Below are positions 1 through 64,000 of a DNA stretch of 64,000 nt, in pieces (position 1 is the first letter of the stretch; every line of letters begins with the position of its first letter). The stretch lies in contig JAUHYI010000011.1 of assembly GCA_030426385.1 (NCBI GenBank), forward strand, positions 1 to 64,000, written 5' to 3'. The position numbers were made by a program, and so were the translations under genes. This DNA comes from Phycisphaerae bacterium (GTDB lineage: Bacteria > Planctomycetota > Phycisphaerae > Phycisphaerales > Phycisphaeraceae). The notes beneath the pieces were generated by a model that was not told where the DNA came from, made no database searches, and was given only the letters and a program-made list of their open reading frames with translations.

Positions 1-2
1 AA

Positions 3-551
3 CAAGCGCGTTATGAAAAGCAGGGAAGCCTGGCGATGCGCGATGACAAAGCGGTTGAGGTGCAGATGGCCAAAGCGCAAGCGGACCAGATTCGTGCGCG
101 GGTTGATCTGTTGCAAAACCAAATCAGTCGAGCGAAGTTAATCAGTCCTATCGATGGCATTGTGTTAACCGGCGACTGGTCGCAACAAATTGGTGCACCA
201 GTGCGGACGGGTGATCTGCTGTTTGAAATTGCGCCGATGCGTGGGTTGCGGGCGGACTTGTCAGTGCCGGAAAGTCGGATTGCGGATTTGGAAGTGGGAC
301 AGCTAGGCGTGTTGGCTACCGCATCGCATCCGAGCGAGACGATGAAAATTCAGGTTGAACGCATTCATCCGATTGCCGAAGTCCTGAATCAACAGAATGT
401 GTTTCAGGTGCGTGTGCGCATTGTGGATGCCGAGCCGTGGCTGAGGCCCGGGATGGAAGGTGTTGCCAAGGTTGACGCGGGACGACGGCACTATGCATGG
501 ATATGGACACGCGAGTTGATTAACTGGGTGCGAATGCGGTGGTGGTTGTGA
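3..551 (+). CDS. HlyD-type periplasmic adaptor (membrane fusion protein), 5' end cut by window
   Basis: The reading frame is open from base 3, so the N-terminus lies outside the window. What remains is the second half of a HlyD/AcrA-like adaptor: a coiled-coil end (residues about 12-45), a lipoyl-like half motif (AKLISPIDGIVLTGDW), then a beta-barrel part (LRADLSVPESRIADLEVGQ) and a membrane-proximal part ending in LRPGMEGVAKVD. It stops in a short Trp-rich tail (WTRELINWVRMRWWL). That tail is seen in HlyD proteins that accompany M50 peptidases. It lies 110 bp upstream of the M50/HlyD fusion, on the same strand, so a shared transcript is likely. Family assignment is firm; the cargo is unknown. 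Confidence 0.85.
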   Translation, partial: QARYEKQGSLAMRDDKAVEVQMAKAQADQIRARVDLLQNQISRAKLISPIDGIVLTGDWSQQIGAPVRTGDLLFEIAPMRGLRADLSVPESRIADLEVGQLGVLATASHPSETMKIQVERIHPIAEVLNQQNVFQVRVRIVDAEPWLRPGMEGVAKVDAGRRHYAWIWTRELINWVRMRWWL

Positions 552-563
552 TGGGGCCTCGTA

Positions 564-591
564 CAAAGTTAAAAGTTAAAAGTTAAAAGTA
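564..591. repeat. Heptanucleotide tandem repeat (AAAAGTT)n, short copy
   Basis: About four units of the 7-bp word AAAAGTT lie between the HlyD-like gene and the M50 fusion gene. The same heptamer recurs in a longer array at 5022-5089, at the other end of this three-gene cluster. It resembles the heptameric short tandem repeats (STRR) known from cyanobacteria. No function is visible. Confidence 0.8.
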
Positions 592-661
592 CAAAGCGCA
601 GAACAAGCCCGTTTAATCAGGGCAAATCGTGCGGGGGTAATGTGGGCGGGCGGGAAGAGAT

Positions 662-2878
662 ATGGCGATTGATCGACCGACATTTCATGAAGCGTGGTAT
701 CGCGTGGCCGCTTTGCAGCCGCGATTGCGATCGACGGTTCAAACGAAACGCCAGCATTATCGCGGGCGGTTGTGGCATGTCGTGGCGGACCCGGCCAACA
801 ATAGTTTTTATCGATTGGATGACGCGGCGTACCAGTTCATTGGCATGTTGGATGGCCATCGCTCGGTGAACGAAGCATGGAGCGCGTGTCAGGAACAACT
901 GGGCGATCGAGCGCCCACGCAAGGCGAAGCGATTCGCCTGTTGGGCCAGTTGTACACGTCGAACCTGTTGCAGGCTGAATTGGCGGGCGATGCGGCGGGG
1001 ATGTTTGAACGGCACCGCAAACGCAAATCGCAAGAGGTACGCGGGTACCTGATGAATATTTTGTTCGTGCGATTGCCATTGCTCGATCCGGACGCGATGC
1101 TGGAACGGTGGATGCCGTTGTATGGATGGATCTTCAAAAAGTGGGGCGTCGCGCTGTGGGGTGTGTTGCTGGTGATGGGCATCATGAGTGTGGCGGGTCG
1201 CTATGGGGAATTATTTAATTCGGCGGCAGGCGTGTTGGATCCGAACAATCTCGTGTGGTTGTATTTGAGTTTTGCCGGGATCAAACTCGTTCACGAAGCG
1301 GGGCACGCGTGTGCGGCGAAAAAATTCGGACACGAAGAATGCGGCGGAGAGCATGGCAGTCACACGGGTGGTGCCGGTGAGGTTCATGCGATGGGCATCA
1401 TGTTATTGATGATGATGCCGGTGCCCTATGTGGACGCGACCAGTGCGTGGGCACTGCGCAATAAGTGGCGACGCATGTTTGTGGGCGCGGCGGGGATGTA
1501 TGTGGAATTGGCTGTGGCATCGATCGCGGCGATGGTCTGGGCCAATACGTCGAGTGGATCGGCTATCCATGCGATTGCGTACAACGTGATGTTCATCGCG
1601 AGTTTGACGACGTTGCTGTTCAATGCCAATCCATTGTTGCGCTATGACGGGTATTACATTTTGTCGGACATGTTGGAAATGCCCAACATGGCGCAGCGCG
1701 GCAAGGAATACGTGTATTACCTGGTGAAGAAAAAAGTGTACGGCGTGCGGCGTGCGCGGAATCCTGCACATGGGCGCGATGAACGTGGGTGGCTGTTGGG
1801 GTATGGGGTGTTGAGCGCGTGTTACCGCGTGTTTGTCAGTATGTCGATTCTGTTGTTCGTGGCGGACAAGTTGTTCATTGCGGGCGTGGTGATGGGGTTT
1901 GCGGCGGTTTATGGTTGGCTGATCAAGCCGATCGGGCGATGGGTGCATTACCTGTCGACGAGTCCGGAATTACAACGCAATCGGCAGCGTGCGATAGTGA
2001 GTACCGCCGCGCTTGCCGCGGTGGTGTTACTGATGGCTAGTGTGGTGCAGTTGCCGGATCGTGATCAGGCGATCGGCGTGATTGAGCCGCGACATCTGGC
2101 CACGGTGCATATGCAGGCGGATGGGTTTGTGGAATCGGTGTTGCCTTCGGGGACGGCGGTTGAGCCGCGCGAGGAAACGTTGGTGGCGGCGGAAAATATG
2201 GAATTGCAAACGCGTCGACGAGAACTGGTCGCGCGCAAAGAGTTGGCGGAAACCCAGAAACGCGCGGCATCGATCGATGAACGGGCGCTGGCGCAGAGTC
2301 TGGGAAAACAAGTCGTCGCGCTCGATAGCCAGATCGCGCGATTGGATGAACAGTTGGCAATGCTGCAGGTCAAAGCGCCGTTTGTCGGGACATGGGTGGT
2401 GCGCGATGCGAGTAAATTGCTCGGGGCGTATCTGCGACGCGGTGAAGAAATCGGCGTGATCGCGACGATTGATGATCTGGTGATTCGCGTGGCGGCGGAT
2501 CAACATCTGGGACCGAGGATCGAGCCGGAGTTGGGCGTGGGTGGTGCGGTGCAACTGCGGGTGAAGGGTCGACCTGACATTGAATTCCGCGGGACGATCA
2601 CGAAGATTTTGCCTGCAGGCCAGAAGCGATTGCCGTCGCCTGCGTTGGGCTATTTGGCGGGCGGATCGATTCGCGTGGATGGTGCCGATGAACAAGGGAC
2701 CAAAGCGATGGAACCGTTTTTTGAAATTCATATCGAGCCGACACCCGAGAGTGTCGCGTCGTTGGATTTATTCAGCGGGCAACGGGTGATGGTGCGATTT
2801 GATTTGCCATCACGGCCGTTGTTGAGTCAAGGTTGGCGGACGTTGCGGCAATTGGTGCAACGGCGATTTCAGATTTGA
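662..2878 (+). CDS. PqqD-like / M50 zinc metalloprotease / HlyD fusion membrane protein
   Basis: A 738-residue polytopic protein. Residues about 25-115 resemble a PqqD-type peptide-binding domain. Membrane segments start near residue 160. The M50 (site-2 protease) zinc motif HEAGH is at 211-215 and the second motif NANPLLRYDG is at 321-330, so both metal-binding elements are intact. Residues about 480-720 form a HlyD-like part with a coiled coil (about 505-575) and a lipoyl-type half motif (QVKAPFVGTWV). An unusual His/Gly-rich insert (about 224-240) separates the zinc helix from EVHAMG, which in relatives follows almost directly. The family is loosely called YydH-like and is tied to peptide export or processing. 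Neighbours are a HlyD adaptor upstream and a SecA-like ATPase downstream. Substrate unknown. Confidence 0.85.
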   Translation: MAIDRPTFHEAWYRVAALQPRLRSTVQTKRQHYRGRLWHVVADPANNSFYRLDDAAYQFIGMLDGHRSVNEAWSACQEQLGDRAPTQGEAIRLLGQLYTSNLLQAELAGDAAGMFERHRKRKSQEVRGYLMNILFVRLPLLDPDAMLERWMPLYGWIFKKWGVALWGVLLVMGIMSVAGRYGELFNSAAGVLDPNNLVWLYLSFAGIKLVHEAGHACAAKKFGHEECGGEHGSHTGGAGEVHAMGIMLLMMMPVPYVDATSAWALRNKWRRMFVGAAGMYVELAVASIAAMVWANTSSGSAIHAIAYNVMFIASLTTLLFNANPLLRYDGYYILSDMLEMPNMAQRGKEYVYYLVKKKVYGVRRARNPAHGRDERGWLLGYGVLSACYRVFVSMSILLFVADKLFIAGVVMGFAAVYGWLIKPIGRWVHYLSTSPELQRNRQRAIVSTAALAAVVLLMASVVQLPDRDQAIGVIEPRHLATVHMQADGFVESVLPSGTAVEPREETLVAAENMELQTRRRELVARKELAETQKRAASIDERALAQSLGKQVVALDSQIARLDEQLAMLQVKAPFVGTWVVRDASKLLGAYLRRGEEIGVIATIDDLVIRVAADQHLGPRIEPELGVGGAVQLRVKGRPDIEFRGTITKILPAGQKRLPSPALGYLAGGSIRVDGADEQGTKAMEPFFEIHIEPTPESVASLDLFSGQRVMVRFDLPSRPLLSQGWRTLRQLVQRRFQI

Positions 2879-2937
2879 GCGGTGTGAGTTGGAAGCCAAA
2901 CGCGTAAACGTGTGAACGGATCGAGAAAAGTAACAGC

Positions 2938-5013
2938 ATGACAACATTGTCGAACAATGCGGATCTGGGTGGGTATGGCGTGCGGTCGGATACGACAGCA
3001 GCGCCGGGTGTGCCTAGCGCGACGTGGCGGATGCTGGGATCGGCACGCGGCAAACAGAAATTGCCCAAGGGGTTGGATGCGCTGTGGGATTCAGGCGTGG
3101 GGATTGTTCGGCGTTCGATGTTGCGACGGCATCGGTATCTGAATCGAGCGAACCAAATCCTGGCGAGCCAGGCGCGGTTTGGGCCGTTGAGCGAAGGGGC
3201 GTTGCGTGATATTGCGGAGCGGATGCGAGATAAATTTCGATTGGGCCGGGAAACGCCGGACGATCTGGATACAGCGTATGGCTTGATTCGCGAGTTGGTA
3301 TATCGACAGTTTGGTTTTCGTCTGCATCGATCGCAAGTGGCGGCAGCGCTGGCATTGCATTTTGGATGTATTGCGGAGTTGGCCACGGGTGAGGGCAAAA
3401 CGTTAGCGGCAACACTGCCTGCAATCGTAGTGGGATGGCGCGGGCGCGGTTGTCATGTGATCACCGTGAACGATTATCTGGCGACGCGCGATCTGGCCAC
3501 GATGAAGCCGTTGTACGAAGCGTGCGGTTTGAGTGCGGCAGCGATCGATGGCGAGATGCGCCATGAGAGTCGTCGCGCGGCGTATCAGGCTGACGTGACG
3601 TATGTGACCAACAAAGAAGTGGCCGCGGATTTTTTACGCGATCGTTTGGCATTGGGGCAGGCCAAGGGATTGACGACAACATTGGTGCGGCAGATTCTGG
3701 CGCGAGGTAATCCGGAAGAGGCGACAGCATCAGATCAATTGGTGATGCGCGGTTTGGAGTCGGCGATCATTGATGAAGCGGATTCGGTGTTGATTGATGA
3801 GGCAGTAACGCCGTTGATTATTGCGGGTGACGCGCCGAATGCGGAACAGATGGCATCGTTTGTTGAAGCGCACGATTTGGCGAATCGTTTGGAGCCTGAG
3901 GTTCATTTTGAAGTAGATGTGCGCTACAAGGAAATAAATTTCACAGCGGCGGGTCGAATATTTTTGCGAGAGATCACCCGCGAGATGGGTGGGATGTGGT
4001 CGGTGGCACGTCGGCGAGAAGAATTGATCAGTCAAGCCATCACGGCGCGTGAGTTTTACAAACGCGATGAACAGTACGTGATTCAGCCGGATGAGGATGG
4101 TGACGATCGCGTTGTGATTATCGATGAAGGCACGGGGCGGTTGCAGCCCGATCGAACCTGGCGGGAGGGATTGCATCAGGCGATCGAGGCGAAGGAGAAA
4201 GTGAAGCTGACACCGCCGAAGGAGACTTTGGCGCGTGTGAGTTTTCAACGGTTTTTTCGGATGTATCGTCACATGGGTGGGATGACAGGGACAGCTGAAG
4301 AAGCGCGGAATGAGTTGTGGCAGATTTATCATCGGCCTGCGGTGCCGATTCCGACGCATCGGCCTTGCATTCGCGAACAGTCAGCCGACCGTGTGTTCGT
4401 GACCGAAGAAGCGAAGTGGCATGGGATTGTGGCAGAGATTGAACGGGTGCATGCGGATGGTCGGCCGATCCTGGTGGGGACGCGTAGCGTTGAGTCGACG
4501 AAATGTTTGAGCGCGTTGTTGGATGAGGCAGGTATTGAGCATCGTGTGCTCAACGCGGTGAATCACGATGAGGAAGCCGCGATTGTGGCCGAGGCAGGAC
4601 AAGCGGGCCGAGTCACGGTGGCGACAAACATGGCGGGGCGAGGCACTGATATCAAGTTAGGCCCGAACGTGCGCGACAAGGGCGGGTTGCATGTGATCGT
4701 GGCCGAGCGCAATGAAAGCGGGCGCGTGGATCGGCAATTGTTTGGTCGAGCCGGTCGACAAGGCGATCCGGGAAGCTGCGCGGTGTTTGTGTCGTTGGAA
4801 GATGAACTGATACGTCGTTACGGCTCGAGACTAAGTACGGTGACATGGAAAACGCGCGGCGATGGTTCGGGAGAGCTGTCTGCGAAAGCAGCGCGGATGT
4901 TCCGGGTAGCCCAACGCAAGGCCGAATCGGTCGCACTGAATCAACGGAAAAATGTGCTGCGCAATGATGATTGGCTGGATGACTCGTTGGGCTTCGCGGG
5001 GTTGGAGTTGTGA
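2938..5013 (+). CDS. Accessory SecA-like translocase ATPase
   Basis: A 691-residue protein with the SecA motor: Walker A ATGEGKT (149-155), VNDYLATRD (177-185), the DEAD-type element IIDEADSVLIDEA (277-289), MTGTAEE, then the second motor half with TNMAGRGTDIKLG and QLFGRAGRQGDPG. Family SecA proteins are usually 800-1000 residues; here the helical scaffold/wing part after SLEDELI is cut to about 70 residues and there is no C-terminal Cys-rich zinc motif. It is therefore an accessory paralogue, not the housekeeping SecA. It starts 59 bp after the M50/HlyD fusion. By context it may power movement of a special substrate handled by the M50/HlyD pair. That role is inference. Confidence 0.9.
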   Translation: MTTLSNNADLGGYGVRSDTTAAPGVPSATWRMLGSARGKQKLPKGLDALWDSGVGIVRRSMLRRHRYLNRANQILASQARFGPLSEGALRDIAERMRDKFRLGRETPDDLDTAYGLIRELVYRQFGFRLHRSQVAAALALHFGCIAELATGEGKTLAATLPAIVVGWRGRGCHVITVNDYLATRDLATMKPLYEACGLSAAAIDGEMRHESRRAAYQADVTYVTNKEVAADFLRDRLALGQAKGLTTTLVRQILARGNPEEATASDQLVMRGLESAIIDEADSVLIDEAVTPLIIAGDAPNAEQMASFVEAHDLANRLEPEVHFEVDVRYKEINFTAAGRIFLREITREMGGMWSVARRREELISQAITAREFYKRDEQYVIQPDEDGDDRVVIIDEGTGRLQPDRTWREGLHQAIEAKEKVKLTPPKETLARVSFQRFFRMYRHMGGMTGTAEEARNELWQIYHRPAVPIPTHRPCIREQSADRVFVTEEAKWHGIVAEIERVHADGRPILVGTRSVESTKCLSALLDEAGIEHRVLNAVNHDEEAAIVAEAGQAGRVTVATNMAGRGTDIKLGPNVRDKGGLHVIVAERNESGRVDRQLFGRAGRQGDPGSCAVFVSLEDELIRRYGSRLSTVTWKTRGDGSGELSAKAARMFRVAQRKAESVALNQRKNVLRNDDWLDDSLGFAGLEL

Positions 5014-5021
5014 GTGGGTGG

Positions 5022-5089
5022 GTTAAAAGTAGAAAGTTAAAAGTTAAAAGTTAAAAGTTAAAAGTTTAGAGTTAAGAGTTAAAAGTTGA
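5022..5089. repeat. Heptanucleotide tandem repeat (AAAAGTT)n, long copy
   Basis: Several near-perfect units of the heptamer AAAAGTT follow the stop of the SecA-like gene, degrading towards GAGTTAA-type units at the 3' end. The same word is repeated at 564-591. No open frame or hairpin is seen. Confidence 0.85.
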
Positions 5090-5107
5090 GGTGGGGGGGT
5101 AGGTTTT

Positions 5108-5154
5108 GAGTCGTGAGTCGTGAGTCGTGAGTTGTGAGTCGTGAGTCGTGAGTT
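5108..5154. repeat. Heptanucleotide tandem repeat (GAGTCGT)n
   Basis: Seven units of GAGTCGT/GAGTTGT in tandem lie directly after the AAAAGTT array. Both arrays have period 7 although the words differ, which suggests a shared slippage or expansion mechanism. A G-rich run follows (5156-5236) and enters the 3' end of the leftward gene 5190-6494. Confidence 0.85.
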
Positions 5155-5189
5155 GGGGGGGCGGGGGGCGGCTACTCAAAAAGCGTCAA

Positions 5190-6494
5190 TCAAGCCGGAG
5201 GAATGTGGGGGAATGTGGGGGGGGTGTGGTGGGTGGCGAGGAGTTGGATGAGGTCGGGTCGGATTTTTTCGGGGATTTGGCCGAGGACGAGGGCCTGGAT
5301 GACATCGTCCTGTTGTGCGAGCCAATCGAGGGTGCGGGGTAGGATTTCATTTTCGCGTAGGCCGGTGCGCTGGGCGATGGTGTGGATGATCGGGTGCAAG
5401 TCGGGTGGGGGAGCGGGTGTTGGGTGTGATGATGCGGATGTGTTGGGCGTGGGAGCGACGAAAGATTCGTCGGAGGTTTCAGGCATAAGGTCGGGGATGG
5501 TGTTGTCATCGATTGGCTCTTCGCTGTGTTGATCATGTGCATCGGTGTGCGCGTTGGCATTGTGATTGGCGTCGGCGATGGTGGTTTGAGGGCGTTGTTT
5601 GAGCAAGGCTTCGGGTGATCGTCGCGTGCCTAGCAGTGCATCGATGGCCGCGAATCCATCCAGCCATGTTTCCTGTTGAGGATCCCAGATGCGACTGGTG
5701 TGAATCATGGTTTCGGGTTTGTGGTTGGTGTCAGCGTCGTGTTGTGATGCGGGGTCGATGACGGGTTTGATGCCGGGAAGCCAGAGGACGCGATCGGTGT
5801 CGATGATCGGTGTGGCGGTTTGGATGTCGGGATGATCGGGCAATAGCACGGGACGATGAACCAGATCGCGATGGCCGAAGTCGCTGATGAGGTTGTCGGC
5901 AAAATCAATGGCGCGTCGCGCGTCGACGGGAAAGTCAAACAACACGAGCAAGCGATAACGGCCATCGGGTCCAGTCTCTTCGAGGATGGGATCAAAACCG
6001 CGTTTGGCTAATCGTTCGTACCACCAGAGCGCTGCGTGGAGATTATCGCCGGGGCCGGTGGGGTCGGGCTGTCCTGCGGTGTCGTTGTGACGATGGACGA
6101 GAATGGCGAACCATCGGCAGGTGTGTTCGAGTGAAAGTGGCGGCAAGGCGATGCGCTGTTTGGGTGAGTGGGATTGAAAATGTGTAGCCAGGTCAGAGAG
6201 GGTGAGTGTGCCTGCGGCGCAGCGCAATTTGGCGTCGGGGGTGATGGGTTTGTCATTGACGGGCACGACCCACGCGTCGCGCCGATTGACGAGATACTGG
6301 TCCGCCCAGTTGGCCAGTTCGTTGGCGCGTTGTGGCCAGGCTTCGATGATGGGGGTGGGGATGGGCGTGGATATGCTGGTGGCAATGGAATCACGTGGCG
6401 TGTTGAATTTGGCGTGAGATGATGCGGGGCCAGCCAGGGGTGAACTGGCAAAGTCAGAACCGACCGACGTGAGGGGCAGTGATGAGATGGGCAT
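5190..6494 (-). CDS. Primase-like (AEP/TOTE-type) domain protein, putative
   Basis: A 434-residue protein of uncertain role. The start is set at 6494 because a perfect AGGAGGT ribosome site (6501-6507) sits six bases before that ATG; the frame stays open 34 codons further upstream. The centre (about 150-260) has the pattern WWYERLAKRGFDPILEE...GRYRLLVLFDFPV...DRVLWLPG, which resembles the archaeo-eukaryotic primase-like domain of TOTE-type and related planctomycete proteins. The flanks are Pro/Thr-rich, low-complexity linker. The C-terminal 60 residues look helical (LHPIIHTIAQRTGLRENEIL), and the last residues (TPPTFPHIPPA) are encoded by the G-rich micro-repeat. It is not next to helicase or nuclease genes. 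The call rests on pattern similarity only. Confidence 0.45.
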   Translation of the reverse strand: MPISSLPLTSVGSDFASSPLAGPASSHAKFNTPRDSIATSISTPIPTPIIEAWPQRANELANWADQYLVNRRDAWVVPVNDKPITPDAKLRCAAGTLTLSDLATHFQSHSPKQRIALPPLSLEHTCRWFAILVHRHNDTAGQPDPTGPGDNLHAALWWYERLAKRGFDPILEETGPDGRYRLLVLFDFPVDARRAIDFADNLISDFGHRDLVHRPVLLPDHPDIQTATPIIDTDRVLWLPGIKPVIDPASQHDADTNHKPETMIHTSRIWDPQQETWLDGFAAIDALLGTRRSPEALLKQRPQTTIADANHNANAHTDAHDQHSEEPIDDNTIPDLMPETSDESFVAPTPNTSASSHPTPAPPPDLHPIIHTIAQRTGLRENEILPRTLDWLAQQDDVIQALVLGQIPEKIRPDLIQLLATHHTPPTFPHIPPA

Positions 6495-6500
6495 GGGGTG

Positions 6501-6507
6501 ACCTCCT
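6501..6507 (-). promoter_or_regulatory. Perfect Shine-Dalgarno fixing the start of the primase-like gene
   Basis: On the minus strand the word AGGAGGT lies six bases before the ATG at 6494. It is the best ribosome site seen in the window and rules against the upstream in-frame starts. Confidence 0.8.
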
Positions 6508-6641
6508 GGCCTGGTGATAGTGCCTGGTAAGCCTCCGCGATAGTTATCGGACGAAAGGTAGAGCAGGTTGAGCTGACCCAATCGGGTGTTAACCAAAATT
6601 TAACAATTGTGCTAAAATGAGGGATTGAAAGGATTTTTGCA

Positions 6642-8288
6642 TTGCTGAGCTGGCTGACAATTGCGGGTGGAGTGGCGTTGATCCTGTTCGGCGTGCGCTT
6701 TTTGCGCAAAGGATTGGATCGGATGTTCGGCCCCCGTTTGGGCCAATGGACCGGGCAGATTACCCGGCGGTGGTGGACGGCACTGGTCGGTGGCATGGGG
6801 GTGGCCCTGGTCGCGCCATCGAGTACGACGATGTCGGCGCTGGCTGTTGATGCGGTGCGTTCGCGCGGGCTTTCATGTCGGACGATTCTGACCATGATGT
6901 TTGGGGCTGAGGTCGGGTTGACGATGATGGTGGTGCTGATCGCGTTTCGTATTGATCAGTATGCGCCCGCGTTGGTGGCCATTGGGGTGTTGCTGTTTCA
7001 ATTTATGCAACGGCCGATTTGGCGGGGCGTGGGGCAAGTGGTGTTGAGCCTGGGGTTTATTTTTCTGGGCGTGGGCACGATCAAAACAATTGCTCACACG
7101 TTTGATCCGGCGGGTGATCTGGCGCAACTGTTCGAACTGGCCAGTGGGCATCCGATCTTGCTGACGGTCTTGGCGATGGTGATGGCGGTGAGTTTGCAAT
7201 CGAGCACAGCGACGATTGCGTTGGCGATGGGATTGGGGGCGGCGGGTGTGGTGGATTTGCCGTTGGTGGTCGCGGTGGTGTGCGGGGCCAATGTGGGCGT
7301 GGGTTTGACGACGTTGATGATGGGGTGGTCGATGATCGAGGCGCGGCGGTTTGGCGTGGCGTTATTGATTGGAAAAATTACGATCGCTGTGGTGATGTTG
7401 ATGCTGTTGCCTCACGTGGTGAGTTTGTTGTCGCTTTGGCAATCGGATTCGAGTGTGGATGTGCAGGCGGCGATGATGCATGTGTTGTTTAATGTGTCGT
7501 TGGCGACGCTGGGGTTGATCCTGCTGTCGCCGTTGGTGTGGTTGGCCAAGCATGTGGCTCCGGAGCCGACCGGTGAAGCGGCTGAGACATTTGGGCCGCG
7601 GCATTTGAATCGGTTGCCCGCCTCGGGTGGGAGTGGGACGTCGGGTGTGACATTGGCGCTGGGCCAATCGTTGCGTGAGATCAACCATGTGGCAGAGATC
7701 GTGCGATCGATGTTGGATGATTTGTGGCGAGCGATGGAAGTAAAAAGTGAAACGCTGGTGCGTGAAGTGTCGCTACGTGATGACCGCGTGGATTTATTGC
7801 ACTATGAAATCCAGCGTTTTCTAACGCGATTGCTCGAGGAAGAGACATCCAGCGAAGACGCTCACGAACAGTTACGGCAGTTGCGCTATCTGACCGAGCT
7901 TGAGGTCATCGGCGATATCATCGATCGCAATTTGTCGGAATTGATCCTGCGCAAGATTCGTATGCGGGTGGTTTTTGATCGCGAAGACAGCGAAGCGGTC
8001 GATGAGATGTATCGGATGGTGTTTGAAAACATGTTGATTGCGGACGAAGCGTTTAATCGTCGCGATCGTGTGCTGGCTAAGAAATTACATCGGCACAAAG
8101 AACGGATCGGTGAATTTGAACGGACGATGCGCGATCGTCATTATGCGCGGTTATCGCGTGGCGGGGTCGCACCGGATTCAAGCGAAGCGACGGCCATGCC
8201 ATTGGATTTGTTGTTGCATCTGAAGAGCATCAACAGCCATATCACGCATGTGGCGTATGCGGTGCTGGGTGATGAGGAACCGCGTTGA
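6642..8288 (+). CDS. Na/Pi cotransporter family protein with PhoU-like tail
   Basis: A 548-residue membrane protein of the NptA/YjbB family, which moves phosphate with sodium. It has about eight hydrophobic segments. The two inverted repeats carry the expected Ser/Thr-rich motifs: APSSTTMSALAVDAV (about 63-77) and QSSTATIALAMGLGAAG (about 187-203). After residue about 335 the protein is cytoplasmic and helical, like PhoU (LREINHVAEIVRSMLDD, ELEVIGDIIDRNLSE). The start is TTG, with GAAAGGA about nine bases upstream. It is divergent from the primase-like gene, and the shared intergenic region (6495-6641) is AT-rich. No pst or pho genes are nearby, so its regulation is unclear. Confidence 0.9.
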   Translation: MLSWLTIAGGVALILFGVRFLRKGLDRMFGPRLGQWTGQITRRWWTALVGGMGVALVAPSSTTMSALAVDAVRSRGLSCRTILTMMFGAEVGLTMMVVLIAFRIDQYAPALVAIGVLLFQFMQRPIWRGVGQVVLSLGFIFLGVGTIKTIAHTFDPAGDLAQLFELASGHPILLTVLAMVMAVSLQSSTATIALAMGLGAAGVVDLPLVVAVVCGANVGVGLTTLMMGWSMIEARRFGVALLIGKITIAVVMLMLLPHVVSLLSLWQSDSSVDVQAAMMHVLFNVSLATLGLILLSPLVWLAKHVAPEPTGEAAETFGPRHLNRLPASGGSGTSGVTLALGQSLREINHVAEIVRSMLDDLWRAMEVKSETLVREVSLRDDRVDLLHYEIQRFLTRLLEEETSSEDAHEQLRQLRYLTELEVIGDIIDRNLSELILRKIRMRVVFDREDSEAVDEMYRMVFENMLIADEAFNRRDRVLAKKLHRHKERIGEFERTMRDRHYARLSRGGVAPDSSEATAMPLDLLLHLKSINSHITHVAYAVLGDEEPR

Positions 8289-8430
8289 AACCTGTTGAAC
8301 AGTGATGCTGGCGACACGGCTAAGCCGCGGAGGGGGCAGTGCTGGTCGCGATGAAAGTAGTCGGAGCCAATGGTCACCTCTTTGCAATGTGTGATACGCA
8401 TTCCATTAAATTCTCATGCGTGATTTTCCG

Positions 8431-8503
8431 TTTGCCGTCACCTTCAGGCGACGCGAACGTTAGTGAAAACACACGCCCTCGCGCCGCCTGAAGGCGGCGG
8501 CTA
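8431..8503. repeat. REP-like palindromic element, copy 1
   Basis: Two inverted arms of about 26 bp, rich in GCCGCCTTCAGGCGGCGCG, are separated by a short spacer. The second arm alone can form a strong hairpin. The same arms occur at 14511-14587. The element directly abuts the terminal-inverted-repeat element at 8504, within the roughly 400-bp gene-free stretch 8289-8689. Confidence 0.8.
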
Positions 8504-8616
8504 ATACCCATCCCGTTAAAAACTCGCGCGGTCTAAATTTTCCCCTCACAAAAACTTCCGGTATTCACCGGGAGCTGGCATGGATCTAGATCGCGAGTAT
8601 TTATCGCAATTCGTAT
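8504..8616. mobile_element. MITE-like element, copy 1
   Basis: A roughly 113-bp element with imperfect terminal inverted repeats: the left end reads ATACCCATCCCGTTAAAA and the right end, inverted, reads ATACGAATTGCGATAAAT, both followed by ACTCGCG. The centre holds a small hairpin (TTCCGGTATTCACCGGGA). A close relative lies at 9734-9843 on the other side of mtdB and a collapsed form at 17781-17827. No transposase is encoded, so this is a non-autonomous element by inference. Confidence 0.65.
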
Positions 8617-8689
8617 GATTTGGCAATTGCCGCCTGCTGTCTGCCGTTTGCCAATACCCCAAACCCAGTCGCGAAAATGTCTGGGGCGA

Positions 8690-9586
8690 CTACAGGGATT
8701 TTCCGATTTGGTAAATGGCTTCGGCGTCGAGGACTTTGTCGTTGGATTCGAACAGGCTGCGCAGGGCGGCTTTGTGGATTTTCATTTTGGTGCCGCCGAC
8801 GCCGATCGCGCCGTAGCCAATGATGGTGCCTGTGGAGCTGGCGGCGTGGGGAATGGCTTTGGCTTTATCGGTGACGTCGATGCCTTCGATGCCCAGGGGT
8901 GGGACGGCGTTGAGATCAATGGCGACGCGCAAGTCGGCAGCGGTTTCACGGATGTTGGTGGCTAACAACCGTATGCCGGCCGCGCCTGCGGCGATGACAA
9001 TGGCCACGCCGTCGAGCGCTTGTTTGAGGCTGTCGTCGGTACGTGTTTCGATGCCGGTGACCAGCGAGTTGCCGATGGTTTTGTTGATGGCATTGGCCGC
9101 GGCGGTGGCGCGTTGCAATGATCGGCTGGCAAGTCGGACGGCGACGCCTTCGCGCGCCAATAATCGAGCCGCGCGTTGGCCGACGGGACCGGTGCCGGCG
9201 AGGACTAATGCCGTGGGAGATGATGCGCTGGAAAGTTCAACGTGTTTGCCTGCGGCGAGTACGGCGGCGGCGGCGGTGGTGTTCGCACCGTTGGCATCGA
9301 ACATGACCGAGACGCGCATGGGGCCGAAGAATGTTTCAGTGACACGTGCTAATAATTTTTCGCCCGCTTCGACATCGGACCCACCGACGAAAATGGCGGT
9401 GCGTTTGAGATCGTCCATGCCACGTGTGAAAATCGCACCGTGGACCAGGCCCTGAACCTGATCGGGCGCGACATTGGCATAGGCGAATTGTTGGTCAACG
9501 CCAGCATCGGTCGCGACGACGCGATCAAATGAACTGGTCTGGGCGTCAGGGTCGAGCATGATGAGTATGGAGCGTTTGTCAGGCAT
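8690..9586 (-). CDS. mtdB: Methylene-tetrahydromethanopterin dehydrogenase
   Basis: A 298-residue protein that oxidises methylene-H4MPT to methenyl-H4MPT with NAD(P) in the cytoplasmic C1/formaldehyde pathway of methylotrophs and planctomycetes. It shows the family start (ILIMLDPDAQTSSFDRVVATDAGVDQ), a substrate-side helical region, and a Rossmann nucleotide site (ALVLAGTGPVGQRAARLLA, about 126-144) followed by ASRS, which suits NADP binding. I prefer the ATG at 9586 because homologues begin at this point; a TTG at 9601 is in frame, and neither has a clear ribosome site. No other H4MPT genes are adjacent. The gene is bracketed by two MITE-like copies, which suggests it may have moved. Confidence 0.85.
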   Translation of the reverse strand: MPDKRSILIMLDPDAQTSSFDRVVATDAGVDQQFAYANVAPDQVQGLVHGAIFTRGMDDLKRTAIFVGGSDVEAGEKLLARVTETFFGPMRVSVMFDANGANTTAAAAVLAAGKHVELSSASSPTALVLAGTGPVGQRAARLLAREGVAVRLASRSLQRATAAANAINKTIGNSLVTGIETRTDDSLKQALDGVAIVIAAGAAGIRLLATNIRETAADLRVAIDLNAVPPLGIEGIDVTDKAKAIPHAASSTGTIIGYGAIGVGGTKMKIHKAALRSLFESNDKVLDAEAIYQIGKSL

Positions 9587-9733
9587 GGGTTTGAATTTCA
9601 ATCGTTCGAAGTTCGGGTTGTGATGTTCGTGTAATCACGCTGGATATGATCCAGGGCTAGCGGTTAATCGGATCACAGACACGTACTTGAAGTGCGATGT
9701 AATGGTGACGCGAGATTAACCGGGCCTCATGTT

Positions 9734-9843
9734 ATAGCAATCCCGATAAAAACTCGCGCGGTCTACATGTTCTCCTTACACAAACTCTCGGTATTCACTG
9801 AGAGCTGGCATGTATCTAAGCGCCAGTATTTATCGAATATACC
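9734..9843. mobile_element. MITE-like element, copy 2
   Basis: A roughly 110-bp relative of the element at 8504-8616, in the same orientation. It keeps the left end (AATCCCGATAAAAACTCGCG), the internal hairpin (CTCGGTATTCACTGAGAG) and the right end (AGTATTTATCGAATATA). Several arm changes preserve pairing, such as CCGG to CTCG with the partner changed too. Together the two copies flank mtdB. It ends just before the dnaA stop codon. Confidence 0.65.
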
Positions 9844-9862
9844 TCGGGTTTATGCTTCGGGT

Positions 9863-11626
9863 TTATGCGGCGGATATTTCGCGTTTGAGTTGGGCGATCA
9901 ATTCTGTCATGGGCATGGGGCGATGTTCGTTCGGCAGGTTGACGATTTCGCCGCGCTTGGTTTGCTGTTCGATGCGGCGGTCGGAGGTGATGATGGTGGA
10001 ATGGTTTGATCGGCCCATGGCGGCGGCGATTTCTGGATAGCTCATGGTGGTGAGCTGGCGGGTCAGGTGAATGGTCATCGAACGAGCGAGGACGACCTGG
10101 CGCTGACGGGCACTGCCGACGATCTGGGCGCGAGGGACGAGAAGTTTCTGGCTGACCTTGTCGAGGATGGTGTCGAAGCGAATCATGTGCCGAGGCATGG
10201 GATCGAAATCGCTCTCGAGTAAGCGGTTGAGCAAGGCGTGCCCGATGGGTTCGTTGGCCGCAGTGGCTGTGGCAGTCGCTGTGGTTGATGAGATGGCGTT
10301 AAGGCTGGCCAACGCGCTGAGCTTGGTGATGGCGCCTTCGAGTTCGCGGATGGAACCGCAGCATCGGCTGGCCAACGTATCGACGACCGAGTCGAGTAAT
10401 GACATGCGGCGGCGACGGGCTAACTCGCGAATGATCTGGCAACGTGTCGCGTGATCCGGGCTGTGGATCTGAACGACCATGCCACTGACGCAGCGACTGA
10501 TGAGCGCCTCGGAAAACAGCTTGATCTGTTTGGGATGACTGTCACTGGCTAACGCGAGTCGCGAACCGCTCATGCCAATGGCATCGAAGCTGTGCAAAAA
10601 TTCCTGCTGTGTGGCGGATTTGTTGGCGAAAAAATGGACGTCGTCAATCGCCAACAAATCGAGGCGACGAATGCGACGGCGAAACTCGTCGATCTTGCTG
10701 GTGCGCACGGCAGCCAAAAACATGTTGGTGAAATGTTCCGCGGTGGCGTACATGATCTGGGCGCCAGGATGCATCTCGCGAAACCGTTGACACAGGCCTT
10801 GCAGCAAATGCGTTTTGCCCAAGCCACACGCTCCATGAATAAACACCGTCCCTCCGCCACTTTCTCGCTGGATTTCTTCAGATGAGTTGGGGGTCGGGTT
10901 ATTGTGTGATTGATGGATGCCCGCCTCAAGCGATTGCGGGGCATGCGGGGCATGGGGGGGAAACGTGGGGCGTGGCGTAATGATTTGAGTGGCCGCGGCG
11001 TAGGCCAATTCATTGGATGGACCGATGATGAAGTCATCGAGACGATGGCGGAGGACGTGTTGTTTTTTGGCAGGGGCGGTTTGTTGGTTGGCGGTGTTTG
11101 ATCGCGCGATTGTGTTGGCGGTGGGCGCTGCGTTGGGGTTTGAATTGTCGGTCGCAGGGGTTTGGCCAGGCGCGAGCGGGGCGGTCTCGAACTGGGTGGG
11201 GTCGATGCAGACTTCGAGGTCGATATCGTGCTCGGCAAACGCGGTGGTGAACGTCGCGGTGTTGGACGGTTGGTTGATCGACTGAGGATCGGTATGGATG
11301 TTGCCCCCGGCCTCCCCGCCCCCCCCGGTCCCGTTCATGTCGATGTCTTCGAGCTCTTCGCAGAGCGCGGCACAGGCGGCTTGACGCAGGTCATGGTCAA
11401 AATGCTTGCCGATCCAGTCGGCCACGAAGGCGTTGGGGACCGCGACGCGCAAATGGGGGCGCCCAGGCTTGCCGTTCGTGCTACCAGTGCCGCCATGCTG
11501 ATCGCCATGTGAGTCGCGCTGTAAATCGAGTTTCGCCGATCGGCCGAACCACATGCTGTAGCGTCGTGGTCCGACAGAATCTGCCAATCGTTTATTCATG
11601 CGCGCAGTAACCGCCGAGTCGGACAT
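9863..11626 (-). CDS. dnaA: Chromosomal replication initiator protein DnaA
   Basis: A 587-residue DnaA, long for the family (usually 440-520). Start at 11626, with GAGGA about six bases before; an in-frame TTG at 11638 is less likely. Domain I is at about 8-95 (GPRRYSMWFGRSAKL, RVAVPNAFVADWIGKHF). A long unstructured domain II spans about 95-190. The AAA+ domain has Walker A GACGLGKT (265-272) and Walker B LLAIDDVHFF. The C-terminal DNA-binding signature is MSYPEIAAAMGRSNHSTI. Odd: about 30 low-complexity residues (TPRPTFPPHAPHAPQS...) are inserted inside the AAA+ domain just before the Walker A strand, encoded by a C/G-rich micro-repeat. It binds ATP and melts oriC; a candidate origin lies upstream. 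Confidence 0.97.
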   Translation of the reverse strand: MSDSAVTARMNKRLADSVGPRRYSMWFGRSAKLDLQRDSHGDQHGGTGSTNGKPGRPHLRVAVPNAFVADWIGKHFDHDLRQAACAALCEELEDIDMNGTGGGGEAGGNIHTDPQSINQPSNTATFTTAFAEHDIDLEVCIDPTQFETAPLAPGQTPATDNSNPNAAPTANTIARSNTANQQTAPAKKQHVLRHRLDDFIIGPSNELAYAAATQIITPRPTFPPHAPHAPQSLEAGIHQSHNNPTPNSSEEIQRESGGGTVFIHGACGLGKTHLLQGLCQRFREMHPGAQIMYATAEHFTNMFLAAVRTSKIDEFRRRIRRLDLLAIDDVHFFANKSATQQEFLHSFDAIGMSGSRLALASDSHPKQIKLFSEALISRCVSGMVVQIHSPDHATRCQIIRELARRRRMSLLDSVVDTLASRCCGSIRELEGAITKLSALASLNAISSTTATATATAANEPIGHALLNRLLESDFDPMPRHMIRFDTILDKVSQKLLVPRAQIVGSARQRQVVLARSMTIHLTRQLTTMSYPEIAAAMGRSNHSTIITSDRRIEQQTKRGEIVNLPNEHRPMPMTELIAQLKREISAA

Positions 11627-11674
11627 GTTTGTCCTCAACCTGCACCTCGTATTTCAGAAGCAATCACATCGGCC

Positions 11675-11735
11675 ACCCCCCACATGCCCCCCCCACATGT
11701 CCCCCCACATGTCCCCCTCACACATGCCTGTTCAC
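11675..11735. repeat. C-rich micro-repeat (CCCCCACATG)n upstream of dnaA
   Basis: Several units of CCCCCCACATG lie in tandem 50-110 bp upstream of the dnaA start. This is the complement of the ATGTGGGGG word found at many other places in the window. On the minus strand it has several runs of four or more G and could form a G-quadruplex. Confidence 0.7.
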
Positions 11736-12394
11736 CAAGCACGCTCAGGGGGCCCATCGTCATCCTCGCGTTGAAGCGGGACACGTTGTGTGGTGAATCG
11801 CCGATACGATTCGCTTGCTATTTTAAACTGGGTTGTATGCCGACTTTGCAATCGGGATACGACCGAAACACAGAAATGGTTCCATCCGACAAACCGGTTT
11901 GTTGTTCACCTGATCGTTGATTCCCTGATCGTGTGGCGAGCGTTCCGTGAGGTAAATTTAACGAACTTAAATCCTGTAAGTCATCGTTACCCTGAGAACG
12001 AGCCGAGACAAGCATGGGTTGAGATTGATCGATGGTAAATCGATGCCACACACGATTGTGTTTATCACCAATCACAGAAGCCTGACTGAGCAACGCGCGG
12101 TTCTCTTTTCTCTTGAAGTTTGAAGGTTTTTGAATCCGTGTCATACTTCGTTGTGAGGTTGTGCACGTTGCAAGGTGCTTGTGTTGTGATTGACGGATGT
12201 TTTGAGGCATCCAATCGTTTATTGCTGGACCAAAAAATATTTGATCAAGCGACCCATTTGCCTGCCGTGACGTTTTCCGATTGCCATTCCTTTGGCGAGA
12301 TGCAGATTAACACGTTTGGCTAACGGGGCAAGACGGATTTGTGAGTGAAATGACGAAATGGTTCAAACGGGCGTGGGGTTGGCGACTCATGCTG
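11736..12394. other. Gene-free stretch between dnaA and the AT-rich origin core
   Basis: About 660 bp without a convincing gene. Open frames of up to 130 codons on either strand lack ribosome sites, domains and codon bias. The stretch probably belongs to the replication origin or the dnaA control region. Apart from the C-rich repeat at its edge I see no tandem repeats, tRNA or strong hairpin here. Confidence 0.5.
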
Positions 12395-12520
12395 GGAAGT
12401 TTTAAGGGTTTAAATCACTTTAATTTTTTTATCCACGGTTTTATCGGCGTTGGAAATTCTGTGGATAAGTGGTCGAGAAAAAAGTAAAAAAAACCCTAAA
12501 AAAACTAGTGAAAAGTACAG
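12395..12520. other. Probable replication origin (oriC) core with two DnaA boxes and AT-rich DUE
   Basis: Two DnaA boxes face each other: TTATCCACG (12429-12437, one mismatch) and TGTGGATAA (12460-12468, the perfect inverted form of TTATCCACA). They sit within an AT-rich zone. A-rich tracts follow (12474-12516, including GTAAAAAAAACCC and CTAAAAAAACTAG), suiting a DNA-unwinding element, and a T-rich tract precedes (12410-12432). The site lies about 800 bp upstream of dnaA, a usual position. Only two boxes are clear by eye, so the call is probable rather than certain. Confidence 0.6.
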
Positions 12521-12533
12521 CCTACGGTAAGTG

Positions 12534-13463
12534 TTATTCACCTAGTGTTTGAATCAATGCGACCTTGCGCGCCTGAGGGATTAAACGCGAGCGTCGATAC
12601 AAGCGCAGTGCGGGTGTGTTTTTTTCATCGACTGCCAAAATGAGTTGCGACATGTGGTGTTCGCGTGCAATGCCCAAAGCGTGCTCAACAAGTTTGGGCG
12701 CGAGTCCTATACCTCGAAACGCAGGGGTCAGACCGAGGTACACCAGTTCGACCGCGTGCTGTGATGGCAGGAGGTTGACCAGCAGGACGCCGACGGGCTG
12801 ATCGTCGCGGTAGATGGCGTGCCAGAGGTCAGGCTTGAATTCGCCCGCCCCCATGTGCCCGGCAATGATGTCGTCGATCTGGCGCAAACCGAGCAGCCCA
12901 GGACAGTCGAGCGTGTCTTCGTAACTGGCAAGAATGGCGTCGGCGAAACGTTGGCGATTGGATTCGTGCCAGGCATAGATTTGAAGCGGCGTGTCGTCGT
13001 GGTCGAACAGCCGTAACGCCCGAGCGGGTTTGTCAGCAGCGCGCTGCATGTATACGAGCGTGGCGAGGTTAGAAAAATTCGCATCAAGCAGAGCGCGGGT
13101 TTCCAGACGTTGGGTCGGCTCGAGCAACGTCTGGATCAGGCGTAGTTCGTCCGGGTTTTGTTGGGCCATGACATGGCAAATCAAATCAGTCGTGGGGGCG
13201 GTGTCGCGCCGCGTGGTGATGGGGGAGACGAACAGCATGGCAGTTCGGCCACGTCCGGGCACGATCAGCGTCGATGCGATCAATTCCCGGCCCTGAAAGT
13301 GTCCCCAGATTTCATCAATGTTGAGCGATTGCTGTCGGGCGTAATCGAGGAACGGCGCGATGGCCTCGGGCGTGGCGCGTGGTTTTCCGGTGAGCAACAG
13401 GGCCAGCGCCTGGTTGCGTTGATCGGTGTCGGTTAGGCGTTGGAAAGGGGTTATTGTGGCCAC
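12534..13463 (-). CDS. GNAT-family N-acetyltransferase
   Basis: A 309-residue protein with a C-terminal GNAT fold (about 170-305): VELVYLGLTPAFRGIGLAPKL contains the acetyl-CoA pyrophosphate-binding loop (FRGIGLA), followed by ILAVDEKNTPALRLYRRSRL. The N-terminal half looks like a second, degenerate GNAT domain, so the layout resembles two-domain enzymes such as mycothiol synthase, but the substrate cannot be named. The start is GTG at 13463. It ends at the edge of the putative oriC, facing away from it. Confidence 0.8.
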   Translation of the reverse strand: MATITPFQRLTDTDQRNQALALLLTGKPRATPEAIAPFLDYARQQSLNIDEIWGHFQGRELIASTLIVPGRGRTAMLFVSPITTRRDTAPTTDLICHVMAQQNPDELRLIQTLLEPTQRLETRALLDANFSNLATLVYMQRAADKPARALRLFDHDDTPLQIYAWHESNRQRFADAILASYEDTLDCPGLLGLRQIDDIIAGHMGAGEFKPDLWHAIYRDDQPVGVLLVNLLPSQHAVELVYLGLTPAFRGIGLAPKLVEHALGIAREHHMSQLILAVDEKNTPALRLYRRSRLIPQARKVALIQTLGE

Positions 13464-13619
13464 GGTTGGGGAATTGGGTTGGAACTCGTTAAAGAAAAAG
13501 GCTGGGAAAGCCAGAGAAAGTCAGGCAAAGCGGTGGAATGTGTGTGGGGGTAATGGATTGATGCATCGGGGCATCGGACGTACAATCCATAGGTTACCTT
13601 CCCGACGAACCGGAGAAAA

Positions 13620-14396
13620 ATGAAAGTGATTAATCAGTTGAATTTACGACGCTTAGGCTCGGCCCGTTCGGTGGGGATGTTGTCCATGGTATCCCAAGCA
13701 ACCAAGGTGACCAAGGTGACCAAGGTGACCAAGGTGACCAAGGCAACCGGGGTGATCAAGATAGCCATGCTATTGGTGATGGCTGTGGCGATGTTGGCCG
13801 TTTCGCCTGTGTCGCAAGCCAAGGGTGAAAGCGCGGTTGATCAGCCGGGCAGTTATCCGGAGCCGAACATTTACAACCGGGATTGGCAGTTTGATTTTTC
13901 ATATGAAAAGCCGCAATTGATTTCGGCCCGCGACTTGGATGGGAAGATTCGTTGGTACTGGTACATGACGTACACGGTGACGAACAAGACGGGCCAGGAG
14001 CGTGTGTATTTGCCGGAGTTCACGGTGTCGACCGATGCGGGTGATATTGTGACAGCCGGTCGTGGAATCCCTGCGGGTGTGTTTGATGTGATCAGTGCCC
14101 GCGAAAGAAATCCGATGCTCGAGTCAGCGATTCAAATCACTGGGCCGTTGTTGCAAGGCGAAGACCATGCCCGCGATGGTGTGGCGATCTGGCGCGCGTT
14201 TGATCAGCCGGTCGATGAGATGACGATCTTCGTGGCAGGCCTCAGTGGCGAGATTCATATCGTGCCCCATCCGACCACCGGTGAGGATGTGTACATGGTA
14301 CGGACGCTGATGATTCAAGCACACACGCCGGGTGAACCTGATCGTGTGCAGGACCGTCATGTGACGAGTACGAGTGACTCGTGGATCGTGCGGTAG
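13620..14396 (+). CDS. Secreted protein of unknown function with N-terminal TKV repeat
   Basis: A 258-residue protein; ATG at 13620 with GGAG five bases upstream. Residues about 23-40 are a run of Thr-Lys-Val triplets encoded by a 9-bp tandem DNA repeat. A hydrophobic segment follows (IAMLLVMAVAMLAVSPVSQA), so it is probably exported, with an unusually long n-region if the first ATG is used. The mature part (about 68-258) has beta-rich stretches (WQFDFSYEKPQLISARD, WYWYMTYTVTNKTGQERVYLPEFTVST). I do not recognise the family, though the style suggests a conserved planctomycete periplasmic protein. It stands alone between the GNAT gene and prmC. Confidence 0.75.
   Translation: MKVINQLNLRRLGSARSVGMLSMVSQATKVTKVTKVTKVTKATGVIKIAMLLVMAVAMLAVSPVSQAKGESAVDQPGSYPEPNIYNRDWQFDFSYEKPQLISARDLDGKIRWYWYMTYTVTNKTGQERVYLPEFTVSTDAGDIVTAGRGIPAGVFDVISARERNPMLESAIQITGPLLQGEDHARDGVAIWRAFDQPVDEMTIFVAGLSGEIHIVPHPTTGEDVYMVRTLMIQAHTPGEPDRVQDRHVTSTSDSWIVR
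13701..13754. repeat. In-frame 9-bp tandem repeat (ACCAAGGTG)n
   Basis: Four perfect units of ACCAAGGTG and two degenerate ones encode the Thr-Lys-Val run ahead of the signal peptide of the gene 13620-14396. Because the unit is 9 bp, copy-number change would alter length but not frame. Confidence 0.85.
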
Positions 14397-14490
14397 GTGC
14401 AATGGCGGGGGAATTGCCAATCAGTGTTAATCAGCGCTAGTCAGTGTTCGTTTACGTGGTGATCGATTGTGATCGGCGCAACGGCTTATA

Positions 14491-14625
14491 TATGCCGATT
14501 TCGCGTATTTGTTAGCCGCCGCCTTCATGCGGCGCGAGGGGTGATATGGCAATGACGGTGGCGCGCCGCCTGAAGGCGACGGCTAACAACAATAGGCGTG
14601 ATTATGCGAAATCCGCTAACGCGCG
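14491..14625. repeat. REP-like palindromic element, copy 2 (extended)
   Basis: The inner arms GTTAGCCGCCGCCTTCATGC and its partner (14511-14537 and 14560-14587) match copy 1 at 8431-8503. The outer arms also pair: GATTTCGCGTATTTG near 14498 and its inverted relative ending in TTATGCGAAATCC near 14621. The element lies between two converging genes, where a bidirectional terminator would be useful. Confidence 0.75.
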
Positions 14626-14645
14626 AACCGGAAGGAAGATGTGAA

Positions 14646-15530
14646 TTACACCGCATCGGCGACGAGGATGCGGGGAAGCTGTTCGTGGTCGGCGAGGATG
14701 TGGGCGTTGGCGAAGCCGGGGGTTTTCTCAGCTAATTTCAAGATGGCGTTTTTTTGTGAGGCGGCGAATTCGATGACGAGTTGGCCGGGACGTTCGATGT
14801 GATCGTGGGCCGTGGTGAGTAATTGGCGGATGATGTCGAGGCCGTCACTGCCGCCGCGCAGGGCGAGGGTGGGTTCGAAATTTTTGACGTTGGGTTCGAC
14901 ATCGAGCCATTCGGCATCGCTGATGTAAGGTGGATTGCTGACCATGTAATGGAACGCGCGATTGCCCAGGGGTTCGGTGAGATCGCCGAGGTGAAATTCA
15001 ATGCGGTCAGCCACGCCGTGTTTTTGCGCGTTTTGTTTGGCAATGGCAAGGGCCGCCTCACTGATGTCGGTGGCGACGATGGCGGCCGACTCGAGATGTT
15101 TTGCCAATGCGATGGCGATGGCGCCCGAGCCGGTGCAGATATCAACGATGCGTGGACTGCGAAAGCCGGGTGTGCGTCGAGCATGTTGCAGGACATGTTC
15201 GACGATGGTTTCGGTGCTGGGCCGAGGGATCAGGACGTCGGGGGTGACATCGAACATCATGGAAAAAAACGGGGCCTGTCCGACGAGGTAGTCGACCGGT
15301 TCGTGTTGCGAGGCGCGTTCGACCAACGAACGCAGGGCCGCGCGTTCCAGGTCGTTGGCCGGACGGTCGGGATCCATGAACAGTTGAAGGCGTTTGACGC
15401 CGAGGACATGGGCGAGCAACATTTCGGCCGAGAGGCGAGGGTTGTCGATGGTGTGACGAGCGAAATGGTCAGCCATCCAGGCGAGCAGTCGCCGGGTGGT
15501 CCAGATGTCTTGATTTCGCGTGACGGCCAT
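14646..15530 (-). CDS. prmC: Peptide chain release factor N5-glutamine methyltransferase
   Basis: A 294-residue HemK/PrmC protein. It methylates the Gln of the GGQ loop in release factors, using S-adenosylmethionine. It has the helical N-terminal release-factor-binding domain (1-85), the linker motif VLIPRPSTETIVEHVL (usually PRPETE, here Ser replaces Glu), the SAM site IVDICTGSGAIAIAL (128-142) and the catalytic NPPY (199-202). Length and motifs are complete. In many bacteria it follows prfA; here prfA is not adjacent. Confidence 0.95.
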   Translation of the reverse strand: MAVTRNQDIWTTRRLLAWMADHFARHTIDNPRLSAEMLLAHVLGVKRLQLFMDPDRPANDLERAALRSLVERASQHEPVDYLVGQAPFFSMMFDVTPDVLIPRPSTETIVEHVLQHARRTPGFRSPRIVDICTGSGAIAIALAKHLESAAIVATDISEAALAIAKQNAQKHGVADRIEFHLGDLTEPLGNRAFHYMVSNPPYISDAEWLDVEPNVKNFEPTLALRGGSDGLDIIRQLLTTAHDHIERPGQLVIEFAASQKNAILKLAEKTPGFANAHILADHEQLPRILVADAV

Positions 15531-15639
15531 GTATTAAATGGTAGCAGGCCGAAGGTGGTGTGGGGAGTGGGAAGCGGCGTTGAAGCGGGGGACAGGCCAG
15601 GGAGCAAAGTCAGACGTGTCAGTACGCGGTGGGTAGTGG

Positions 15640-15728
15640 GGGGGGGAGTGGGTGGGTAGTGGTGTGTGTGAGGCAGAGCGTGGGGGGAATGTGGGGGGGC
15701 TGGGTAGGGGAAATGTGGGGGGGGGTCT
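15640..15728. repeat. G-rich micro-repeat cluster (ATGTGGGGG type)
   Basis: A stretch with many runs of 4-9 G, including two AATGTGGGGG words, lies between prmC and the glycosyltransferase gene, ending about 15 bp before the latter's start. It is the same low-complexity family seen at 5203, 11675, 17868, 18235 and 18700. Confidence 0.7.
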
Positions 15729-15743
15729 GCTACCATCGTGGGT

Positions 15744-16832
15744 ATGCATGTAGCGTTGATGGCGAATACAGCTTGGCTGGACGAAGAACTAGCGATGTTT
15801 CGCTATCTGGTTGTCGGTTTGATCGACGAACAGGTACGGGTGGCGCAGGTGTTGCCCGAAATATTGCCAGACAGCGAGGCGAGCGTATTCGGAGCGCGGG
15901 TGCCGTGGCGGGATTCATCGGTGGCCGCGATTCGACGTTGGCGCATCGGCCGAATGTCTGAAGCATTGTCGCCTCTGGATGTCACGCTGCTTCATGCGCT
16001 GGATGGTCGGCTGTGGAGCGGCGCGGTGAAACTGGCCAAGAAGATGGACCTGTCGGTCGTGTTGAATGTCAACAGCGTGTTGGACCTGGGCCAGATTGTG
16101 CCCGCGATCAAACAATGGGACCCGCAGCGGATAGCCTTCGCGGCATCGACCGAACCCCTGGCCCAAGCGGTGCGCGAGCGGTTGGGCGATCGCAATGATG
16201 TGCTGGTCGAAACCATTAAGCCCGGCGTTCATGTATTGGAAGACGTCGTGCCTTCGGATCACTCGGAGCAAACGTTTTGCGGCGTGATCGCTTCGTCGGG
16301 TCGGTATGACGCGGATATGGACACGCTGTTTGCGGGGGTGCGTCATCTGGTGGACCAGTATCCGGAGGTGCAATTTTTTCTGGATGTGCAGGGTCGCGAT
16401 CCGCATCGATTCTGGCGGGCGGCGGCGACGTATGAATTGCATGCGAACATGAGTATGGTGCCCCGGCGGTTGGGTCACCGGGAATTGATGTTACGTGCCG
16501 ACGTGTTGATTCATCCGCAGGCGGTGGGCAAGACACGTGGGTTGTTGCAACAGGCGATGGCGCAGGGCGTGCCGGTGTTGGCGCGGGCGGATGTGTGGCA
16601 GGATGCACTGATCGATCAGCAGACGGCATGGCTGGTGCAAAACGAACCGCCGAAGCCTGAGGATTGGATCGAACGATTGGAGCGGGTGATCGAACGACGT
16701 GATGCGGTGCAACGGCTGGTCGACAGCGCTCGTCAATATGTGCGTGATCATCATTTGGCTTCGCATCAGGTGGAGCGCACGTTGCACCTGTATCGCCAAT
16801 TGACGGGCGAACCGATTAAACTGTTTGGCTGA
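15744..16832 (+). CDS. Glycosyltransferase, GT4/GT1-like
   Basis: A 362-residue cytoplasmic protein with a two-lobed GT-B layout. The C-terminal lobe (about 180-340) carries SSGRYDADMDTLFAGVRHLV, a dislocated sugar-nucleotide site (LMLRADVLIHPQAVGKTRGLLQQAMAQG) and GVPVLARADVWQDALIDQQTAWLV, as in GT4 enzymes. The N-terminal lobe is less typical. The ATG at 15744 gives MHVALMAN; a GTG two codons upstream is possible. No polysaccharide genes are adjacent, so acceptor and donor are unknown. It precedes panC by about 75 bp. Confidence 0.75.
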   Translation: MHVALMANTAWLDEELAMFRYLVVGLIDEQVRVAQVLPEILPDSEASVFGARVPWRDSSVAAIRRWRIGRMSEALSPLDVTLLHALDGRLWSGAVKLAKKMDLSVVLNVNSVLDLGQIVPAIKQWDPQRIAFAASTEPLAQAVRERLGDRNDVLVETIKPGVHVLEDVVPSDHSEQTFCGVIASSGRYDADMDTLFAGVRHLVDQYPEVQFFLDVQGRDPHRFWRAAATYELHANMSMVPRRLGHRELMLRADVLIHPQAVGKTRGLLQQAMAQGVPVLARADVWQDALIDQQTAWLVQNEPPKPEDWIERLERVIERRDAVQRLVDSARQYVRDHHLASHQVERTLHLYRQLTGEPIKLFG

Positions 16833-16906
16833 ACTGATTTTGTGAGACGGTATGTTTCGCAAGGTGAGCGTGGCGAAAGTGGGCGGCGATATGAGACTGG
16901 ATTGCT

Positions 16907-17758
16907 ATGTGGTTGGTAAATACGATTGCGGCATTGCGGGAAAAACGACGGGCATTATCCGGGCGCGTGGCATTGGTACCGACGATGGGGGCCTTGCATC
17001 GCGGGCACTTGTCGTTGATCGATGTGGCGCGTACGTTGGCGGATCATGTGATCGTGACGGTGTTCGTGAATCCGACGCAGTTCGGAGCGCACGAGGATTT
17101 GGCACGCTATCCGCGGGACCTGGGCGCGGATGTGAAACTATGTGAAGCGGCCGGCGCGACAGGCGTGTTTGCTCCGTCGGTGGATGAGATGTATCTGCCG
17201 AAAGTGCCTGCGTGTGAAGTGGTCGTGCCTGCGATTGCCGCGGATTTGGAAGGGCGATGTCGGCCTGGACATTTCGATGGGGTGTGTCGGGTGGTGTTGA
17301 AATTTTTTAATATTTGCGAGCCTGACCTCGCGTGTTTTGGCCGTAAAGATTATCAGCAACTGGTAATCATTCAGGCGATGGTGGCCGACTTGCATCTGGA
17401 TGTGGCGATCGCGCCGTGTCCGACGATTCGCGAAGGCGATGGCTTGGCGATGTCCAGTCGGAATCGCTTTTTGGATGATGACCAACGACGGCACGCGATC
17501 GGTTTGCATCACGCGCTGCGCGAAGCAGAGTCAATGGTGCACCGCGGCGAGATGGATCCTGCGGTGGTGGAGAATGCGATGTCGCGGATCATTCGTGCCC
17601 ATCACATGGATGTGGAGTACGCAGCGCTACGGCATCCAATGACGCTGAGGGCGTTGGATAGTGTGGACCTGTCAATGATCGGCAGCGCGGTGGCGCTGGT
17701 CGCAGGGCGAATGGGATCGGTGCGCCTGTTGGATAATCGTGTGATCGAGCCGGTGTGA
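16907..17758 (+). CDS. panC: Pantothenate synthetase (pantoate-beta-alanine ligase)
   Basis: A 283-residue enzyme that joins pantoate and beta-alanine with ATP in coenzyme A synthesis. Typical motifs are PTMGALHRGHLSLI (26-39) with the HxGH nucleotide site (31-34), VNPTQFGAHEDLARYPR, CFGRKDYQQLVIIQ and the KMSKS-like loop GLAMSSRNRFL. The length is normal for the family. The start at 16907 (MWLVNTIAALREKRR) fits homologues. panB and panD are not in view. Confidence 0.96.
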   Translation: MWLVNTIAALREKRRALSGRVALVPTMGALHRGHLSLIDVARTLADHVIVTVFVNPTQFGAHEDLARYPRDLGADVKLCEAAGATGVFAPSVDEMYLPKVPACEVVVPAIAADLEGRCRPGHFDGVCRVVLKFFNICEPDLACFGRKDYQQLVIIQAMVADLHLDVAIAPCPTIREGDGLAMSSRNRFLDDDQRRHAIGLHHALREAESMVHRGEMDPAVVENAMSRIIRAHHMDVEYAALRHPMTLRALDSVDLSMIGSAVALVAGRMGSVRLLDNRVIEPV

Positions 17759-17780
17759 AAATGAATGCGTGAGATGACTG

Positions 17781-17827
17781 ATACCAATCCCGCAAATTAC
17801 ACACGCGAGTTTTTAACGGGATGGTAT
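17781..17827. mobile_element. Collapsed MITE-like element (near-palindrome), copy 3
   Basis: A 47-bp near-palindrome: ATACCAATCCCG at the left and CGGGATGGTAT at the right, with ACTCGCG-type inner ends joined back to back. It matches the two ends of the 8504 and 9734 elements with the interior lost. It lies just after panC. Confidence 0.6.
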
Positions 17828-17867
17828 GAGTGAAGCCAGTGAGGATGAGTGTAGGGGGTTGGATGAG

Positions 17868-17901
17868 TGGTGTGTGTGGCGGGGGATATGTGGGGGGGGT
17901 T
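17868..17901. repeat. G-rich micro-repeat
   Basis: A short GTGTGTGGCGGGGGATATGTGGGGGGG run between panC and the 3' end of the leftward gene. It belongs to the dispersed ATGTGGGGG family. Confidence 0.6.
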
Positions 17902-18874
17902 ATCGAAAGAATAGTGACCAGAGGATGATCATTTCGACGGTCAAGACGGCACAGGTGATCATGGCGATGCGCATGCGTCGGCGGGTTTGCGGCGTGGTGC
18001 GCGGCGGGGCGATCATGGAAAGCTGAGCTTCGCCTGCGTGGGCACAACGTAACGATCGGTGGCCACGCCGGGCTTGATCCTGAATCACAGCAATGACCAG
18101 GTTGGCATCGAACACGGTCAGGCCCAGCATGCGGCCAAGTTTGATCAGACGTTCGCGTTTGTCCGGGCTGATCATGGTGCCCTCAAGCTGTTCGCAGGTC
18201 CGCACGGCTAACACCCAACGCGGATCCCCCGCACTCTGAATTCCACCCCCCACACCCCCCACATTCCCCCCCACATTTCCCCCAGCATTTTCCCCAATGG
18301 TCCCGCTTGCATTTGCCCCTCGTTGCCGTGCGCGTTGTCGTTGCAATTCGGATTGGGAACGTGGGCCTGATGTGTCCGTGAGTTGGCGGAACGGCCCAGG
18401 GCGTGGTGAGCCTGGGCGCGGCCGCACGGGACGAATGGGTTGGACCAGCGAATCGGGGCGGGCGGGTGTGGGAGATTGGGGTTGTTCGGTAGTGGGTTGC
18501 GGCGGTGCCTGAGCGCCTGATTGCGTGGGTGCTTCCGGTTCAGGCTCGCTGCCGACCAGGCGTAAATACGGGATCGGCCCGTTGTTTTTATGGCGCTGCT
18601 CGGCAGAATCCCGATAGGACGTGGTCGAGCCGGGGGAACGCGTGGCGGGAGGGGTGGTCCCGGTGTTGGGGGACGTGAGAGGTGTGGTGGGCGTGGTGGG
18701 GAATGTGGGGGGGCGTAGCGATCGACGGCGAAGGGGATTGAGTAGCTTGGCAATCCGAGCGCGATCGCGGGTGCTGTGGCGGGATGGATCGTAGGATTCA
18801 CTCACTATTTTGAGGATATCACGGTTTGGCGAAATTCCAAGAAAAAAAGCGGTTGGCGAGATGGAATGCATCAT
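17900..18874 (-). CDS. Tail-anchored-like membrane protein of unknown function
   Basis: Up to 324 residues; the start is uncertain (ATG at 18874, or an in-frame GTG near 18803 at VSESYDPSRHS). The N-terminal third is basic, the centre (about 60-210) is low-complexity Pro/Arg/Gly linker, and a possible globular part follows (about 215-290: DPRWVLAVRTCEQLEGTMISPDKRERLIKLGRMLGLTVFDANLVIAVIQD). It ends in one hydrophobic segment (MRIAMITCAVLTVEMIILW) at the very C-terminus, as in tail-anchored proteins. The linker piece NAGGNVGGNVGGVGGG is coded by the C-rich micro-repeat at 18235-18296. It is divergent from 18911. Function unknown. Confidence 0.65.
   Translation of the reverse strand: MMHSISPTAFFLGISPNRDILKIVSESYDPSRHSTRDRARIAKLLNPLRRRSLRPPTFPTTPTTPLTSPNTGTTPPATRSPGSTTSYRDSAEQRHKNNGPIPYLRLVGSEPEPEAPTQSGAQAPPQPTTEQPQSPTPARPDSLVQPIRPVRPRPGSPRPGPFRQLTDTSGPRSQSELQRQRARQRGANASGTIGENAGGNVGGNVGGVGGGIQSAGDPRWVLAVRTCEQLEGTMISPDKRERLIKLGRMLGLTVFDANLVIAVIQDQARRGHRSLRCAHAGEAQLSMIAPPRTTPQTRRRMRIAMITCAVLTVEMIILWSLFFR
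18235..18296. repeat. C-rich micro-repeat inside a coding linker
   Basis: Repeated CCCCCCACATT-type words lie within the gene 17900-18874, where on the coding strand they give Gly-Gly-Asn-Val units. They share the word family of the intergenic G-rich tracts. Confidence 0.7.
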
Positions 18875-18910
18875 TTAGAATAAACTTCACCGGCAGGTGT
18901 ATTGCTGGAA

Positions 18911-19714
18911 ATGTCTAAGGAAAAAATAGTTATGCGGGTTTTGGATAATATTCTGGTGGGGTTCAAACGGCGGGGCGTGGGTGCTGGCCTGGGGGTAATT
19001 TGGGGGCTGGGGTGTATAACTGGGCTAATCTGGGGCGGGCCGCTTATCGGCGGAGGAGCAGTCTGGGCGGGGCCGGTCAATACCGCGACGCTGGATTCGG
19101 CTGATCCCGCCGATTCCGGTAATTCCGCTGATCCGACGCGCTCGGCCACGAATTCGCAAGACGCTTTGCCCGCAGAAACCGGAGTTGGTACCCAAACGGC
19201 ATCCGGAGCCGCGTCAGGAGCCACGACTGCCTCCACAGATGATCCCTCGAACATCTCCGCCCCCACTCTCCCCCCCCACACCCCTCACTTGCTCCCACAT
19301 ATCTCACCCGCAGTGTCTCCCCACGCGGCGGGGCCACACGAGGATGCGTATGGCAGCCCGAATTCGCACGTGACGGATACGACGGAGGTGCCTGAATATG
19401 TGCAATCGCCGGTGCTGGAAGCGGAGTTTGGCCCGGAAACGCCGAAGGATTCGAGTCAACAGATTGTGCGTGACGACACGCCGATTCCTGCGCGAATGCT
19501 GGTCAGCGATTTGAATGCTTCTGAGCGTGAAATGTTTAGCGAATTGATCGAAGAGCGATTGGACAAGGCCGGCGTGGAATCGACCAGTTTGAGCCAAATT
19601 CTGCTGCTATCGCTGTTGGGGTTGGTGCCGTTGGCTTTGTTGGTTTTGTTGTACTGGTGGAAACAGCGAAGTTTGCAGATCTCTCGCCCGCGCTGGATCG
19701 ACGATGAAGTGTGA
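18911..19714 (+). CDS. Membrane protein of unknown function, two hydrophobic ends
   Basis: About 267 residues from the ATG at 18911; an ATG at 18932 with AAGGA ten bases before is also possible. A Gly-rich hydrophobic segment near the N-terminus (GLGVIWGLGCITGLIWGGPLIGGGAVWAG) is likely a signal or anchor. A low-complexity Asp/Ala/Ser/Pro region follows (about 50-150), with TLPPHTPHLLPHIS coded by another C-rich repeat. A short acidic region (about 155-215) precedes one strong membrane helix (ILLLSLLGLVPLALLVLLYWW) and a basic tail. I do not recognise a family. It is divergent from 17900-18874, with under 40 bp between the starts. Confidence 0.65.
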   Translation: MSKEKIVMRVLDNILVGFKRRGVGAGLGVIWGLGCITGLIWGGPLIGGGAVWAGPVNTATLDSADPADSGNSADPTRSATNSQDALPAETGVGTQTASGAASGATTASTDDPSNISAPTLPPHTPHLLPHISPAVSPHAAGPHEDAYGSPNSHVTDTTEVPEYVQSPVLEAEFGPETPKDSSQQIVRDDTPIPARMLVSDLNASEREMFSELIEERLDKAGVESTSLSQILLLSLLGLVPLALLVLLYWWKQRSLQISRPRWIDDEV

Positions 19715-19817
19715 ACGAAAGTCGGCCCGGCCAATTTTCTCGAAAAATGGTTGCAAGTTTGGCTGATGTCATTGTTGAACAATGATGAAAAAGCCGATAT
19801 GCTTCTGTGTTCCCAGA

Positions 19818-19890
19818 TCCCCGATAGCTCAGTTGGTAGAGCGTTCGACTGTTAATCGAATTGTCGCTGGTTCGAGTCCAGCTCGGGGAG
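19818..19890 (+). tRNA. tRNA-Asn (anticodon GTT)
   Basis: A 73-nt cloverleaf. The acceptor stem TCCCCGA pairs with TCGGGGA, with discriminator G. The D arm is GCTCAGTTGGTAGAGC, the anticodon stem TTCGA/TCGAA frames the loop CTGTTAA with anticodon GTT, and the T arm is GCTGGTTCGAGTCCAGC. CCA is not encoded. A terminator follows seven bases later. Confidence 0.97.
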
Positions 19891-19896
19891 TTTTCA

Positions 19897-19926
19897 CCGT
19901 CGTAGCAAGGCTGCGGCGGTTTTTTT
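19897..19926 (+). terminator. Rho-independent terminator of tRNA-Asn
   Basis: A ten-base-pair stem (CCGTCGTAGC with GCTGCGGCGG, two G-T wobbles) with the loop AAG is followed by seven T. This is the clearest intrinsic terminator in the window. Confidence 0.9.
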
Positions 19927-20041
19927 ATGCGCGAATTGAATCCTCCTCGGCTGGGGTGGTGACAAATTTCAGGTCGTTGTCTGATTGTGGCATCCGAGGG
20001 GGACGGCGTTCTTCGGCTTTTTGAGTCAGTATTCGAGCCAT

Positions 20042-20908
20042 TCATTGCGAAATTTGCAATAAACGCAGCGCATTGCCGCGAAGGATTTTGCCTTTGTCAT
20101 CGTCCGAAAGTTTGGCGCCATCAATGCGAGCCCGTTGGGCTGATGCGCTATAGAGCGGGGTATCGGTGCCAAAGAGAATACGTTCGACGCCGATCTGTTC
20201 GACGGCCCATTCGATCAGCCCTGACATCATGCTTTGGGCGCTGGAGGTGTCGGCATAGATGTTGCCATGCTTGGCTTGTTGAACGGCACGCACCTGATGC
20301 GTGGGATCGCCATCAAATCCGTTGCCGATGTGAGCGAGTATCAGGCGGGCGTTGGGGAAATCGTTGGCCGCAGGCACAAATGATTCGGGCATGCTGTTGG
20401 GATCGCCACTGTGCGTAAGAATCGTAGCGTTGCATTCAGCCGCAAATGCAAGCAGATCGTGAGCGTAGCGGGCGATTGGATAGACGTGTTCTTCGGGGTG
20501 AATTTTGATGCCCACGCACCAGGTTTCCTGGAGCATTTCTCGGGCTTGGTCGTATGTGGCGGGTCGCGTGGGATCGACCAGCACCCATCCGAGCAGCCCG
20601 GGGGTCTGTGGGATTATGCGTGCCAATTCTTCGTTGCCTGCGACCGCGTCGGCTCGGCCTCGCGGCATCAATCCACTCAACGGCGAAACGACTGTCCATG
20701 CAATATTGCATTGGGTTGCCCGGTCAGCGACTGTTGACGCATCCGCGCTCATGAAATCGGTCAGCAGCGGTTCTGTTTCATCGGTGCGTCGGAGGTAGGG
20801 GCCATAGTGACCATGAACGTCAATGGCCTCGATGGCATGCGATCGGTCGTAAGTAGATTGATCAGAAGGCGGCTGGGATTTTGTCGGCTGAGTCGAGTTA
20901 GTGGTCAT
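20042..20908 (-). CDS. Metal-dependent amidohydrolase-family hydrolase
   Basis: A 288-residue TIM-barrel protein of the amidohydrolase-2 family (COG2159 type). It has the metal motif HGH (32-34), KIHPEEH with a following His, ILTHSGD, LILAHIGNG and the late Asp motif ILFGTDTPLYSASAQRARI. Members hydrolyse or decarboxylate small carboxylates; here it may open a lactone or deacylate a sugar acid, by context only. Its promoter has an exact TATAAT (20916-20921) and TTGTTG (20939-20944) 17 bp apart, placing the transcript start at or next to the ATG. Palindromic operators shared with the divergent GntR gene lie in the same region. Confidence 0.8.
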   Translation of the reverse strand: MTTNSTQPTKSQPPSDQSTYDRSHAIEAIDVHGHYGPYLRRTDETEPLLTDFMSADASTVADRATQCNIAWTVVSPLSGLMPRGRADAVAGNEELARIIPQTPGLLGWVLVDPTRPATYDQAREMLQETWCVGIKIHPEEHVYPIARYAHDLLAFAAECNATILTHSGDPNSMPESFVPAANDFPNARLILAHIGNGFDGDPTHQVRAVQQAKHGNIYADTSSAQSMMSGLIEWAVEQIGVERILFGTDTPLYSASAQRARIDGAKLSDDDKGKILRGNALRLLQISQ

Positions 20909-20915
20909 GCAGGCA

Positions 20916-20944
20916 ATTATAATGCCTTTTAATTTTTACAACAA
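20916..20944 (-). promoter_or_regulatory. Sigma70-type promoter of the amidohydrolase gene, likely leaderless
   Basis: TTGTTG, 17 bp, then TATAAT on the minus strand. Only seven bases separate the -10 box from the ATG at 20908, so the message would begin at the start codon. A weak operator-like word (20920-20930) overlaps the spacer. Confidence 0.65.
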
Positions 20945-20981
20945 GACAAAAAGTCCTTGACTTTGCGGTTTTTTATTATTA

Positions 20982-20992
20982 ATATGGCATTT
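20982..20992. promoter_or_regulatory. Putative GntR operator, ATATGGCATTT
   Basis: One of a set of 11-bp words with the consensus AAATGNCATTT; one mismatch here. It lies between the divergent amidohydrolase and gntR-type genes. See the sites at 21085, 24163 and 24181. Confidence 0.55.
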
Positions 20993-21076
20993 AAAGTTGT
21001 CCGGTTGTTGATTATTCGCATGTGGCAGAGATGTGCCTCTGATTTGCCGAGTCGCCATTGAGCGAAAAGAAATGGC

Positions 21077-21104
21077 TTGCAATAAAATGTCATTTAATTA
21101 AGAT
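21077..21104 (+). promoter_or_regulatory. Promoter of the GntR-type gene with embedded operator AAATGTCATTT
   Basis: TTGCAA (21077-21082) and TAAGAT (21099-21104) are 16 bp apart. The perfect palindrome AAATGTCATTT (21085-21095) fills the spacer, so a bound repressor would block polymerase. This suggests autoregulation. Confidence 0.6.
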
Positions 21105-21202
21105 ATGACCCAGTGTAGTGAGGCTGTTAACCGTTCCGGGCAGGGCGTGTTTTCAGCGAGATGACAATGGGTAAATTGACTATTTAGTGAAGGATCATGC
21201 CT

Positions 21203-21916
21203 ATGAATGCGCAAAGTTCCATGACCGTTCCATTGACGGATAAGTTGGCTCGCAAAATCCAACAGCATATTGTTGAGGATGGATTGCAGGAGGGGGATTT
21301 TTACTTGACCGAAGAGCAGGTCTCGCAGCAGTTTGGGGCTTCGCGTCGAGTGGCGCGTGAAGCGATCGGCCAGTTGCGGACGCTTGATGTGTTACGTGCT
21401 CGCAAGCGCAAGGGATTAATTGTCGGTCAAGCGGATCCGGTGCGTTTGTTTTCGAGTGGGTTGGAATTGTTCGGGCGGAACATTGGTAATTTCAGAGAGT
21501 TGGCGGCGCTGCGTTATACGATTGAAGTGGGGGCGGTCGATCTGGCGGTAAGTCACGCAACCAAGGAGCAACTGGATCGGTTGACCGCAGCGGCAGAAGC
21601 TTATCGTCTTGCTGTTGACGGAACGATTGATGTGGAAGGATCAGATCGTGCGGAAGTTGATTTTCATGGCGTGATGCTTGAATGCACTGCCAGTTCAATG
21701 ATCACGAGCATGCAGGCAGTATTGCTCGAGTACATGCAGAGTTCGCCGTATGACCGCATGGATCGACAAGAGATGAGCGTTTCTGCGGTCGAGCATGAAA
21801 TGATTGCCGTCGCCATGCAATTGCGTGATCGTGAGCGCGTGCGGGCGCTGGTACGCCAGCACTTGGATAACACAATCAACTCAACGTCTGACGATCCCAA
21901 TCATGCGGGATCGTGA
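21203..21916 (+). CDS. FadR-family GntR transcriptional regulator
   Basis: A 237-residue regulator. A winged helix-turn-helix fills residues about 8-72 (LTEEQVSQQFGASRRVAREAIGQLRTLDVLRARKRKGLIV). The C-terminal all-helical FCD domain (about 90-225) has metal-binding His in DFHGVML, VEHEMI and RQHLDN, so it likely senses a carboxylate such as a sugar acid. The ATG at 21203 is preferred because AAGGA (21190-21194) is eight bases upstream; the ATG at 21197 would be too close. It heads a run of three genes with the sialidase-like and aldolase genes, and is divergent from the amidohydrolase gene. The palindromes AAATGNCATTT are its likely targets. Confidence 0.9.
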   Translation: MNAQSSMTVPLTDKLARKIQQHIVEDGLQEGDFYLTEEQVSQQFGASRRVAREAIGQLRTLDVLRARKRKGLIVGQADPVRLFSSGLELFGRNIGNFRELAALRYTIEVGAVDLAVSHATKEQLDRLTAAAEAYRLAVDGTIDVEGSDRAEVDFHGVMLECTASSMITSMQAVLLEYMQSSPYDRMDRQEMSVSAVEHEMIAVAMQLRDRERVRALVRQHLDNTINSTSDDPNHAGS

Positions 21917-21953
21917 TGTCTTCAATCATTCAACATGACATGTGGAGTCGTTT

Positions 21954-23141
21954 GTGATTAGTCCTGACGTATTTCAATTTGAACCAATCAGTGATGGATT
22001 TATTCATCGTTGTTCGCCAGGTGCGAACAAGCCCGTGGCGATGTGTTCGCGCTGCGTGGCATTGGACCGGGATAATCTGGTTGCCAGTTTTATGGTGCAT
22101 ACGGATTTGATGGTCAACGATTTTGCGCCGGTGTTGTGCCGTTCGCAAGATGGTGGTCAATCATGGAGCGACCCCGAGCGAATCTGGCCTCATCTGGAAT
22201 CGTCATTCAGTATTTCAGGATCGATCAGCCAGTCGAGTCTTGACTCGAAACATTTGTTTTATTACGGATCGCGTTGCCCGATCGATACGCCTGGCGAAGC
22301 ATCGTTTGATCCGACGCGTGATGCGATCAAGGACAATCAATTGATCTGGGCTGAGTCGACCGATGGTGGCAATCATTGGACGGACCCGATGGTGATCGAA
22401 CGACCGATCCCCGGATCATCCGAAGCGCCGGGCCCGATCTGTTGTCTGGCCAACGGCGATTTGATCGGATGCTACGTGCCGTACAACACGTTCGATCCTG
22501 ATGTGCAGGTGCAACGCAATCAGGTGATGGCCATGATTCGTCGTCACGGCGATCAATCGTGGACGCATGCACGTGCCCTCGATTTTAAGACACCCAGTGA
22601 CAGTGGTGCCGAATCCTGGGTTGTTCAACTGACAAATCGCCTTGTTTTTGCGGCATCCTGGCATTTTAGTTACGACCAAGGCGTCGATAGGCCAAATGCT
22701 TGTGCGGTGTCTGAGGACGGCGGCGAAACCTGGGGGCCTACATGCAGCACGGGCATCATGGGCCAATCGTTGGCCTTGTTGCCACAAGCTGAAGGCCGAG
22801 TGCTCATGGCATACAACCAACGCAATCATGAGCGTCCCGGCATCGGTCTGGCATTGGCCCAACCGAGTGCGGATGGTTTTGGATTGCTGGCCGACACCAT
22901 GATCTGGCGCGCCGAACGCAATACACGTGCCGATGTGGTGGGCAATCAGTCCATGTCCGATTTTGCCAATTTTGCTTTCGGTGAACCATCACTGACGGCG
23001 CTGACGGATGGTTCAGTGCTTCTGACATTCTGGTCGCTGCAACCACAAGCCGAAGGTATTCGCTATTTGCATTTTCAAGTCAATAAATCGGTAGAACGAT
23101 CATCAAGTGATCGCTCGCCATCCAGTGAGGTGCTCGCATGA
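21954..23141 (+). CDS. BNR/sialidase-like six-bladed propeller protein
   Basis: A 395-residue protein without a signal peptide. It has three Asp-box repeats (SxDxGxxW): SQDGGQSW, STDGGNHW and SEDGGETW. The start is set at GTG 21954, because GGAG lies six bases before it. Sialidases of this fold release sialic or similar nonulosonic acids, but many planctomycete members of this group are exo-alpha-sialidase-like proteins of untested activity, and lack of a signal peptide argues for a cytoplasmic oligosaccharide substrate. Its stop overlaps the next start by four bases (ATGA), so translation is coupled to the aldolase. Confidence 0.8.
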   Translation: MISPDVFQFEPISDGFIHRCSPGANKPVAMCSRCVALDRDNLVASFMVHTDLMVNDFAPVLCRSQDGGQSWSDPERIWPHLESSFSISGSISQSSLDSKHLFYYGSRCPIDTPGEASFDPTRDAIKDNQLIWAESTDGGNHWTDPMVIERPIPGSSEAPGPICCLANGDLIGCYVPYNTFDPDVQVQRNQVMAMIRRHGDQSWTHARALDFKTPSDSGAESWVVQLTNRLVFAASWHFSYDQGVDRPNACAVSEDGGETWGPTCSTGIMGQSLALLPQAEGRVLMAYNQRNHERPGIGLALAQPSADGFGLLADTMIWRAERNTRADVVGNQSMSDFANFAFGEPSLTALTDGSVLLTFWSLQPQAEGIRYLHFQVNKSVERSSSDRSPSSEVLA

Positions 23142-24097
23142 CAATGACACGACTAACATCTGAAACACTTCATGGGGTATGGTTGGCATTACTCACGCCA
23201 TGGACTGACGCTGACGAGTTGGATGAGTCATGTTTCGCTGACGAAATTCGTGGCTTGGCTGGGGTGGGTTTGCATGGCGTGTACACCGGAGGGACGACCG
23301 GTGAATTTTACGCGCAGGATAATCTCACATTCGAACGTATTACTAAAATCGCATGTCATGAAGCGCATGCCTTGGACATGCCGATTCAAATCGGTTGTAC
23401 GACAACCAACACGCGTGATACTCAACATCGGATTCGCTTCGCGGTTGATGCTGGTGCCGACGGCATCCAGGTGGCGATGCCTTACTGGCTTGAACTGAAT
23501 GATCGTGAAGCGATCGGATTTTTTGAAGGCGTTGCGAAAGCGGCGCAGGATGTGCCGATCATCATGTATCACACATCGCGTGCTAAGCGTAAACTGCCGC
23601 CGACGTTAATTGGTCAGATTGTCAAGCGTGTTCCAACGCTCATCGGACTCAAAGACAGTTGCGATGCATCGACATTGCGACAGATTCTGCAAGAAGCTGG
23701 CGACGTGTCGATCATGGGTGGTGAGGCAGAAATGCTGAGCCAGATTCCTGCAGGCGGGCGCGGTACGTACAGCGCTATCGCGGGGATGAACGCTCGACTG
23801 GTACTCGACCTCTATGAGGCTTGCGTTGCTGGTCGGACTGCTGATGCCCGTCCGCTGCACGATGCGATCACGCACATGCTCGCCGAGGTCATCATTCCGA
23901 TGTACGAAGCAGACGGCCTTAATGACTCGGCGGTCGATCGTTTATTCCGTGAATTAGGTGGCGGCCACGTGGGGCTGCGATGTCGTAAGCCTTATCTGTC
24001 ACCCACAGCCGAACATGTCGATCGTCTGGCACGGTGGTGTACCGAACATGCATCGATGTTACTGGCTTTGGAGCCCCCGCTAACGGGCAATCGTTGA
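23138..24097 (+). CDS. DapA/NanA-family aldolase (dihydrodipicolinate synthase superfamily)
   Basis: A 319-residue class I aldolase barrel. The hallmark residues are present: GGTTGE (51-56), catalytic Tyr144 (IIMYHTS) and Schiff-base Lys172 (LIGLKDS), 28 residues apart as in the family. Such enzymes split or make 2-keto acids, including N-acetylneuraminate, 2-keto-3-deoxy sugar acids and dihydrodipicolinate. It is coupled to the sialidase-like gene, which makes a sugar-acid lyase role likely and lysine synthesis unlikely. Exact substrate open. Confidence 0.85.
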   Translation: MTMTRLTSETLHGVWLALLTPWTDADELDESCFADEIRGLAGVGLHGVYTGGTTGEFYAQDNLTFERITKIACHEAHALDMPIQIGCTTTNTRDTQHRIRFAVDAGADGIQVAMPYWLELNDREAIGFFEGVAKAAQDVPIIMYHTSRAKRKLPPTLIGQIVKRVPTLIGLKDSCDASTLRQILQEAGDVSIMGGEAEMLSQIPAGGRGTYSAIAGMNARLVLDLYEACVAGRTADARPLHDAITHMLAEVIIPMYEADGLNDSAVDRLFRELGGGHVGLRCRKPYLSPTAEHVDRLARWCTEHASMLLALEPPLTGNR

Positions 24098-24455
24098 GCC
24101 TCGGCATCGTTTGGGAGAGGGCGGAATGACATGTCAGGTAAATTGTGAAAAAGAATCAAATAAAATGCCATTTAATGTTGAAATGCCATTTAATTATGGT
24201 AAAGTGAGACCAGCCAAAATCGAGATGGTGAAACCGGGTCCAAATCACCGTCATCTCAATCCGGTTCAATCCGGCTCAATCCGGCTCATCGCGGTGAAGC
24301 GGCCAACCCTTCTCAGTCCCGCCCATTTAAGACAAATCTGCGTATGACCTTCGAATCCATCAGATTCGAACGTGCGAACCAATTCTTGTTTTGACAACGT
24401 AAGCCGTTTGATATCTACACCGGACCAAAAAGGTCCACCATTTTGGAGAAGAAAA
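24098..24455 (+). promoter_or_regulatory. Gene-free control region with twin operators before the PEP-CTERM gene
   Basis: About 360 bp without a gene. It holds two perfect palindromes AAATGCCATTT at 24163-24173 and 24181-24191, 18 bp centre to centre. TTGAAA (24178-24183) and TAAAGT (24200-24205) 16 bp apart form a likely promoter overlapped by the second operator. A CAATCCGG triplet repeat follows (about 24257-24288). The twin sites suggest that the GntR-type regulator at 21203 controls block B. Confidence 0.6.
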
Positions 24456-25199
24456 ATGAAAAGTTTATTTACCGCATTAACAGCACTGGGTGTTTTGGCA
24501 TTGAGCGCGACCGCCTGGGCCGATTATTCCACCGATTTTGAATCGCCCTTTGCCACCGGTGATTTGAGTGTGGCACCGTGGTCGACCGTCGCTGCTGGTG
24601 CGAATCCGGCCGGCAGCATTGTGAGCAGTACGATCGATACCGCGAACAACAATACCAAGGTGCTCCATATCCCCGGCACCGCTAGTGCGACATGGGTTGA
24701 CACCGGAGCGGGCGTGGAAACGGGAACGTTGGCGTTTGATCTATTGATGAGTGGTGTCGCGCCGCACCCAACGTTTACACTTATCGCTGGTGTCTCGGAC
24801 GTTTCGGGTGGTCACGCGGTCCGCTGGGCGATTAGTAATGTGGCAGGGGGAGCCGATATGGATTTGCGTATTTATGATCCGGGCCTGGGGACCACGGCGG
24901 TGGTGCTGACCGATTTTATGGCGAAGGACAGCTGGACCAATATCAAGATAGATTTCAATTCAGTGACCGACACGTATGCATTAGCGGTCAATGATGTGCC
25001 TCAATTCACCGGTCAACCATACTGGGGCAGTATCAGTGAAATCCATCGTGTGTATTGGGGTACTTCCGCATACACCGACCAGATCGATAACTTCAGCTTG
25101 CTCTCGCCTAGTCTTGAGATCCCCGAGCCAGCGAGTCTGTTGCTTCTGGGTGTGAGCGGTTTGATGGTGGCTAGTCGTCGCAAACGAGCTACGGCCTAA
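24456..25199 (+). CDS. PEP-CTERM sorted exported protein
   Basis: A 247-residue protein; ATG at 24456 with GGAGAA six bases upstream. It has a signal peptide ([22 protein letters not shown]), a beta-rich region resembling a concanavalin/LamG-like fold (about 25-215), and the sorting tail [26 protein letters not shown]: Pro-Glu-Pro, hydrophobic segment, basic end. PEP-CTERM proteins are processed by exosortase and sent to the surface or biofilm matrix. It is followed directly by a pseudopilin and then by giant glycosidase genes. It is the first of three such pairs in this window. Confidence 0.9.
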
Positions 25200-25266
25200 A
25201 TCTAATGAAGGCCACGGTAATTCTTCGTGGTTCGGAGTCGGAACCTGGATTCACAAGACACTGAAG

Positions 25267-26010
25267 GTGAGGACATCATTGAACATGCCATGCAAGCATA
25301 CCTACCATATCGGTCGAGCGTCACGCCAAGGTTTCACACTGATCGAATTACTCGTGGTCATTTCCATCGTGGCGATGATGATTGCGATTCTGTTGCCCGC
25401 ATTGTCCAAGGCCAAGGAGGTGGCGCGGTCGGCCCAGTGCTTGAGCAATCTTCGGCAGCAGGGGATTTTCAATCAGGTGTATCTGTCGGATAACAACGAA
25501 TGGTTTGCTGCGATACCGGGAGCGTTCGATGGAGGGGTAGAGGGCGTGATTATTTGGTTCTCTCCATACGTGCAAGGTTCGGGTGGTGATGCTTATGCCA
25601 CGTTGCAATGTCCGACCATGTATGAACATGGTGAGGCCGCCAGCTATATCCCGCCGGTCGCTTCGGATATCACGAATTATAAAGGCTACACCGTTTTTCC
25701 ACTCGTCATGCCAGGCACGCCTGCGGTATGGGATATCGGCTACGGGCGTAATGCCAATATCACAGCCGGTCGCTTGAATGCGAAGACGTGGCTTGTTCCA
25801 TCGAAAACCGGACTGATCGCGGAAGTCTCACTGCTTTATTGGCGTAACAGCTACCCGTTGACAGGGGTCCCGGCTGACTTGCGACAGTCGTGGGCTAACC
25901 GTCATGCACTCGATTCCGCCAACGTGGTGTTCATGGATGGCCACGCCGCCGCCACCGGTACGCCGTTTCCCCATGCCTACGATTCCGACTTCATCCTTGA
26001 TCCCGAATGA
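25267..26010 (+). CDS. Type II/IV-like pseudopilin with C-terminal DG motif (DUF1559-like)
   Basis: A 247-residue protein, GTG at 25267 (an ATG at 25285 is also possible). The prepilin cleavage motif [19 protein letters not shown] leads a single hydrophobic helix, then [18 protein letters not shown] and a large beta-rich globular part. It ends with [15 protein letters not shown], the H-X9-DG-type box of planctomycete DUF1559 relatives. It should be cut by a prepilin peptidase and placed in the membrane, perhaps in a secretion pseudopilus. No assembly ATPase or secretin is near. It pairs with the PEP-CTERM gene upstream. Confidence 0.88.
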
Positions 26011-26237
26011 GCGGATCTGTTTGGCATGGCATGCTACGCCATACCACCTGACTCTGTCAGTCGCACCCACCGAATTGTTTTTAAACCACTGCCGTTGATT
26101 CGGCTCATCACACGCACAATATATCGTTGACTGATTGCTCGTGGATCACTGTGTTTGAATGACGCGAAGATTTGCGTCTTAGTCACAGTGATGCTGGCGG
26201 GTGGCGGTTAACCATGCCGCAGACTAGAGGACAAAAC

Positions 26238-29200
26238 ATGATTTGTATGAGAAGTTTAACGCGAGTTTGTTCTACGGTCGCGGTCGATCCTTATCGTCAA
26301 TACATGCGTGGTCGCTTGGCGATGCTCGTGGCGCTTCTGTTTTATCTGATGGCGGTCGTCGCGCCATCTGAAGGCAAAACATTATTTCAAGCGCAATATG
26401 ATCAGTCGCACGTTGATGCTGATTATGCAGTTGGTGATACAACTGCGGCACCGATTGCCTATCGTGAGAATCATGGCGAATGCAGCATGTGCAAGCAGAC
26501 GCATGACGGGTATCAATTGCCGCGCACGATTCGCACGGGACGATTTGGCGGTGCGTTGGATTTAACCAATGTTAATCACAACATCACCTATGTTGATAGC
26601 AAAAATTTCAATCCGATCAAGGGTACTGCCGAACTTTGGTTTGTGATCGATGATGATCCCGAGGGCTCGTATCACCCGCTGTTTGGCTGGTTCAGTCCGC
26701 CGATATTGCCGGACAAACTGGAACGCGACCGTGCTCTGTATGTGCATATCAAGGGCAATCAGATAACACTGACGATGTTTACGCCGCACCAGTCGTCGAA
26801 GGTTGTCGTGGTTGATGGCTTGGAGGAAACGGGTAAGTGGCATCACCTGGAAATCAACTGGGACTGCACCGATGGCGATGGGCAATCGCGATACAACGTG
26901 TATCTGGATGGCCAGATCGCGATTCGCATCAGCGATGGCGAAGCGTTAGTTGACGATGCTGATACTGCAATCAGGGAAGATGCGAACAAGGAAAACCCCG
27001 GGAGTGTTGAGGGGAGAGTGGGAAAAGTGGCGAGGGTGGGGCAGGTGGGGAGGGTGCATTTGGGGATATGGGATTCGGGATGGGGTCATTTTCTGCGCGG
27101 GCGGATTGATGAATTTCGGATCACCGATCAGATTGAGCATGAGGATGATTTTGCGCCGCCCAAACGTGCATACGCCATGCCTGGCACATCGGCTGGCATC
27201 GCGATGACGTATCTGCAGGCGCGTTCTGATTTGCAGTTACTCAAAGATCGGCTCGCCGTTTTTGATCAGACTCACAAATTGTTACAGGGACAAGTTGAGA
27301 TCCGTGCCGATCTGATGCAGGTTAAAGCCGACAGTGCGCGTGTACTCGAACAGATGGAGCCATCGATCAAGGCGGTCATTGCGCTGTTTCGTCGACAAGC
27401 CCAAGATGCAGGAATGACGGAAGAAAACTGGTTAGCCGATTTCGCATCGCAGACGAAGCATGACGAGGGAGATCGTTCAAGCCATGCGGATATTCAATCG
27501 ACGTTGGATGAATCCGCCGATGCTGTGCGATCGGCACGCTATGCGATGGTCAACGCATTGGGCAAGTTGTACACGCTCATTCCCGACATCTATAACCAAA
27601 CGATCGTGAACCTCGGCTATCTCAGAGACGAGCAAGAAAGTCTGCAGCGCGCGACCCACTACATTAAACACATCGGGGATAAGTCGGATGATCGTTGGAT
27701 TAAGCAGCAGTCAACGCGATCGCAGCAGGTTTCTCGGCAGGCAGAGCAGGCGATAGACAAAGTCAGTGAATCATTGGAAAAAGTTTGCCGTGATTTTTAT
27801 GCATTGTTTAAAGGCTCTGCCATTAACCAGGCCGAACCGATCCCGGCGTTGTCTGGGTTTGCCAAAAATCCGAACAAACGGAAACAAATCGAAGCGATGA
27901 TCGAGCGTCTCAGTGCCGATGGTTTGGTTGTGGCCGACGCGCGAAAAGCCATTGCTGACACATTTAATGATTGGCAGGCTGACCCGGTTTTGCAAAAACA
28001 GTTTCCTGATTATCGCGTGGTGGTGCCCGCTCCATTGCCGCCGGTCTCCGTGGCGCCTGACGGTGCATTGAAGCGCGTGATATTCGCAGGCCCTGGCTTT
28101 GGTCGTGTGAAAACATTGTTGTCGTTGGGATTCGACACCATGCGGGAAAGCGGGGCACATGTGGAATGGACCGCGGAAGATCAGTTTGACGATACGCCCA
28201 ATTCTCTGGCGGTGAACCAATGGGATGAGCATCAGGTTCCTCTTTCAACCACCGTTTTGCATTACGCCATCGGTGCGGGAATGTATCGACCGCGTTGGTT
28301 CAATGCCGAAGAGGATATGGATTACTATCTGAGGCCCGGCCCGCATAACGTGAACCAGGGTGGGCTTGAGTTCCGCCATCCGTTGGTGCGCGACATGATT
28401 CGGCGTTACCTCGAAGAAGCCGCGCGCATCAATGCTAGTCGGCCTTACACGTTTATCTATAAAGGGCCTTGGGAAGCGCATCCATACACCGGTGCCAGTG
28501 TTCGCGTGCCCGGTGAACGCACCGTGGCATTTAAGGAACTTGGATACAGCAACTATGCGGTCAAGGCATTCAGGAACTACCTGCAAAACAAGTATGAAAG
28601 CATCGCAAATTTGAATCAGATCTGGCGTACATCGTATGCGAGTTTTGAGGCGATCGAGCCACCCGAAGCTCACATCCGTGCGTTTATCGTCCGTAAAAAT
28701 CAACGCGGGCAAGAGGTGCATATTCCGTTCTTTCCCAGCAAGCGCGTGCGTGCCACGCCGTTAACGTATGAGTTTGAACGCTGTCGCAAGGACCTGTATG
28801 TCGATTATCTGTCGGACAGTTACCAAGCTATCCGACGGGGCGATCCTCAACATCCGTTGGCGTCATCAACGTCCGGCGGGATCATGGATGAGATTCTAGT
28901 CAATGGACTCGATGACCTGCTGATGCTTGAGAATGGGGTGGACATGTGGGGCAAACATCCGTCGGGTGGCATTGGTTGGTCGGATTCACCCTACATGTGG
29001 GGACTCAATCGTTATTTCAAAAAAACCCTGGTCAGTCTGGAGTATTACGGTTGGGGACAGGAAGAAATCGGCAACGATTTCTGGCCCTCATTCCAACTGG
29101 CTAGCGATACCAGTAGTGAACTGATTTACAATGCCAGCCGACGTGACATTTGGCATGAGTTGAGTTGGGATCGCCGCATGCTCGTGTTTTACTGGACACA

Positions 29201-30287
29201 AAAGCTGGTGGAAATGCAGCAGGGTGTCAGTAAATTCAAGTCGCCATTAGTCCGGTCGTTCGCGACGATGATTCCAGTGGTTAAACGTCGCACCGAACAG
29301 ATCAACGAACAACTGTTCGATGTGCCGGTGATGAAGCCGCGGATCGGCGTGTTGCATTCGGGGCCGTCAAACATCAACGCATTTCCAACGAACAACACGC
29401 AACGCGCAGCCGACGACATTTTTAATCGCCTGATTGCCAAACAATATCATTTTGGAATCGTGCCGGAAAAATTTATTGTTGAAGGTCGCGACACACTGGA
29501 CAATTACGATGTAATCATCTTGCCCTATGTGCAGTATTCGGCTGATGGATTTGATGACATGCTCAAATCATGGGTGCATAACGGCGGGACGCTGATTGCG
29601 GCAGGCCCATTTGGTTTGTACGACCAGTATGGTTTCGATATTGAACACGGACTGCGAAGCGAAGCGTTGCCTGATTATGAAATATCGTATCCAACGCCGG
29701 GTGATTACGATGTCTCATCGCGATGGGAAGCAACACGTAAGGGACGCCGGGTTAAAAAAGATTACATAAAGACGACCTATGGCCGAGGCACCATTCTGTT
29801 CACGCTCGATGGTCGGGCTCTGCGCAATACAGGGGCGCTGGCGACATCGGCCTACGTGGGCATTGAAATCGGCGGCGACAATGTGCAAGGTAAAACGGCA
29901 TCGACCCGGCGTCGTGAAACGTCTCAGTCAGATGGCATTCGTCCATTGGCATTGCCGTCAGACGACCAATTGTCCGAACCCGTCAAGGCTTTTTATGACG
30001 TGCTCTCACAAGCCACGCAGCGCAAGGCGTGGGTTAATCATGGCAATGTAGAAATGGTGATACGCCAGGAAAAACCTGGCGAGGCACTGTTTGTGTCGCT
30101 GCTCAATTGGAATTATCGCGAGCCGTTGAAGACGCAGGTTATGGTGCAGGGCGAATACGACCATGTGGTGGATTTATCCATGCCGGGTGGGTTTCCCGTG
30201 CCAGTGACAATCGAAAAAGGGATGACGATTATCCCTGTGGTGTTGGGGCCGGGTGAGGGACTGATGTTGAAATTGCAATCCCAATAA
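26238..30287 (+). CDS. Giant secreted LamG + GH42-like glycoside hydrolase
   Basis: 1349 residues; the start is set at ATG 26238 because AGAGGA lies six bases upstream. A late signal segment (about 25-47: LAMLVALLFYLMAVVAPSEG) precedes a LamG/concanavalin domain (about 50-290, ending GRIDEFRITDQ). A coiled-coil linker follows (about 310-560). A GH42-like barrel spans about 600-1000 (FRHPLVRDMIRRYLEEAARI; YESIANLNQIWRTSYASF; LMLENGVDMWGKHPS). A glutamine-amidotransferase-like domain (about 1030-1160: DVIILPYVQYSADGFDDML...GGTLIAAGPFG) and a beta end follow, as in beta-galactosidases. A Gly/Val/Arg-rich insert in LamG (about 255-275) is coded by a G-rich repeat. Likely an exported galactosidase-type enzyme. 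Confidence 0.75.
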   Translation: MICMRSLTRVCSTVAVDPYRQYMRGRLAMLVALLFYLMAVVAPSEGKTLFQAQYDQSHVDADYAVGDTTAAPIAYRENHGECSMCKQTHDGYQLPRTIRTGRFGGALDLTNVNHNITYVDSKNFNPIKGTAELWFVIDDDPEGSYHPLFGWFSPPILPDKLERDRALYVHIKGNQITLTMFTPHQSSKVVVVDGLEETGKWHHLEINWDCTDGDGQSRYNVYLDGQIAIRISDGEALVDDADTAIREDANKENPGSVEGRVGKVARVGQVGRVHLGIWDSGWGHFLRGRIDEFRITDQIEHEDDFAPPKRAYAMPGTSAGIAMTYLQARSDLQLLKDRLAVFDQTHKLLQGQVEIRADLMQVKADSARVLEQMEPSIKAVIALFRRQAQDAGMTEENWLADFASQTKHDEGDRSSHADIQSTLDESADAVRSARYAMVNALGKLYTLIPDIYNQTIVNLGYLRDEQESLQRATHYIKHIGDKSDDRWIKQQSTRSQQVSRQAEQAIDKVSESLEKVCRDFYALFKGSAINQAEPIPALSGFAKNPNKRKQIEAMIERLSADGLVVADARKAIADTFNDWQADPVLQKQFPDYRVVVPAPLPPVSVAPDGALKRVIFAGPGFGRVKTLLSLGFDTMRESGAHVEWTAEDQFDDTPNSLAVNQWDEHQVPLSTTVLHYAIGAGMYRPRWFNAEEDMDYYLRPGPHNVNQGGLEFRHPLVRDMIRRYLEEAARINASRPYTFIYKGPWEAHPYTGASVRVPGERTVAFKELGYSNYAVKAFRNYLQNKYESIANLNQIWRTSYASFEAIEPPEAHIRAFIVRKNQRGQEVHIPFFPSKRVRATPLTYEFERCRKDLYVDYLSDSYQAIRRGDPQHPLASSTSGGIMDEILVNGLDDLLMLENGVDMWGKHPSGGIGWSDSPYMWGLNRYFKKTLVSLEYYGWGQEEIGNDFWPSFQLASDTSSELIYNASRRDIWHELSWDRRMLVFYWTQKLVEMQQGVSKFKSPLVRSFATMIPVVKRRTEQINEQLFDVPVMKPRIGVLHSGPSNINAFPTNNTQRAADDIFNRLIAKQYHFGIVPEKFIVEGRDTLDNYDVIILPYVQYSADGFDDMLKSWVHNGGTLIAAGPFGLYDQYGFDIEHGLRSEALPDYEISYPTPGDYDVSSRWEATRKGRRVKKDYIKTTYGRGTILFTLDGRALRNTGALATSAYVGIEIGGDNVQGKTASTRRRETSQSDGIRPLALPSDDQLSEPVKAFYDVLSQATQRKAWVNHGNVEMVIRQEKPGEALFVSLLNWNYREPLKTQVMVQGEYDHVVDLSMPGGFPVPVTIEKGMTIIPVVLGPGEGLMLKLQSQ

Positions 30288-30359
30288 TTTTTGAGACCAA
30301 GCAGACGTGCTACAGGATGGCACAGACGTTTTATTTGACACGCAAATGGAAATGATGAC

Positions 30360-31220
30360 ATGATGCCAGAATTAATTGTACCGAAGATGTTTCATGCGGC
30401 ACTGGATGACACCATCGAAGTGCTTGAGGAAATTCACGAAAAGCGTGATCGCATTGACTCAATATTTGAGGTCGAAGTGATGCGGATGTTGCAAGACTAT
30501 CATCGTCGTTATGGCGCGGTGTTTACCTTGTACCTGTTTTATGAAATGGGTGATTTCAATTTGTCGATGATGACCGATCGGTTTCGCGAGGAATGGATTG
30601 CCAACAGCGATTGGTTGCGATTGAGTTTTCATTCACGCACCCGGGTGCCAGCGATTACGGATTTCTATCGGTATACCGAGCGTGATTATGATACAGCCAA
30701 GGCAGATTTTGAATTGATTAAAGGTGAAATTCTGCGTTTTGCGGGCGAGCCGGTTTGGGATAATTATCCCCGGACACATTTCTGGTCAGGTAATCAGGAG
30801 ACCTTGCGAGCGTGGCAAGATTGCGGGATTTCCGGGACATTTTTCAGCTATCCCGGGTATTCCGCGTATGATTTATCACAGGAATATCTGGAAAAATTGT
30901 GGGGCAAGGATTATTGGATTGACCCGGACCTGTCTCTATTGCTTATTACGACGAATGTGAAGTTGCCATGTTTAAGTGTGGCTGATGTGGCTGAGCGTTT
31001 ACAGGCATTGCATCAGCGCGACGCGCGTATTCTGGAAATTTTTGCAGACGACTACAATCTGGTAGAGCTTGCCGAGCATATGGAATCCGCGCTGGCGTTT
31101 GCGGTGGAGCATGATTATCAAGGCATGTTTTATGACCAGGCATTTGGAGAGGTCGATGGTGTTCGTTCAGTGTCTGATGCGCAGGATGTTGGTGGAGCTG
31201 GTGCCGTGACTTCGTCGTGA
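30360..31220 (+). CDS. Polysaccharide deacetylase-like protein
   Basis: A 286-residue protein without a signal peptide. It resembles the NodB-like (CE4) barrel: an early acidic motif (FHAALDDTIEVL, about 10-21), FTLYLFYEMGDF, LRLSFHSRT (His near the second metal site) and NYPRTHFWSGNQETLRAW, followed by a strand ending GTFF. The canonical HxxxH motif is not fully clear, so activity is uncertain. It may deacylate sugars or act as a hydrolase of unknown type. It lies between the giant GH42-like gene and a propeller hydrolase, all co-directional. Confidence 0.55.
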   Translation: MMPELIVPKMFHAALDDTIEVLEEIHEKRDRIDSIFEVEVMRMLQDYHRRYGAVFTLYLFYEMGDFNLSMMTDRFREEWIANSDWLRLSFHSRTRVPAITDFYRYTERDYDTAKADFELIKGEILRFAGEPVWDNYPRTHFWSGNQETLRAWQDCGISGTFFSYPGYSAYDLSQEYLEKLWGKDYWIDPDLSLLLITTNVKLPCLSVADVAERLQALHQRDARILEIFADDYNLVELAEHMESALAFAVEHDYQGMFYDQAFGEVDGVRSVSDAQDVGGAGAVTSS

Positions 31221-31358
31221 CGTTGGTGATGGTTGTGATGATCTTGATCGTCATGCATGACGTGTGTGTTTCGTGTTTGTTGAAGCATCACGATTGAAAG
31301 CACACCATTAAATCAGCGGGCGTATCATCGCGCCGATTTATATTGATGGACCCTATCT

Positions 31359-32990
31359 ATGAACCCGAATGTGTATCGACAGAAAAATTTGTTCATCGAT
31401 GACTCGTTGGTGATCGAATCACGTGGTCTCAAGCGCACCACGAACCAGGCGATCAAGCATCCCGAGCCGATCCTGGTGCCAGACGCACCGTGGGATAGTA
31501 AAGACGTTTTTCATAACGGGCGCAACGTGTTGTACGACGCACGGGATCGAAAATTCCGCATGTGGTACACAGTGTCGGAAAAAATGAAAGGCTGGGGTGC
31601 CAGTGACAATAAAACCGCCTATGCGGTTAGTGATGATGGCATTCGCTGGGAACGCCCGGTGTTGAACATGATTGAGCATCATGGCAGTAAAGCGAACAAT
31701 TACATGTTGCCTGCCGATCTGGAAACGTTTTCCGCATCCATTCTGATTGATCCCAGTGATTGTGACAGCCGTCGTTACAAAATGATTTTTGCTAGCGGGA
31801 GCCATTATGGTTCCGGACGTGTCACGGATTGGGCCAAGCAACATATTCCCCTGAACATAGCCTGTTCAGACGATGGAATTCACTGGCATCGACCCAGGTA
31901 CGTTAATCCGGTTTTACGCGGTGTGAGCGATGCGGTGTTCATGTGTTTTTATGACGTGCATCGACGCAAGTACCAGTTGTATACGAGGCGCACGCCGAAT
32001 CTGCCGCGTGATGTGTCGTTGTATGAAAGTTTTGACCTTGTGAATTGGGAGGATTGCGGTCGCGTGCTGGTGGCTGGCGATGAAATGGATCCGTCAACGC
32101 TATACAACATCCATGGTGTGACTGTGCTTGATTATGAAGGTTACCGATTGGGACTCATCAACACAATGCACCTGCACCCAAAAAGCGAAGAACTCGGCGT
32201 GTTTCAGGAGCCGCCCGCGAACTATCCTGACGCAGACAAGATTGGTGTGATGGATGTGCAGTTGGGCTATTCAATCGACGGTCGCACATGGCACCGAGCG
32301 CATGATCGTTCGCCGGTGATACCGGTGGGGAATGCGGGCGAGGCAGACGAGGGGATGATCCTGTTGCAACAGAACAGTCCGATCGTGGTGGATGGAGATA
32401 CGTACATCTATTACTGCGGATGGCGCAGTGGTCATACCGCGTGGTCACATGCGAACATGCTGGCGGGCATCGATGGCGATGTTTCGCAAACAGTCGCGGG
32501 GATGTTGGCGGTGATGCCGGAGGATCATTGGGTGTCGTTCGACGCGGGTGAACAGGAGGGCGAGTTGTTGGCCGGACCCTGGCGTGAATTGCCGCGAGCC
32601 ATGTGGGTGAATGCTGATGCGCAAGGCGGTGCGATTCGCGTGGAACTGGTCGATGGCTATGACCGGGCGATTCCAGGATTCAGTCGTGAAGACAGTGTTC
32701 CAATCATCGCGAACGGCAAAGACCAGGTGGTGCGATGGAAAGACGATCGCATGCCTGTGGAAGTGCAGGATGCCTATCGTGGTGGTTTTATGGTTCGATT
32801 CATCATGCAACAGGCCAAGCTGTATTCCTGCACATTAGGCCACGACGATGAAGATGGTGAACGCCGTCGTTATGGCGACAACGTGAAATGGAATGAGGGA
32901 TTGTTTCATCGCAACGGGCAGTGGGGAAGTAGCAGCAATACACCTGCCGGTGGCTTGGCGCCGATGGTGCGTGGTTTACCCAACTGGTGA
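31359..32990 (+). CDS. GH43/GH32-like five-bladed propeller protein
   Basis: A 543-residue protein without a signal peptide. It starts MNPNVYRQKNLFIDDSLVIESRGLKRT, a form typical of planctomycete GH32/GH43-clan relatives. Propeller repeats include FRMWYTVSE, AYAVSDDGIRWERP, LNIACSDDGIHWHRP and VQLGYSIDGRTWHRA. A C-terminal beta-sandwich (about 400-540) resembles the second domain of GH32 enzymes. The clan cleaves fructans, arabinans or xylans, but the key acidic residues are not secure by eye. Part of block B; the next gene starts 64 bp later. Confidence 0.65.
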   Translation: MNPNVYRQKNLFIDDSLVIESRGLKRTTNQAIKHPEPILVPDAPWDSKDVFHNGRNVLYDARDRKFRMWYTVSEKMKGWGASDNKTAYAVSDDGIRWERPVLNMIEHHGSKANNYMLPADLETFSASILIDPSDCDSRRYKMIFASGSHYGSGRVTDWAKQHIPLNIACSDDGIHWHRPRYVNPVLRGVSDAVFMCFYDVHRRKYQLYTRRTPNLPRDVSLYESFDLVNWEDCGRVLVAGDEMDPSTLYNIHGVTVLDYEGYRLGLINTMHLHPKSEELGVFQEPPANYPDADKIGVMDVQLGYSIDGRTWHRAHDRSPVIPVGNAGEADEGMILLQQNSPIVVDGDTYIYYCGWRSGHTAWSHANMLAGIDGDVSQTVAGMLAVMPEDHWVSFDAGEQEGELLAGPWRELPRAMWVNADAQGGAIRVELVDGYDRAIPGFSREDSVPIIANGKDQVVRWKDDRMPVEVQDAYRGGFMVRFIMQQAKLYSCTLGHDDEDGERRRYGDNVKWNEGLFHRNGQWGSSSNTPAGGLAPMVRGLPNW

Positions 32991-33054
32991 TGCACTTGTG
33001 ACGGCTTGGCGTTGCTATTGATTGGCCAGGGGAATCCAACGACGAAAGGTTTTT

Positions 33055-36000
33055 ATGATACGGATTTTGTTTTGCAGTTTGATCTGGTTTGCGATGAGCG
33101 GTTTGCTATTGTGGACGTTGCCCGCTGCGCATGCGGATCCCATTGTGTTACCTCGTTTTAATCCATGGCACACGGATCCGGTGTATTCCGAATTGCGTAT
33201 GGATGTGGTGACCGCGCACACGCCTTGGGCCAAACCTTATGCCGGCCGGCCGATGCGTGTGGTGGCGATTGCACCACGTTGGACACAGCGCGACAGTGTG
33301 GAATTGATGCAACGATTCGATTTTAGTATCACACCAATAATGACATTGCGATCGCATACGTGGGGCGATGAGAATGCACCGCATTATGCGTGGATTGCGT
33401 ATGGCACCAAAGCGCTCGTAACCGAGCGGGCGTTGGACGCATTGGCAGATGGGCCGGATGTCATTGTGCTGGGCTGGCTCAACACATCGATTATCCCAGC
33501 GGAGGTTGAGCAGAAAATTTTTGATGCGGTGGCAGGGGGTGCGGGATTGGTGGTGTTCAATCCGAAAGTGTTGTCCGAAAAATTGCAAGCCGTGATTGCA
33601 GAGAGTCGGTTGGTCGAACCTGCCGTTGGGTATAGGTTGGTTGATGGATTTGCATCGCGACAGTTGCCGCCATTGATGACAGAAGCGCGGCCATTGGTTG
33701 GTGAAGGCGTTCGATTGTATGAAACGCCGTCGCTCGGGCGAATTGCCGTGGTTGATTATGGTCGGCCTCTGGTGCCGTATCCCCAGGTGGGTAGCTGGTC
33801 GAGTAGTTACCTGACACCACCCTTGATTGATTCTGATGCGACGCGCGATTTTCATCACGATTATTACACGTCGTTTGCGGGCCGGTGCATCTTGTGGGCA
33901 GGCAAAAATATGCCACAGGTTGCCATGACCGGTTGGACTGAATTGTCCAACGCGTTGGTGGTTGAGAATAATGGAATCACACTGGGACGATTGCAAGTGG
34001 TCGATGCACCAGCGGGCGCTGTTGTCGAGCTGACTATTCGCGATGACGGTGGTGTTGTGGAACAGCGTGTTACTACGCCTGTGGGAACGCATGGGTTTAT
34101 TGATTTGTCGAGCGGGCCGATCAAAAGTGGCGATCATTTTGCTGATGTGATTTTGCGTCGTGCGGACGGTCATGTGCTGGACTGGGGAACGCATGCGTTT
34201 ACCACCAGTACGAGTGTGCAGATCGTTTCAATCGATGTGCCGAATCAGGCAGTGGTTGATCGCCGATCGGTTGCGATTCGTGTGACGAATGCGGGTGAGG
34301 TCGATGGTAAGGAACTGGTTGTCGAAGCGACGGACACGCACGGTCGATTGGTATGGTCGGATACAAGGTCCGCGGCGATGGACGTGTCGTTCGAGATGGA
34401 TTTGTCAGGCGCATTGGCATCACACTGCGAAGTGCGTGTGATGTTGCGAGGTGATGGCCGGGTGCTGGCTGAATCGCGTGCGGATGTTTTGTTACAGGCA
34501 GTGCATCCTCATGTTGATGAATTTGAATTCGGCGGATGGGCAAGTACGAGTCGTGATTTTGTTATGCGTCAAGCCGCTGGGGTGATGGTGGATCATGGGT
34601 TAAGCGGTGGGATTGTTGTTGGTGACATGGATGCGTGGGCGCGGATGAATGTCCACCCTATTGCATACATCACGAGGTACTATCCGAAAAATCCACCCGG
34701 TCGAGGTTTGATGGAGCGCATGCCATGTCTGACTGATCCAGAATTTCTGGCACAGGAAAAAGACAAACTCACCAAAGCGGTTTTGGAAAAAAAGCGTTAT
34801 TCCCCTGCGGGTTACACGCTGGGTGATGATCAAGGCATGATGCTGACTTATCAGGATGCGTGTATTTCCCAAACATGTCTGGCTGCGTTTGGACAATATC
34901 TGGCCAAGCGATATGAAACAATTGCGGCATTGAACGAAGCGTGGGGAACTGGCTACACCGCGTTTGATGAGGTGATGCCGCTGTCGTATGACGATGCGTT
35001 GTCTGATGGGCATTACCCGCGCTGGGCGGATCATCGCATGTACATGGATAAGCTGTTTGTGGATACGCATGAGTGGGCTCGAGATGTTGTGCGGGAGGTG
35101 GATCCCGGCGCGCATGTCGGATTCGAAGGGCCGTTGAAGGATGACAGTTGGTATGGGTATGCATGGAAGGCAATTCTGGAACGGATGGATCTGATGGCGG
35201 TCTATCCGAATCCGTGGAAGTTTGACATTGTTCGTTCATTCAAACCGGCGCACATGAATTTCGGCGCATGGTATGGCGGTTATCCGATGTATCAGAACGA
35301 GTATGACCTGCGATCGTATCCGTGGTTCATGCTTTTTAATGGTTGCAATAACTACCTGTTTTTTCGAATGTACGGCGGTTCGGAAGCGGGCCATCCTGCT
35401 GAGGGGATTGGGCCCGACCTGCGCCCGGCTCGCAGTCTGACAGTGACCACGCAACAAGTACATCGCATTCAACGCGGGATCGATCGATTGGTGTTAGGAG
35501 CGACGTATCAGGATGGCGGGGTTGCGGTGATGCATTCGCGGTCGAGTGTGCATGCAACGACTGTGACGCCGGACATTCCCATGCGTGATTTCAAAACGGA
35601 TCCCGCGTGGTCCGAGTATCTGGCCGAGCCGAACAGTAAATGGGCGCTGAACACCGAAGCGGCGTTGCGGTTGCTCGACGATCTGGGCTTGCCGTTTGTG
35701 ATGGTTGACCGGACGGATGTGGCGGCCGGTGCGTTGGAGAAACGCGGGGTGCGGATGCTGGTGTTGCCGATGGTGTTGTCGCTATCGGATGCGGAGTCGC
35801 GAGCGATTCGTGATTTTGTGAAATCCGGCGGAATTGTAGTGACCGATGTGCGCCCCGGTGTGTTTGATGAGCATATTCAATGGCGATCGACAGGCGCGTT
35901 GGATGATGTGTTGGGTATCAAGCGTAATGACGTGGTCAATGCGCCGCTGGTTGAGCAATGGATCGATGTGGCGCAAGGCGAACAGCGATTGGTTAAACGT

Positions 36001-36909
36001 GATAGCGGAGCGATGATGCCGGAGATGGCGGGTCAAGATGTGGTGGTTGAACAGCGAAGCGGGGTGGGTTTGCCGATGCCGGTGGACGCGACGGTGTCCG
36101 TGGATGATGGGCAAGCCATGGCCAGCACCGATGCGGGTGTGCCGGTTTTCATTGCCAACGAATTTGGGCGCGGTCAAACGTTGTTACTGAATATGGCGTT
36201 GCAACATTATGTGACGTTGCGTGCTGCGGGGCAGGGCGGTGCGTTGCGTGAAATGATTAACCCATGGTTGGAACAGGCGGGATTGCCACGAGAAATACGA
36301 TTGGATGCTGTCGGTGATCATGATGCCAGAGCACGCCTGTTTCCCTATACCCGCGGTTCGATGCGATTGATCGGGCTGTTGCGCCCGCATAAACGGTTAG
36401 CCGATGAGACCGATGCTTTTGTTGACCTGATGCCGCGTCCGTTTGTGTTGCATGTTGGTAAGCCGGGTCACGTGTATGACATTATCAATCGAACATACCT
36501 GGGCTATCGCGACAGTTTGGATCTGAGCATCGAACCAGCCATGCCGTATGTGTTTGCCGTCCTGCCTTATCGCGTGACCGGGGTGCATGGTGATGTGACG
36601 GTTGTTGGCGTTGATGAAAAAGCATCGCAGCCGCTGCGCGGCATAACATTGAACGCCGCGGTGCAGGCTTCGAGCGAGTCGATAACCGGCGAACATGTAA
36701 TTCACGTTCAGGTGACCGATGCTCAAGGTCGACATCGTCCGGAATATGACGTGGACATTCTGGCCACGGACGGCAAGGCGACGCATGCGATCACGTTGGG
36801 ATTCAACGATCCGTCTGGCGTTTGGACATTCGAACTCGAAGATGTGGCCACGGGTACGACCAGTGAAGTAACCGGCATCGTGCCATCAATTGATGGTGAA
36901 TCCAAATAA
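33055..36909 (+). CDS. Giant secreted GH42-like glycoside hydrolase
   Basis: 1284 residues; ATG at 33055 with GAAAGG five bases upstream. Signal peptide MIRILFCSLIWFAMSGLLLWTLPAAHA, likely cut after AHA. An N-terminal amidotransferase-like fold (about 60-300: DVIVLGWLNTSIIPAEVEQ; GGAGLVVFNPKVL), beta-sandwich domains (about 310-500), then a GH42-like barrel (about 500-850): YTLGDDQGMMLTY, FGQYLAKRYETIAALNEAWGTGYTAF and HVGFEGPLKDD, and a second amidotransferase-like domain (LPMVLSLSDAESRAIRDFVKSGG). It shares its plan with the 1349-residue enzyme upstream (YxSIAxLNxxW, GGxxVxxxxPG motifs), so the two may be distant paralogues. Substrate probably a beta-galactoside-type chain. Confidence 0.75.
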   Translation: MIRILFCSLIWFAMSGLLLWTLPAAHADPIVLPRFNPWHTDPVYSELRMDVVTAHTPWAKPYAGRPMRVVAIAPRWTQRDSVELMQRFDFSITPIMTLRSHTWGDENAPHYAWIAYGTKALVTERALDALADGPDVIVLGWLNTSIIPAEVEQKIFDAVAGGAGLVVFNPKVLSEKLQAVIAESRLVEPAVGYRLVDGFASRQLPPLMTEARPLVGEGVRLYETPSLGRIAVVDYGRPLVPYPQVGSWSSSYLTPPLIDSDATRDFHHDYYTSFAGRCILWAGKNMPQVAMTGWTELSNALVVENNGITLGRLQVVDAPAGAVVELTIRDDGGVVEQRVTTPVGTHGFIDLSSGPIKSGDHFADVILRRADGHVLDWGTHAFTTSTSVQIVSIDVPNQAVVDRRSVAIRVTNAGEVDGKELVVEATDTHGRLVWSDTRSAAMDVSFEMDLSGALASHCEVRVMLRGDGRVLAESRADVLLQAVHPHVDEFEFGGWASTSRDFVMRQAAGVMVDHGLSGGIVVGDMDAWARMNVHPIAYITRYYPKNPPGRGLMERMPCLTDPEFLAQEKDKLTKAVLEKKRYSPAGYTLGDDQGMMLTYQDACISQTCLAAFGQYLAKRYETIAALNEAWGTGYTAFDEVMPLSYDDALSDGHYPRWADHRMYMDKLFVDTHEWARDVVREVDPGAHVGFEGPLKDDSWYGYAWKAILERMDLMAVYPNPWKFDIVRSFKPAHMNFGAWYGGYPMYQNEYDLRSYPWFMLFNGCNNYLFFRMYGGSEAGHPAEGIGPDLRPARSLTVTTQQVHRIQRGIDRLVLGATYQDGGVAVMHSRSSVHATTVTPDIPMRDFKTDPAWSEYLAEPNSKWALNTEAALRLLDDLGLPFVMVDRTDVAAGALEKRGVRMLVLPMVLSLSDAESRAIRDFVKSGGIVVTDVRPGVFDEHIQWRSTGALDDVLGIKRNDVVNAPLVEQWIDVAQGEQRLVKRDSGAMMPEMAGQDVVVEQRSGVGLPMPVDATVSVDDGQAMASTDAGVPVFIANEFGRGQTLLLNMALQHYVTLRAAGQGGALREMINPWLEQAGLPREIRLDAVGDHDARARLFPYTRGSMRLIGLLRPHKRLADETDAFVDLMPRPFVLHVGKPGHVYDIINRTYLGYRDSLDLSIEPAMPYVFAVLPYRVTGVHGDVTVVGVDEKASQPLRGITLNAAVQASSESITGEHVIHVQVTDAQGRHRPEYDVDILATDGKATHAITLGFNDPSGVWTFELEDVATGTTSEVTGIVPSIDGESK

Positions 36910-36942
36910 CGCCATGCGTATCAATCGAAGTGGAACCCACCC

Positions 36943-38487
36943 ATGTTAAACCCCATGATTCAAGTTGAAGATATTCGTGCGTTCGATGCGTCGCTAAAAC
37001 GCCGTATCGAGCGATACCAGGAAAAGCTGCGCGACTGGCTGGCGCCGCACCGATTGACGTTGGCCGAGGCGCGTGTGCATAAGGTGCTGGTACCGATGGT
37101 GGGGGTGTACACGCCGGGTTGGCAGGCATTGCCCGCGTGTTCATGGGAATATGTGGAACTGATTACGCATGAGGGTTTGGTGGGTACCGGAGAATGGCCA
37201 GTCGATTTGCCCGACGCGTCACGTCAAGTGATTGAGGAACTTCGGCAAAATCCGGGCCGCAATCTGTTGGGTTTAGAATTGGAAGAGCCACTGTTCATGG
37301 CATGGTGGGATCTGGTGGGGCAGGTGCTGGGCAAGCCGTTGCACAAGCTATGGGCGGAGTTGTTTGAACGAGGATTTGATCCGCCGGACCGTGTGCCGAT
37401 GGCAGCGTATACATGGCAACGTTTCCCCGATGCGAACGGTAATGATGCGGTGACGTTTGAGAGTTGGCCTGAACATGCGAAGATGCGCGCAGATCAAGGG
37501 TGGCCTGCGATCAAGATGTCCCTGTGTGCGTATCAACCTGAAGACCATATCGAACTGATTCACAATGTGCGTCAGGCGATCGGTCCCGATGTACGCTTGC
37601 GTTTCGATGCGCACGGTTCGTGGAATTTTCAGGAAGCGCGTCGGGTGCTGCACGCGGTTCAGGATTGCAATATTGAATTGGCAGAGCAACCGATCAACGC
37701 GCTGTTGCCTCAGCGATTTTTTCCCGATGGTGAAACGATCCCGGATGCATCGCGGGGCAGCTACCAGTCCGAATACTATTTTCGATTGATGACGCAATTG
37801 CGGCATGAACAGATTATTCCATTGAGCTGTCACTGGTGGACGCCGCCGATTATTCATCCGCGCGGAGCCAGCGTGCAAAGCAATCAATGGGAACCGAACT
37901 GGCACATGATGCAACGATACGATGCTGCAGATGTGTCGTCATCGGATATCTGGCTGGGCGTGTGGGGATTCTGGCGCATTTATGAATTGGCCAAGTTCAT
38001 GGGGATGAACGTAACTTGTCACAGTAATTTTGAAATGTGCCTGCAATTGTATTTTCGGTGTGCGATGACAACCGCGCTCATGGTGGATCAGGCGTCGGCG
38101 GGTTTATACCTGGGTGCCACGCCGCGGACGAGTCATCCGATTGACAACGAAACCATCCAGGTATCCGACGATGTGATTGAGGGTGGGCAATTCGATTGGA
38201 CGGGCGGACATGTGCAACTGACCGATGCCCCGGGGCATGGGTTGCGATTGGATCCGGCACGACTGGAAAAATATCGTTACACCGAGGAGGCCGTCCAGCC
38301 ACACCGTCAGTATGCGCGAAAAATTTATGATCATTACCAGTTGGATCGGCCTCGTCGCACCACGCAGTCGGGGTGGCCCAAGCCATCGGGGCCCGAACAT
38401 TTTGATCGGCAGACCTATCCCTACGCAGTGTCTCACATTCTTCAGGCCCAGGATACGCAAGACGTTGACACGCAGTTGAACCGATAG
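36943..38487 (+). CDS. Enolase-superfamily (mandelate racemase-like) dehydratase
   Basis: A 514-residue protein, longer than the usual 370-450. It keeps the barrel with Lys191 (AIKMSL), metal ligands Asp222 (RFDAHGSW) and Glu248 (IELAEQPI), a third acidic position in SSSDIWLG and a catalytic-type His360 (TCHSNFEM). This pattern fits sugar-acid dehydratases of the mandelate racemase/glucarate type, which make 2-keto-3-deoxy acids. That product is what a DapA-family aldolase (42722) would cleave. The start is 33 bp after the giant GH42-like gene and the stop is one base before the next start, so it is in an operon. Confidence 0.8.
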   Translation: MLNPMIQVEDIRAFDASLKRRIERYQEKLRDWLAPHRLTLAEARVHKVLVPMVGVYTPGWQALPACSWEYVELITHEGLVGTGEWPVDLPDASRQVIEELRQNPGRNLLGLELEEPLFMAWWDLVGQVLGKPLHKLWAELFERGFDPPDRVPMAAYTWQRFPDANGNDAVTFESWPEHAKMRADQGWPAIKMSLCAYQPEDHIELIHNVRQAIGPDVRLRFDAHGSWNFQEARRVLHAVQDCNIELAEQPINALLPQRFFPDGETIPDASRGSYQSEYYFRLMTQLRHEQIIPLSCHWWTPPIIHPRGASVQSNQWEPNWHMMQRYDAADVSSSDIWLGVWGFWRIYELAKFMGMNVTCHSNFEMCLQLYFRCAMTTALMVDQASAGLYLGATPRTSHPIDNETIQVSDDVIEGGQFDWTGGHVQLTDAPGHGLRLDPARLEKYRYTEEAVQPHRQYARKIYDHYQLDRPRRTTQSGWPKPSGPEHFDRQTYPYAVSHILQAQDTQDVDTQLNR

Positions 38488-38488
38488 C

Positions 38489-41400
38489 ATGTACAGCACC
38501 ATTTCAAAAATTGCGTTGACTGTGCAGACATCGGCCCCGGGATTCGATGTGGGGCAAGGTCGATATTTTCCGCTCGGTCGTGTCAGTCAACAAGTCTACG
38601 CGCTGCTGTGGGATCCATGGATGCTTGCGTTTTGTGACAAGCCCCCGGTCACGCGCGGCCCGAACGAACCGATCGACGATCCAAGTCACACCCTGTTGCT
38701 ATACACGAACCCTACGCAAGCGTCGGATATCGACGCGGCACAGACAGTGATTGCTGCGGGTGGGCATGTGATTTTCAATCGTCCGGAACCTGAGGTATTC
38801 GAATCCATTGCCGTGTTGCATGATCTGGGCCGCCCGCCTGCGTCGATCACGTCGTTGTGTGAGCGCTGGAATTTAGGTGAGTATGCCAGTCGCGATTATT
38901 ACTACAAAGCGCGGGAACGGTTTTATCGCATCGACGTTCCATCTGAATGTGCGTTGTCATACATCGGCGACAACCCGGACCTGGTCGTGTTACCCCACGC
39001 GGGCATATTTACGGGCGATCCGTTCGCGGTGATGGATCATTACTGGCATTTCCCGAAACGCGAAGCGCTGCTGCTTGATTTGGCGACATTGTTGGGTGAT
39101 GCGATGGGGCGATTGATTCATGGTGGCGTGATGCGCGGTGATGACGGGCTGTCGCATGAACATGCGGGATTGCGTCGGGATTTTCATGCGTTTGGATTTG
39201 CCTATCAAACCGTGTTGGAATACGCACGTTGTCTTGGGCGACAGGCTGATGCAATGAATCAAGCGGCCAGGGCTGCTGCGATCACTATCCAAGCTGCGCG
39301 AACATTACGGCAGGGTGATACGTCCCGTGCTCGTAAGCAACTAGCTGAGGCATGTGCACAACTGGGTACATGCTATCAAACGCTCGAACCTCACCCCGCG
39401 ACGTTCGTGGACACATTGCACGGCGGCGGGTTGCTCGACGGCATCGGTTATTTTGAATTTGATTGGCCACAGCACACGGCAGACACGTTACGTCGTTATC
39501 TACGTCTGACACAGGACACGGATTATCGTGTCAATCTGGATTTTGCGGCGACATCATGGCGATACATGGCCGAACGGTTTCCGCGATTAATCGAAGAATT
39601 GCGACAGGCCGCCGACGATGGACGCATCGAATTGGTGAATGGGACACTGAATCAACCCTATCCACCATTGCATTCGCTCGACAGTCAGTTGCGTCAGTAT
39701 GACATGGGGCTGGAAATTTATGAGCGTTTGTTTGGCCGACAGCCGAAGATTCTGGCATCGCAGGAATTTGCATTCAGTAGCCAGACGCCAGCGATTTTGG
39801 CACAGTACGGTTATCGTGGTGCGGTGATGCGCGTGCAGCATTTCGCGGATACGCCGACGATCAATGAACCCTTTATTGATTGGGCATCACCCGATGGGCG
39901 ATCCGTTTTAACCATCCCATCGCACGGCGACAAAAGCGAACGTCGCAATGAATTGACCTACGACAACTTGCATTTGAAAATTTATGCAGCGAGGCAGGAA
40001 GGCATTCGACCATCGGTGTTCAGTTGCATGGGAGACGTGACGTTCTATCGCCCCATGCGCGAGGAGCTGGCACGTGTCTGCCAACATATGCCAGCGTTGG
40101 GACGATTCGCTTGTTGGAACCAATGTTTTGATGACATGCCAGTGGATACACCCTCGAACACACTAGCGAACACACCAGCAATCCGACAATTCACCATGGA
40201 TGATTTCCAAACTGATCGTCTGGTGATGATGGACCCTCGCTATCCCAGCAGCGCCATGTCGGGCAATTTCATTGAGCATGGGTTGCGAAGTATGTCTGCG
40301 TCACATCTGTTTATGGCCGCAGACATGATTGATGCGATGTTGGGTGATGGCATGATGGATCGGTCCGAGTATTGGGAGGATTTACTCAATCATCAGGGCC
40401 ACGATACGTACATCGTGCCCAATTATCCCGCAGGCGGATTCATGGGAGGCGTGAACGATCCGGATTCACGTCATGCTGGTCATGCGATGCCGACGGTGGC
40501 TGAATATCAGGGCACATGGCATGACCAAACCATACGGGAGACGACGGCAGCGCGACTCGCGCAAAGCGAACAAGTCGCCCGTCAGTTGATCAAGAATCGT
40601 TTGCGCGATCGGGTATCGGCACAGACTGGCTCGGCGTGCTGGGCGATTTACAATCCCAGCGCCGCGCGCGTGGTGGTGGTTCGCTTGCCCGATACCGATC
40701 AACAGGTTCGGCTGAATTTGCCAGCATGGTCGGTGACAACACTGGCTGACGGTGATGTGGCAGGTGTCGTTGATGATGATGTAAACAGGCCGGGTGTTGA
40801 GCCAAGTGTGGCTGTCGATTCCGATTCGTGGACGTTGCAGAATAGTTTGGTGAGTGCGACGTTTGATCCGTTAACCGGCCAATTGTTGCAGTTCATGCGA
40901 TGTAATGACGGTTCGGCGATTGTGCGTTCCGGCGGGCATCGATTTGTTGTCGCGGGAAAGGATGAGGCAGGTTGTGAGCAAGTTTGCCATAACGCGCGGA
41001 TTGTTGCCCATGGTCCCATGCAGGCTGTCCTGGAATTTGATATTGAATTACGGCAGGCGAATCTGGTGATGGCCCGGTTGTTATCGCGGGTGACGATGAA
41101 TGTCGATGAGCCGTTGTTACGTTTTGAAACCACGGTGGCCCAGGCTGATGAAAACAATCGGGATTTGCCGGTGATGACGGTTCTGTCTTTGCAAGGCGAT
41201 CAATGGGAAAATCATCTCGGCGTATGTTTCGATGTGCCTGACGACGATGCGATTTGGGAACGGGGTCATTTTAATGTGCTCGAACCCACGAATCATCACC
41301 GGCTATTCAGCCCCAATTTGTTGTTAGCACGTGGGGAACGCATCGATACGACATTCATTAATTTCGGCAACGCGATCTACAAGCGGGATGGTTCCCAGAT

Positions 41401-41881
41401 TTGTCAGTTGATGATTTATGAAAACGAACCGACGCGTTGTTTTGAATACATGGTGGGTGTTGCAGATGATCAGCCCGTTATCCAGGCTCGTGCTGCGGTG
41501 CAGCCTGTGTATGTCGAGCGCATCGTGCCCTCATCACACAGTCAAACCTCGGTAACCGATGTCATGGTTTTCAATCGGCCATGGGTCGATATTGATCATC
41601 CAGCCATTGAGCTGATCAGTTGCGCTCGTGTGGCTGATGGCATTCGCTACCGTTTGGCGAACACTCGCAGTCGTCCTGTTCATACGAGCATTCGAGTGGT
41701 TGGATATTCGGAGACGGCCTATCTCACTGATTTTTTAGGGCGATCAAGAACACCTGTTGATGTTGGTCATGGTCGTTATGACATCCAATTCGCATCCTGC
41801 GAAATCGTAGAGCTACATATTCCCACAAGTAAACACGAAAAACACAAGAAAAAGGAAACTCATGAAAACACTGAACGATAA
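38489..41881 (+). CDS. GH38-like (alpha-mannosidase fold) protein
   Basis: 1130 residues, no signal peptide. The N-terminal 300 residues are of unclear fold. A GH38/GH57-type barrel follows (about 305-600): FDWPQHTADTLRRYLRL, RIELVNGTLNQPYPPLHSLDSQLRQYDMGLEIYERLFG, ILASQEFAFSSQTPAILAQYGYRGAVMR. A helical bundle and large beta domains (about 760-1110: NSLVSATFDPLTGQLLQF) match GH38 C-terminal parts. The canonical zinc HxD and the usual nucleophile context (DxFGxS) are replaced (here QEFAFSS), so catalysis may differ or be lost. The Lys-rich tail (KHEKHKKKETHENTER) overlaps the ribosome site and first codons of the SDR gene. Confidence 0.65.
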   Translation: MYSTISKIALTVQTSAPGFDVGQGRYFPLGRVSQQVYALLWDPWMLAFCDKPPVTRGPNEPIDDPSHTLLLYTNPTQASDIDAAQTVIAAGGHVIFNRPEPEVFESIAVLHDLGRPPASITSLCERWNLGEYASRDYYYKARERFYRIDVPSECALSYIGDNPDLVVLPHAGIFTGDPFAVMDHYWHFPKREALLLDLATLLGDAMGRLIHGGVMRGDDGLSHEHAGLRRDFHAFGFAYQTVLEYARCLGRQADAMNQAARAAAITIQAARTLRQGDTSRARKQLAEACAQLGTCYQTLEPHPATFVDTLHGGGLLDGIGYFEFDWPQHTADTLRRYLRLTQDTDYRVNLDFAATSWRYMAERFPRLIEELRQAADDGRIELVNGTLNQPYPPLHSLDSQLRQYDMGLEIYERLFGRQPKILASQEFAFSSQTPAILAQYGYRGAVMRVQHFADTPTINEPFIDWASPDGRSVLTIPSHGDKSERRNELTYDNLHLKIYAARQEGIRPSVFSCMGDVTFYRPMREELARVCQHMPALGRFACWNQCFDDMPVDTPSNTLANTPAIRQFTMDDFQTDRLVMMDPRYPSSAMSGNFIEHGLRSMSASHLFMAADMIDAMLGDGMMDRSEYWEDLLNHQGHDTYIVPNYPAGGFMGGVNDPDSRHAGHAMPTVAEYQGTWHDQTIRETTAARLAQSEQVARQLIKNRLRDRVSAQTGSACWAIYNPSAARVVVVRLPDTDQQVRLNLPAWSVTTLADGDVAGVVDDDVNRPGVEPSVAVDSDSWTLQNSLVSATFDPLTGQLLQFMRCNDGSAIVRSGGHRFVVAGKDEAGCEQVCHNARIVAHGPMQAVLEFDIELRQANLVMARLLSRVTMNVDEPLLRFETTVAQADENNRDLPVMTVLSLQGDQWENHLGVCFDVPDDDAIWERGHFNVLEPTNHHRLFSPNLLLARGERIDTTFINFGNAIYKRDGSQICQLMIYENEPTRCFEYMVGVADDQPVIQARAAVQPVYVERIVPSSHSQTSVTDVMVFNRPWVDIDHPAIELISCARVADGIRYRLANTRSRPVHTSIRVVGYSETAYLTDFLGRSRTPVDVGHGRYDIQFASCEIVELHIPTSKHEKHKKKETHENTER

Positions 41882-42629
41882 AGTAGCGATTGTAACCGGC
41901 GCCGCATCGGGTATTGGTGAGGCCATTGCATTGAAACTGGCCCAGCGTGGTGCCAGTGTGATGGTGGCTGATATTCAAGATGAAGCGGGCCAACAGGTGG
42001 TGGAGACGATCAAAAGCCAAGGCGGTCAGGCGTCCTACATTCATTGTGATATTGCCAACACACAAGAGGTGGAGGCAATGGTGGGCGCAACCGTGGCAAC
42101 ATTCGGACGGCTCGACATTCTGTGCGCGAACGCAGGACGACAGATAGAGAAAAAACTATTGGATACCAGTGATGACGAATGGGATGCAGTGATTGATACG
42201 AATCTCAAAGGAACGTTTTTGTGTTGCCGCGCTGCGGTGCGTCAGATGATCCAGACGGGCGGTGGCAATATTATTGCCACCGGTTCGGTGTTAAGCCTCG
42301 TGGCTGAACCTGTGTTGGCGGCGTATTGTGCTTCCAAAGGTGGTATTTTGCAATTGATCAAAAGTATTGCCACGGATTATGGTATGCAGAATATTCGTGC
42401 TAATTGCGTATGTCCGGGCTATATCAACACACCTTTGGGTGACAAATATTTTGAGATTCAGTACGATCCGCAGGCAGCACGCGATGCGGCTGATGCCATG
42501 CATGCGATAGGACGCATGGGCGAGCCGGAAGAAGTGGCCAACTGCGTCGCGTTTTTGGCTGGTGATGATGCCTCGTTTATCACTGGGTCATCGCTGGTTG
42601 TTGATGGTGGTTTGATCGCCAAGGTGTAG
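41862..42629 (+). CDS. SDR-family oxidoreductase
   Basis: A 255-residue classical short-chain dehydrogenase. Cofactor loop TGAASGIG (12-19), Asp after the second strand (VMVADIQD), which favours NAD, the NAG motif in CANAGRQ, catalytic Ser142, Tyr155 and Lys159 (YCASK). The C-terminus DGGLIAKV is typical. It probably oxidises a sugar or sugar acid for the dehydratase/aldolase steps next to it. It starts inside the end of the GH38-like gene (20 bp overlap), with AAGGAA before the ATG. Confidence 0.92.
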   Translation: MKTLNDKVAIVTGAASGIGEAIALKLAQRGASVMVADIQDEAGQQVVETIKSQGGQASYIHCDIANTQEVEAMVGATVATFGRLDILCANAGRQIEKKLLDTSDDEWDAVIDTNLKGTFLCCRAAVRQMIQTGGGNIIATGSVLSLVAEPVLAAYCASKGGILQLIKSIATDYGMQNIRANCVCPGYINTPLGDKYFEIQYDPQAARDAADAMHAIGRMGEPEEVANCVAFLAGDDASFITGSSLVVDGGLIAKV

Positions 42630-42721
42630 GTCAATCACAAGTGGTTCCATAAGCCCATCAATGCCAAGCCAGACAATGTCAATCAAACAAGGTCGCTTTG
42701 TATAAATAAGCAGGTATGTCC

Positions 42722-43675
42722 ATGAGTGTTAAAACTAATATCGCTGGAGTTCTTCCCGTGTTCTGTACGCCGTTTCATGAGGATGGCACGTTGGACGTGT
42801 CAACGCTGGAACGCGAGATTGACTGGCTGTTTGATCAGGGTGTGAATGGTGTGGTTTTTGCGATGGTTTCGGAAGTATTACGGCTGTCGGATACAGAACG
42901 CATGGCTGTGGCCCAGCGGGTTTGTGCCCGTGCGCAGGGACGCGGCGTGTCGGTGATCAGTGTGGGTTCGGAAAGTACTCATCAAGCCTGTGAGTTTGCA
43001 CAACACGCGGTATCGGTTGGAGCCGATGCATTGATGGCGATTCCGCCAATGGGCACAGCATTGAATGATGAGCAGATTTATGATTACTACAGGCAAATTG
43101 TGGAGTCGGTCACAATTCCGGTTGTGGTGCAGGATGCCAGTGGATATCTGGGCAGGCCGATATCGATTGCGGTGCAGGCACAACTATGGCAAGCCTATGG
43201 CGACCGCGTGATGTTCAAGCCTGAAGCTCAGCCGATCGGCCCGCGCCTGTCGCAACTACGCGATGCGACGAATGGACAGGCGAATATTTTCGAAGGCACA
43301 GGTGGTTTGCTATTGGCCGATAGCTATCGTCGGGGTGTCGCTGGTACGATGCCCGGCGCTGATTTTATCGTAGTAGTTATGGCTCTTTGGCAGGCGCTGG
43401 AAAGCGGCGACAAATGGCGCGTCGAATCACTCTCCTGTTTGTTGACGTCGGCTATCGCACCATTGACCAGTCTGGACATGTACCTGGCCGTGGAAAAGCA
43501 TCTGCTTGTGCGCCAAGGGGTGTTCAACAATACCATCGTTCGTGGGCCGGTGGGAGCAACGCCTGACGCCGAACAATTGGCTGAGATTGATCGTTTGTTT
43601 GATCGCATGTTGGCCCACACGAGGCTCAAAGATTCACCATCGTCGAACATCAACACGATTGTCGAATGTTCGTAG
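42722..43675 (+). CDS. DapA-superfamily aldolase-like protein with altered active site
   Basis: A 317-residue barrel. The start is set at ATG 42722, since AGG lies seven bases before it; the ATG two codons upstream is too close. Schiff-base Lys166 is kept (VMFKPEA), but the usual catalytic Tyr in the IPVxxYNxP motif is replaced (IPVVVQDASG), and the GTTGE loop reads FAMVSEVLRLS. It is therefore not a normal DapA. Similar variants occur near sugar-acid dehydratases, where they act on 2-keto-3-deoxy or related acids, so a dehydratase-aldolase or lyase role is plausible. Last gene of block B; converges with the AraC-type regulator. Confidence 0.8.
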   Translation: MSVKTNIAGVLPVFCTPFHEDGTLDVSTLEREIDWLFDQGVNGVVFAMVSEVLRLSDTERMAVAQRVCARAQGRGVSVISVGSESTHQACEFAQHAVSVGADALMAIPPMGTALNDEQIYDYYRQIVESVTIPVVVQDASGYLGRPISIAVQAQLWQAYGDRVMFKPEAQPIGPRLSQLRDATNGQANIFEGTGGLLLADSYRRGVAGTMPGADFIVVVMALWQALESGDKWRVESLSCLLTSAIAPLTSLDMYLAVEKHLLVRQGVFNNTIVRGPVGATPDAEQLAEIDRLFDRMLAHTRLKDSPSSNINTIVECS

Positions 43676-43678
43676 TCG

Positions 43679-44941
43679 TTAGTCATCGAGTGTTTGATCG
43701 CGCGTGGATTTGGTGGACCCGCTGGCGCGACCCCACCGGCGGAATTCGGTTGGTGATACACCCGTCTCGCGTCGGAACGCGGCGCTGAATTTCGAGGGAT
43801 AACTAAAACCGCAACGCACGGAGATGGAGCCCAGATCCAGCATGGTTAACAGGAGTAATTCCTTGGCGCGCTCGATTCGTTTGAGCGTAATGTGTTGATG
43901 GGCTGTTCTGCCAAACGTGTGACGGAAATGATTTTCCAGTGTCGGCCTTGAGACGCCGACTTCGCTGAGCACATCGCGGACGGTAATGCCTTCGGCGAAG
44001 TTGTCTTGAATAAATTTTACAGCGGTGATGAGGATGGGATCATACACCGCGAGTGTTTGAGTCGATTGCCGATCGACCACCCGGACTGGATCGACATGAA
44101 TCGCCAGACTTGGCAATGGCTGGCCTCGCATCATGGCGTCGAGGGCTTTGGCGGCTTGCCAGCCGATCGTTTCGCAGCCATGGTCGATCGCGGAAATGGG
44201 TGGGCTTGCCAGTTCGCAAATGGCCTCATCGTCATCGACACCCAGCACGGCAAGGTGGTCCGGCACATCAATGCCCAGTTCATCACAGGCTGCGACGATG
44301 GGCCTGGCTTCTTCGGATGACCATGCAAACAATGCGGTACGTCCCTGGAGTTGGGGCAGTTGTGTTTTGAGTCGATGTATCTCGCGCGTCCACTGATTTT
44401 TTTTGTCGGCGACGAGCCATTGCTGTGGACTGCTCGGCCCCAGGTCAAAGCATGAGAACCCGGCGTCCTTGGCGAGGTCGGCGAACGCCTGGATGCGAAA
44501 CGCTCTGAAGGCCGGGTTGCCCCCGTAGGTTGCGAACCGACTAAAGCCGAGCCCGCGGAAATAATCAAACGCCATGCGAGCGACGGCTTTGCTGTTACTG
44601 GTGACGTGGGGGATATCCTTGGCCACGGCTGCGCCACCTACGCTCACCGCAGGTGCGCCGCGGCGTTTGATGGCCTCGACGGCGCCTTGGGCGATGGGGT
44701 CAAAGATGATGCCGTCGTATCGCGGGGCCTGCTCAATCGCAGTCACCTGAACGACGGGTCCGAGCTGGCCGACGAATTCCCAAGGCCCGTGCGTCCGGGC
44801 ATAGCTCACGATGCCAGCGATGATACCCCGTCCATATCCATAGCCCAGGCCGATGGAGATCAGCACCTTCGGATTGATCCGTCTGTCCCGATTACGAGGT
44901 TTTTGTGTATTCATTTTCAAATAAGGTAAGTGATGTTTCAT
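43679..44941 (-). CDS. AraC-family regulator with LacI-type sugar-binding domain (XylR-like)
   Basis: A 420-residue regulator, ATG at 44941 (an ATG nine codons in is also possible). The N-terminal part (about 20-300) is a periplasmic-binding-protein fold as in LacI effectors (VLISIGLGYGYGRGIIAGIVSYAR; DGIIFDPIAQGAVEAIKRRGAPAVSVGG; VLGVDDDEAICELASPPISAIDHG). The C-terminus (about 305-405) has two helix-turn-helix units (VRDVLSEVGVSRPTLENHFRH; GSISVRCGFSYPSKFSAAFRRETG). This is the layout of XylR of enteric bacteria, which activates sugar operons. It is divergent from block C and probably controls it, and perhaps block D, where AraC-like direct repeats occur. Confidence 0.92.
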   Translation of the reverse strand: MKHHLPYLKMNTQKPRNRDRRINPKVLISIGLGYGYGRGIIAGIVSYARTHGPWEFVGQLGPVVQVTAIEQAPRYDGIIFDPIAQGAVEAIKRRGAPAVSVGGAAVAKDIPHVTSNSKAVARMAFDYFRGLGFSRFATYGGNPAFRAFRIQAFADLAKDAGFSCFDLGPSSPQQWLVADKKNQWTREIHRLKTQLPQLQGRTALFAWSSEEARPIVAACDELGIDVPDHLAVLGVDDDEAICELASPPISAIDHGCETIGWQAAKALDAMMRGQPLPSLAIHVDPVRVVDRQSTQTLAVYDPILITAVKFIQDNFAEGITVRDVLSEVGVSRPTLENHFRHTFGRTAHQHITLKRIERAKELLLLTMLDLGSISVRCGFSYPSKFSAAFRRETGVSPTEFRRWGRASGSTKSTRDQTLDD

Positions 44942-45067
44942 TTATGTCAATCGTTTGGCCCTGTTGCGGCGTATGCTTATTAACACTGACGTGCTTTCTA
45001 CCCATGTGTGTGATCTAAAAATGTTGTGTTTTCTTTTATCGCAGTAACCGAATTGACTGGAGGAAAA

Positions 45068-45892
45068 ATGAAGAGCCTCATCGTTTCATTGTTTTTTGGA
45101 GTTTTAGTGTCGTCCCACATCGCGACCGCGGCACCGTTGATAGAGGATAGTTTTGAGGGCTACGGCTTGGGGGATCTCAACAACGCTCCGGGTTGGACCG
45201 CGAGCACTGACGTTGATGTGGTGAGTGGTGGGCTCAGTTACAGTAACGGCGATATCGCGATCACCGGCGGGGCACAGCATGTGTCCAGTAATGCCTTGTC
45301 GGCTGGATTAACGCCATTGGCCTCCCATACTTTCGCGGCGCAGTCCGGCGAAGTCTGGTTCAGCTTTACCCTTAACGCCACGACCAGCGGCAACAATCCG
45401 CGGTACTGGTTTTTCGTCAGTGACGATCCGAGCCTCACCACCGGACTCACCGGTGCCGTCGGCGATACCAACACCGGGTCGGACGGATTGTTCGCTGAGA
45501 TTCGTCGCGACAGTACACCCAACGCCGCAGGCCCCGAAGCGTTCACCGATGGACTGACCTACTTTCTTGTCGGCCGACTTTCTAAAGATGGCACCGTCGG
45601 CGGTTCACCGGCTAACGCATACGACCAGATGGACCTCTGGATCAATCCCAGTTCGGCCACGCTTGGCACACCGACTCGTTCGGCCCAGACAAGCACGGCC
45701 AGTTCTTTCATCGATGGCATCGATACATTCGGCCTGACCGCGCTCAGCTCTGCGGCGCTGCTTCAATGGGACAACCTGTTGGTCGGCACGACACAAGCGG
45801 ACGTTGTCGATGTTTACGTGAGTGTGCCCGAGCCTGCGTCTTTATTGCTGGCCTTGGCCGGTGCGACGCTGGTTGTTCGACGCAAGCGATAA
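45068..45892 (+). CDS. PEP-CTERM sorted exported protein
   Basis: A 274-residue protein, ATG at 45068 with GGAGG five bases upstream. Signal peptide MKSLIVSLFFGVLVSSHIATA, beta-rich body (about 24-240) of concanavalin type (EDSFEGYGLGDLNNAPGWTAS), and the tail [23 protein letters not shown] with the Pro-Glu-Pro, membrane and basic parts. It is the second member of the PEP-CTERM/pseudopilin pairs. It shares the start MKSL and overall plan with 24456-25199, but the bodies differ. First gene of block C, divergent from the AraC-type regulator. Confidence 0.9.
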   Translation: MKSLIVSLFFGVLVSSHIATAAPLIEDSFEGYGLGDLNNAPGWTASTDVDVVSGGLSYSNGDIAITGGAQHVSSNALSAGLTPLASHTFAAQSGEVWFSFTLNATTSGNNPRYWFFVSDDPSLTTGLTGAVGDTNTGSDGLFAEIRRDSTPNAAGPEAFTDGLTYFLVGRLSKDGTVGGSPANAYDQMDLWINPSSATLGTPTRSAQTSTASSFIDGIDTFGLTALSSAALLQWDNLLVGTTQADVVDVYVSVPEPASLLLALAGATLVVRRKR

Positions 45893-46055
45893 ATGTTAGA
45901 GCAGTCGGTGCCACGGGAGTTGTGCAAATAGATGTACGCCGTTGGTGTAAGCAAGCGATAGAGGTAAATGATAGACCCAGGCGGCATTAGATGGTCGGCC
46001 GTTGATCGCAAGCCATGGTTCGAAATGTAGTTCTTTTCCATGTGAGTTGTTATTG

Positions 46056-46838
46056 ATGTATACGCACACCCGATACATGTTGAACTCAACGAAAAAACGC
46101 ACCGGCTTTACGCTCATCGAGTTACTGGTGGTGATCTCGATCATCTCGGTGTTGATCTCGTTACTTCTGCCAGCGCTGGCTTCGGCCCGCAGAGCGGCAC
46201 AGTCTTTGGCATGCAGGAGCAACATGCGTCAGTTGGCTCTTGGCATTGAGATGTATGCGGGTGATCACGAACGCATGGCACCCGCCGCTTCGATGTCATT
46301 CCCTGCGCCGATTGTCTGGGGCGGGGGCTCGTTGGGCACAACAGGAAACAGTTACTCGGTGCCTTGGTGGTCCGTGTTGCTGGCTGGCGAATACTTCGGC
46401 AATGTGCATCTCGGTGCCACCGCCGCGTCGCCTGCCCAACAATCGTCTTCGGCTGAGGTGTCGTACTGCCCGTCACTCGTGCGCGAAAATCCCAACATAC
46501 CTTCGACCATATGGCATCGGGCCATGGGCATCGGCTACAACGCAGCGCCGAACAACGGCTTCTCGCGTCCGGTGGTTGCGACCTGGCCGCCGTCTTCGCG
46601 GATGTATGACTACACCGACGATTTCGAGCAACCGCCAACCAAAGTCGTTGTGTTGGGGGACAGCTATATGTCGTTTATCGGCACGTTCGATCACACCGCA
46701 GCGCAATCGCTGAATCCGCCATACCTCCGGCACCCAAACACCACCACAAACATTGTGTTTGCGGATGGACACGCAAGCTTGTCAAGTGACTTGCTCACCG
46801 ATGCGTTGCAATCAGGGCTGACCCTGTTCGCCTATTGA
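46056..46838 (+). CDS. Pseudopilin with C-terminal DG motif (DUF1559-like)
   Basis: About 260 residues. The prepilin motif is [20 protein letters not shown]. The start may be ATG 46056 or 46077; the second gives a short leader [10 protein letters not shown] that suits prepilin peptidase. [21 protein letters not shown] follows the helix, then a beta-rich region, and near the end [14 protein letters not shown]. It pairs with the PEP-CTERM gene upstream and is followed 79 bp later by the GH16 gene. Confidence 0.88.
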
Positions 46839-46917
46839 TTCCCTGGTCGGCCACAGCATTCTCGACAGATGCCTACAACGATCCAACGTTTACATACACC
46901 CATTTTGGAGAATACCT

Positions 46918-48822
46918 ATGGAGTTCCTCCGGACTCATTCTTTGTGTTTTTATAAACTCGCTTTGGCGTTGATGACGATTTGCATCGTCGCCAATTTTTC
47001 TTTCGCGGAGAAAGCCGAAGATCATCGCGTGCTCTTGGGTTCGAGTCTCGATCCGACGACATTGACGATCAAGTCCAACGTGGAACGTCAGTCGCATGCG
47101 GTGGAAGATGGCGGGTTGGTCGTGACGATTGAACCGGGTAAGAAAGCCACGCCGACGTTGTACATCACCCCGCAAGAGGGGGTGTGGGATTTGTCTGAGT
47201 ACGGCCACATCGTCGCGATGATCACAAATCTTGATACGGAAAATCCACTGCGCATTTCGATGCGAGTTGATAACAAAGGTCACTGGCAGACCAAGCCATG
47301 GAACACGGAAATTATTCGTGTGTTACCAGGCAAGACCCAACCGTTGAAGGTCATTTTTGGTTACCACTACGGCTATCGTCCGGGGTTCAAGCTCGACCCA
47401 TCGGCGGTTGAGAAAGTCGCTTTGTTCATCGAGCATCCTGAAGAAAAATATCAATATCGCATCGAATCGATTGTGGCCGGCGGGGCAAAAGGTGAAACAC
47501 CCCAAATCAAACCCAAGAACGTTCAGATCAAGCCCAAGCATGGCGTGATGTTGGATGAGAGTATGTCCATCGATGACACGTTTTTACTCAGTGCAGCCAA
47601 TGGCACGGCCAAGGCGATCGATGACCATGTTCATGTGACATTCAAGGCCAGTGGCGACAAACGTGCCGCGGCGATTCGACCGAAGGTGGGGCGTTGGAAC
47701 CTGAATGAATATCTTGAAGTCGCGGTGACGGTGACCAACACAAGTGACAGTGAGATGACGCCGAGCACATGGCTGGATAGCAGCAAAGGCCCATCGGATG
47801 TGATCGTTGCGGACGGGCCGTTGTCGCCCGGTCAGTCCGCCACGATCGTCGTGCCGTTTCGCGGGGGAAAAGTCTGGCAAGGTCCGCAGTCATTCGAATC
47901 CAAACCATATCGAGGAACCGATGGCACCGTGTTGGCTAGCAATGCGGTCACTGGTGTGTTCGTCGCGCCTCATGCTGATGATGGAGCCGTCTCCTTGCGC
48001 ATCGATTCGGTTGTCGCGGCCATGCCCAAGGCAAAGCCGCTACCCGATTGGTTGGGAAAGCGACCGCCGGTGGAGGGTGACTGGGAAATGACTTTCGATG
48101 AGGAATTCGATTCATCACTCGATTCGTCGGTGTGGAATATCTATACCTCCAACTTTTGGGATAAGCGTTCGCATTTTTCGAAGAACAATGTGATCATCGA
48201 AGATGGTGTGGTCAAACTTCGCTTCGAGAAAAAGACCGGACATCACAACGACGATCCTGAAGGCAAGGTCACGAATTATGCGACCGGTTACCTGGGCACT
48301 TATGGCAATTGGGTGCAGCTGTATGGCTATTTCGAAGCACGGATGAAACTGCCCGATGCGCCGGGACTGTGGCCAGCATTCTGGTTGATGCCCGATCGCG
48401 GTGAAGAAGCAGGTCCACAATGGAAGCGGGCCGACACCGGCAATGGTGCGATGGAATTCGACATCATGGAACATCTGACTCGCTGGGGTCCCAACCGTTT
48501 TACTGTTGCGTACCACTGGGATGGCTATGGCAAAAACCACAAGGCCACCGGCACGCCGATTTATTTCCAGCCCGATGCTGACGGGTATGTCACGGTCGGT
48601 TTGTTGTGGCTTCCCGGACAAAGCGTCGTGTACACCAATGGCGAAGAAGTGGCTCGATGGGATACCGATCGAACGTCCAGCGTGCAGTCGTACATTATTT
48701 TCACGGCCGTGTCCGGGGGATGGGACAACGATCCGATCGACGATCAGGCACTGCCCAGTGATTTTGTGGTCGACTATGTTCGGGCGTGGCAACGCGTTGA
48801 TTTGAAGCAAGAATCCAAGTAG
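46918..48822 (+). CDS. Secreted GH16-family glycoside hydrolase
   Basis: 634 residues with a signal peptide (about 1-30, LALMTICIVANFSFA) and GGAG seven bases before the ATG. Two beta-sandwich modules, probably carbohydrate-binding (about 35-190 and 200-375), precede a GH16 jelly roll (about 380-630). The catalytic motif ExDxxE is intact: Glu513, Asp515 and Glu518 in MEFDIMEH. Trp-rich cleft motifs (GLWPAFWLMPD) and VDYVRAWQR at the end are typical. GH16 enzymes cut beta-1,3/1,4 glucans or galactans such as agar, porphyran and carrageenan. Its neighbours include a sulfatase, so a sulfated algal galactan is plausible. Confidence 0.9.
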   Translation: MEFLRTHSLCFYKLALALMTICIVANFSFAEKAEDHRVLLGSSLDPTTLTIKSNVERQSHAVEDGGLVVTIEPGKKATPTLYITPQEGVWDLSEYGHIVAMITNLDTENPLRISMRVDNKGHWQTKPWNTEIIRVLPGKTQPLKVIFGYHYGYRPGFKLDPSAVEKVALFIEHPEEKYQYRIESIVAGGAKGETPQIKPKNVQIKPKHGVMLDESMSIDDTFLLSAANGTAKAIDDHVHVTFKASGDKRAAAIRPKVGRWNLNEYLEVAVTVTNTSDSEMTPSTWLDSSKGPSDVIVADGPLSPGQSATIVVPFRGGKVWQGPQSFESKPYRGTDGTVLASNAVTGVFVAPHADDGAVSLRIDSVVAAMPKAKPLPDWLGKRPPVEGDWEMTFDEEFDSSLDSSVWNIYTSNFWDKRSHFSKNNVIIEDGVVKLRFEKKTGHHNDDPEGKVTNYATGYLGTYGNWVQLYGYFEARMKLPDAPGLWPAFWLMPDRGEEAGPQWKRADTGNGAMEFDIMEHLTRWGPNRFTVAYHWDGYGKNHKATGTPIYFQPDADGYVTVGLLWLPGQSVVYTNGEEVARWDTDRTSSVQSYIIFTAVSGGWDNDPIDDQALPSDFVVDYVRAWQRVDLKQESK

Positions 48823-48942
48823 TAACACGCCGCCGATACATGCAATCGCAATCGTAATGTTGGCGTGCATGATCGAATGCGGTTTGCGTCAGGTGTTCAC
48901 CAGTAAGTCAAAGTTTTCGAAACGTGTGAGGATTGAAACGAT

Positions 48943-51876
48943 ATGAACCAAGGCATGCAAGCTCCTGTGATCAATCGAGTCGACTGGTTTATAGCCGGCG
49001 GGTGTTCGGCGGGCGTGACGGCGGCGCTGGCGCTGGCTCGGTCTGGTCGGTCGGTCATGCTCGCGGCTCCACGCAGTTATGTCGGCGAAGATATCGCAGG
49101 CACGTTTCGCTTTTGGGATCGTGCGGATGCTGATCATGATGTGCCGTTAGCCGTCAAACTTTTCGCATCATCCGAACCACCAACACCGATGCGCGTGAAA
49201 CTTTTGTTGGAAGAGGCGCTGTTGAATGCGGGCGTGCAATTGCTGTTGACCACATCACCGGCCGGCGTGGTCTGTAATGCTGCCGGCCATTCTTGCGGGG
49301 TGGTGATTGCCAATCGTGCGGGGCGCCAGGTCGTGTTGGCTGGCGGATTGATCGACGCATCGGTGGACGGCTCGTTGAGTCGCATTGCTGGTCATGATGT
49401 TTTTCGGCCTAGCGGCGTGCATGAGGTGACCCATGTCACACTCTGCCACGATCACGGTACCGATGCGGACGGAATCAATGTGGAACACCTGCCGGGCTAT
49501 CGCGGTTCGATCGGCGATACGCAATATGAACTGTCTGCCCGGCGATATCGGTTGGCGGTTGATTTCGGCGACGGTTCGCCTGATGCTTTTGTCCGTGCCC
49601 AGGCCGAAGTAACTCGCCGATGCTGGGTGCCTCAGCAATATCTGCATCAGGAACAGATCGAGTTCGCGGATTCGATGGACGGCCATGACACAGAAAGCGC
49701 CAACACGCCGATTGACCGTTTTGAATTGGAGCCGGGATTGTTCACACTCAGCCCCTATGGCGCAACCCCGCCGTCGATCACCCATGCGATGCGTCGCCCG
49801 GTTGTCTCGCTCGATGTCGGCCATCGTTTAGGTATGGCGTGCGCATTAAAAGAACAACTGCCGCCTGCGCAAGTTGCTGGCTTGCGCGTTCGCTGTGCCG
49901 ATCAGCGGCCCATCGAACAGGGCGAGATTCGGACGCTGGCCTACGCGCTTCGATCGTCAGCGGTTACCGATGAACACCTGTGGCTCGACGATCATGAGAT
50001 TCCACGATTGGCCAAGTATGACGTGATCGTTCTGGGCGGTGGCACAGCCGGTGCTCCGGCAGCCATCGCCGCGGCACAAGCGGGTGCGTCGGTCGGGTTG
50101 ATCGAGAACGGCCCCGCGCTCGGCGGTGTCGGAACTCTCGGGCAGATTACGCAGTATTGGTTCGGCAACCGTGTGGGATTCACCGAAACGATTGATGAAG
50201 GTGTACGCCGGATGGAATTCCGCGAGTACTATAAAAATGCCAAAGCGCGTTGGTCGGTCTCGGCTAAGCAAGCATGGTATCACCAACGTTGTCACGAACT
50301 GGGCGTGGCGGTTTGGCTCAGCGCCCAAGGCGTCGGCGTGTGGGTCGAAGGTGACCGCGTGCGCGGGGTGGTAGTCGCCGGTCCGCAAGGTTATGGGTTG
50401 ATCGAGGCCAACGCCGTCGTGGACAGCACCGGTTGCGCAGACCTGCCTGCCGCAGCGGGAGCCAGCACAGTAACCATCGGCGCTGAACACGCTGCCGTGC
50501 AAGGCACGGGACTGGCCGGTTTGGCGCCCTCGTGTGAATACAACAATTCGGATCACAACTTCTGCGACGATACCGATGTCGCCGACGCCACCACATTCTT
50601 TGCCAGTTCACGGCGCAAGTTTGCCGGTCATTTCGACATCGGCCAACTCGTGGACTCTCGCGAACGTAGGCAGATTGTCGGCCAATACACACTTGATCCG
50701 GTTGATCTTCTTTTTGATCGACGTTTCCCCGATACGATCTGTGTCGCTCGGAGTAATTTCGATTCGCATGGCTATACCATTCACCCGGTGTTCATGCTCA
50801 AGGCCCCGGACAAGTCGCCGCTATGGGCTGATGTTCCGTTTCGTTGTCTCGTGCCGAAGGGGCTGCGTGGCGTGTTGGTCACCGGGTTGGCAGTGAGTGC
50901 GCATCGCGATGCGTTGCCAGTAATTCGCATGCAGGCTGACGTGCAGAATCAAGGTTATGCGGCGGGTTATGCTGCGGCGATGGCTTGTCGGGATGGCGTT
51001 GATGTAACACAGATCGATGTTCGTGAGTTGCAAAAACATCTTGTCGAAATCGGATCATTGCCGAAACGTGTGCTGACGGATAAGGATTCATTTCCTGTTG
51101 ATCAGGCGACTCTGGAACACGCGGTGCGCGAAGGACTCGACGAACCGGCAGGACTCGCATTGATGCTTTCGGACCCGCAACGCTCTCGGCCGATGTTACG
51201 AGCGGCGTTTGATGAACAAACCGACCGCGATGTATGCAACCGGTGTGCGTTAATTCTGGCATACATGGATGACGCCTACGGTGAATCGGCGTTGCGCGAT
51301 CATCTGTCAGAACAGGCATGGGATCAAGGCTGGAACTATACAGGCATGGGGCAATTCGGCGAATCACTTTCGGAAATTGACGTCATGGTGATTGCATTGG
51401 GTCGTGTTGGTGGGCATGACGCATGGCCGGTGTTGCTTGACTTAACGGATCAGTTACGTGAGCGGGCTGAACAGCGCGGCGAACTACCGGAATTCTCACA
51501 CTGCCGCGCGTTGGCGATCGCTTTCGAAAGTTTGATGTCGCGACATGGGCATCACGATGCGGCGGCTGCGCTTGATCAGTTTTTGTCGCTGCCCGGGGCT
51601 AGTGGGCACGCGCACACGACACATGCCCATGCTGTGGCGGCACTGACCGATGATCCTAATGAAACCCAAGTGCGCAACCGATCGCTGCGTGAACTTTACC
51701 TTGCTCGGGCGATCTACCGTTGTGGTGATCACAACGACGTCGGTCGACGCACGCTCGAGGCTTATGCCCGCGATCTGCGTGGCCATTTTGCACGCCACGC
51801 CCGCGCGAATCTTGACCGATTGTCGATTTCATCAGCTCAATCAACCGATTCGATTCCCGTTGCGGTGGTGAGTTAA
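48943..51876 (+). CDS. Double FAD-dependent oxidoreductase (FAD_oxidored-like) of 977 residues
   Basis: Two Rossmann-type dinucleotide folds in one chain. The first (about 10-340) starts VDWFIAGGCSAGVTAALALARSGRSVMLA and has a weakened GxGxxG. The second (about 350-700) starts YDVIVLGGGTAGAPAAIAAAQAGASVGLIENGPALGGVGT, a good FAD motif of the FAD_oxidored family. A helical C-terminal region (about 740-960) looks like repeat helices. Cytoplasmic by appearance. Members are often found in planctomycete and Bacteroidetes sugar loci, with unknown substrates. The N-terminal half may be a degenerate copy. It lies between the GH16 and GH106-like genes, co-directional. Confidence 0.75.
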   Translation: MNQGMQAPVINRVDWFIAGGCSAGVTAALALARSGRSVMLAAPRSYVGEDIAGTFRFWDRADADHDVPLAVKLFASSEPPTPMRVKLLLEEALLNAGVQLLLTTSPAGVVCNAAGHSCGVVIANRAGRQVVLAGGLIDASVDGSLSRIAGHDVFRPSGVHEVTHVTLCHDHGTDADGINVEHLPGYRGSIGDTQYELSARRYRLAVDFGDGSPDAFVRAQAEVTRRCWVPQQYLHQEQIEFADSMDGHDTESANTPIDRFELEPGLFTLSPYGATPPSITHAMRRPVVSLDVGHRLGMACALKEQLPPAQVAGLRVRCADQRPIEQGEIRTLAYALRSSAVTDEHLWLDDHEIPRLAKYDVIVLGGGTAGAPAAIAAAQAGASVGLIENGPALGGVGTLGQITQYWFGNRVGFTETIDEGVRRMEFREYYKNAKARWSVSAKQAWYHQRCHELGVAVWLSAQGVGVWVEGDRVRGVVVAGPQGYGLIEANAVVDSTGCADLPAAAGASTVTIGAEHAAVQGTGLAGLAPSCEYNNSDHNFCDDTDVADATTFFASSRRKFAGHFDIGQLVDSRERRQIVGQYTLDPVDLLFDRRFPDTICVARSNFDSHGYTIHPVFMLKAPDKSPLWADVPFRCLVPKGLRGVLVTGLAVSAHRDALPVIRMQADVQNQGYAAGYAAAMACRDGVDVTQIDVRELQKHLVEIGSLPKRVLTDKDSFPVDQATLEHAVREGLDEPAGLALMLSDPQRSRPMLRAAFDEQTDRDVCNRCALILAYMDDAYGESALRDHLSEQAWDQGWNYTGMGQFGESLSEIDVMVIALGRVGGHDAWPVLLDLTDQLRERAEQRGELPEFSHCRALAIAFESLMSRHGHHDAAAALDQFLSLPGASGHAHTTHAHAVAALTDDPNETQVRNRSLRELYLARAIYRCGDHNDVGRRTLEAYARDLRGHFARHARANLDRLSISSAQSTDSIPVAVVS

Positions 51877-51908
51877 GTTGCGATACCTTGTCTTTTGATT
51901 TGAACACC

Positions 51909-53876
51909 ATGACGTCTTTGCCCATTGGGTTCACTGATCCGCCGCGTGATTACAGTCTCACGCCGTTCTGGTTTTGGAATGATGATCTGGATGCGGACGA
52001 GATCCGCCGACAGATCGACGACTTCCACGATCACGGGGTCTATGCGTTTGTGATTCATCCCCGCGTGGGTTTGCCCCGTTCGCTGTCGTTCATGAGCGAG
52101 TCGCTGTTGGAATACATGCGAATCGCTGTGGAGTATGCCGAGGCATGCGGCATGTGGGTCATTCTCTATGACGAGGGCATGTATCCCAGTGGCGCTGCCG
52201 GTGGTTTGGTTGTTGCGGCGGACCCGGCGTATGCATGTCGTGGACTGGTCAAGGTGCCGTGGGACGATGAGCGTGTTGCTTTGGATTCAACGCATCAGTT
52301 GATCACCACCTTTGAACAGGGCGATCGTCTGTTTGCCATCATCGATCAGCCGATTGATTCATGGATACGTGGTCTGCATTACCTTGACCACGATGCGCCG
52401 CGCGAACCGGGCGGCGAATGTCGTTTTGATCCCGATCAAATCGTCGGCCCACCGATCACGGCCGAGCATCATCCACCGGCCGCCGACTTGCTCAACCCTG
52501 ATGCCGTCGCTGCGTTCATTCGCATCGTGTACGACGGTTATGCTCATGCACTGGGTGATTATTTTGGCTCGACCATTCGTGCAATTTTCACGGATGAGCC
52601 GATGGTGCTGGGACGCGGTAATTCGTATTGCGCCCGCCCCGGCAATCGTGAATCATTGGAGCATGTCCATCGTTGGTTCGGCCGAGACATCACTCACGAG
52701 CTACCCTTACTCTGGCAGGACACGCCGGTGGCTCAGCAATTCGCCGAGCAATACGATCGCGCGATCAAAGCCCGACTCGAAAAAACTTACTATCAACCAC
52801 TGCATGACTGGTGCCAGGCGCATGGCGTGAACCTGACTGGCCACCCGCACCATCCCGATGATCTGGGGCTTGAACAATACTTCCATTGGCCGGGACAGGA
52901 TGTGATCTGGCATGAGATAAAACCGGGACCATCTGCCACACGCGGTCGACCGTCTACCCAAGCCAAAGTTGCCGCGTCAGCCAAGGCGCATCACAACCGA
53001 TCTCGTAACGCCAACGAGTACATGGGCGCATACGGGCACAAGGTCAGCATTGAACAACTCGATTGGATCACGCATTGGCTTTTAGTACGCGGTTGCGATT
53101 TGCTGATCCCTCATGCTTTTTTTTATTCCATACGCGGGCCTCGCATTGATGAGTGTCCACCGCAACTCGGACCGCACGGAAAGTTCTGGGAAAACTTCAA
53201 GCCCTATGCTGATGCTTGCCGCAGGTTGTGCTGGTTGAATGGTACGGGACAGCCGATTGTGCGCGTCGCGGTGCTGGCGCTGAGCGATCGTTGTCCGTTC
53301 GATGTGGCGGAAGCGCTCTTCGAACGACAGATTGATTTTCATTACCTGGCAGTCGACCTACTCGCCAACGCAGTGGTCGATGAGCAGGGGATCAGCATCA
53401 ACGGCTTCCAATATGAGGCGGTTATCCTCGATGATCTTTATGATCTTGGTGAGTCGATTGAGTTGGATGAAAGACTTCACCGCTTGGTCGCCGCGGGCCG
53501 AATGATTACATGGAAACCGGCGCCGCGCGATAGGTCTGTCTCGCTTGGTCACGTTTGCGAAGACTCTAAACAACTTGCCTCAACCCTTCGGCAATTAGGA
53601 CTTAGTGACGTTGTATGTGACCCGATAGCGCCGGGCCTGCGTGTTCGCCATGTTGAGATCAAACGTGATGGTAGTAACCACGCTGGTCATTGGTACATGA
53701 TCTGGAACGAGAGCCAATCCGCGCTTGATACGAAACTCATGTTGTCAGCCACTGGTGATTTCATGGTGATTGATCCGCGAACGCTTGACGCGAGAGATTT
53801 CGATCCACATCAACCGATCTGTTTCTTGCCCGGACAGATGAAGTTGCTGTATACAAGCGGTGATTCATGGCGATAA
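51909..53876 (+). CDS. GH106-like (rhamnosidase-type) glycoside hydrolase
   Basis: 655 residues from ATG 51909 (a TTG seven codons earlier is possible). The opening FTDPPRDYSLTPFWFWNDDLDADEIRRQIDDFHDHGVYAFVIHPRVGLP is the signature of the large group related to GH106 alpha-L-rhamnosidases. ILYDEGMYPSGAAGG and IRAIFTDEPMVLGRG carry likely catalytic acids. No signal peptide. Compared with full-size relatives of 900-1100 residues it lacks much of the C-terminal beta region, though it ends cleanly. It probably cuts an oligosaccharide in the cytoplasm. The sulfatase gene starts 31 bp after its stop. Confidence 0.65.
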   Translation: MTSLPIGFTDPPRDYSLTPFWFWNDDLDADEIRRQIDDFHDHGVYAFVIHPRVGLPRSLSFMSESLLEYMRIAVEYAEACGMWVILYDEGMYPSGAAGGLVVAADPAYACRGLVKVPWDDERVALDSTHQLITTFEQGDRLFAIIDQPIDSWIRGLHYLDHDAPREPGGECRFDPDQIVGPPITAEHHPPAADLLNPDAVAAFIRIVYDGYAHALGDYFGSTIRAIFTDEPMVLGRGNSYCARPGNRESLEHVHRWFGRDITHELPLLWQDTPVAQQFAEQYDRAIKARLEKTYYQPLHDWCQAHGVNLTGHPHHPDDLGLEQYFHWPGQDVIWHEIKPGPSATRGRPSTQAKVAASAKAHHNRSRNANEYMGAYGHKVSIEQLDWITHWLLVRGCDLLIPHAFFYSIRGPRIDECPPQLGPHGKFWENFKPYADACRRLCWLNGTGQPIVRVAVLALSDRCPFDVAEALFERQIDFHYLAVDLLANAVVDEQGISINGFQYEAVILDDLYDLGESIELDERLHRLVAAGRMITWKPAPRDRSVSLGHVCEDSKQLASTLRQLGLSDVVCDPIAPGLRVRHVEIKRDGSNHAGHWYMIWNESQSALDTKLMLSATGDFMVIDPRTLDARDFDPHQPICFLPGQMKLLYTSGDSWR

Positions 53877-53906
53877 TGAGTGGGGTCAGATAGGATCGAA
53901 ATATTG

Positions 53907-55340
53907 ATGGTTGATGCGAATCGTCCGAACATTCTTTTGATTACCACGGATCAGCAACGCTTTGATGCGATGCGGCTGAACAAGCCTGATTCGCCTTTGT
54001 GTACTGCGAACATGGATGCTCTGGCCCGCGGTGGTGTGAATTTTACACGCGCTTATAGCACGTGTCCGGTCTGCATTCCAGCCCGTCGGTCGCTGTTGAC
54101 CGGGTTGCATCCGACAACGCACGGACTGATGGGTTACCGCGACGGCTTGGAATGGGACCCGCCGTTTACTGTGCCGCAACTACTGGGCCGATCGGGATAC
54201 CAGACACAATTGATCGGTAAGCTCCACCTCTATCCGCAACGCAAACGCTATGGCTTTGATCATATGATCCGCAGTGAATCGCCAGCGACACGACCTGAAT
54301 CTCAATTGATGCCCGTCAACGATTACGCGGAGTGGTTGCAAAAACAAGGGGTGGTTGGCGAAGTAGAAAACCATGGCGTCAATGGCAACTCACGCCTCGC
54401 CAGACCACACCCGCTCGCGGAATCTTATCACCACACGTCATGGTTGACCGATCAGGCGATCGACTTCCTCACGCGTCGACGTGACCCTTCATGTCCGTGG
54501 TTTTTGCATCTATCCTATTGGGCACCACACCCACCGCTCGTTCCACCCCAAGCGTATTGGGATCGTTACTGCAATTTGGACCTGTCGCCCAGTATCGGGC
54601 AATGGGCGTCGGAACTTCGCGGCGACGGACTCGGCTTGGCGCCCGATGCCATGAAAGGTCCGTTTGATCCCGAAGAAATTCGTCGCGCAATCGCTGGATA
54701 TTTCGGACTGATTCATCATATTGATGATCGGATTAATGCGCTACTGGAACGGTACTTTGTGTATGGCAGTGAGCGTGCTCATGAGCCAACGTTGATCCTG
54801 TTCACATCCGACCATGGCGAGATGTTGGGTGATCATCACTTGTTCCGCAAGTCATTGCCATACGAAGCCTCCGCGCACGTCCCTTTGTTTTTATCGCATC
54901 GCAATATGGGGTTAGCCACAGGTGTTACGAATGATGCGCTCGTTGGGCTTGAGGATGTGGCTGCGACATGTCTGGATGCCGGTGGAGTAAATTTGCCGAA
55001 GGAACTCGCTGGGGCATTGGAAGGTAAGTCGCTCATGCCCGCGCTGCGTGGTGATGCATTGAGTACACGCGACTGGCTATTCGGGCAATGCGAGGCGATG
55101 GGAGGCTTGAGCCATGTGTACGCGGTGCATGGCCCATTGAAATATGTCTATTTCACCCAATCACACAAAGAGCAGTTGTTCAACGTGATCGATGACCCCA
55201 GCGAAATGCGTGATCTTTCAGAAAATACGGATTTACTCGAGTCTTTTCGCGATGCGGTGTCCGAGTACATGACCCAAACCGGTCAGCAAAAATTCGAACG
55301 CCAGGCCTTAAAACCTTGCTGCAATCGTTCGCCCTGGTGA
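53907..55340 (+). CDS. Sulfatase (formylglycine-dependent, Cys-type)
   Basis: 477 residues from ATG 53907; an in-frame GTG nine codons earlier is less likely. The N-terminus RPNILLITTDQQRFDAM supplies the metal Asp. The Cys-type sulfatase signature CIPARRSLLTG puts the residue converted to formylglycine at Cys56 (CxPxR, 56-60). LFTSDHGEMLGDHHLFRKS and LIGKLHLYPQRK are further active-site elements. No signal peptide is visible, so it may act on imported sulfated sugars. It needs a maturase (FGE or anSME), which is not in the window. Last gene of block C; converges with 55366-57579. Confidence 0.92.
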   Translation: MVDANRPNILLITTDQQRFDAMRLNKPDSPLCTANMDALARGGVNFTRAYSTCPVCIPARRSLLTGLHPTTHGLMGYRDGLEWDPPFTVPQLLGRSGYQTQLIGKLHLYPQRKRYGFDHMIRSESPATRPESQLMPVNDYAEWLQKQGVVGEVENHGVNGNSRLARPHPLAESYHHTSWLTDQAIDFLTRRRDPSCPWFLHLSYWAPHPPLVPPQAYWDRYCNLDLSPSIGQWASELRGDGLGLAPDAMKGPFDPEEIRRAIAGYFGLIHHIDDRINALLERYFVYGSERAHEPTLILFTSDHGEMLGDHHLFRKSLPYEASAHVPLFLSHRNMGLATGVTNDALVGLEDVAATCLDAGGVNLPKELAGALEGKSLMPALRGDALSTRDWLFGQCEAMGGLSHVYAVHGPLKYVYFTQSHKEQLFNVIDDPSEMRDLSENTDLLESFRDAVSEYMTQTGQQKFERQALKPCCNRSPW

Positions 55341-55365
55341 TGTTCATTGCGTGTGATGCACCGAA

Positions 55366-57579
55366 TTAATTTTCCAGCGGGATACGAGTTTTTTCACCAG
55401 AAGACAGATGAACGGGTGGGGCGTTAATGAAAGCTCCATCTTGAACAGGCGCAAGCGTTGGCAGTGGACAGTTGTCACAATAAACGGTCGTCGTTACAGG
55501 ATATCGTGTCGGATTGTGAATCGATAAAAACCCACCGTCAAAATCAACCGAAGCGTTGACGTGATCAAACGCATAGATCAGCCGTTCAGCGGTGTTGATA
55601 TACACGCCCGGGATTTCCGCGCATGTCAACATGCATGAAACTTCAGGCCAACAGGATCCGTAGAATATCTCGCCCACCGCGTTTTCCCAGTCGCTCGTAT
55701 TGACACGTTCATTCATCCAGCCTGACGGCAAATTATTGATGGGTTTGTCAGGCCTGGAAATATACTGGGTGATGTTGTGTGCGATGTTTTGCAGCATTTC
55801 AATGTAGGCATTGTGTCCGGTCATTCTGAACGCTTTCAACAGGCTTAAACCCGAGTGCGTACAGATGCCAGGCGATGAGTGTTTGTTCTGAACATTGGCC
55901 CAGACGCTCCCGGCCGAATGGATACCAAGTCGGCCGAAAAGCGACTCGCGTGGAAATTGAAAGTCATAGTCCATGCACCAGGTCAAAGACAAGTTCGCAG
56001 CCACGTTTATCTTTTCCACCCATGCGGAATCGCCGGTCGTTTCGCCGAGTGTGACCAGAGATTCAAGGATGGCAAAACAGGACTCGCTGTCGGGGCATTG
56101 CAAAATCTCACCAGGGCCGCCCGTGGTTAATCCCTCTTGAATTGCGTTTCGATAATAAAAATTCGCAGCATCGATGGCGACGTCGAGATAGTTGTTTTCA
56201 TTGAAGTATTCTGCGCATTTTGTCAGAGCGGCTGGGATGATACCACCCGCGGATGATCCACCGATGATAATTTTGCCTGTATTTTGATCCACGTATTGCC
56301 CGAATTGTTTATTGTTCGTCCACAATTGAACCAATGCATCCGCCACACGGCGTAGTGCCGTAGACCAATGCGCAGGGATATCGTTGCCATGGCTCGCAAG
56401 CCATTGAACGTGTTTGACCGCATAGTAAAGTGAATCGCCCGTCCGCCGGATTAGATGTAACCGCTCAGCACCATGGTAGGGATAGCAGTTGCCTTGCCAT
56501 TGCGTGCCGTCACTATTGCCGACGCTGTAAAACAAACCGGAAGGTGCGATGCCTTTTGTCAGGATGGTGTTGAGGCTTTGCGTCGAGCGGACTTTAGATG
56601 TTTGGTCGCCTAGTAACAGAAGCGGCCACGATGAAATCAATCCGCCGCACCAACCGCTGCGCCAAGGCCACTCGTTGTTGGCGGAGCGAACAACCTGGGC
56701 ATAAAACTCCCCACCGTCGTACCAGTTTTCGTCATTGTGCTTGTTTTCCAATAATGTCCATGCTTGCGAGAAGGGCAGGTCATGATTTCGCGTGGGCTTA
56801 TCAAGCATCGCTCCGCGCGCATCACGGAACACGCCAAACAAGGTCGATTTTTCATAGGCGTCAAACACGATCACCTGAAGTCGCATCTCAACCGAGGTGC
56901 CGGGTTCAATTTGTGCAGGCACATCATTCGTGGCCGTCCACCCGCCACAACCGCGGTATTGTTGGCCATCGCGGTAGTTCGGCGTGGCGACGATCAGATC
57001 AACATGTGAATCAGCTTGGCGCTCTCGTATATCGATCATGTAGTGACCAAGATCTGAAAGGCTTGGGCAAAAAATCCAGAGTCCTTTTTTCTGTGCTGGG
57101 AAATACACGCCGAGGCCCGGCGTGGTCATGTCGCCTGCGAGCTGTTGAATCATGCCATCGCTCAGATCAAACTCCAAACGTGGTACATCAGTGATCACTG
57201 GCGTATCCATCGGGCAATTTTGTGGATCGGTCAACAACGGAGGGTATGACATGGCCTTGGCAGGGAAGCGATTGCCCGCGTAGACACTTCCCGGAAGTAT
57301 CACGTAATTTTCCCGACTCCACGTTTGCGATGAAAACTTCAACGCAAAAACACACGAGGATTTGGCACGATCTGGACTGCGCGTAAAGGTAGCCTTCAGA
57401 TTTATATGGCCGTCGTGACCTGGAACCTGTGATTCCTCTATGGTGGCCGACCAGTCTTCATTGTGTTCCGATGTGACGGGTTGATAGATGCCCGAACGGT
57501 CATCGTCGATCGCGCGAATGCAAAGCGAGAGTGTCAGTCCGACAGCATCCAAAAAGTGTCGGCTGTGAGTGTTAGTCAT
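55366..57579 (-). CDS. Large toroid-fold (alpha/alpha) hydrolase-like protein, function unknown
   Basis: 737 residues, no signal peptide. The first half (1-300) is beta-rich with a substrate-like cleft (GLGVYFPAQKKGLWIFCPSLSDLGHYMIDIRERQ). The second half (about 300-680) is helical with repeated Trp/His-rich helices (WPWRSGWCGGLISSWPLLLLGD; ESCFAILESLVTLGETTGDSAWVEKINVAANLSLTW; SSPGICTHSGLSLLKAFRMTGHNAYIEMLQNIAHNI), as in (alpha/alpha)6 barrel enzymes. I do not recognise the family firmly. It is probably an intracellular glycosidase or lyase of block D. Two direct repeats upstream suggest AraC-type control. Confidence 0.6.
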   Translation of the reverse strand: MTNTHSRHFLDAVGLTLSLCIRAIDDDRSGIYQPVTSEHNEDWSATIEESQVPGHDGHINLKATFTRSPDRAKSSCVFALKFSSQTWSRENYVILPGSVYAGNRFPAKAMSYPPLLTDPQNCPMDTPVITDVPRLEFDLSDGMIQQLAGDMTTPGLGVYFPAQKKGLWIFCPSLSDLGHYMIDIRERQADSHVDLIVATPNYRDGQQYRGCGGWTATNDVPAQIEPGTSVEMRLQVIVFDAYEKSTLFGVFRDARGAMLDKPTRNHDLPFSQAWTLLENKHNDENWYDGGEFYAQVVRSANNEWPWRSGWCGGLISSWPLLLLGDQTSKVRSTQSLNTILTKGIAPSGLFYSVGNSDGTQWQGNCYPYHGAERLHLIRRTGDSLYYAVKHVQWLASHGNDIPAHWSTALRRVADALVQLWTNNKQFGQYVDQNTGKIIIGGSSAGGIIPAALTKCAEYFNENNYLDVAIDAANFYYRNAIQEGLTTGGPGEILQCPDSESCFAILESLVTLGETTGDSAWVEKINVAANLSLTWCMDYDFQFPRESLFGRLGIHSAGSVWANVQNKHSSPGICTHSGLSLLKAFRMTGHNAYIEMLQNIAHNITQYISRPDKPINNLPSGWMNERVNTSDWENAVGEIFYGSCWPEVSCMLTCAEIPGVYINTAERLIYAFDHVNASVDFDGGFLSIHNPTRYPVTTTVYCDNCPLPTLAPVQDGAFINAPPVHLSSGEKTRIPLEN

Positions 57580-57639
57580 CGAATGGGCCTACGGTTTGTT
57601 TGAGAAAATTTAAAGAGAATAGTAAGTCACGCCCAGTGA

Positions 57640-57677
57640 TGTTCAGACATTCCATGAACATCTCAAGACATTGCATG
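57640..57677. promoter_or_regulatory. Direct-repeat regulatory site AGACATTNCATG x2, 21 bp apart
   Basis: AGACATTCCATG (57645-57656) and AGACATTGCATG (57666-57677) are direct repeats exactly 21 bp apart, two helical turns. The spacing is the classic one for AraC-family activators. TGTTCA and TGAACA (57640-57660) also form an inverted pair around the first unit. The site lies about 60-100 bp upstream of the start of the leftward gene 55366-57579, so the AraC/XylR-like regulator at 43679 is a candidate binder. Confidence 0.5.
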
Positions 57678-57702
57678 TATGGTCTAGCGTTTGCTTTGCC
57701 AT

Positions 57703-59349
57703 TCAGTGCGGAACATATTCAAAGTTGCGATGGCCTGGATTGAAACGAGACACGCCACATTTGTGTTGCACGACGAAGGCTTTGTTCAATGCTTGATTTT
57801 CAGAGTTGCCATGCGGTGAAAGATCAATCCTTTGGATCGCATCACTATCAATGATACCGTCGTGCAACGAGGAAGCTGCATAGTTTTCAAAAGCAGTTTG
57901 GCTATTTCCAACTAGTAGATTTTCTGCGCGTGCGATTAATATTTTTCCGCCGCCTTCAATGAAACCGAGTAAGGTTTTTGCGGTTGTCTCGGGCAGATGA
58001 TGGGTTAGCAGAAATGTAAGTCTGGCAATATCCCTCAAGCAGCCATCCTGGATCATAAGGTGATCAACAATCGCATAATCCAATGTCCATCGCAGCGCGG
58101 CTGCTCGTTCGGAAAACAGGCTCATCGCATGTGGATTGTCATCACACAGGTTTTCGAGGAGCGGGTAGTACACCGCATCGTCACATTGCGGAAGGTCGAC
58201 CACCATTTGGGGCCAAAGCTTGCGGTAGGTAGAACTGGCACCATAGATGTTGGCCGGATCGTCATGCATCAGGCAGGAGCCATTGGCGATATTCTCGTAT
58301 ACCACATTGGCGGCATTGTCTTCTTCAAGTACAAGTGCGGATTCAGCTCCAAAATCTGCGCCGTAAAAATGTGCTGCTGATGAGATACGCTTTGAGAACA
58401 GATTGCTTTCTTCAAACGTGTGAGTAATTCCGACGCCTGTCCATCGACAGATCATGTTGTACTTTGATGCCGCCTTCACAATTTGCGATTTAATCTGGCC
58501 CGTATAGGGCCCTTCGTCGGGAAATCCGATCGGCAACACGCCTTTGGTCGTGGGAAAGGATTCGCGAAACACACGGCAAGCCGATTCGCAAAACTGCGTC
58601 ATGGATTGGCAATACCAATTCTGAAAATCCATGCGTTGGTTCAGTGAATTGCCCGTAAACGGCAACGATGGCATCAAGTTGTCGCTGAAGTTTTGGAAAC
58701 AAGTATTCCACCATGCATTCAACGCTTCGATGTCATCGTGGTAGTGGTCTTTTAGAAAATTTTGATAGCTCTGTCGCGCCTGTGCATCGCCCGACCAAAG
58801 GCCGTGGTGGTTGTGTGGCGGCGAAAAGGTGTAGTAGTCGATACCGCTTGGCACGGCTGATTCACCGAAATCTCCTGTGCAACAGAGCACGACAGATTGG
58901 ATCGTGTCACCAAATTTATCACGCACCAAACGATAGAGTCGCTGGTATTGCTCAATCGTTTTGGGATCCCATATCGATAGGATGGTGGAGTCACAATCGT
59001 GTTCAAGACAACGGTATCGGGCGTGGGCAAACTCTGATTCGATATACCACGTCGGCGGATGATGAAACCAGGGAAACATGCCGACTTTCAAGCCAGCTGC
59101 GAGAATCTTATCCACGCAGGATTCGAAGCCTGACCAATCAATTTGGCCCTGGTGTTTTTCAATCTCGCACCAGACCAGCCGTGTTTCCACGACTTCGATT
59201 CCAGCGTCTTTCAATGCGATTAGATTGTCTTTTTCCAATGTGCCACACAAGCCGTTGTCGATAACCGCGATGGAGCGAGGATGGTCTTGCTTCAAATGTT
59301 CAATTGGAATATGCCGCGTGTGAAACGCAGGTTTTCTGATATTACACAT
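57703..59349 (-). CDS. GH42-like beta-galactosidase family protein
   Basis: 548 residues, no signal peptide. The barrel starts ALKDAGIEVVETRLVWCEIEKHQGQIDW and MFPWFHHPPTWY, typical of GH42 and clan A. A likely acid/base Glu163 sits in CTGDFGESAVPSG and a candidate nucleophile in DFGAESALVLEE (about 343-354). An amidotransferase-like domain follows (about 390-510: LPETTAKTLLGFIEGGGKILIARAENLL). It is shorter than classic GH42 enzymes (about 650) and lacks part of the C-terminal beta domain. It probably trims galactosides in the cytoplasm. Confidence 0.75.
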   Translation of the reverse strand: MCNIRKPAFHTRHIPIEHLKQDHPRSIAVIDNGLCGTLEKDNLIALKDAGIEVVETRLVWCEIEKHQGQIDWSGFESCVDKILAAGLKVGMFPWFHHPPTWYIESEFAHARYRCLEHDCDSTILSIWDPKTIEQYQRLYRLVRDKFGDTIQSVVLCCTGDFGESAVPSGIDYYTFSPPHNHHGLWSGDAQARQSYQNFLKDHYHDDIEALNAWWNTCFQNFSDNLMPSLPFTGNSLNQRMDFQNWYCQSMTQFCESACRVFRESFPTTKGVLPIGFPDEGPYTGQIKSQIVKAASKYNMICRWTGVGITHTFEESNLFSKRISSAAHFYGADFGAESALVLEEDNAANVVYENIANGSCLMHDDPANIYGASSTYRKLWPQMVVDLPQCDDAVYYPLLENLCDDNPHAMSLFSERAAALRWTLDYAIVDHLMIQDGCLRDIARLTFLLTHHLPETTAKTLLGFIEGGGKILIARAENLLVGNSQTAFENYAASSLHDGIIDSDAIQRIDLSPHGNSENQALNKAFVVQHKCGVSRFNPGHRNFEYVPH

Positions 59350-59418
59350 GTTCTACTTCTCTTGTAATTCCCAGATTGGGCGTCGCGTTCGATGTATGGT
59401 GTGTAAAAACGTTCGGGG

Positions 59419-60600
59419 TTACCATGCCTTGCTTTCTTCGGCAACGAACAGCAATGCACGAGGGACGTGATAGCAACCTTTCCATCGCCCGCCTTTGATG
59501 TCGAGAATGCGTTGGCCTTGACGATTGAGATAGCCAAACCATTCACCGTGTTCGTCATCTCGATAATGCTTCGATATGTATTCGTCGAGGCGAGTCATCC
59601 ACGACAAGAATCTTGGATCATGGGTATGTGTGTACGACATCGCCAACGCGATCATGGCTTCGGCATGACCCCACCACATTTTTTGATCCCATTCGATTTG
59701 ATATAGCGGCTTACTCTTGATGTCTTGGCGGTAAAAAATACCATCGAATTCACGATCCCACCCGTATTCGATGGTGGAGAGTACCAGTGCGGTGGCGGTG
59801 GCTATGTATTGCTGATTCCCGAGTATTCTGGCAGCGGCGATGACCATCCAGAGTGTCTCGAGGCCGTGCCCCGGATTGATCATTCGTCCTTCCGCGCAAT
59901 CCATGAATCGACCATCGAGTGGGGCGTTCTCGTAGAGGACTTGTGCATCTTCGGCCACGAATGACGACAAGACTTCGCTGACACATTCTTCCAATCGATC
60001 TAAGCAAGTCTGCTTTTCCAGCATCCAATCAAGTTCGATCAGAAGATTGAGATGAATCATTCGCAACGAAAGACTTTTCAGTGGACGCGAGCCCGGCACG
60101 ATTTTGCTGTAGATTCCCTTGGGATTGGCTAGCTTCAGCACAAAGCGATTGTAAGTCGTGGCGGCGAGTTCTTTGCATCGCTCATCGCTGGTCGCGCGGG
60201 CATACTCCGACAAAGCCATCGCCACAAACGCATCCGAAAAAATACTAAACGGCTGCATCAAGGGTTTGCCCGTTTGATCAAGTGCGTAATACCAATCGCC
60301 GTTGTTGTTTCTCGCATGATCGAGCAAGAAATCAACGCCCGATTTAGCGGCTGTGATCCACGCGTCATTGCGTTCCATTGGTTCCAGACGGTGATGCAAA
60401 GCTGACAGCATCCACACCTGGCGTGCCTGTAGCCAAGTATATTTTTCTGTGTCAAATACTTTGCCAGTACGATCGAGACAAGTCAAAAAACCGCAATGCT
60501 CTGTGTCGATTGAATGCGACATCCAAAACGGAATCACCGATTCAATTAACTGGCGGGTATATTCTTCGCCCAAGCATAATGTCTCGCTTACGGAGTTCAT
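59419..60600 (-). CDS. AGE-family sugar 2-epimerase (N-acylglucosamine 2-epimerase-like)
   Basis: 393 residues, the usual length for the family. The (alpha/alpha)6 barrel motifs are present: CLDRTGKVFDTEKYTWLQARQVWMLSALHHRL at the start, INPGHGLETLWMVIAAARI with the catalytic-type His, QKMWWGHAEAMIALAMSY with the second key His, and GEWFGYLNRQG near the end. Members epimerise N-acylglucosamine/N-acylmannosamine, cellobiose or mannose. It starts within the stop of the SIS gene (ATGA overlap), so it is translated with it. Together these suit amino-sugar or nonulosonic acid use. Confidence 0.88.
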   Translation of the reverse strand: MNSVSETLCLGEEYTRQLIESVIPFWMSHSIDTEHCGFLTCLDRTGKVFDTEKYTWLQARQVWMLSALHHRLEPMERNDAWITAAKSGVDFLLDHARNNNGDWYYALDQTGKPLMQPFSIFSDAFVAMALSEYARATSDERCKELAATTYNRFVLKLANPKGIYSKIVPGSRPLKSLSLRMIHLNLLIELDWMLEKQTCLDRLEECVSEVLSSFVAEDAQVLYENAPLDGRFMDCAEGRMINPGHGLETLWMVIAAARILGNQQYIATATALVLSTIEYGWDREFDGIFYRQDIKSKPLYQIEWDQKMWWGHAEAMIALAMSYTHTHDPRFLSWMTRLDEYISKHYRDDEHGEWFGYLNRQGQRILDIKGGRWKGCYHVPRALLFVAEESKAW

Positions 60601-62390
60601 TGGATTACACCCAGTTTTCGCAATGCTGTGGCGGCTGGCGATGTGGTTCGGCTACTTGTATCGCCTGTCGTGGCTAATTCAGAAATGGCGACATGCAACG
60701 CATCGCAAGCATCTTCATAGCTGATCTGAGCAAGTTCCGAGACGATGCGCGTGCCGCGATCGATCAGTTTCTTGTTGGTCGCTTCGGCAAAAACCATCCA
60801 GTTACCCATCACCCGTCCCATCATCACCATCGTTCCCGTCGACAGGCAATTGAACACCAACTTAACCGCGATGTGTGTCCATAGACGCATGGGGGTTTCG
60901 GGTAAGCCACATGGGATATTGATCACTTGGTCCGCGTATTTGTCGGCACATGATGATCCAATCGCAAGAAGCGCACAATGGCTGTAGTGTTTGGACATCG
61001 CGGTATATTTCGCGACAAATTCGGCATCGGCAGGCGCGTTATCACGGAGTTCTTCTCCAGCCAGGCAAGCCACCAGGCATGACGTTGGTCCCTGCGTTCG
61101 GGCATTGCCGTTCTCAGTGCCGATGGTGAACTTCAGGATTTCCGCTTCGTTGATCTTTGGCGGAGATGTTTTGAGTTTTTCGGAAATGTCTAAACTTGCA
61201 TACCTCGATGCGTCCCATTCCAATGCCCGGATTTCGCGGCCGAGCATGCGCTTCCATGTTGTTGTTGTCGTGTGCAACGGGTTCTTGGCAAATGCCCAGG
61301 ATTCTTCAGCTTCGGGATGGTTTTGCTTTTTGAATGGAGGCAAGCAGAACGTTGGCGCGCGTTCGGTGGTATCGGTCAGAATATCCAACAGGTATTCATC
61401 GGCGGCATACGTCACATAGCCGCCGGGACGATAGGTATCGGATTCAAGTTTGATTGCCGTTGCCATGCCTGCGCAGGATTTGTCTGCGGATAGATCGTGA
61501 ATCAATTGGCGATACTCGTTGAGATAATCTGTCGGAGTGCGGGCGAGCATGACCTGAGTGTCGGCATCGATTGTGGACATGTGACGTTTGAGGATTTCCG
61601 CTATGGCCAGTTCGATTGCGCTGCCTACCGCGATCTGTTCCATGGTCGTCGCTTGCATTCGAGTGGAACCGGCCACAGCCATTGGGCCTGCACTGAGATC
61701 GAGGCTTACCACGCTGTCGTGGTTAATTAGATCGCGCGAACGGGCCACATGTTCACACAGAATTTCTTTGGGGTTGTTGAAGACGAAGCAAACGCTTGCT
61801 CCAGCTTCCACGCCTCGCCATGCCGCACCAATGACAAATGATGTTTCGCCGCCTTCGGTGATCGCGATAACCAAATCTTTGTCAGAGATCGGATGCTCAT
61901 TGAGTTGGTGCCATCCGATTGTCGCGAAATCTTCAAACCCCTCGACCGAACGAATGAGGGCATAGTCGCCGCCTGAGATGACGGAAACCATGCTTGCTTC
62001 ATAGCGAGTTGCGTCAGCTTGTGACAACTTGCCTTGTTCGCGTAACTGTTGCCAGTATTTGCGCCACGACGCTTCGAGCAAGATAGATAGTCGACCCGTG
62101 GCACCACAGCCCGTGAGATACACGCGGCCGCCTGATGTGACCACCCGAACAATGTCGGCCAACAGTTTCGAATATTCCTCGCTGGTAAGAACTCGTTCGA
62201 GCGCATTGACCAGCGCCGCATCCACGGACAGCAACATCTTGACGCCGTCTTCAATATTTTCATCAAAGACGGTGGAAAGATTGGCTGTCGCAGGATTCGA
62301 CATCTCGGTTGGCAACATGCCAAGGTGAAAAGCCTTTTCATGTTTGACGAATGCGTCTGCCTGTTGCGATGGTGTGGTTAACGTACTCAT
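60597..62390 (-). CDS. Double SIS-domain protein, MurQ/GCKR-like
   Basis: 597 residues from ATG 62390; an ATG at 62453 would add 21 residues. The first SIS domain has YLTGCGATGRLSILLEASWRKYW, VIAITEGGETSFVIGAAWRGVEAGASV and PMAVAGSTRMQATTMEQIAVGSAIELA, as in MurQ (N-acetylmuramate 6-phosphate etherase). The second half has another SIS-like unit, and KLVFNCLSTGTMVMMGRVMGNWMVFAEATNKKLIDRGTRIVSE matches the MurQ end. MurQ is about 300 residues; this doubled form resembles the GCKR (glucokinase regulator) line. It may be an etherase or a sugar-phosphate sensor. Coupled to the AGE epimerase downstream. Confidence 0.8.
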   Translation of the reverse strand: MSTLTTPSQQADAFVKHEKAFHLGMLPTEMSNPATANLSTVFDENIEDGVKMLLSVDAALVNALERVLTSEEYSKLLADIVRVVTSGGRVYLTGCGATGRLSILLEASWRKYWQQLREQGKLSQADATRYEASMVSVISGGDYALIRSVEGFEDFATIGWHQLNEHPISDKDLVIAITEGGETSFVIGAAWRGVEAGASVCFVFNNPKEILCEHVARSRDLINHDSVVSLDLSAGPMAVAGSTRMQATTMEQIAVGSAIELAIAEILKRHMSTIDADTQVMLARTPTDYLNEYRQLIHDLSADKSCAGMATAIKLESDTYRPGGYVTYAADEYLLDILTDTTERAPTFCLPPFKKQNHPEAEESWAFAKNPLHTTTTTWKRMLGREIRALEWDASRYASLDISEKLKTSPPKINEAEILKFTIGTENGNARTQGPTSCLVACLAGEELRDNAPADAEFVAKYTAMSKHYSHCALLAIGSSCADKYADQVINIPCGLPETPMRLWTHIAVKLVFNCLSTGTMVMMGRVMGNWMVFAEATNKKLIDRGTRIVSELAQISYEDACDALHVAISELATTGDTSSRTTSPAATALRKLGVIQ

Positions 62391-62587
62391 GGGGTGAGCC
62401 TGTTCGTTTAGAGTTTGGAGTGTGGGTAACGCGGGTGGCTGGTAGATTGACATGCACCACCCGCACCTGTTTCAAGGTGATAAGGGTAAGAATGCTGTTG
62501 CCTTTATCTGTCAGAATCCCGGAAGCTTTGCCCTGGATTTTTGTTTTGCTTTGGTTTAAGTGTTGCGGAGTGTACGGTGGCAAGGCC

Positions 62588-63316
62588 TCACCAGTGAATG
62601 GGGGCATACGCTTCGTCTGAATGGATGAACTTCACATGGCCGTCCATGAACAGGAAGTTTCCACCAGTCACGCCGTCGTGGTATTTGGATAAGTAAGGCG
62701 CGTCGCCGGACAGAGGTGCCAGGGGTCGGCCATTAAAGTAGTAATAGTCATTGATGACGCAGCCGACGGATCCCGTGAGTCTGATGTTGTAGTAATTGTG
62801 CCACTCGGTCATGATGAATCGCGTGCTAAGGTCCGTGAAGTCATCTCTGAAAATCGGCTTGCCATACGCCAATGCGTCCCCATAAAAATTCGGGAAGTAA
62901 AGCATTGAGTAGCTTCTGGCAAAGCCGCTTCTTCGTTCGATTTCATCGGCAGGGCACAGGTAAAGATCTTCGCCGCGTTCGATCGGGTCCGCCGCCGTTG
63001 GGACCGCGGGCACTTTTTTACCCGCATACTCTTGCAGGCTACGATCCCAGGTCACTACATCTGCGGGGTCCCCGCCTTCATTGGCAATGCCAGCAGGCAG
63101 ATACCCGTAAGTGTCCGAGGCATAGGCCTCCATCGCGATGCCGACCTGACGGATGTTTGATCGGCATGCGGTGGTTAAGGCCGTTGATTTTGCACGGCTC
63201 AAAGCGGGCAACAAAATTGATATGAGTAACGCAATGATCGAGATGACCACCAGTAATTCAATCAATGTAAAACCTGATTGCCGCTTTGATTTTGATGTAA
63301 CTTTATTTTTCATCAT
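62588..63316 (-). CDS. Pseudopilin with C-terminal DG motif (DUF1559-like)
   Basis: About 242 residues. ATG at 63316 starts [44 protein letters not shown], a normal prepilin leader; longer in-frame starts would run 44 codons further back into a region without a leader-like sequence. SNIRQVGIAMEAYASDTYGYLPAG follows, then beta-rich sequence, and FLFMDGHVKFIHSDEAYAPIHW at the end. It is transcribed after the PEP-CTERM gene at the window edge, giving a third pair with the same order as the other two. Confidence 0.88.
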   Translation of the reverse strand: MMKNKVTSKSKRQSGFTLIELLVVISIIALLISILLPALSRAKSTALTTACRSNIRQVGIAMEAYASDTYGYLPAGIANEGGDPADVVTWDRSLQEYAGKKVPAVPTAADPIERGEDLYLCPADEIERRSGFARSYSMLYFPNFYGDALAYGKPIFRDDFTDLSTRFIMTEWHNYYNIRLTGSVGCVINDYYYFNGRPLAPLSGDAPYLSKYHDGVTGGNFLFMDGHVKFIHSDEAYAPIHW

Positions 63317-63422
63317 AAACCGTCCAACATAACCCCGTGAAACTTTATGACTGGCGCTGAACACTTTTGGGTAATGTCTTGGACATTGACCTGTCATGTC
63401 AGCACATGAAATCCTTTTCGAT

Positions 63423-64000
63423 TCAGGCACGACGACGGCGGCTGGCACAACCGATCAGACCACAGGCGAGCAGGCCCAATGCCGCTGGTTCAGGCACAGA
63501 GGCGCCCGTGTAGTGATTCAAAATATCTGTTGGAGTTAAGGCTTCATCATAGATCGCCACTTCATCGATTCGACCGCCCCACGTTGTGCCAAAGCCACCA
63601 CCGACGGCCGAACCGATCCAGAAGTTCGCATTGGTTTGAATCGGCGCGTCGTTGCCGCTACCGAGTACCCAGGACCCTGTGATCGCAGCGCCATCGATAT
63701 AGGCAGCCAGACTGCTACCCGTTCCGAAGGTGAAACTGATTGCCAGGTGGTGATACGCCAACTTGGTGAATTCCGTATCACTACGCCACAAGTGGAACGC
63801 ATTGTCGGCCGCATTGCGATACATGAATTCCAACTTCAGGCCTGTCGTTCCTGAGCCCGTGCGAATGGCGTAACTCAAATCGGTGTCAGATGCACCGACG
63901 CGACCTTTGCCCACGACATGGCCCGACGGGATGTTGCCTGCCAACACCCATGTTTCGAGTGTGATTCCATCGCCGTTACCAAAGTCCAACACACTGCCGG
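63423..64000 (-). CDS. PEP-CTERM protein with LamG domain, 5' end cut by window
   Basis: The frame is open to the window end. Visible are about 192 residues: a LamG/concanavalin domain (ITLETWVLAGNIPSGHVVGKGR; GLKLEFMYRN; HLAISFTFGTGSSLAAYIDGAAITGSW; GRIDEVAIYDEALTPTDILNHY) and the tail ASVPEPAALGLLACGLIGCASRRRRA with all three PEP-CTERM parts. It should be exported and processed by an exosortase. It lies upstream of a pseudopilin and head of block D. Confidence 0.9.
   Translation of the reverse strand, partial: GSVLDFGNGDGITLETWVLAGNIPSGHVVGKGRVGASDTDLSYAIRTGSGTTGLKLEFMYRNAADNAFHLWRSDTEFTKLAYHHLAISFTFGTGSSLAAYIDGAAITGSWVLGSGNDAPIQTNANFWIGSAVGGGFGTTWGGRIDEVAIYDEALTPTDILNHYTGASVPEPAALGLLACGLIGCASRRRRA

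Follow-up and report, generated by a model that had tools for sequence, protein, structure and literature searches.

A conserved palindrome as the predicted non-standard operator of a planctomycete GntR-FCD regulator with likely targets in one local cluster

The window analysed here, a whole stretch of 64 kb, belongs to a genome of 5.19 Mb (177 contigs, 94% complete). It carries a gntR gene, a divergent amidohydrolase gene and several same-strand genes downstream:

20042..20908, minus strand: amidohydrolase-2 family enzyme, divergent from gntR (Pfam PF04909, 7.5e-21)
21197..21916, plus strand: gntR, GntR-FCD (FadR-subfamily) regulator of 239 aa (Pfam GntR 5.5e-8, FCD 6.3e-18)
21942..23141, plus strand: BNR/sialidase-like protein, next after gntR (Pfam PF13088)
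23138..24097, plus strand: DHDPS/NAL-family aldolase, overlapping the BNR gene (Pfam PF00701, 1.3e-30)
24456..43675, plus strand: block B, a presumably co-transcribed same-strand run and candidate target of sites O3 and O4 below (ORFs, Pfam)
43679-44941: PBP/AraC (XylR-like) regulator at the end of the block B gene run (Pfam/ORFs)

According to Pfam and the ORFs, block B comprises genes for a PEP-CTERM protein, a pseudopilin, two GH42-like proteins and two unclassified products, followed in our inventory by an enolase-superfamily dehydratase-like protein, a GH38/57-like protein, an SDR and a second DHDPS-family member. The order PEP-CTERM, pseudopilin, glycosidase occurs twice in the window (24456-26010 and 45026-46838), and a lone pseudopilin gene is found at 62588-63448. 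The aldolase, dehydratase-like, SDR and amidohydrolase families would fit oxidative breakdown of sugars or sugar acids. The aldolase before block B is KdgD/NanA-like, yet it scores far below every equivalog cut-off. A sialic-acid pathway was considered and rejected, the DHDPS-family gene matching NanA no better than several alternatives; assignment of a substrate via the amidohydrolase was also abandoned, its sole solved relative being weak.

The product of gntR combines an N-terminal GntR winged HTH (PF00392, 32.8 bits against a cut-off of 27) with a C-terminal FCD domain (PF07729, 65.8 bits against 24.3), and its recognition helix reads S49-R50-R51-V52-A53-R54-E55. Its best solved relatives are NanR and PdhR. 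In the alignment with NanR the effector site is kept, E153, H157, H200, H222 and R106 corresponding to NanR D172, H176, H222, H244 and R128; these are the Asp/Glu, the three His and the carboxylate-binding Arg of the metal-binding FCD effector site. Since this metal site and the Arg are retained, a carboxylate is a plausible effector, and sugar-acid sensing by this regulator is plausible too. Searches of the family (51 genomes), the order sample (400) and the class sample (397) gave no close orthologue, and the relatives at 35-41% identity are mostly from Planctomycetaceae. The same genome encodes a 39% identical GntR paralogue with the helix SRV (L027, G000 C157:452-1078), which precedes a FAD-oxidoreductase-like gene and has a different upstream palindrome.

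The initial annotation had described three perfect and two degenerate copies of an 11-bp palindrome, placed only in the control regions around gntR and before the PEP-CTERM gene, and had taken them to define a GntR regulon. Indeed, exact copies of AAATGNCATTT occur at 21085, 24163 and 24181, three in the 64 kb against 0.11 expected, and at least three were reached in 0 of 100 shuffles of the window. All three are intergenic, so the proposed restriction to the two control regions holds within the window. The whole genome contains five exact sites, window included; the two outside the cluster (C119:6667 and C175:46023) are situated within long ORFs and have no TAA flanks, and no further intergenic exact site was found in the genome. 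In 20,000 Markov simulations of the two intergenic regions (646 bp), more than one exact site never appeared, and a single one appeared in 0.5% of runs. Since three sites fall within these 646 bp and two in the remaining genome, scattering through coding DNA, named beforehand as an argument against an operator, is not what the genome scan revealed.

The two degenerate copies fared unequally. The copy at 20982, ATATGGCATTT, carries one mismatch and is significant as such, its region holding two sites with at most one mismatch against 0.06 expected. On the other hand, the copy at 20920, TAATGCCTTTT, departs from the motif at two positions, and one of these is the A in the inner ATG.CAT core; its region holds three sites with at most two mismatches against 0.5 expected, and by its sequence alone this copy does not exceed chance. 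This copy, and the fact that AT-rich intergenic DNA inflates matches, would suit the view that all copies are chance or mere AT-rich promoter sequence, but the shuffles, the simulations, the whole-genome count and the footprint described below strongly disfavour that view and leave it hardly credible.

The sites and the promoter-like elements around them are arranged as follows:

20921-20916, minus strand: perfect TATAAT of the putative amidohydrolase promoter (by inspection), overlapped by the 20918-20932 site
20944-20939, minus strand: weak -35 TTGTTG of the same promoter (by inspection)
20918..20932, minus strand: doubtful operator, TATAATG-C-CTTTTAA in plus-strand reading, two mismatches
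20957-20985, toward gntR: promoter-like TTGACT-17-TAATAT (promoter scan, 9/12)
20980..20994, plus strand: predicted operator O1, TAATATG-G-CATTTAA, one mismatch
21077-21104, toward gntR: weak promoter TTGCAA-16-TAAGAT before gntR (by inspection; below scanner threshold)
21083..21097, plus strand: predicted operator O2, TAAAATG-T-CATTTAA, exact motif
24161..24175, plus strand: predicted operator O3, TAAAATG-C-CATTTAA, exact motif, just upstream of the -35
24178..24205, plus strand: promoter-like TTGAAA-16-TAAAGT with TG before the -10 (promoter scan)
24179..24193, plus strand: predicted operator O4, TGAAATG-C-CATTTAA, exact motif, covering the -35 and spacer

By inspection, O2 sits in the 16-bp spacer of the weak promoter before gntR, and O1, a probable operator, overlaps the -10 of TTGACT-17-TAATAT. 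On the amidohydrolase side (20906-20944), the TATAAT lies 7 bases from the ATG, which suggests a message that would be leaderless.

Before block B, TTGAAA-16-TAAAGT is the sole plus-strand promoter-like site from 24000 to the PEP-CTERM start. O4 is an 18-bp tandem duplicate of O3 with identical 14-mers; the two therefore possibly do not represent independent events. Control of block B through O3/O4, claimed from the outset, is likely in view of two perfect tandem sites over this lone promoter-like element. Alternatively, GntR could govern only itself and the BNR/aldolase operon, O3 and O4 being a duplicated leftover or a stop to read-through out of the aldolase gene, and block B having other promoters. 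The tandem duplication would agree with this, as would the failure to find a terminator-like sequence from the aldolase gene to the PEP-CTERM gene, the single site per genome, before gntR, in Gimesia, and a promoter-like element within block B (30335, 10/12), which could drive the later genes independently. However, the perfection of both copies and their position on the only promoter-like element ahead of block B are typical of a true target, and we consider so narrow a control unlikely. An arrangement with activation of block B by GntR from O3 and repression of the gntR promoter appears less probable still: the place of O3, upstream of the -35 (24178), would allow activation, but O4 overlaps the -35 and spacer and would block polymerase, and the sites before gntR, in the window and in Gimesia, are inside the promoter. 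Given that the sites lie within promoters or overlap them, we infer that GntR represses rather than activates.

The palindrome also recurs in front of related regulators. Matches to WAAATNNNATTTW at 9/10 positions or better were observed upstream of 29 of 36 non-redundant GntR homologues, where about 10% would be expected and the reversed control gave 3. A blind scan that combined 256 half-sites with 7 spacings, 1,792 palindromic frames in all, placed AAAT-N3-ATTT first, and TKGT-type palindromes (TGGT/TTGT) upstream of the 36 homologues were not above null. The footprint is sharpest in 12 Gimesia orthologues, whose helix reads SRRIAREA (SRRVAREA in the window). There, TTGACA-16-TATAAT encloses TTAAATG-N-CATATAAT, which is invariant save for the centre, where all four bases occur, and the flanking columns are mostly variable. 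The extended site TAAATGNCATWTAA is present once per genome in all five Gimesia genomes searched, each time before gntR. A BNR homologue (26% identity, nearly full length) accompanies the SRR-type gntR in each of the four Gimesia loci that have sufficient flank, and the remaining gntR homologues have none nearby. This favours a common function for the Arg-type regulators. The conservation described here concerns the site before gntR; the family, order and class samples offered no close orthologue in which the other sites of the window could be compared.

Assignment of the palindrome as operator of the gntR product is thus well supported by these comparisons, and the predicted operator is of a non-standard type, AAAT-N3-ATTT replacing TKGT-N3-ACMA. 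It is very improbable that another DNA-binding protein reads it, for instance the PBP/AraC regulator at 43679-44941. That gene ends the same gene run, but no copy of the palindrome lies near it; moreover, across planctomycetes the palindrome goes with gntR, and the inner pair varies with the GntR helix.

Indeed, homologues with Arg at residue 51 have G.C beside the centre in 3/3 cases, against 1/26 for other residues (Fisher 0.001); homologues without Arg51 show A.T, G.T, C.T and similar pairs there, the one exception being L079, with a Thr helix yet a G.C site. Residue 51 occupies the FadR Thr46 position, i.e. HTH position 39, which a FadR-family study found to correlate with site positions 9/11, while HTH position 28 (FadR Arg35) correlates with positions 6/14 (PMC4494728). 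By our count, 9/11 are the bases flanking the centre and 6/14 are at +-4. The FadR Arg35 position is Glu, Ala, Ser or Gly in the clade of the window protein, and the matching operator position has no G. The Arg51/G.C covariation matches the contact indicated by the published analysis (PMC4494728). The Gimesia Arg-type sequences form one clade, and the tree test does not reject a monophyletic grouping of them with the window protein (p-AU 0.38); the covariation may therefore reflect one or few evolutionary events, and an independent origin of the Arg51 type, hinted at by the tree, was dropped on that account. We lean towards the view that a planctomycete-centred FCD GntR lineage left TKGT/ACMA for AAAT-N3-ATTT, the residue at the FadR Thr46 position, Arg or Thr, setting a G.C or an A.T/mixed pair.

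The footprint, the blind motif scan and the helix/operator covariation thus uphold the operator half of the proposed GntR regulon, but the other half shrinks to one local cluster. A wider regulon was sought with WWAAATGNCATTTWW, allowing one mismatch, and discarded: the genome scan returned 10 places, four of them at this cluster, and at least three of the six elsewhere (C119, C27, C42) fall within long open reading frames, with none of the six demonstrated to be in a control region. Control is predicted to extend over three candidate promoters of a single local cluster, and not over a genome-wide regulon.

The regulator shares the HTH and FCD domains of FadR, LldR, DgoR, ExuR and PdhR, FCD GntR proteins of the TKGT-N2/3-ACMA type, as well as their 3-base palindrome centre with T/A at +-2, their divergon layout and, very probably, their auto-regulation, but its site has A at -3/-4 and T at +3/+4, with no TKGT/ACMA boxes. 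The TKGT-N2/3-ACMA operator is common, not universal, in the FadR subfamily, NanR and BioR being known exceptions (PMC4494728). A missing TKGT operator thus does not exclude FadR/FCD membership, which rests on domains. NanR, the E. coli sialic acid repressor, is by sequence the nearest relative of known structure (E 5e-10); its metal-site positions align, with Glu for Asp, as does the carboxylate-binding Arg, and the neighbours of gntR include NAL-family and sialidase-like genes. However, NanR binds GGTATA direct repeats, whereas the sites in the window are single palindromes, and the window protein scores 52 bits where the NanR cut-off is 260, which likewise does not indicate orthology. BioR, which controls biotin genes, differs by its two-base centre and another half-site. 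It resembles the window protein in being of the FadR subfamily, and the half-site of its operator, TTATMKATAA, likewise lacks G (PMC4494728). Our literature search turned up nothing published on GntR operators of planctomycetes, and this phylum is absent from the taxa of the published analysis of FadR-family binding sites (PMC4494728).

Collectively, we find it probable that GntR-FCD (21197-21916) binds the palindromes and represses the promoters of gntR and block B, perhaps also that of the amidohydrolase, until released by a carboxylate. The effector-free dimer would bind AAAT-N3-ATTT inside or over the gntR promoter and block RNA polymerase, the BNR and aldolase genes behind gntR included; it could likewise block polymerase at the block B promoter, presumably for the whole run, and perhaps at the divergent amidohydrolase promoter. 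GntR would then leave the DNA once its FCD metal site had taken up a carboxylate made by the pathway. A motif fitting one repressor, together with a one-residue specificity rule, would make control of glycan genes testable in hard-to-culture planctomycetes. If true, a simple specificity code could read the operators of orphan regulators from sequence.

Upstream of gntR in two homologues with SRA helices, L039 and L069, the first site is followed at about 17 bp by a weaker one, and this pair resembles the 18-bp tandem pair at 24161-24193. In the PEP-CTERM leader, a known RNA element was looked for and rejected (no Rfam match in or near the leader; folding z -1.7). The leader does contain a near-perfect 11-base inverted repeat at 24347-24373, with a TTCGAATC-5-GATTCGAA core, present in one copy in the window and followed by no T-run, and, at 24255-24288, a 14-base direct repeat, CTCAATCCGGTTCA, three times in exact 10-base steps.
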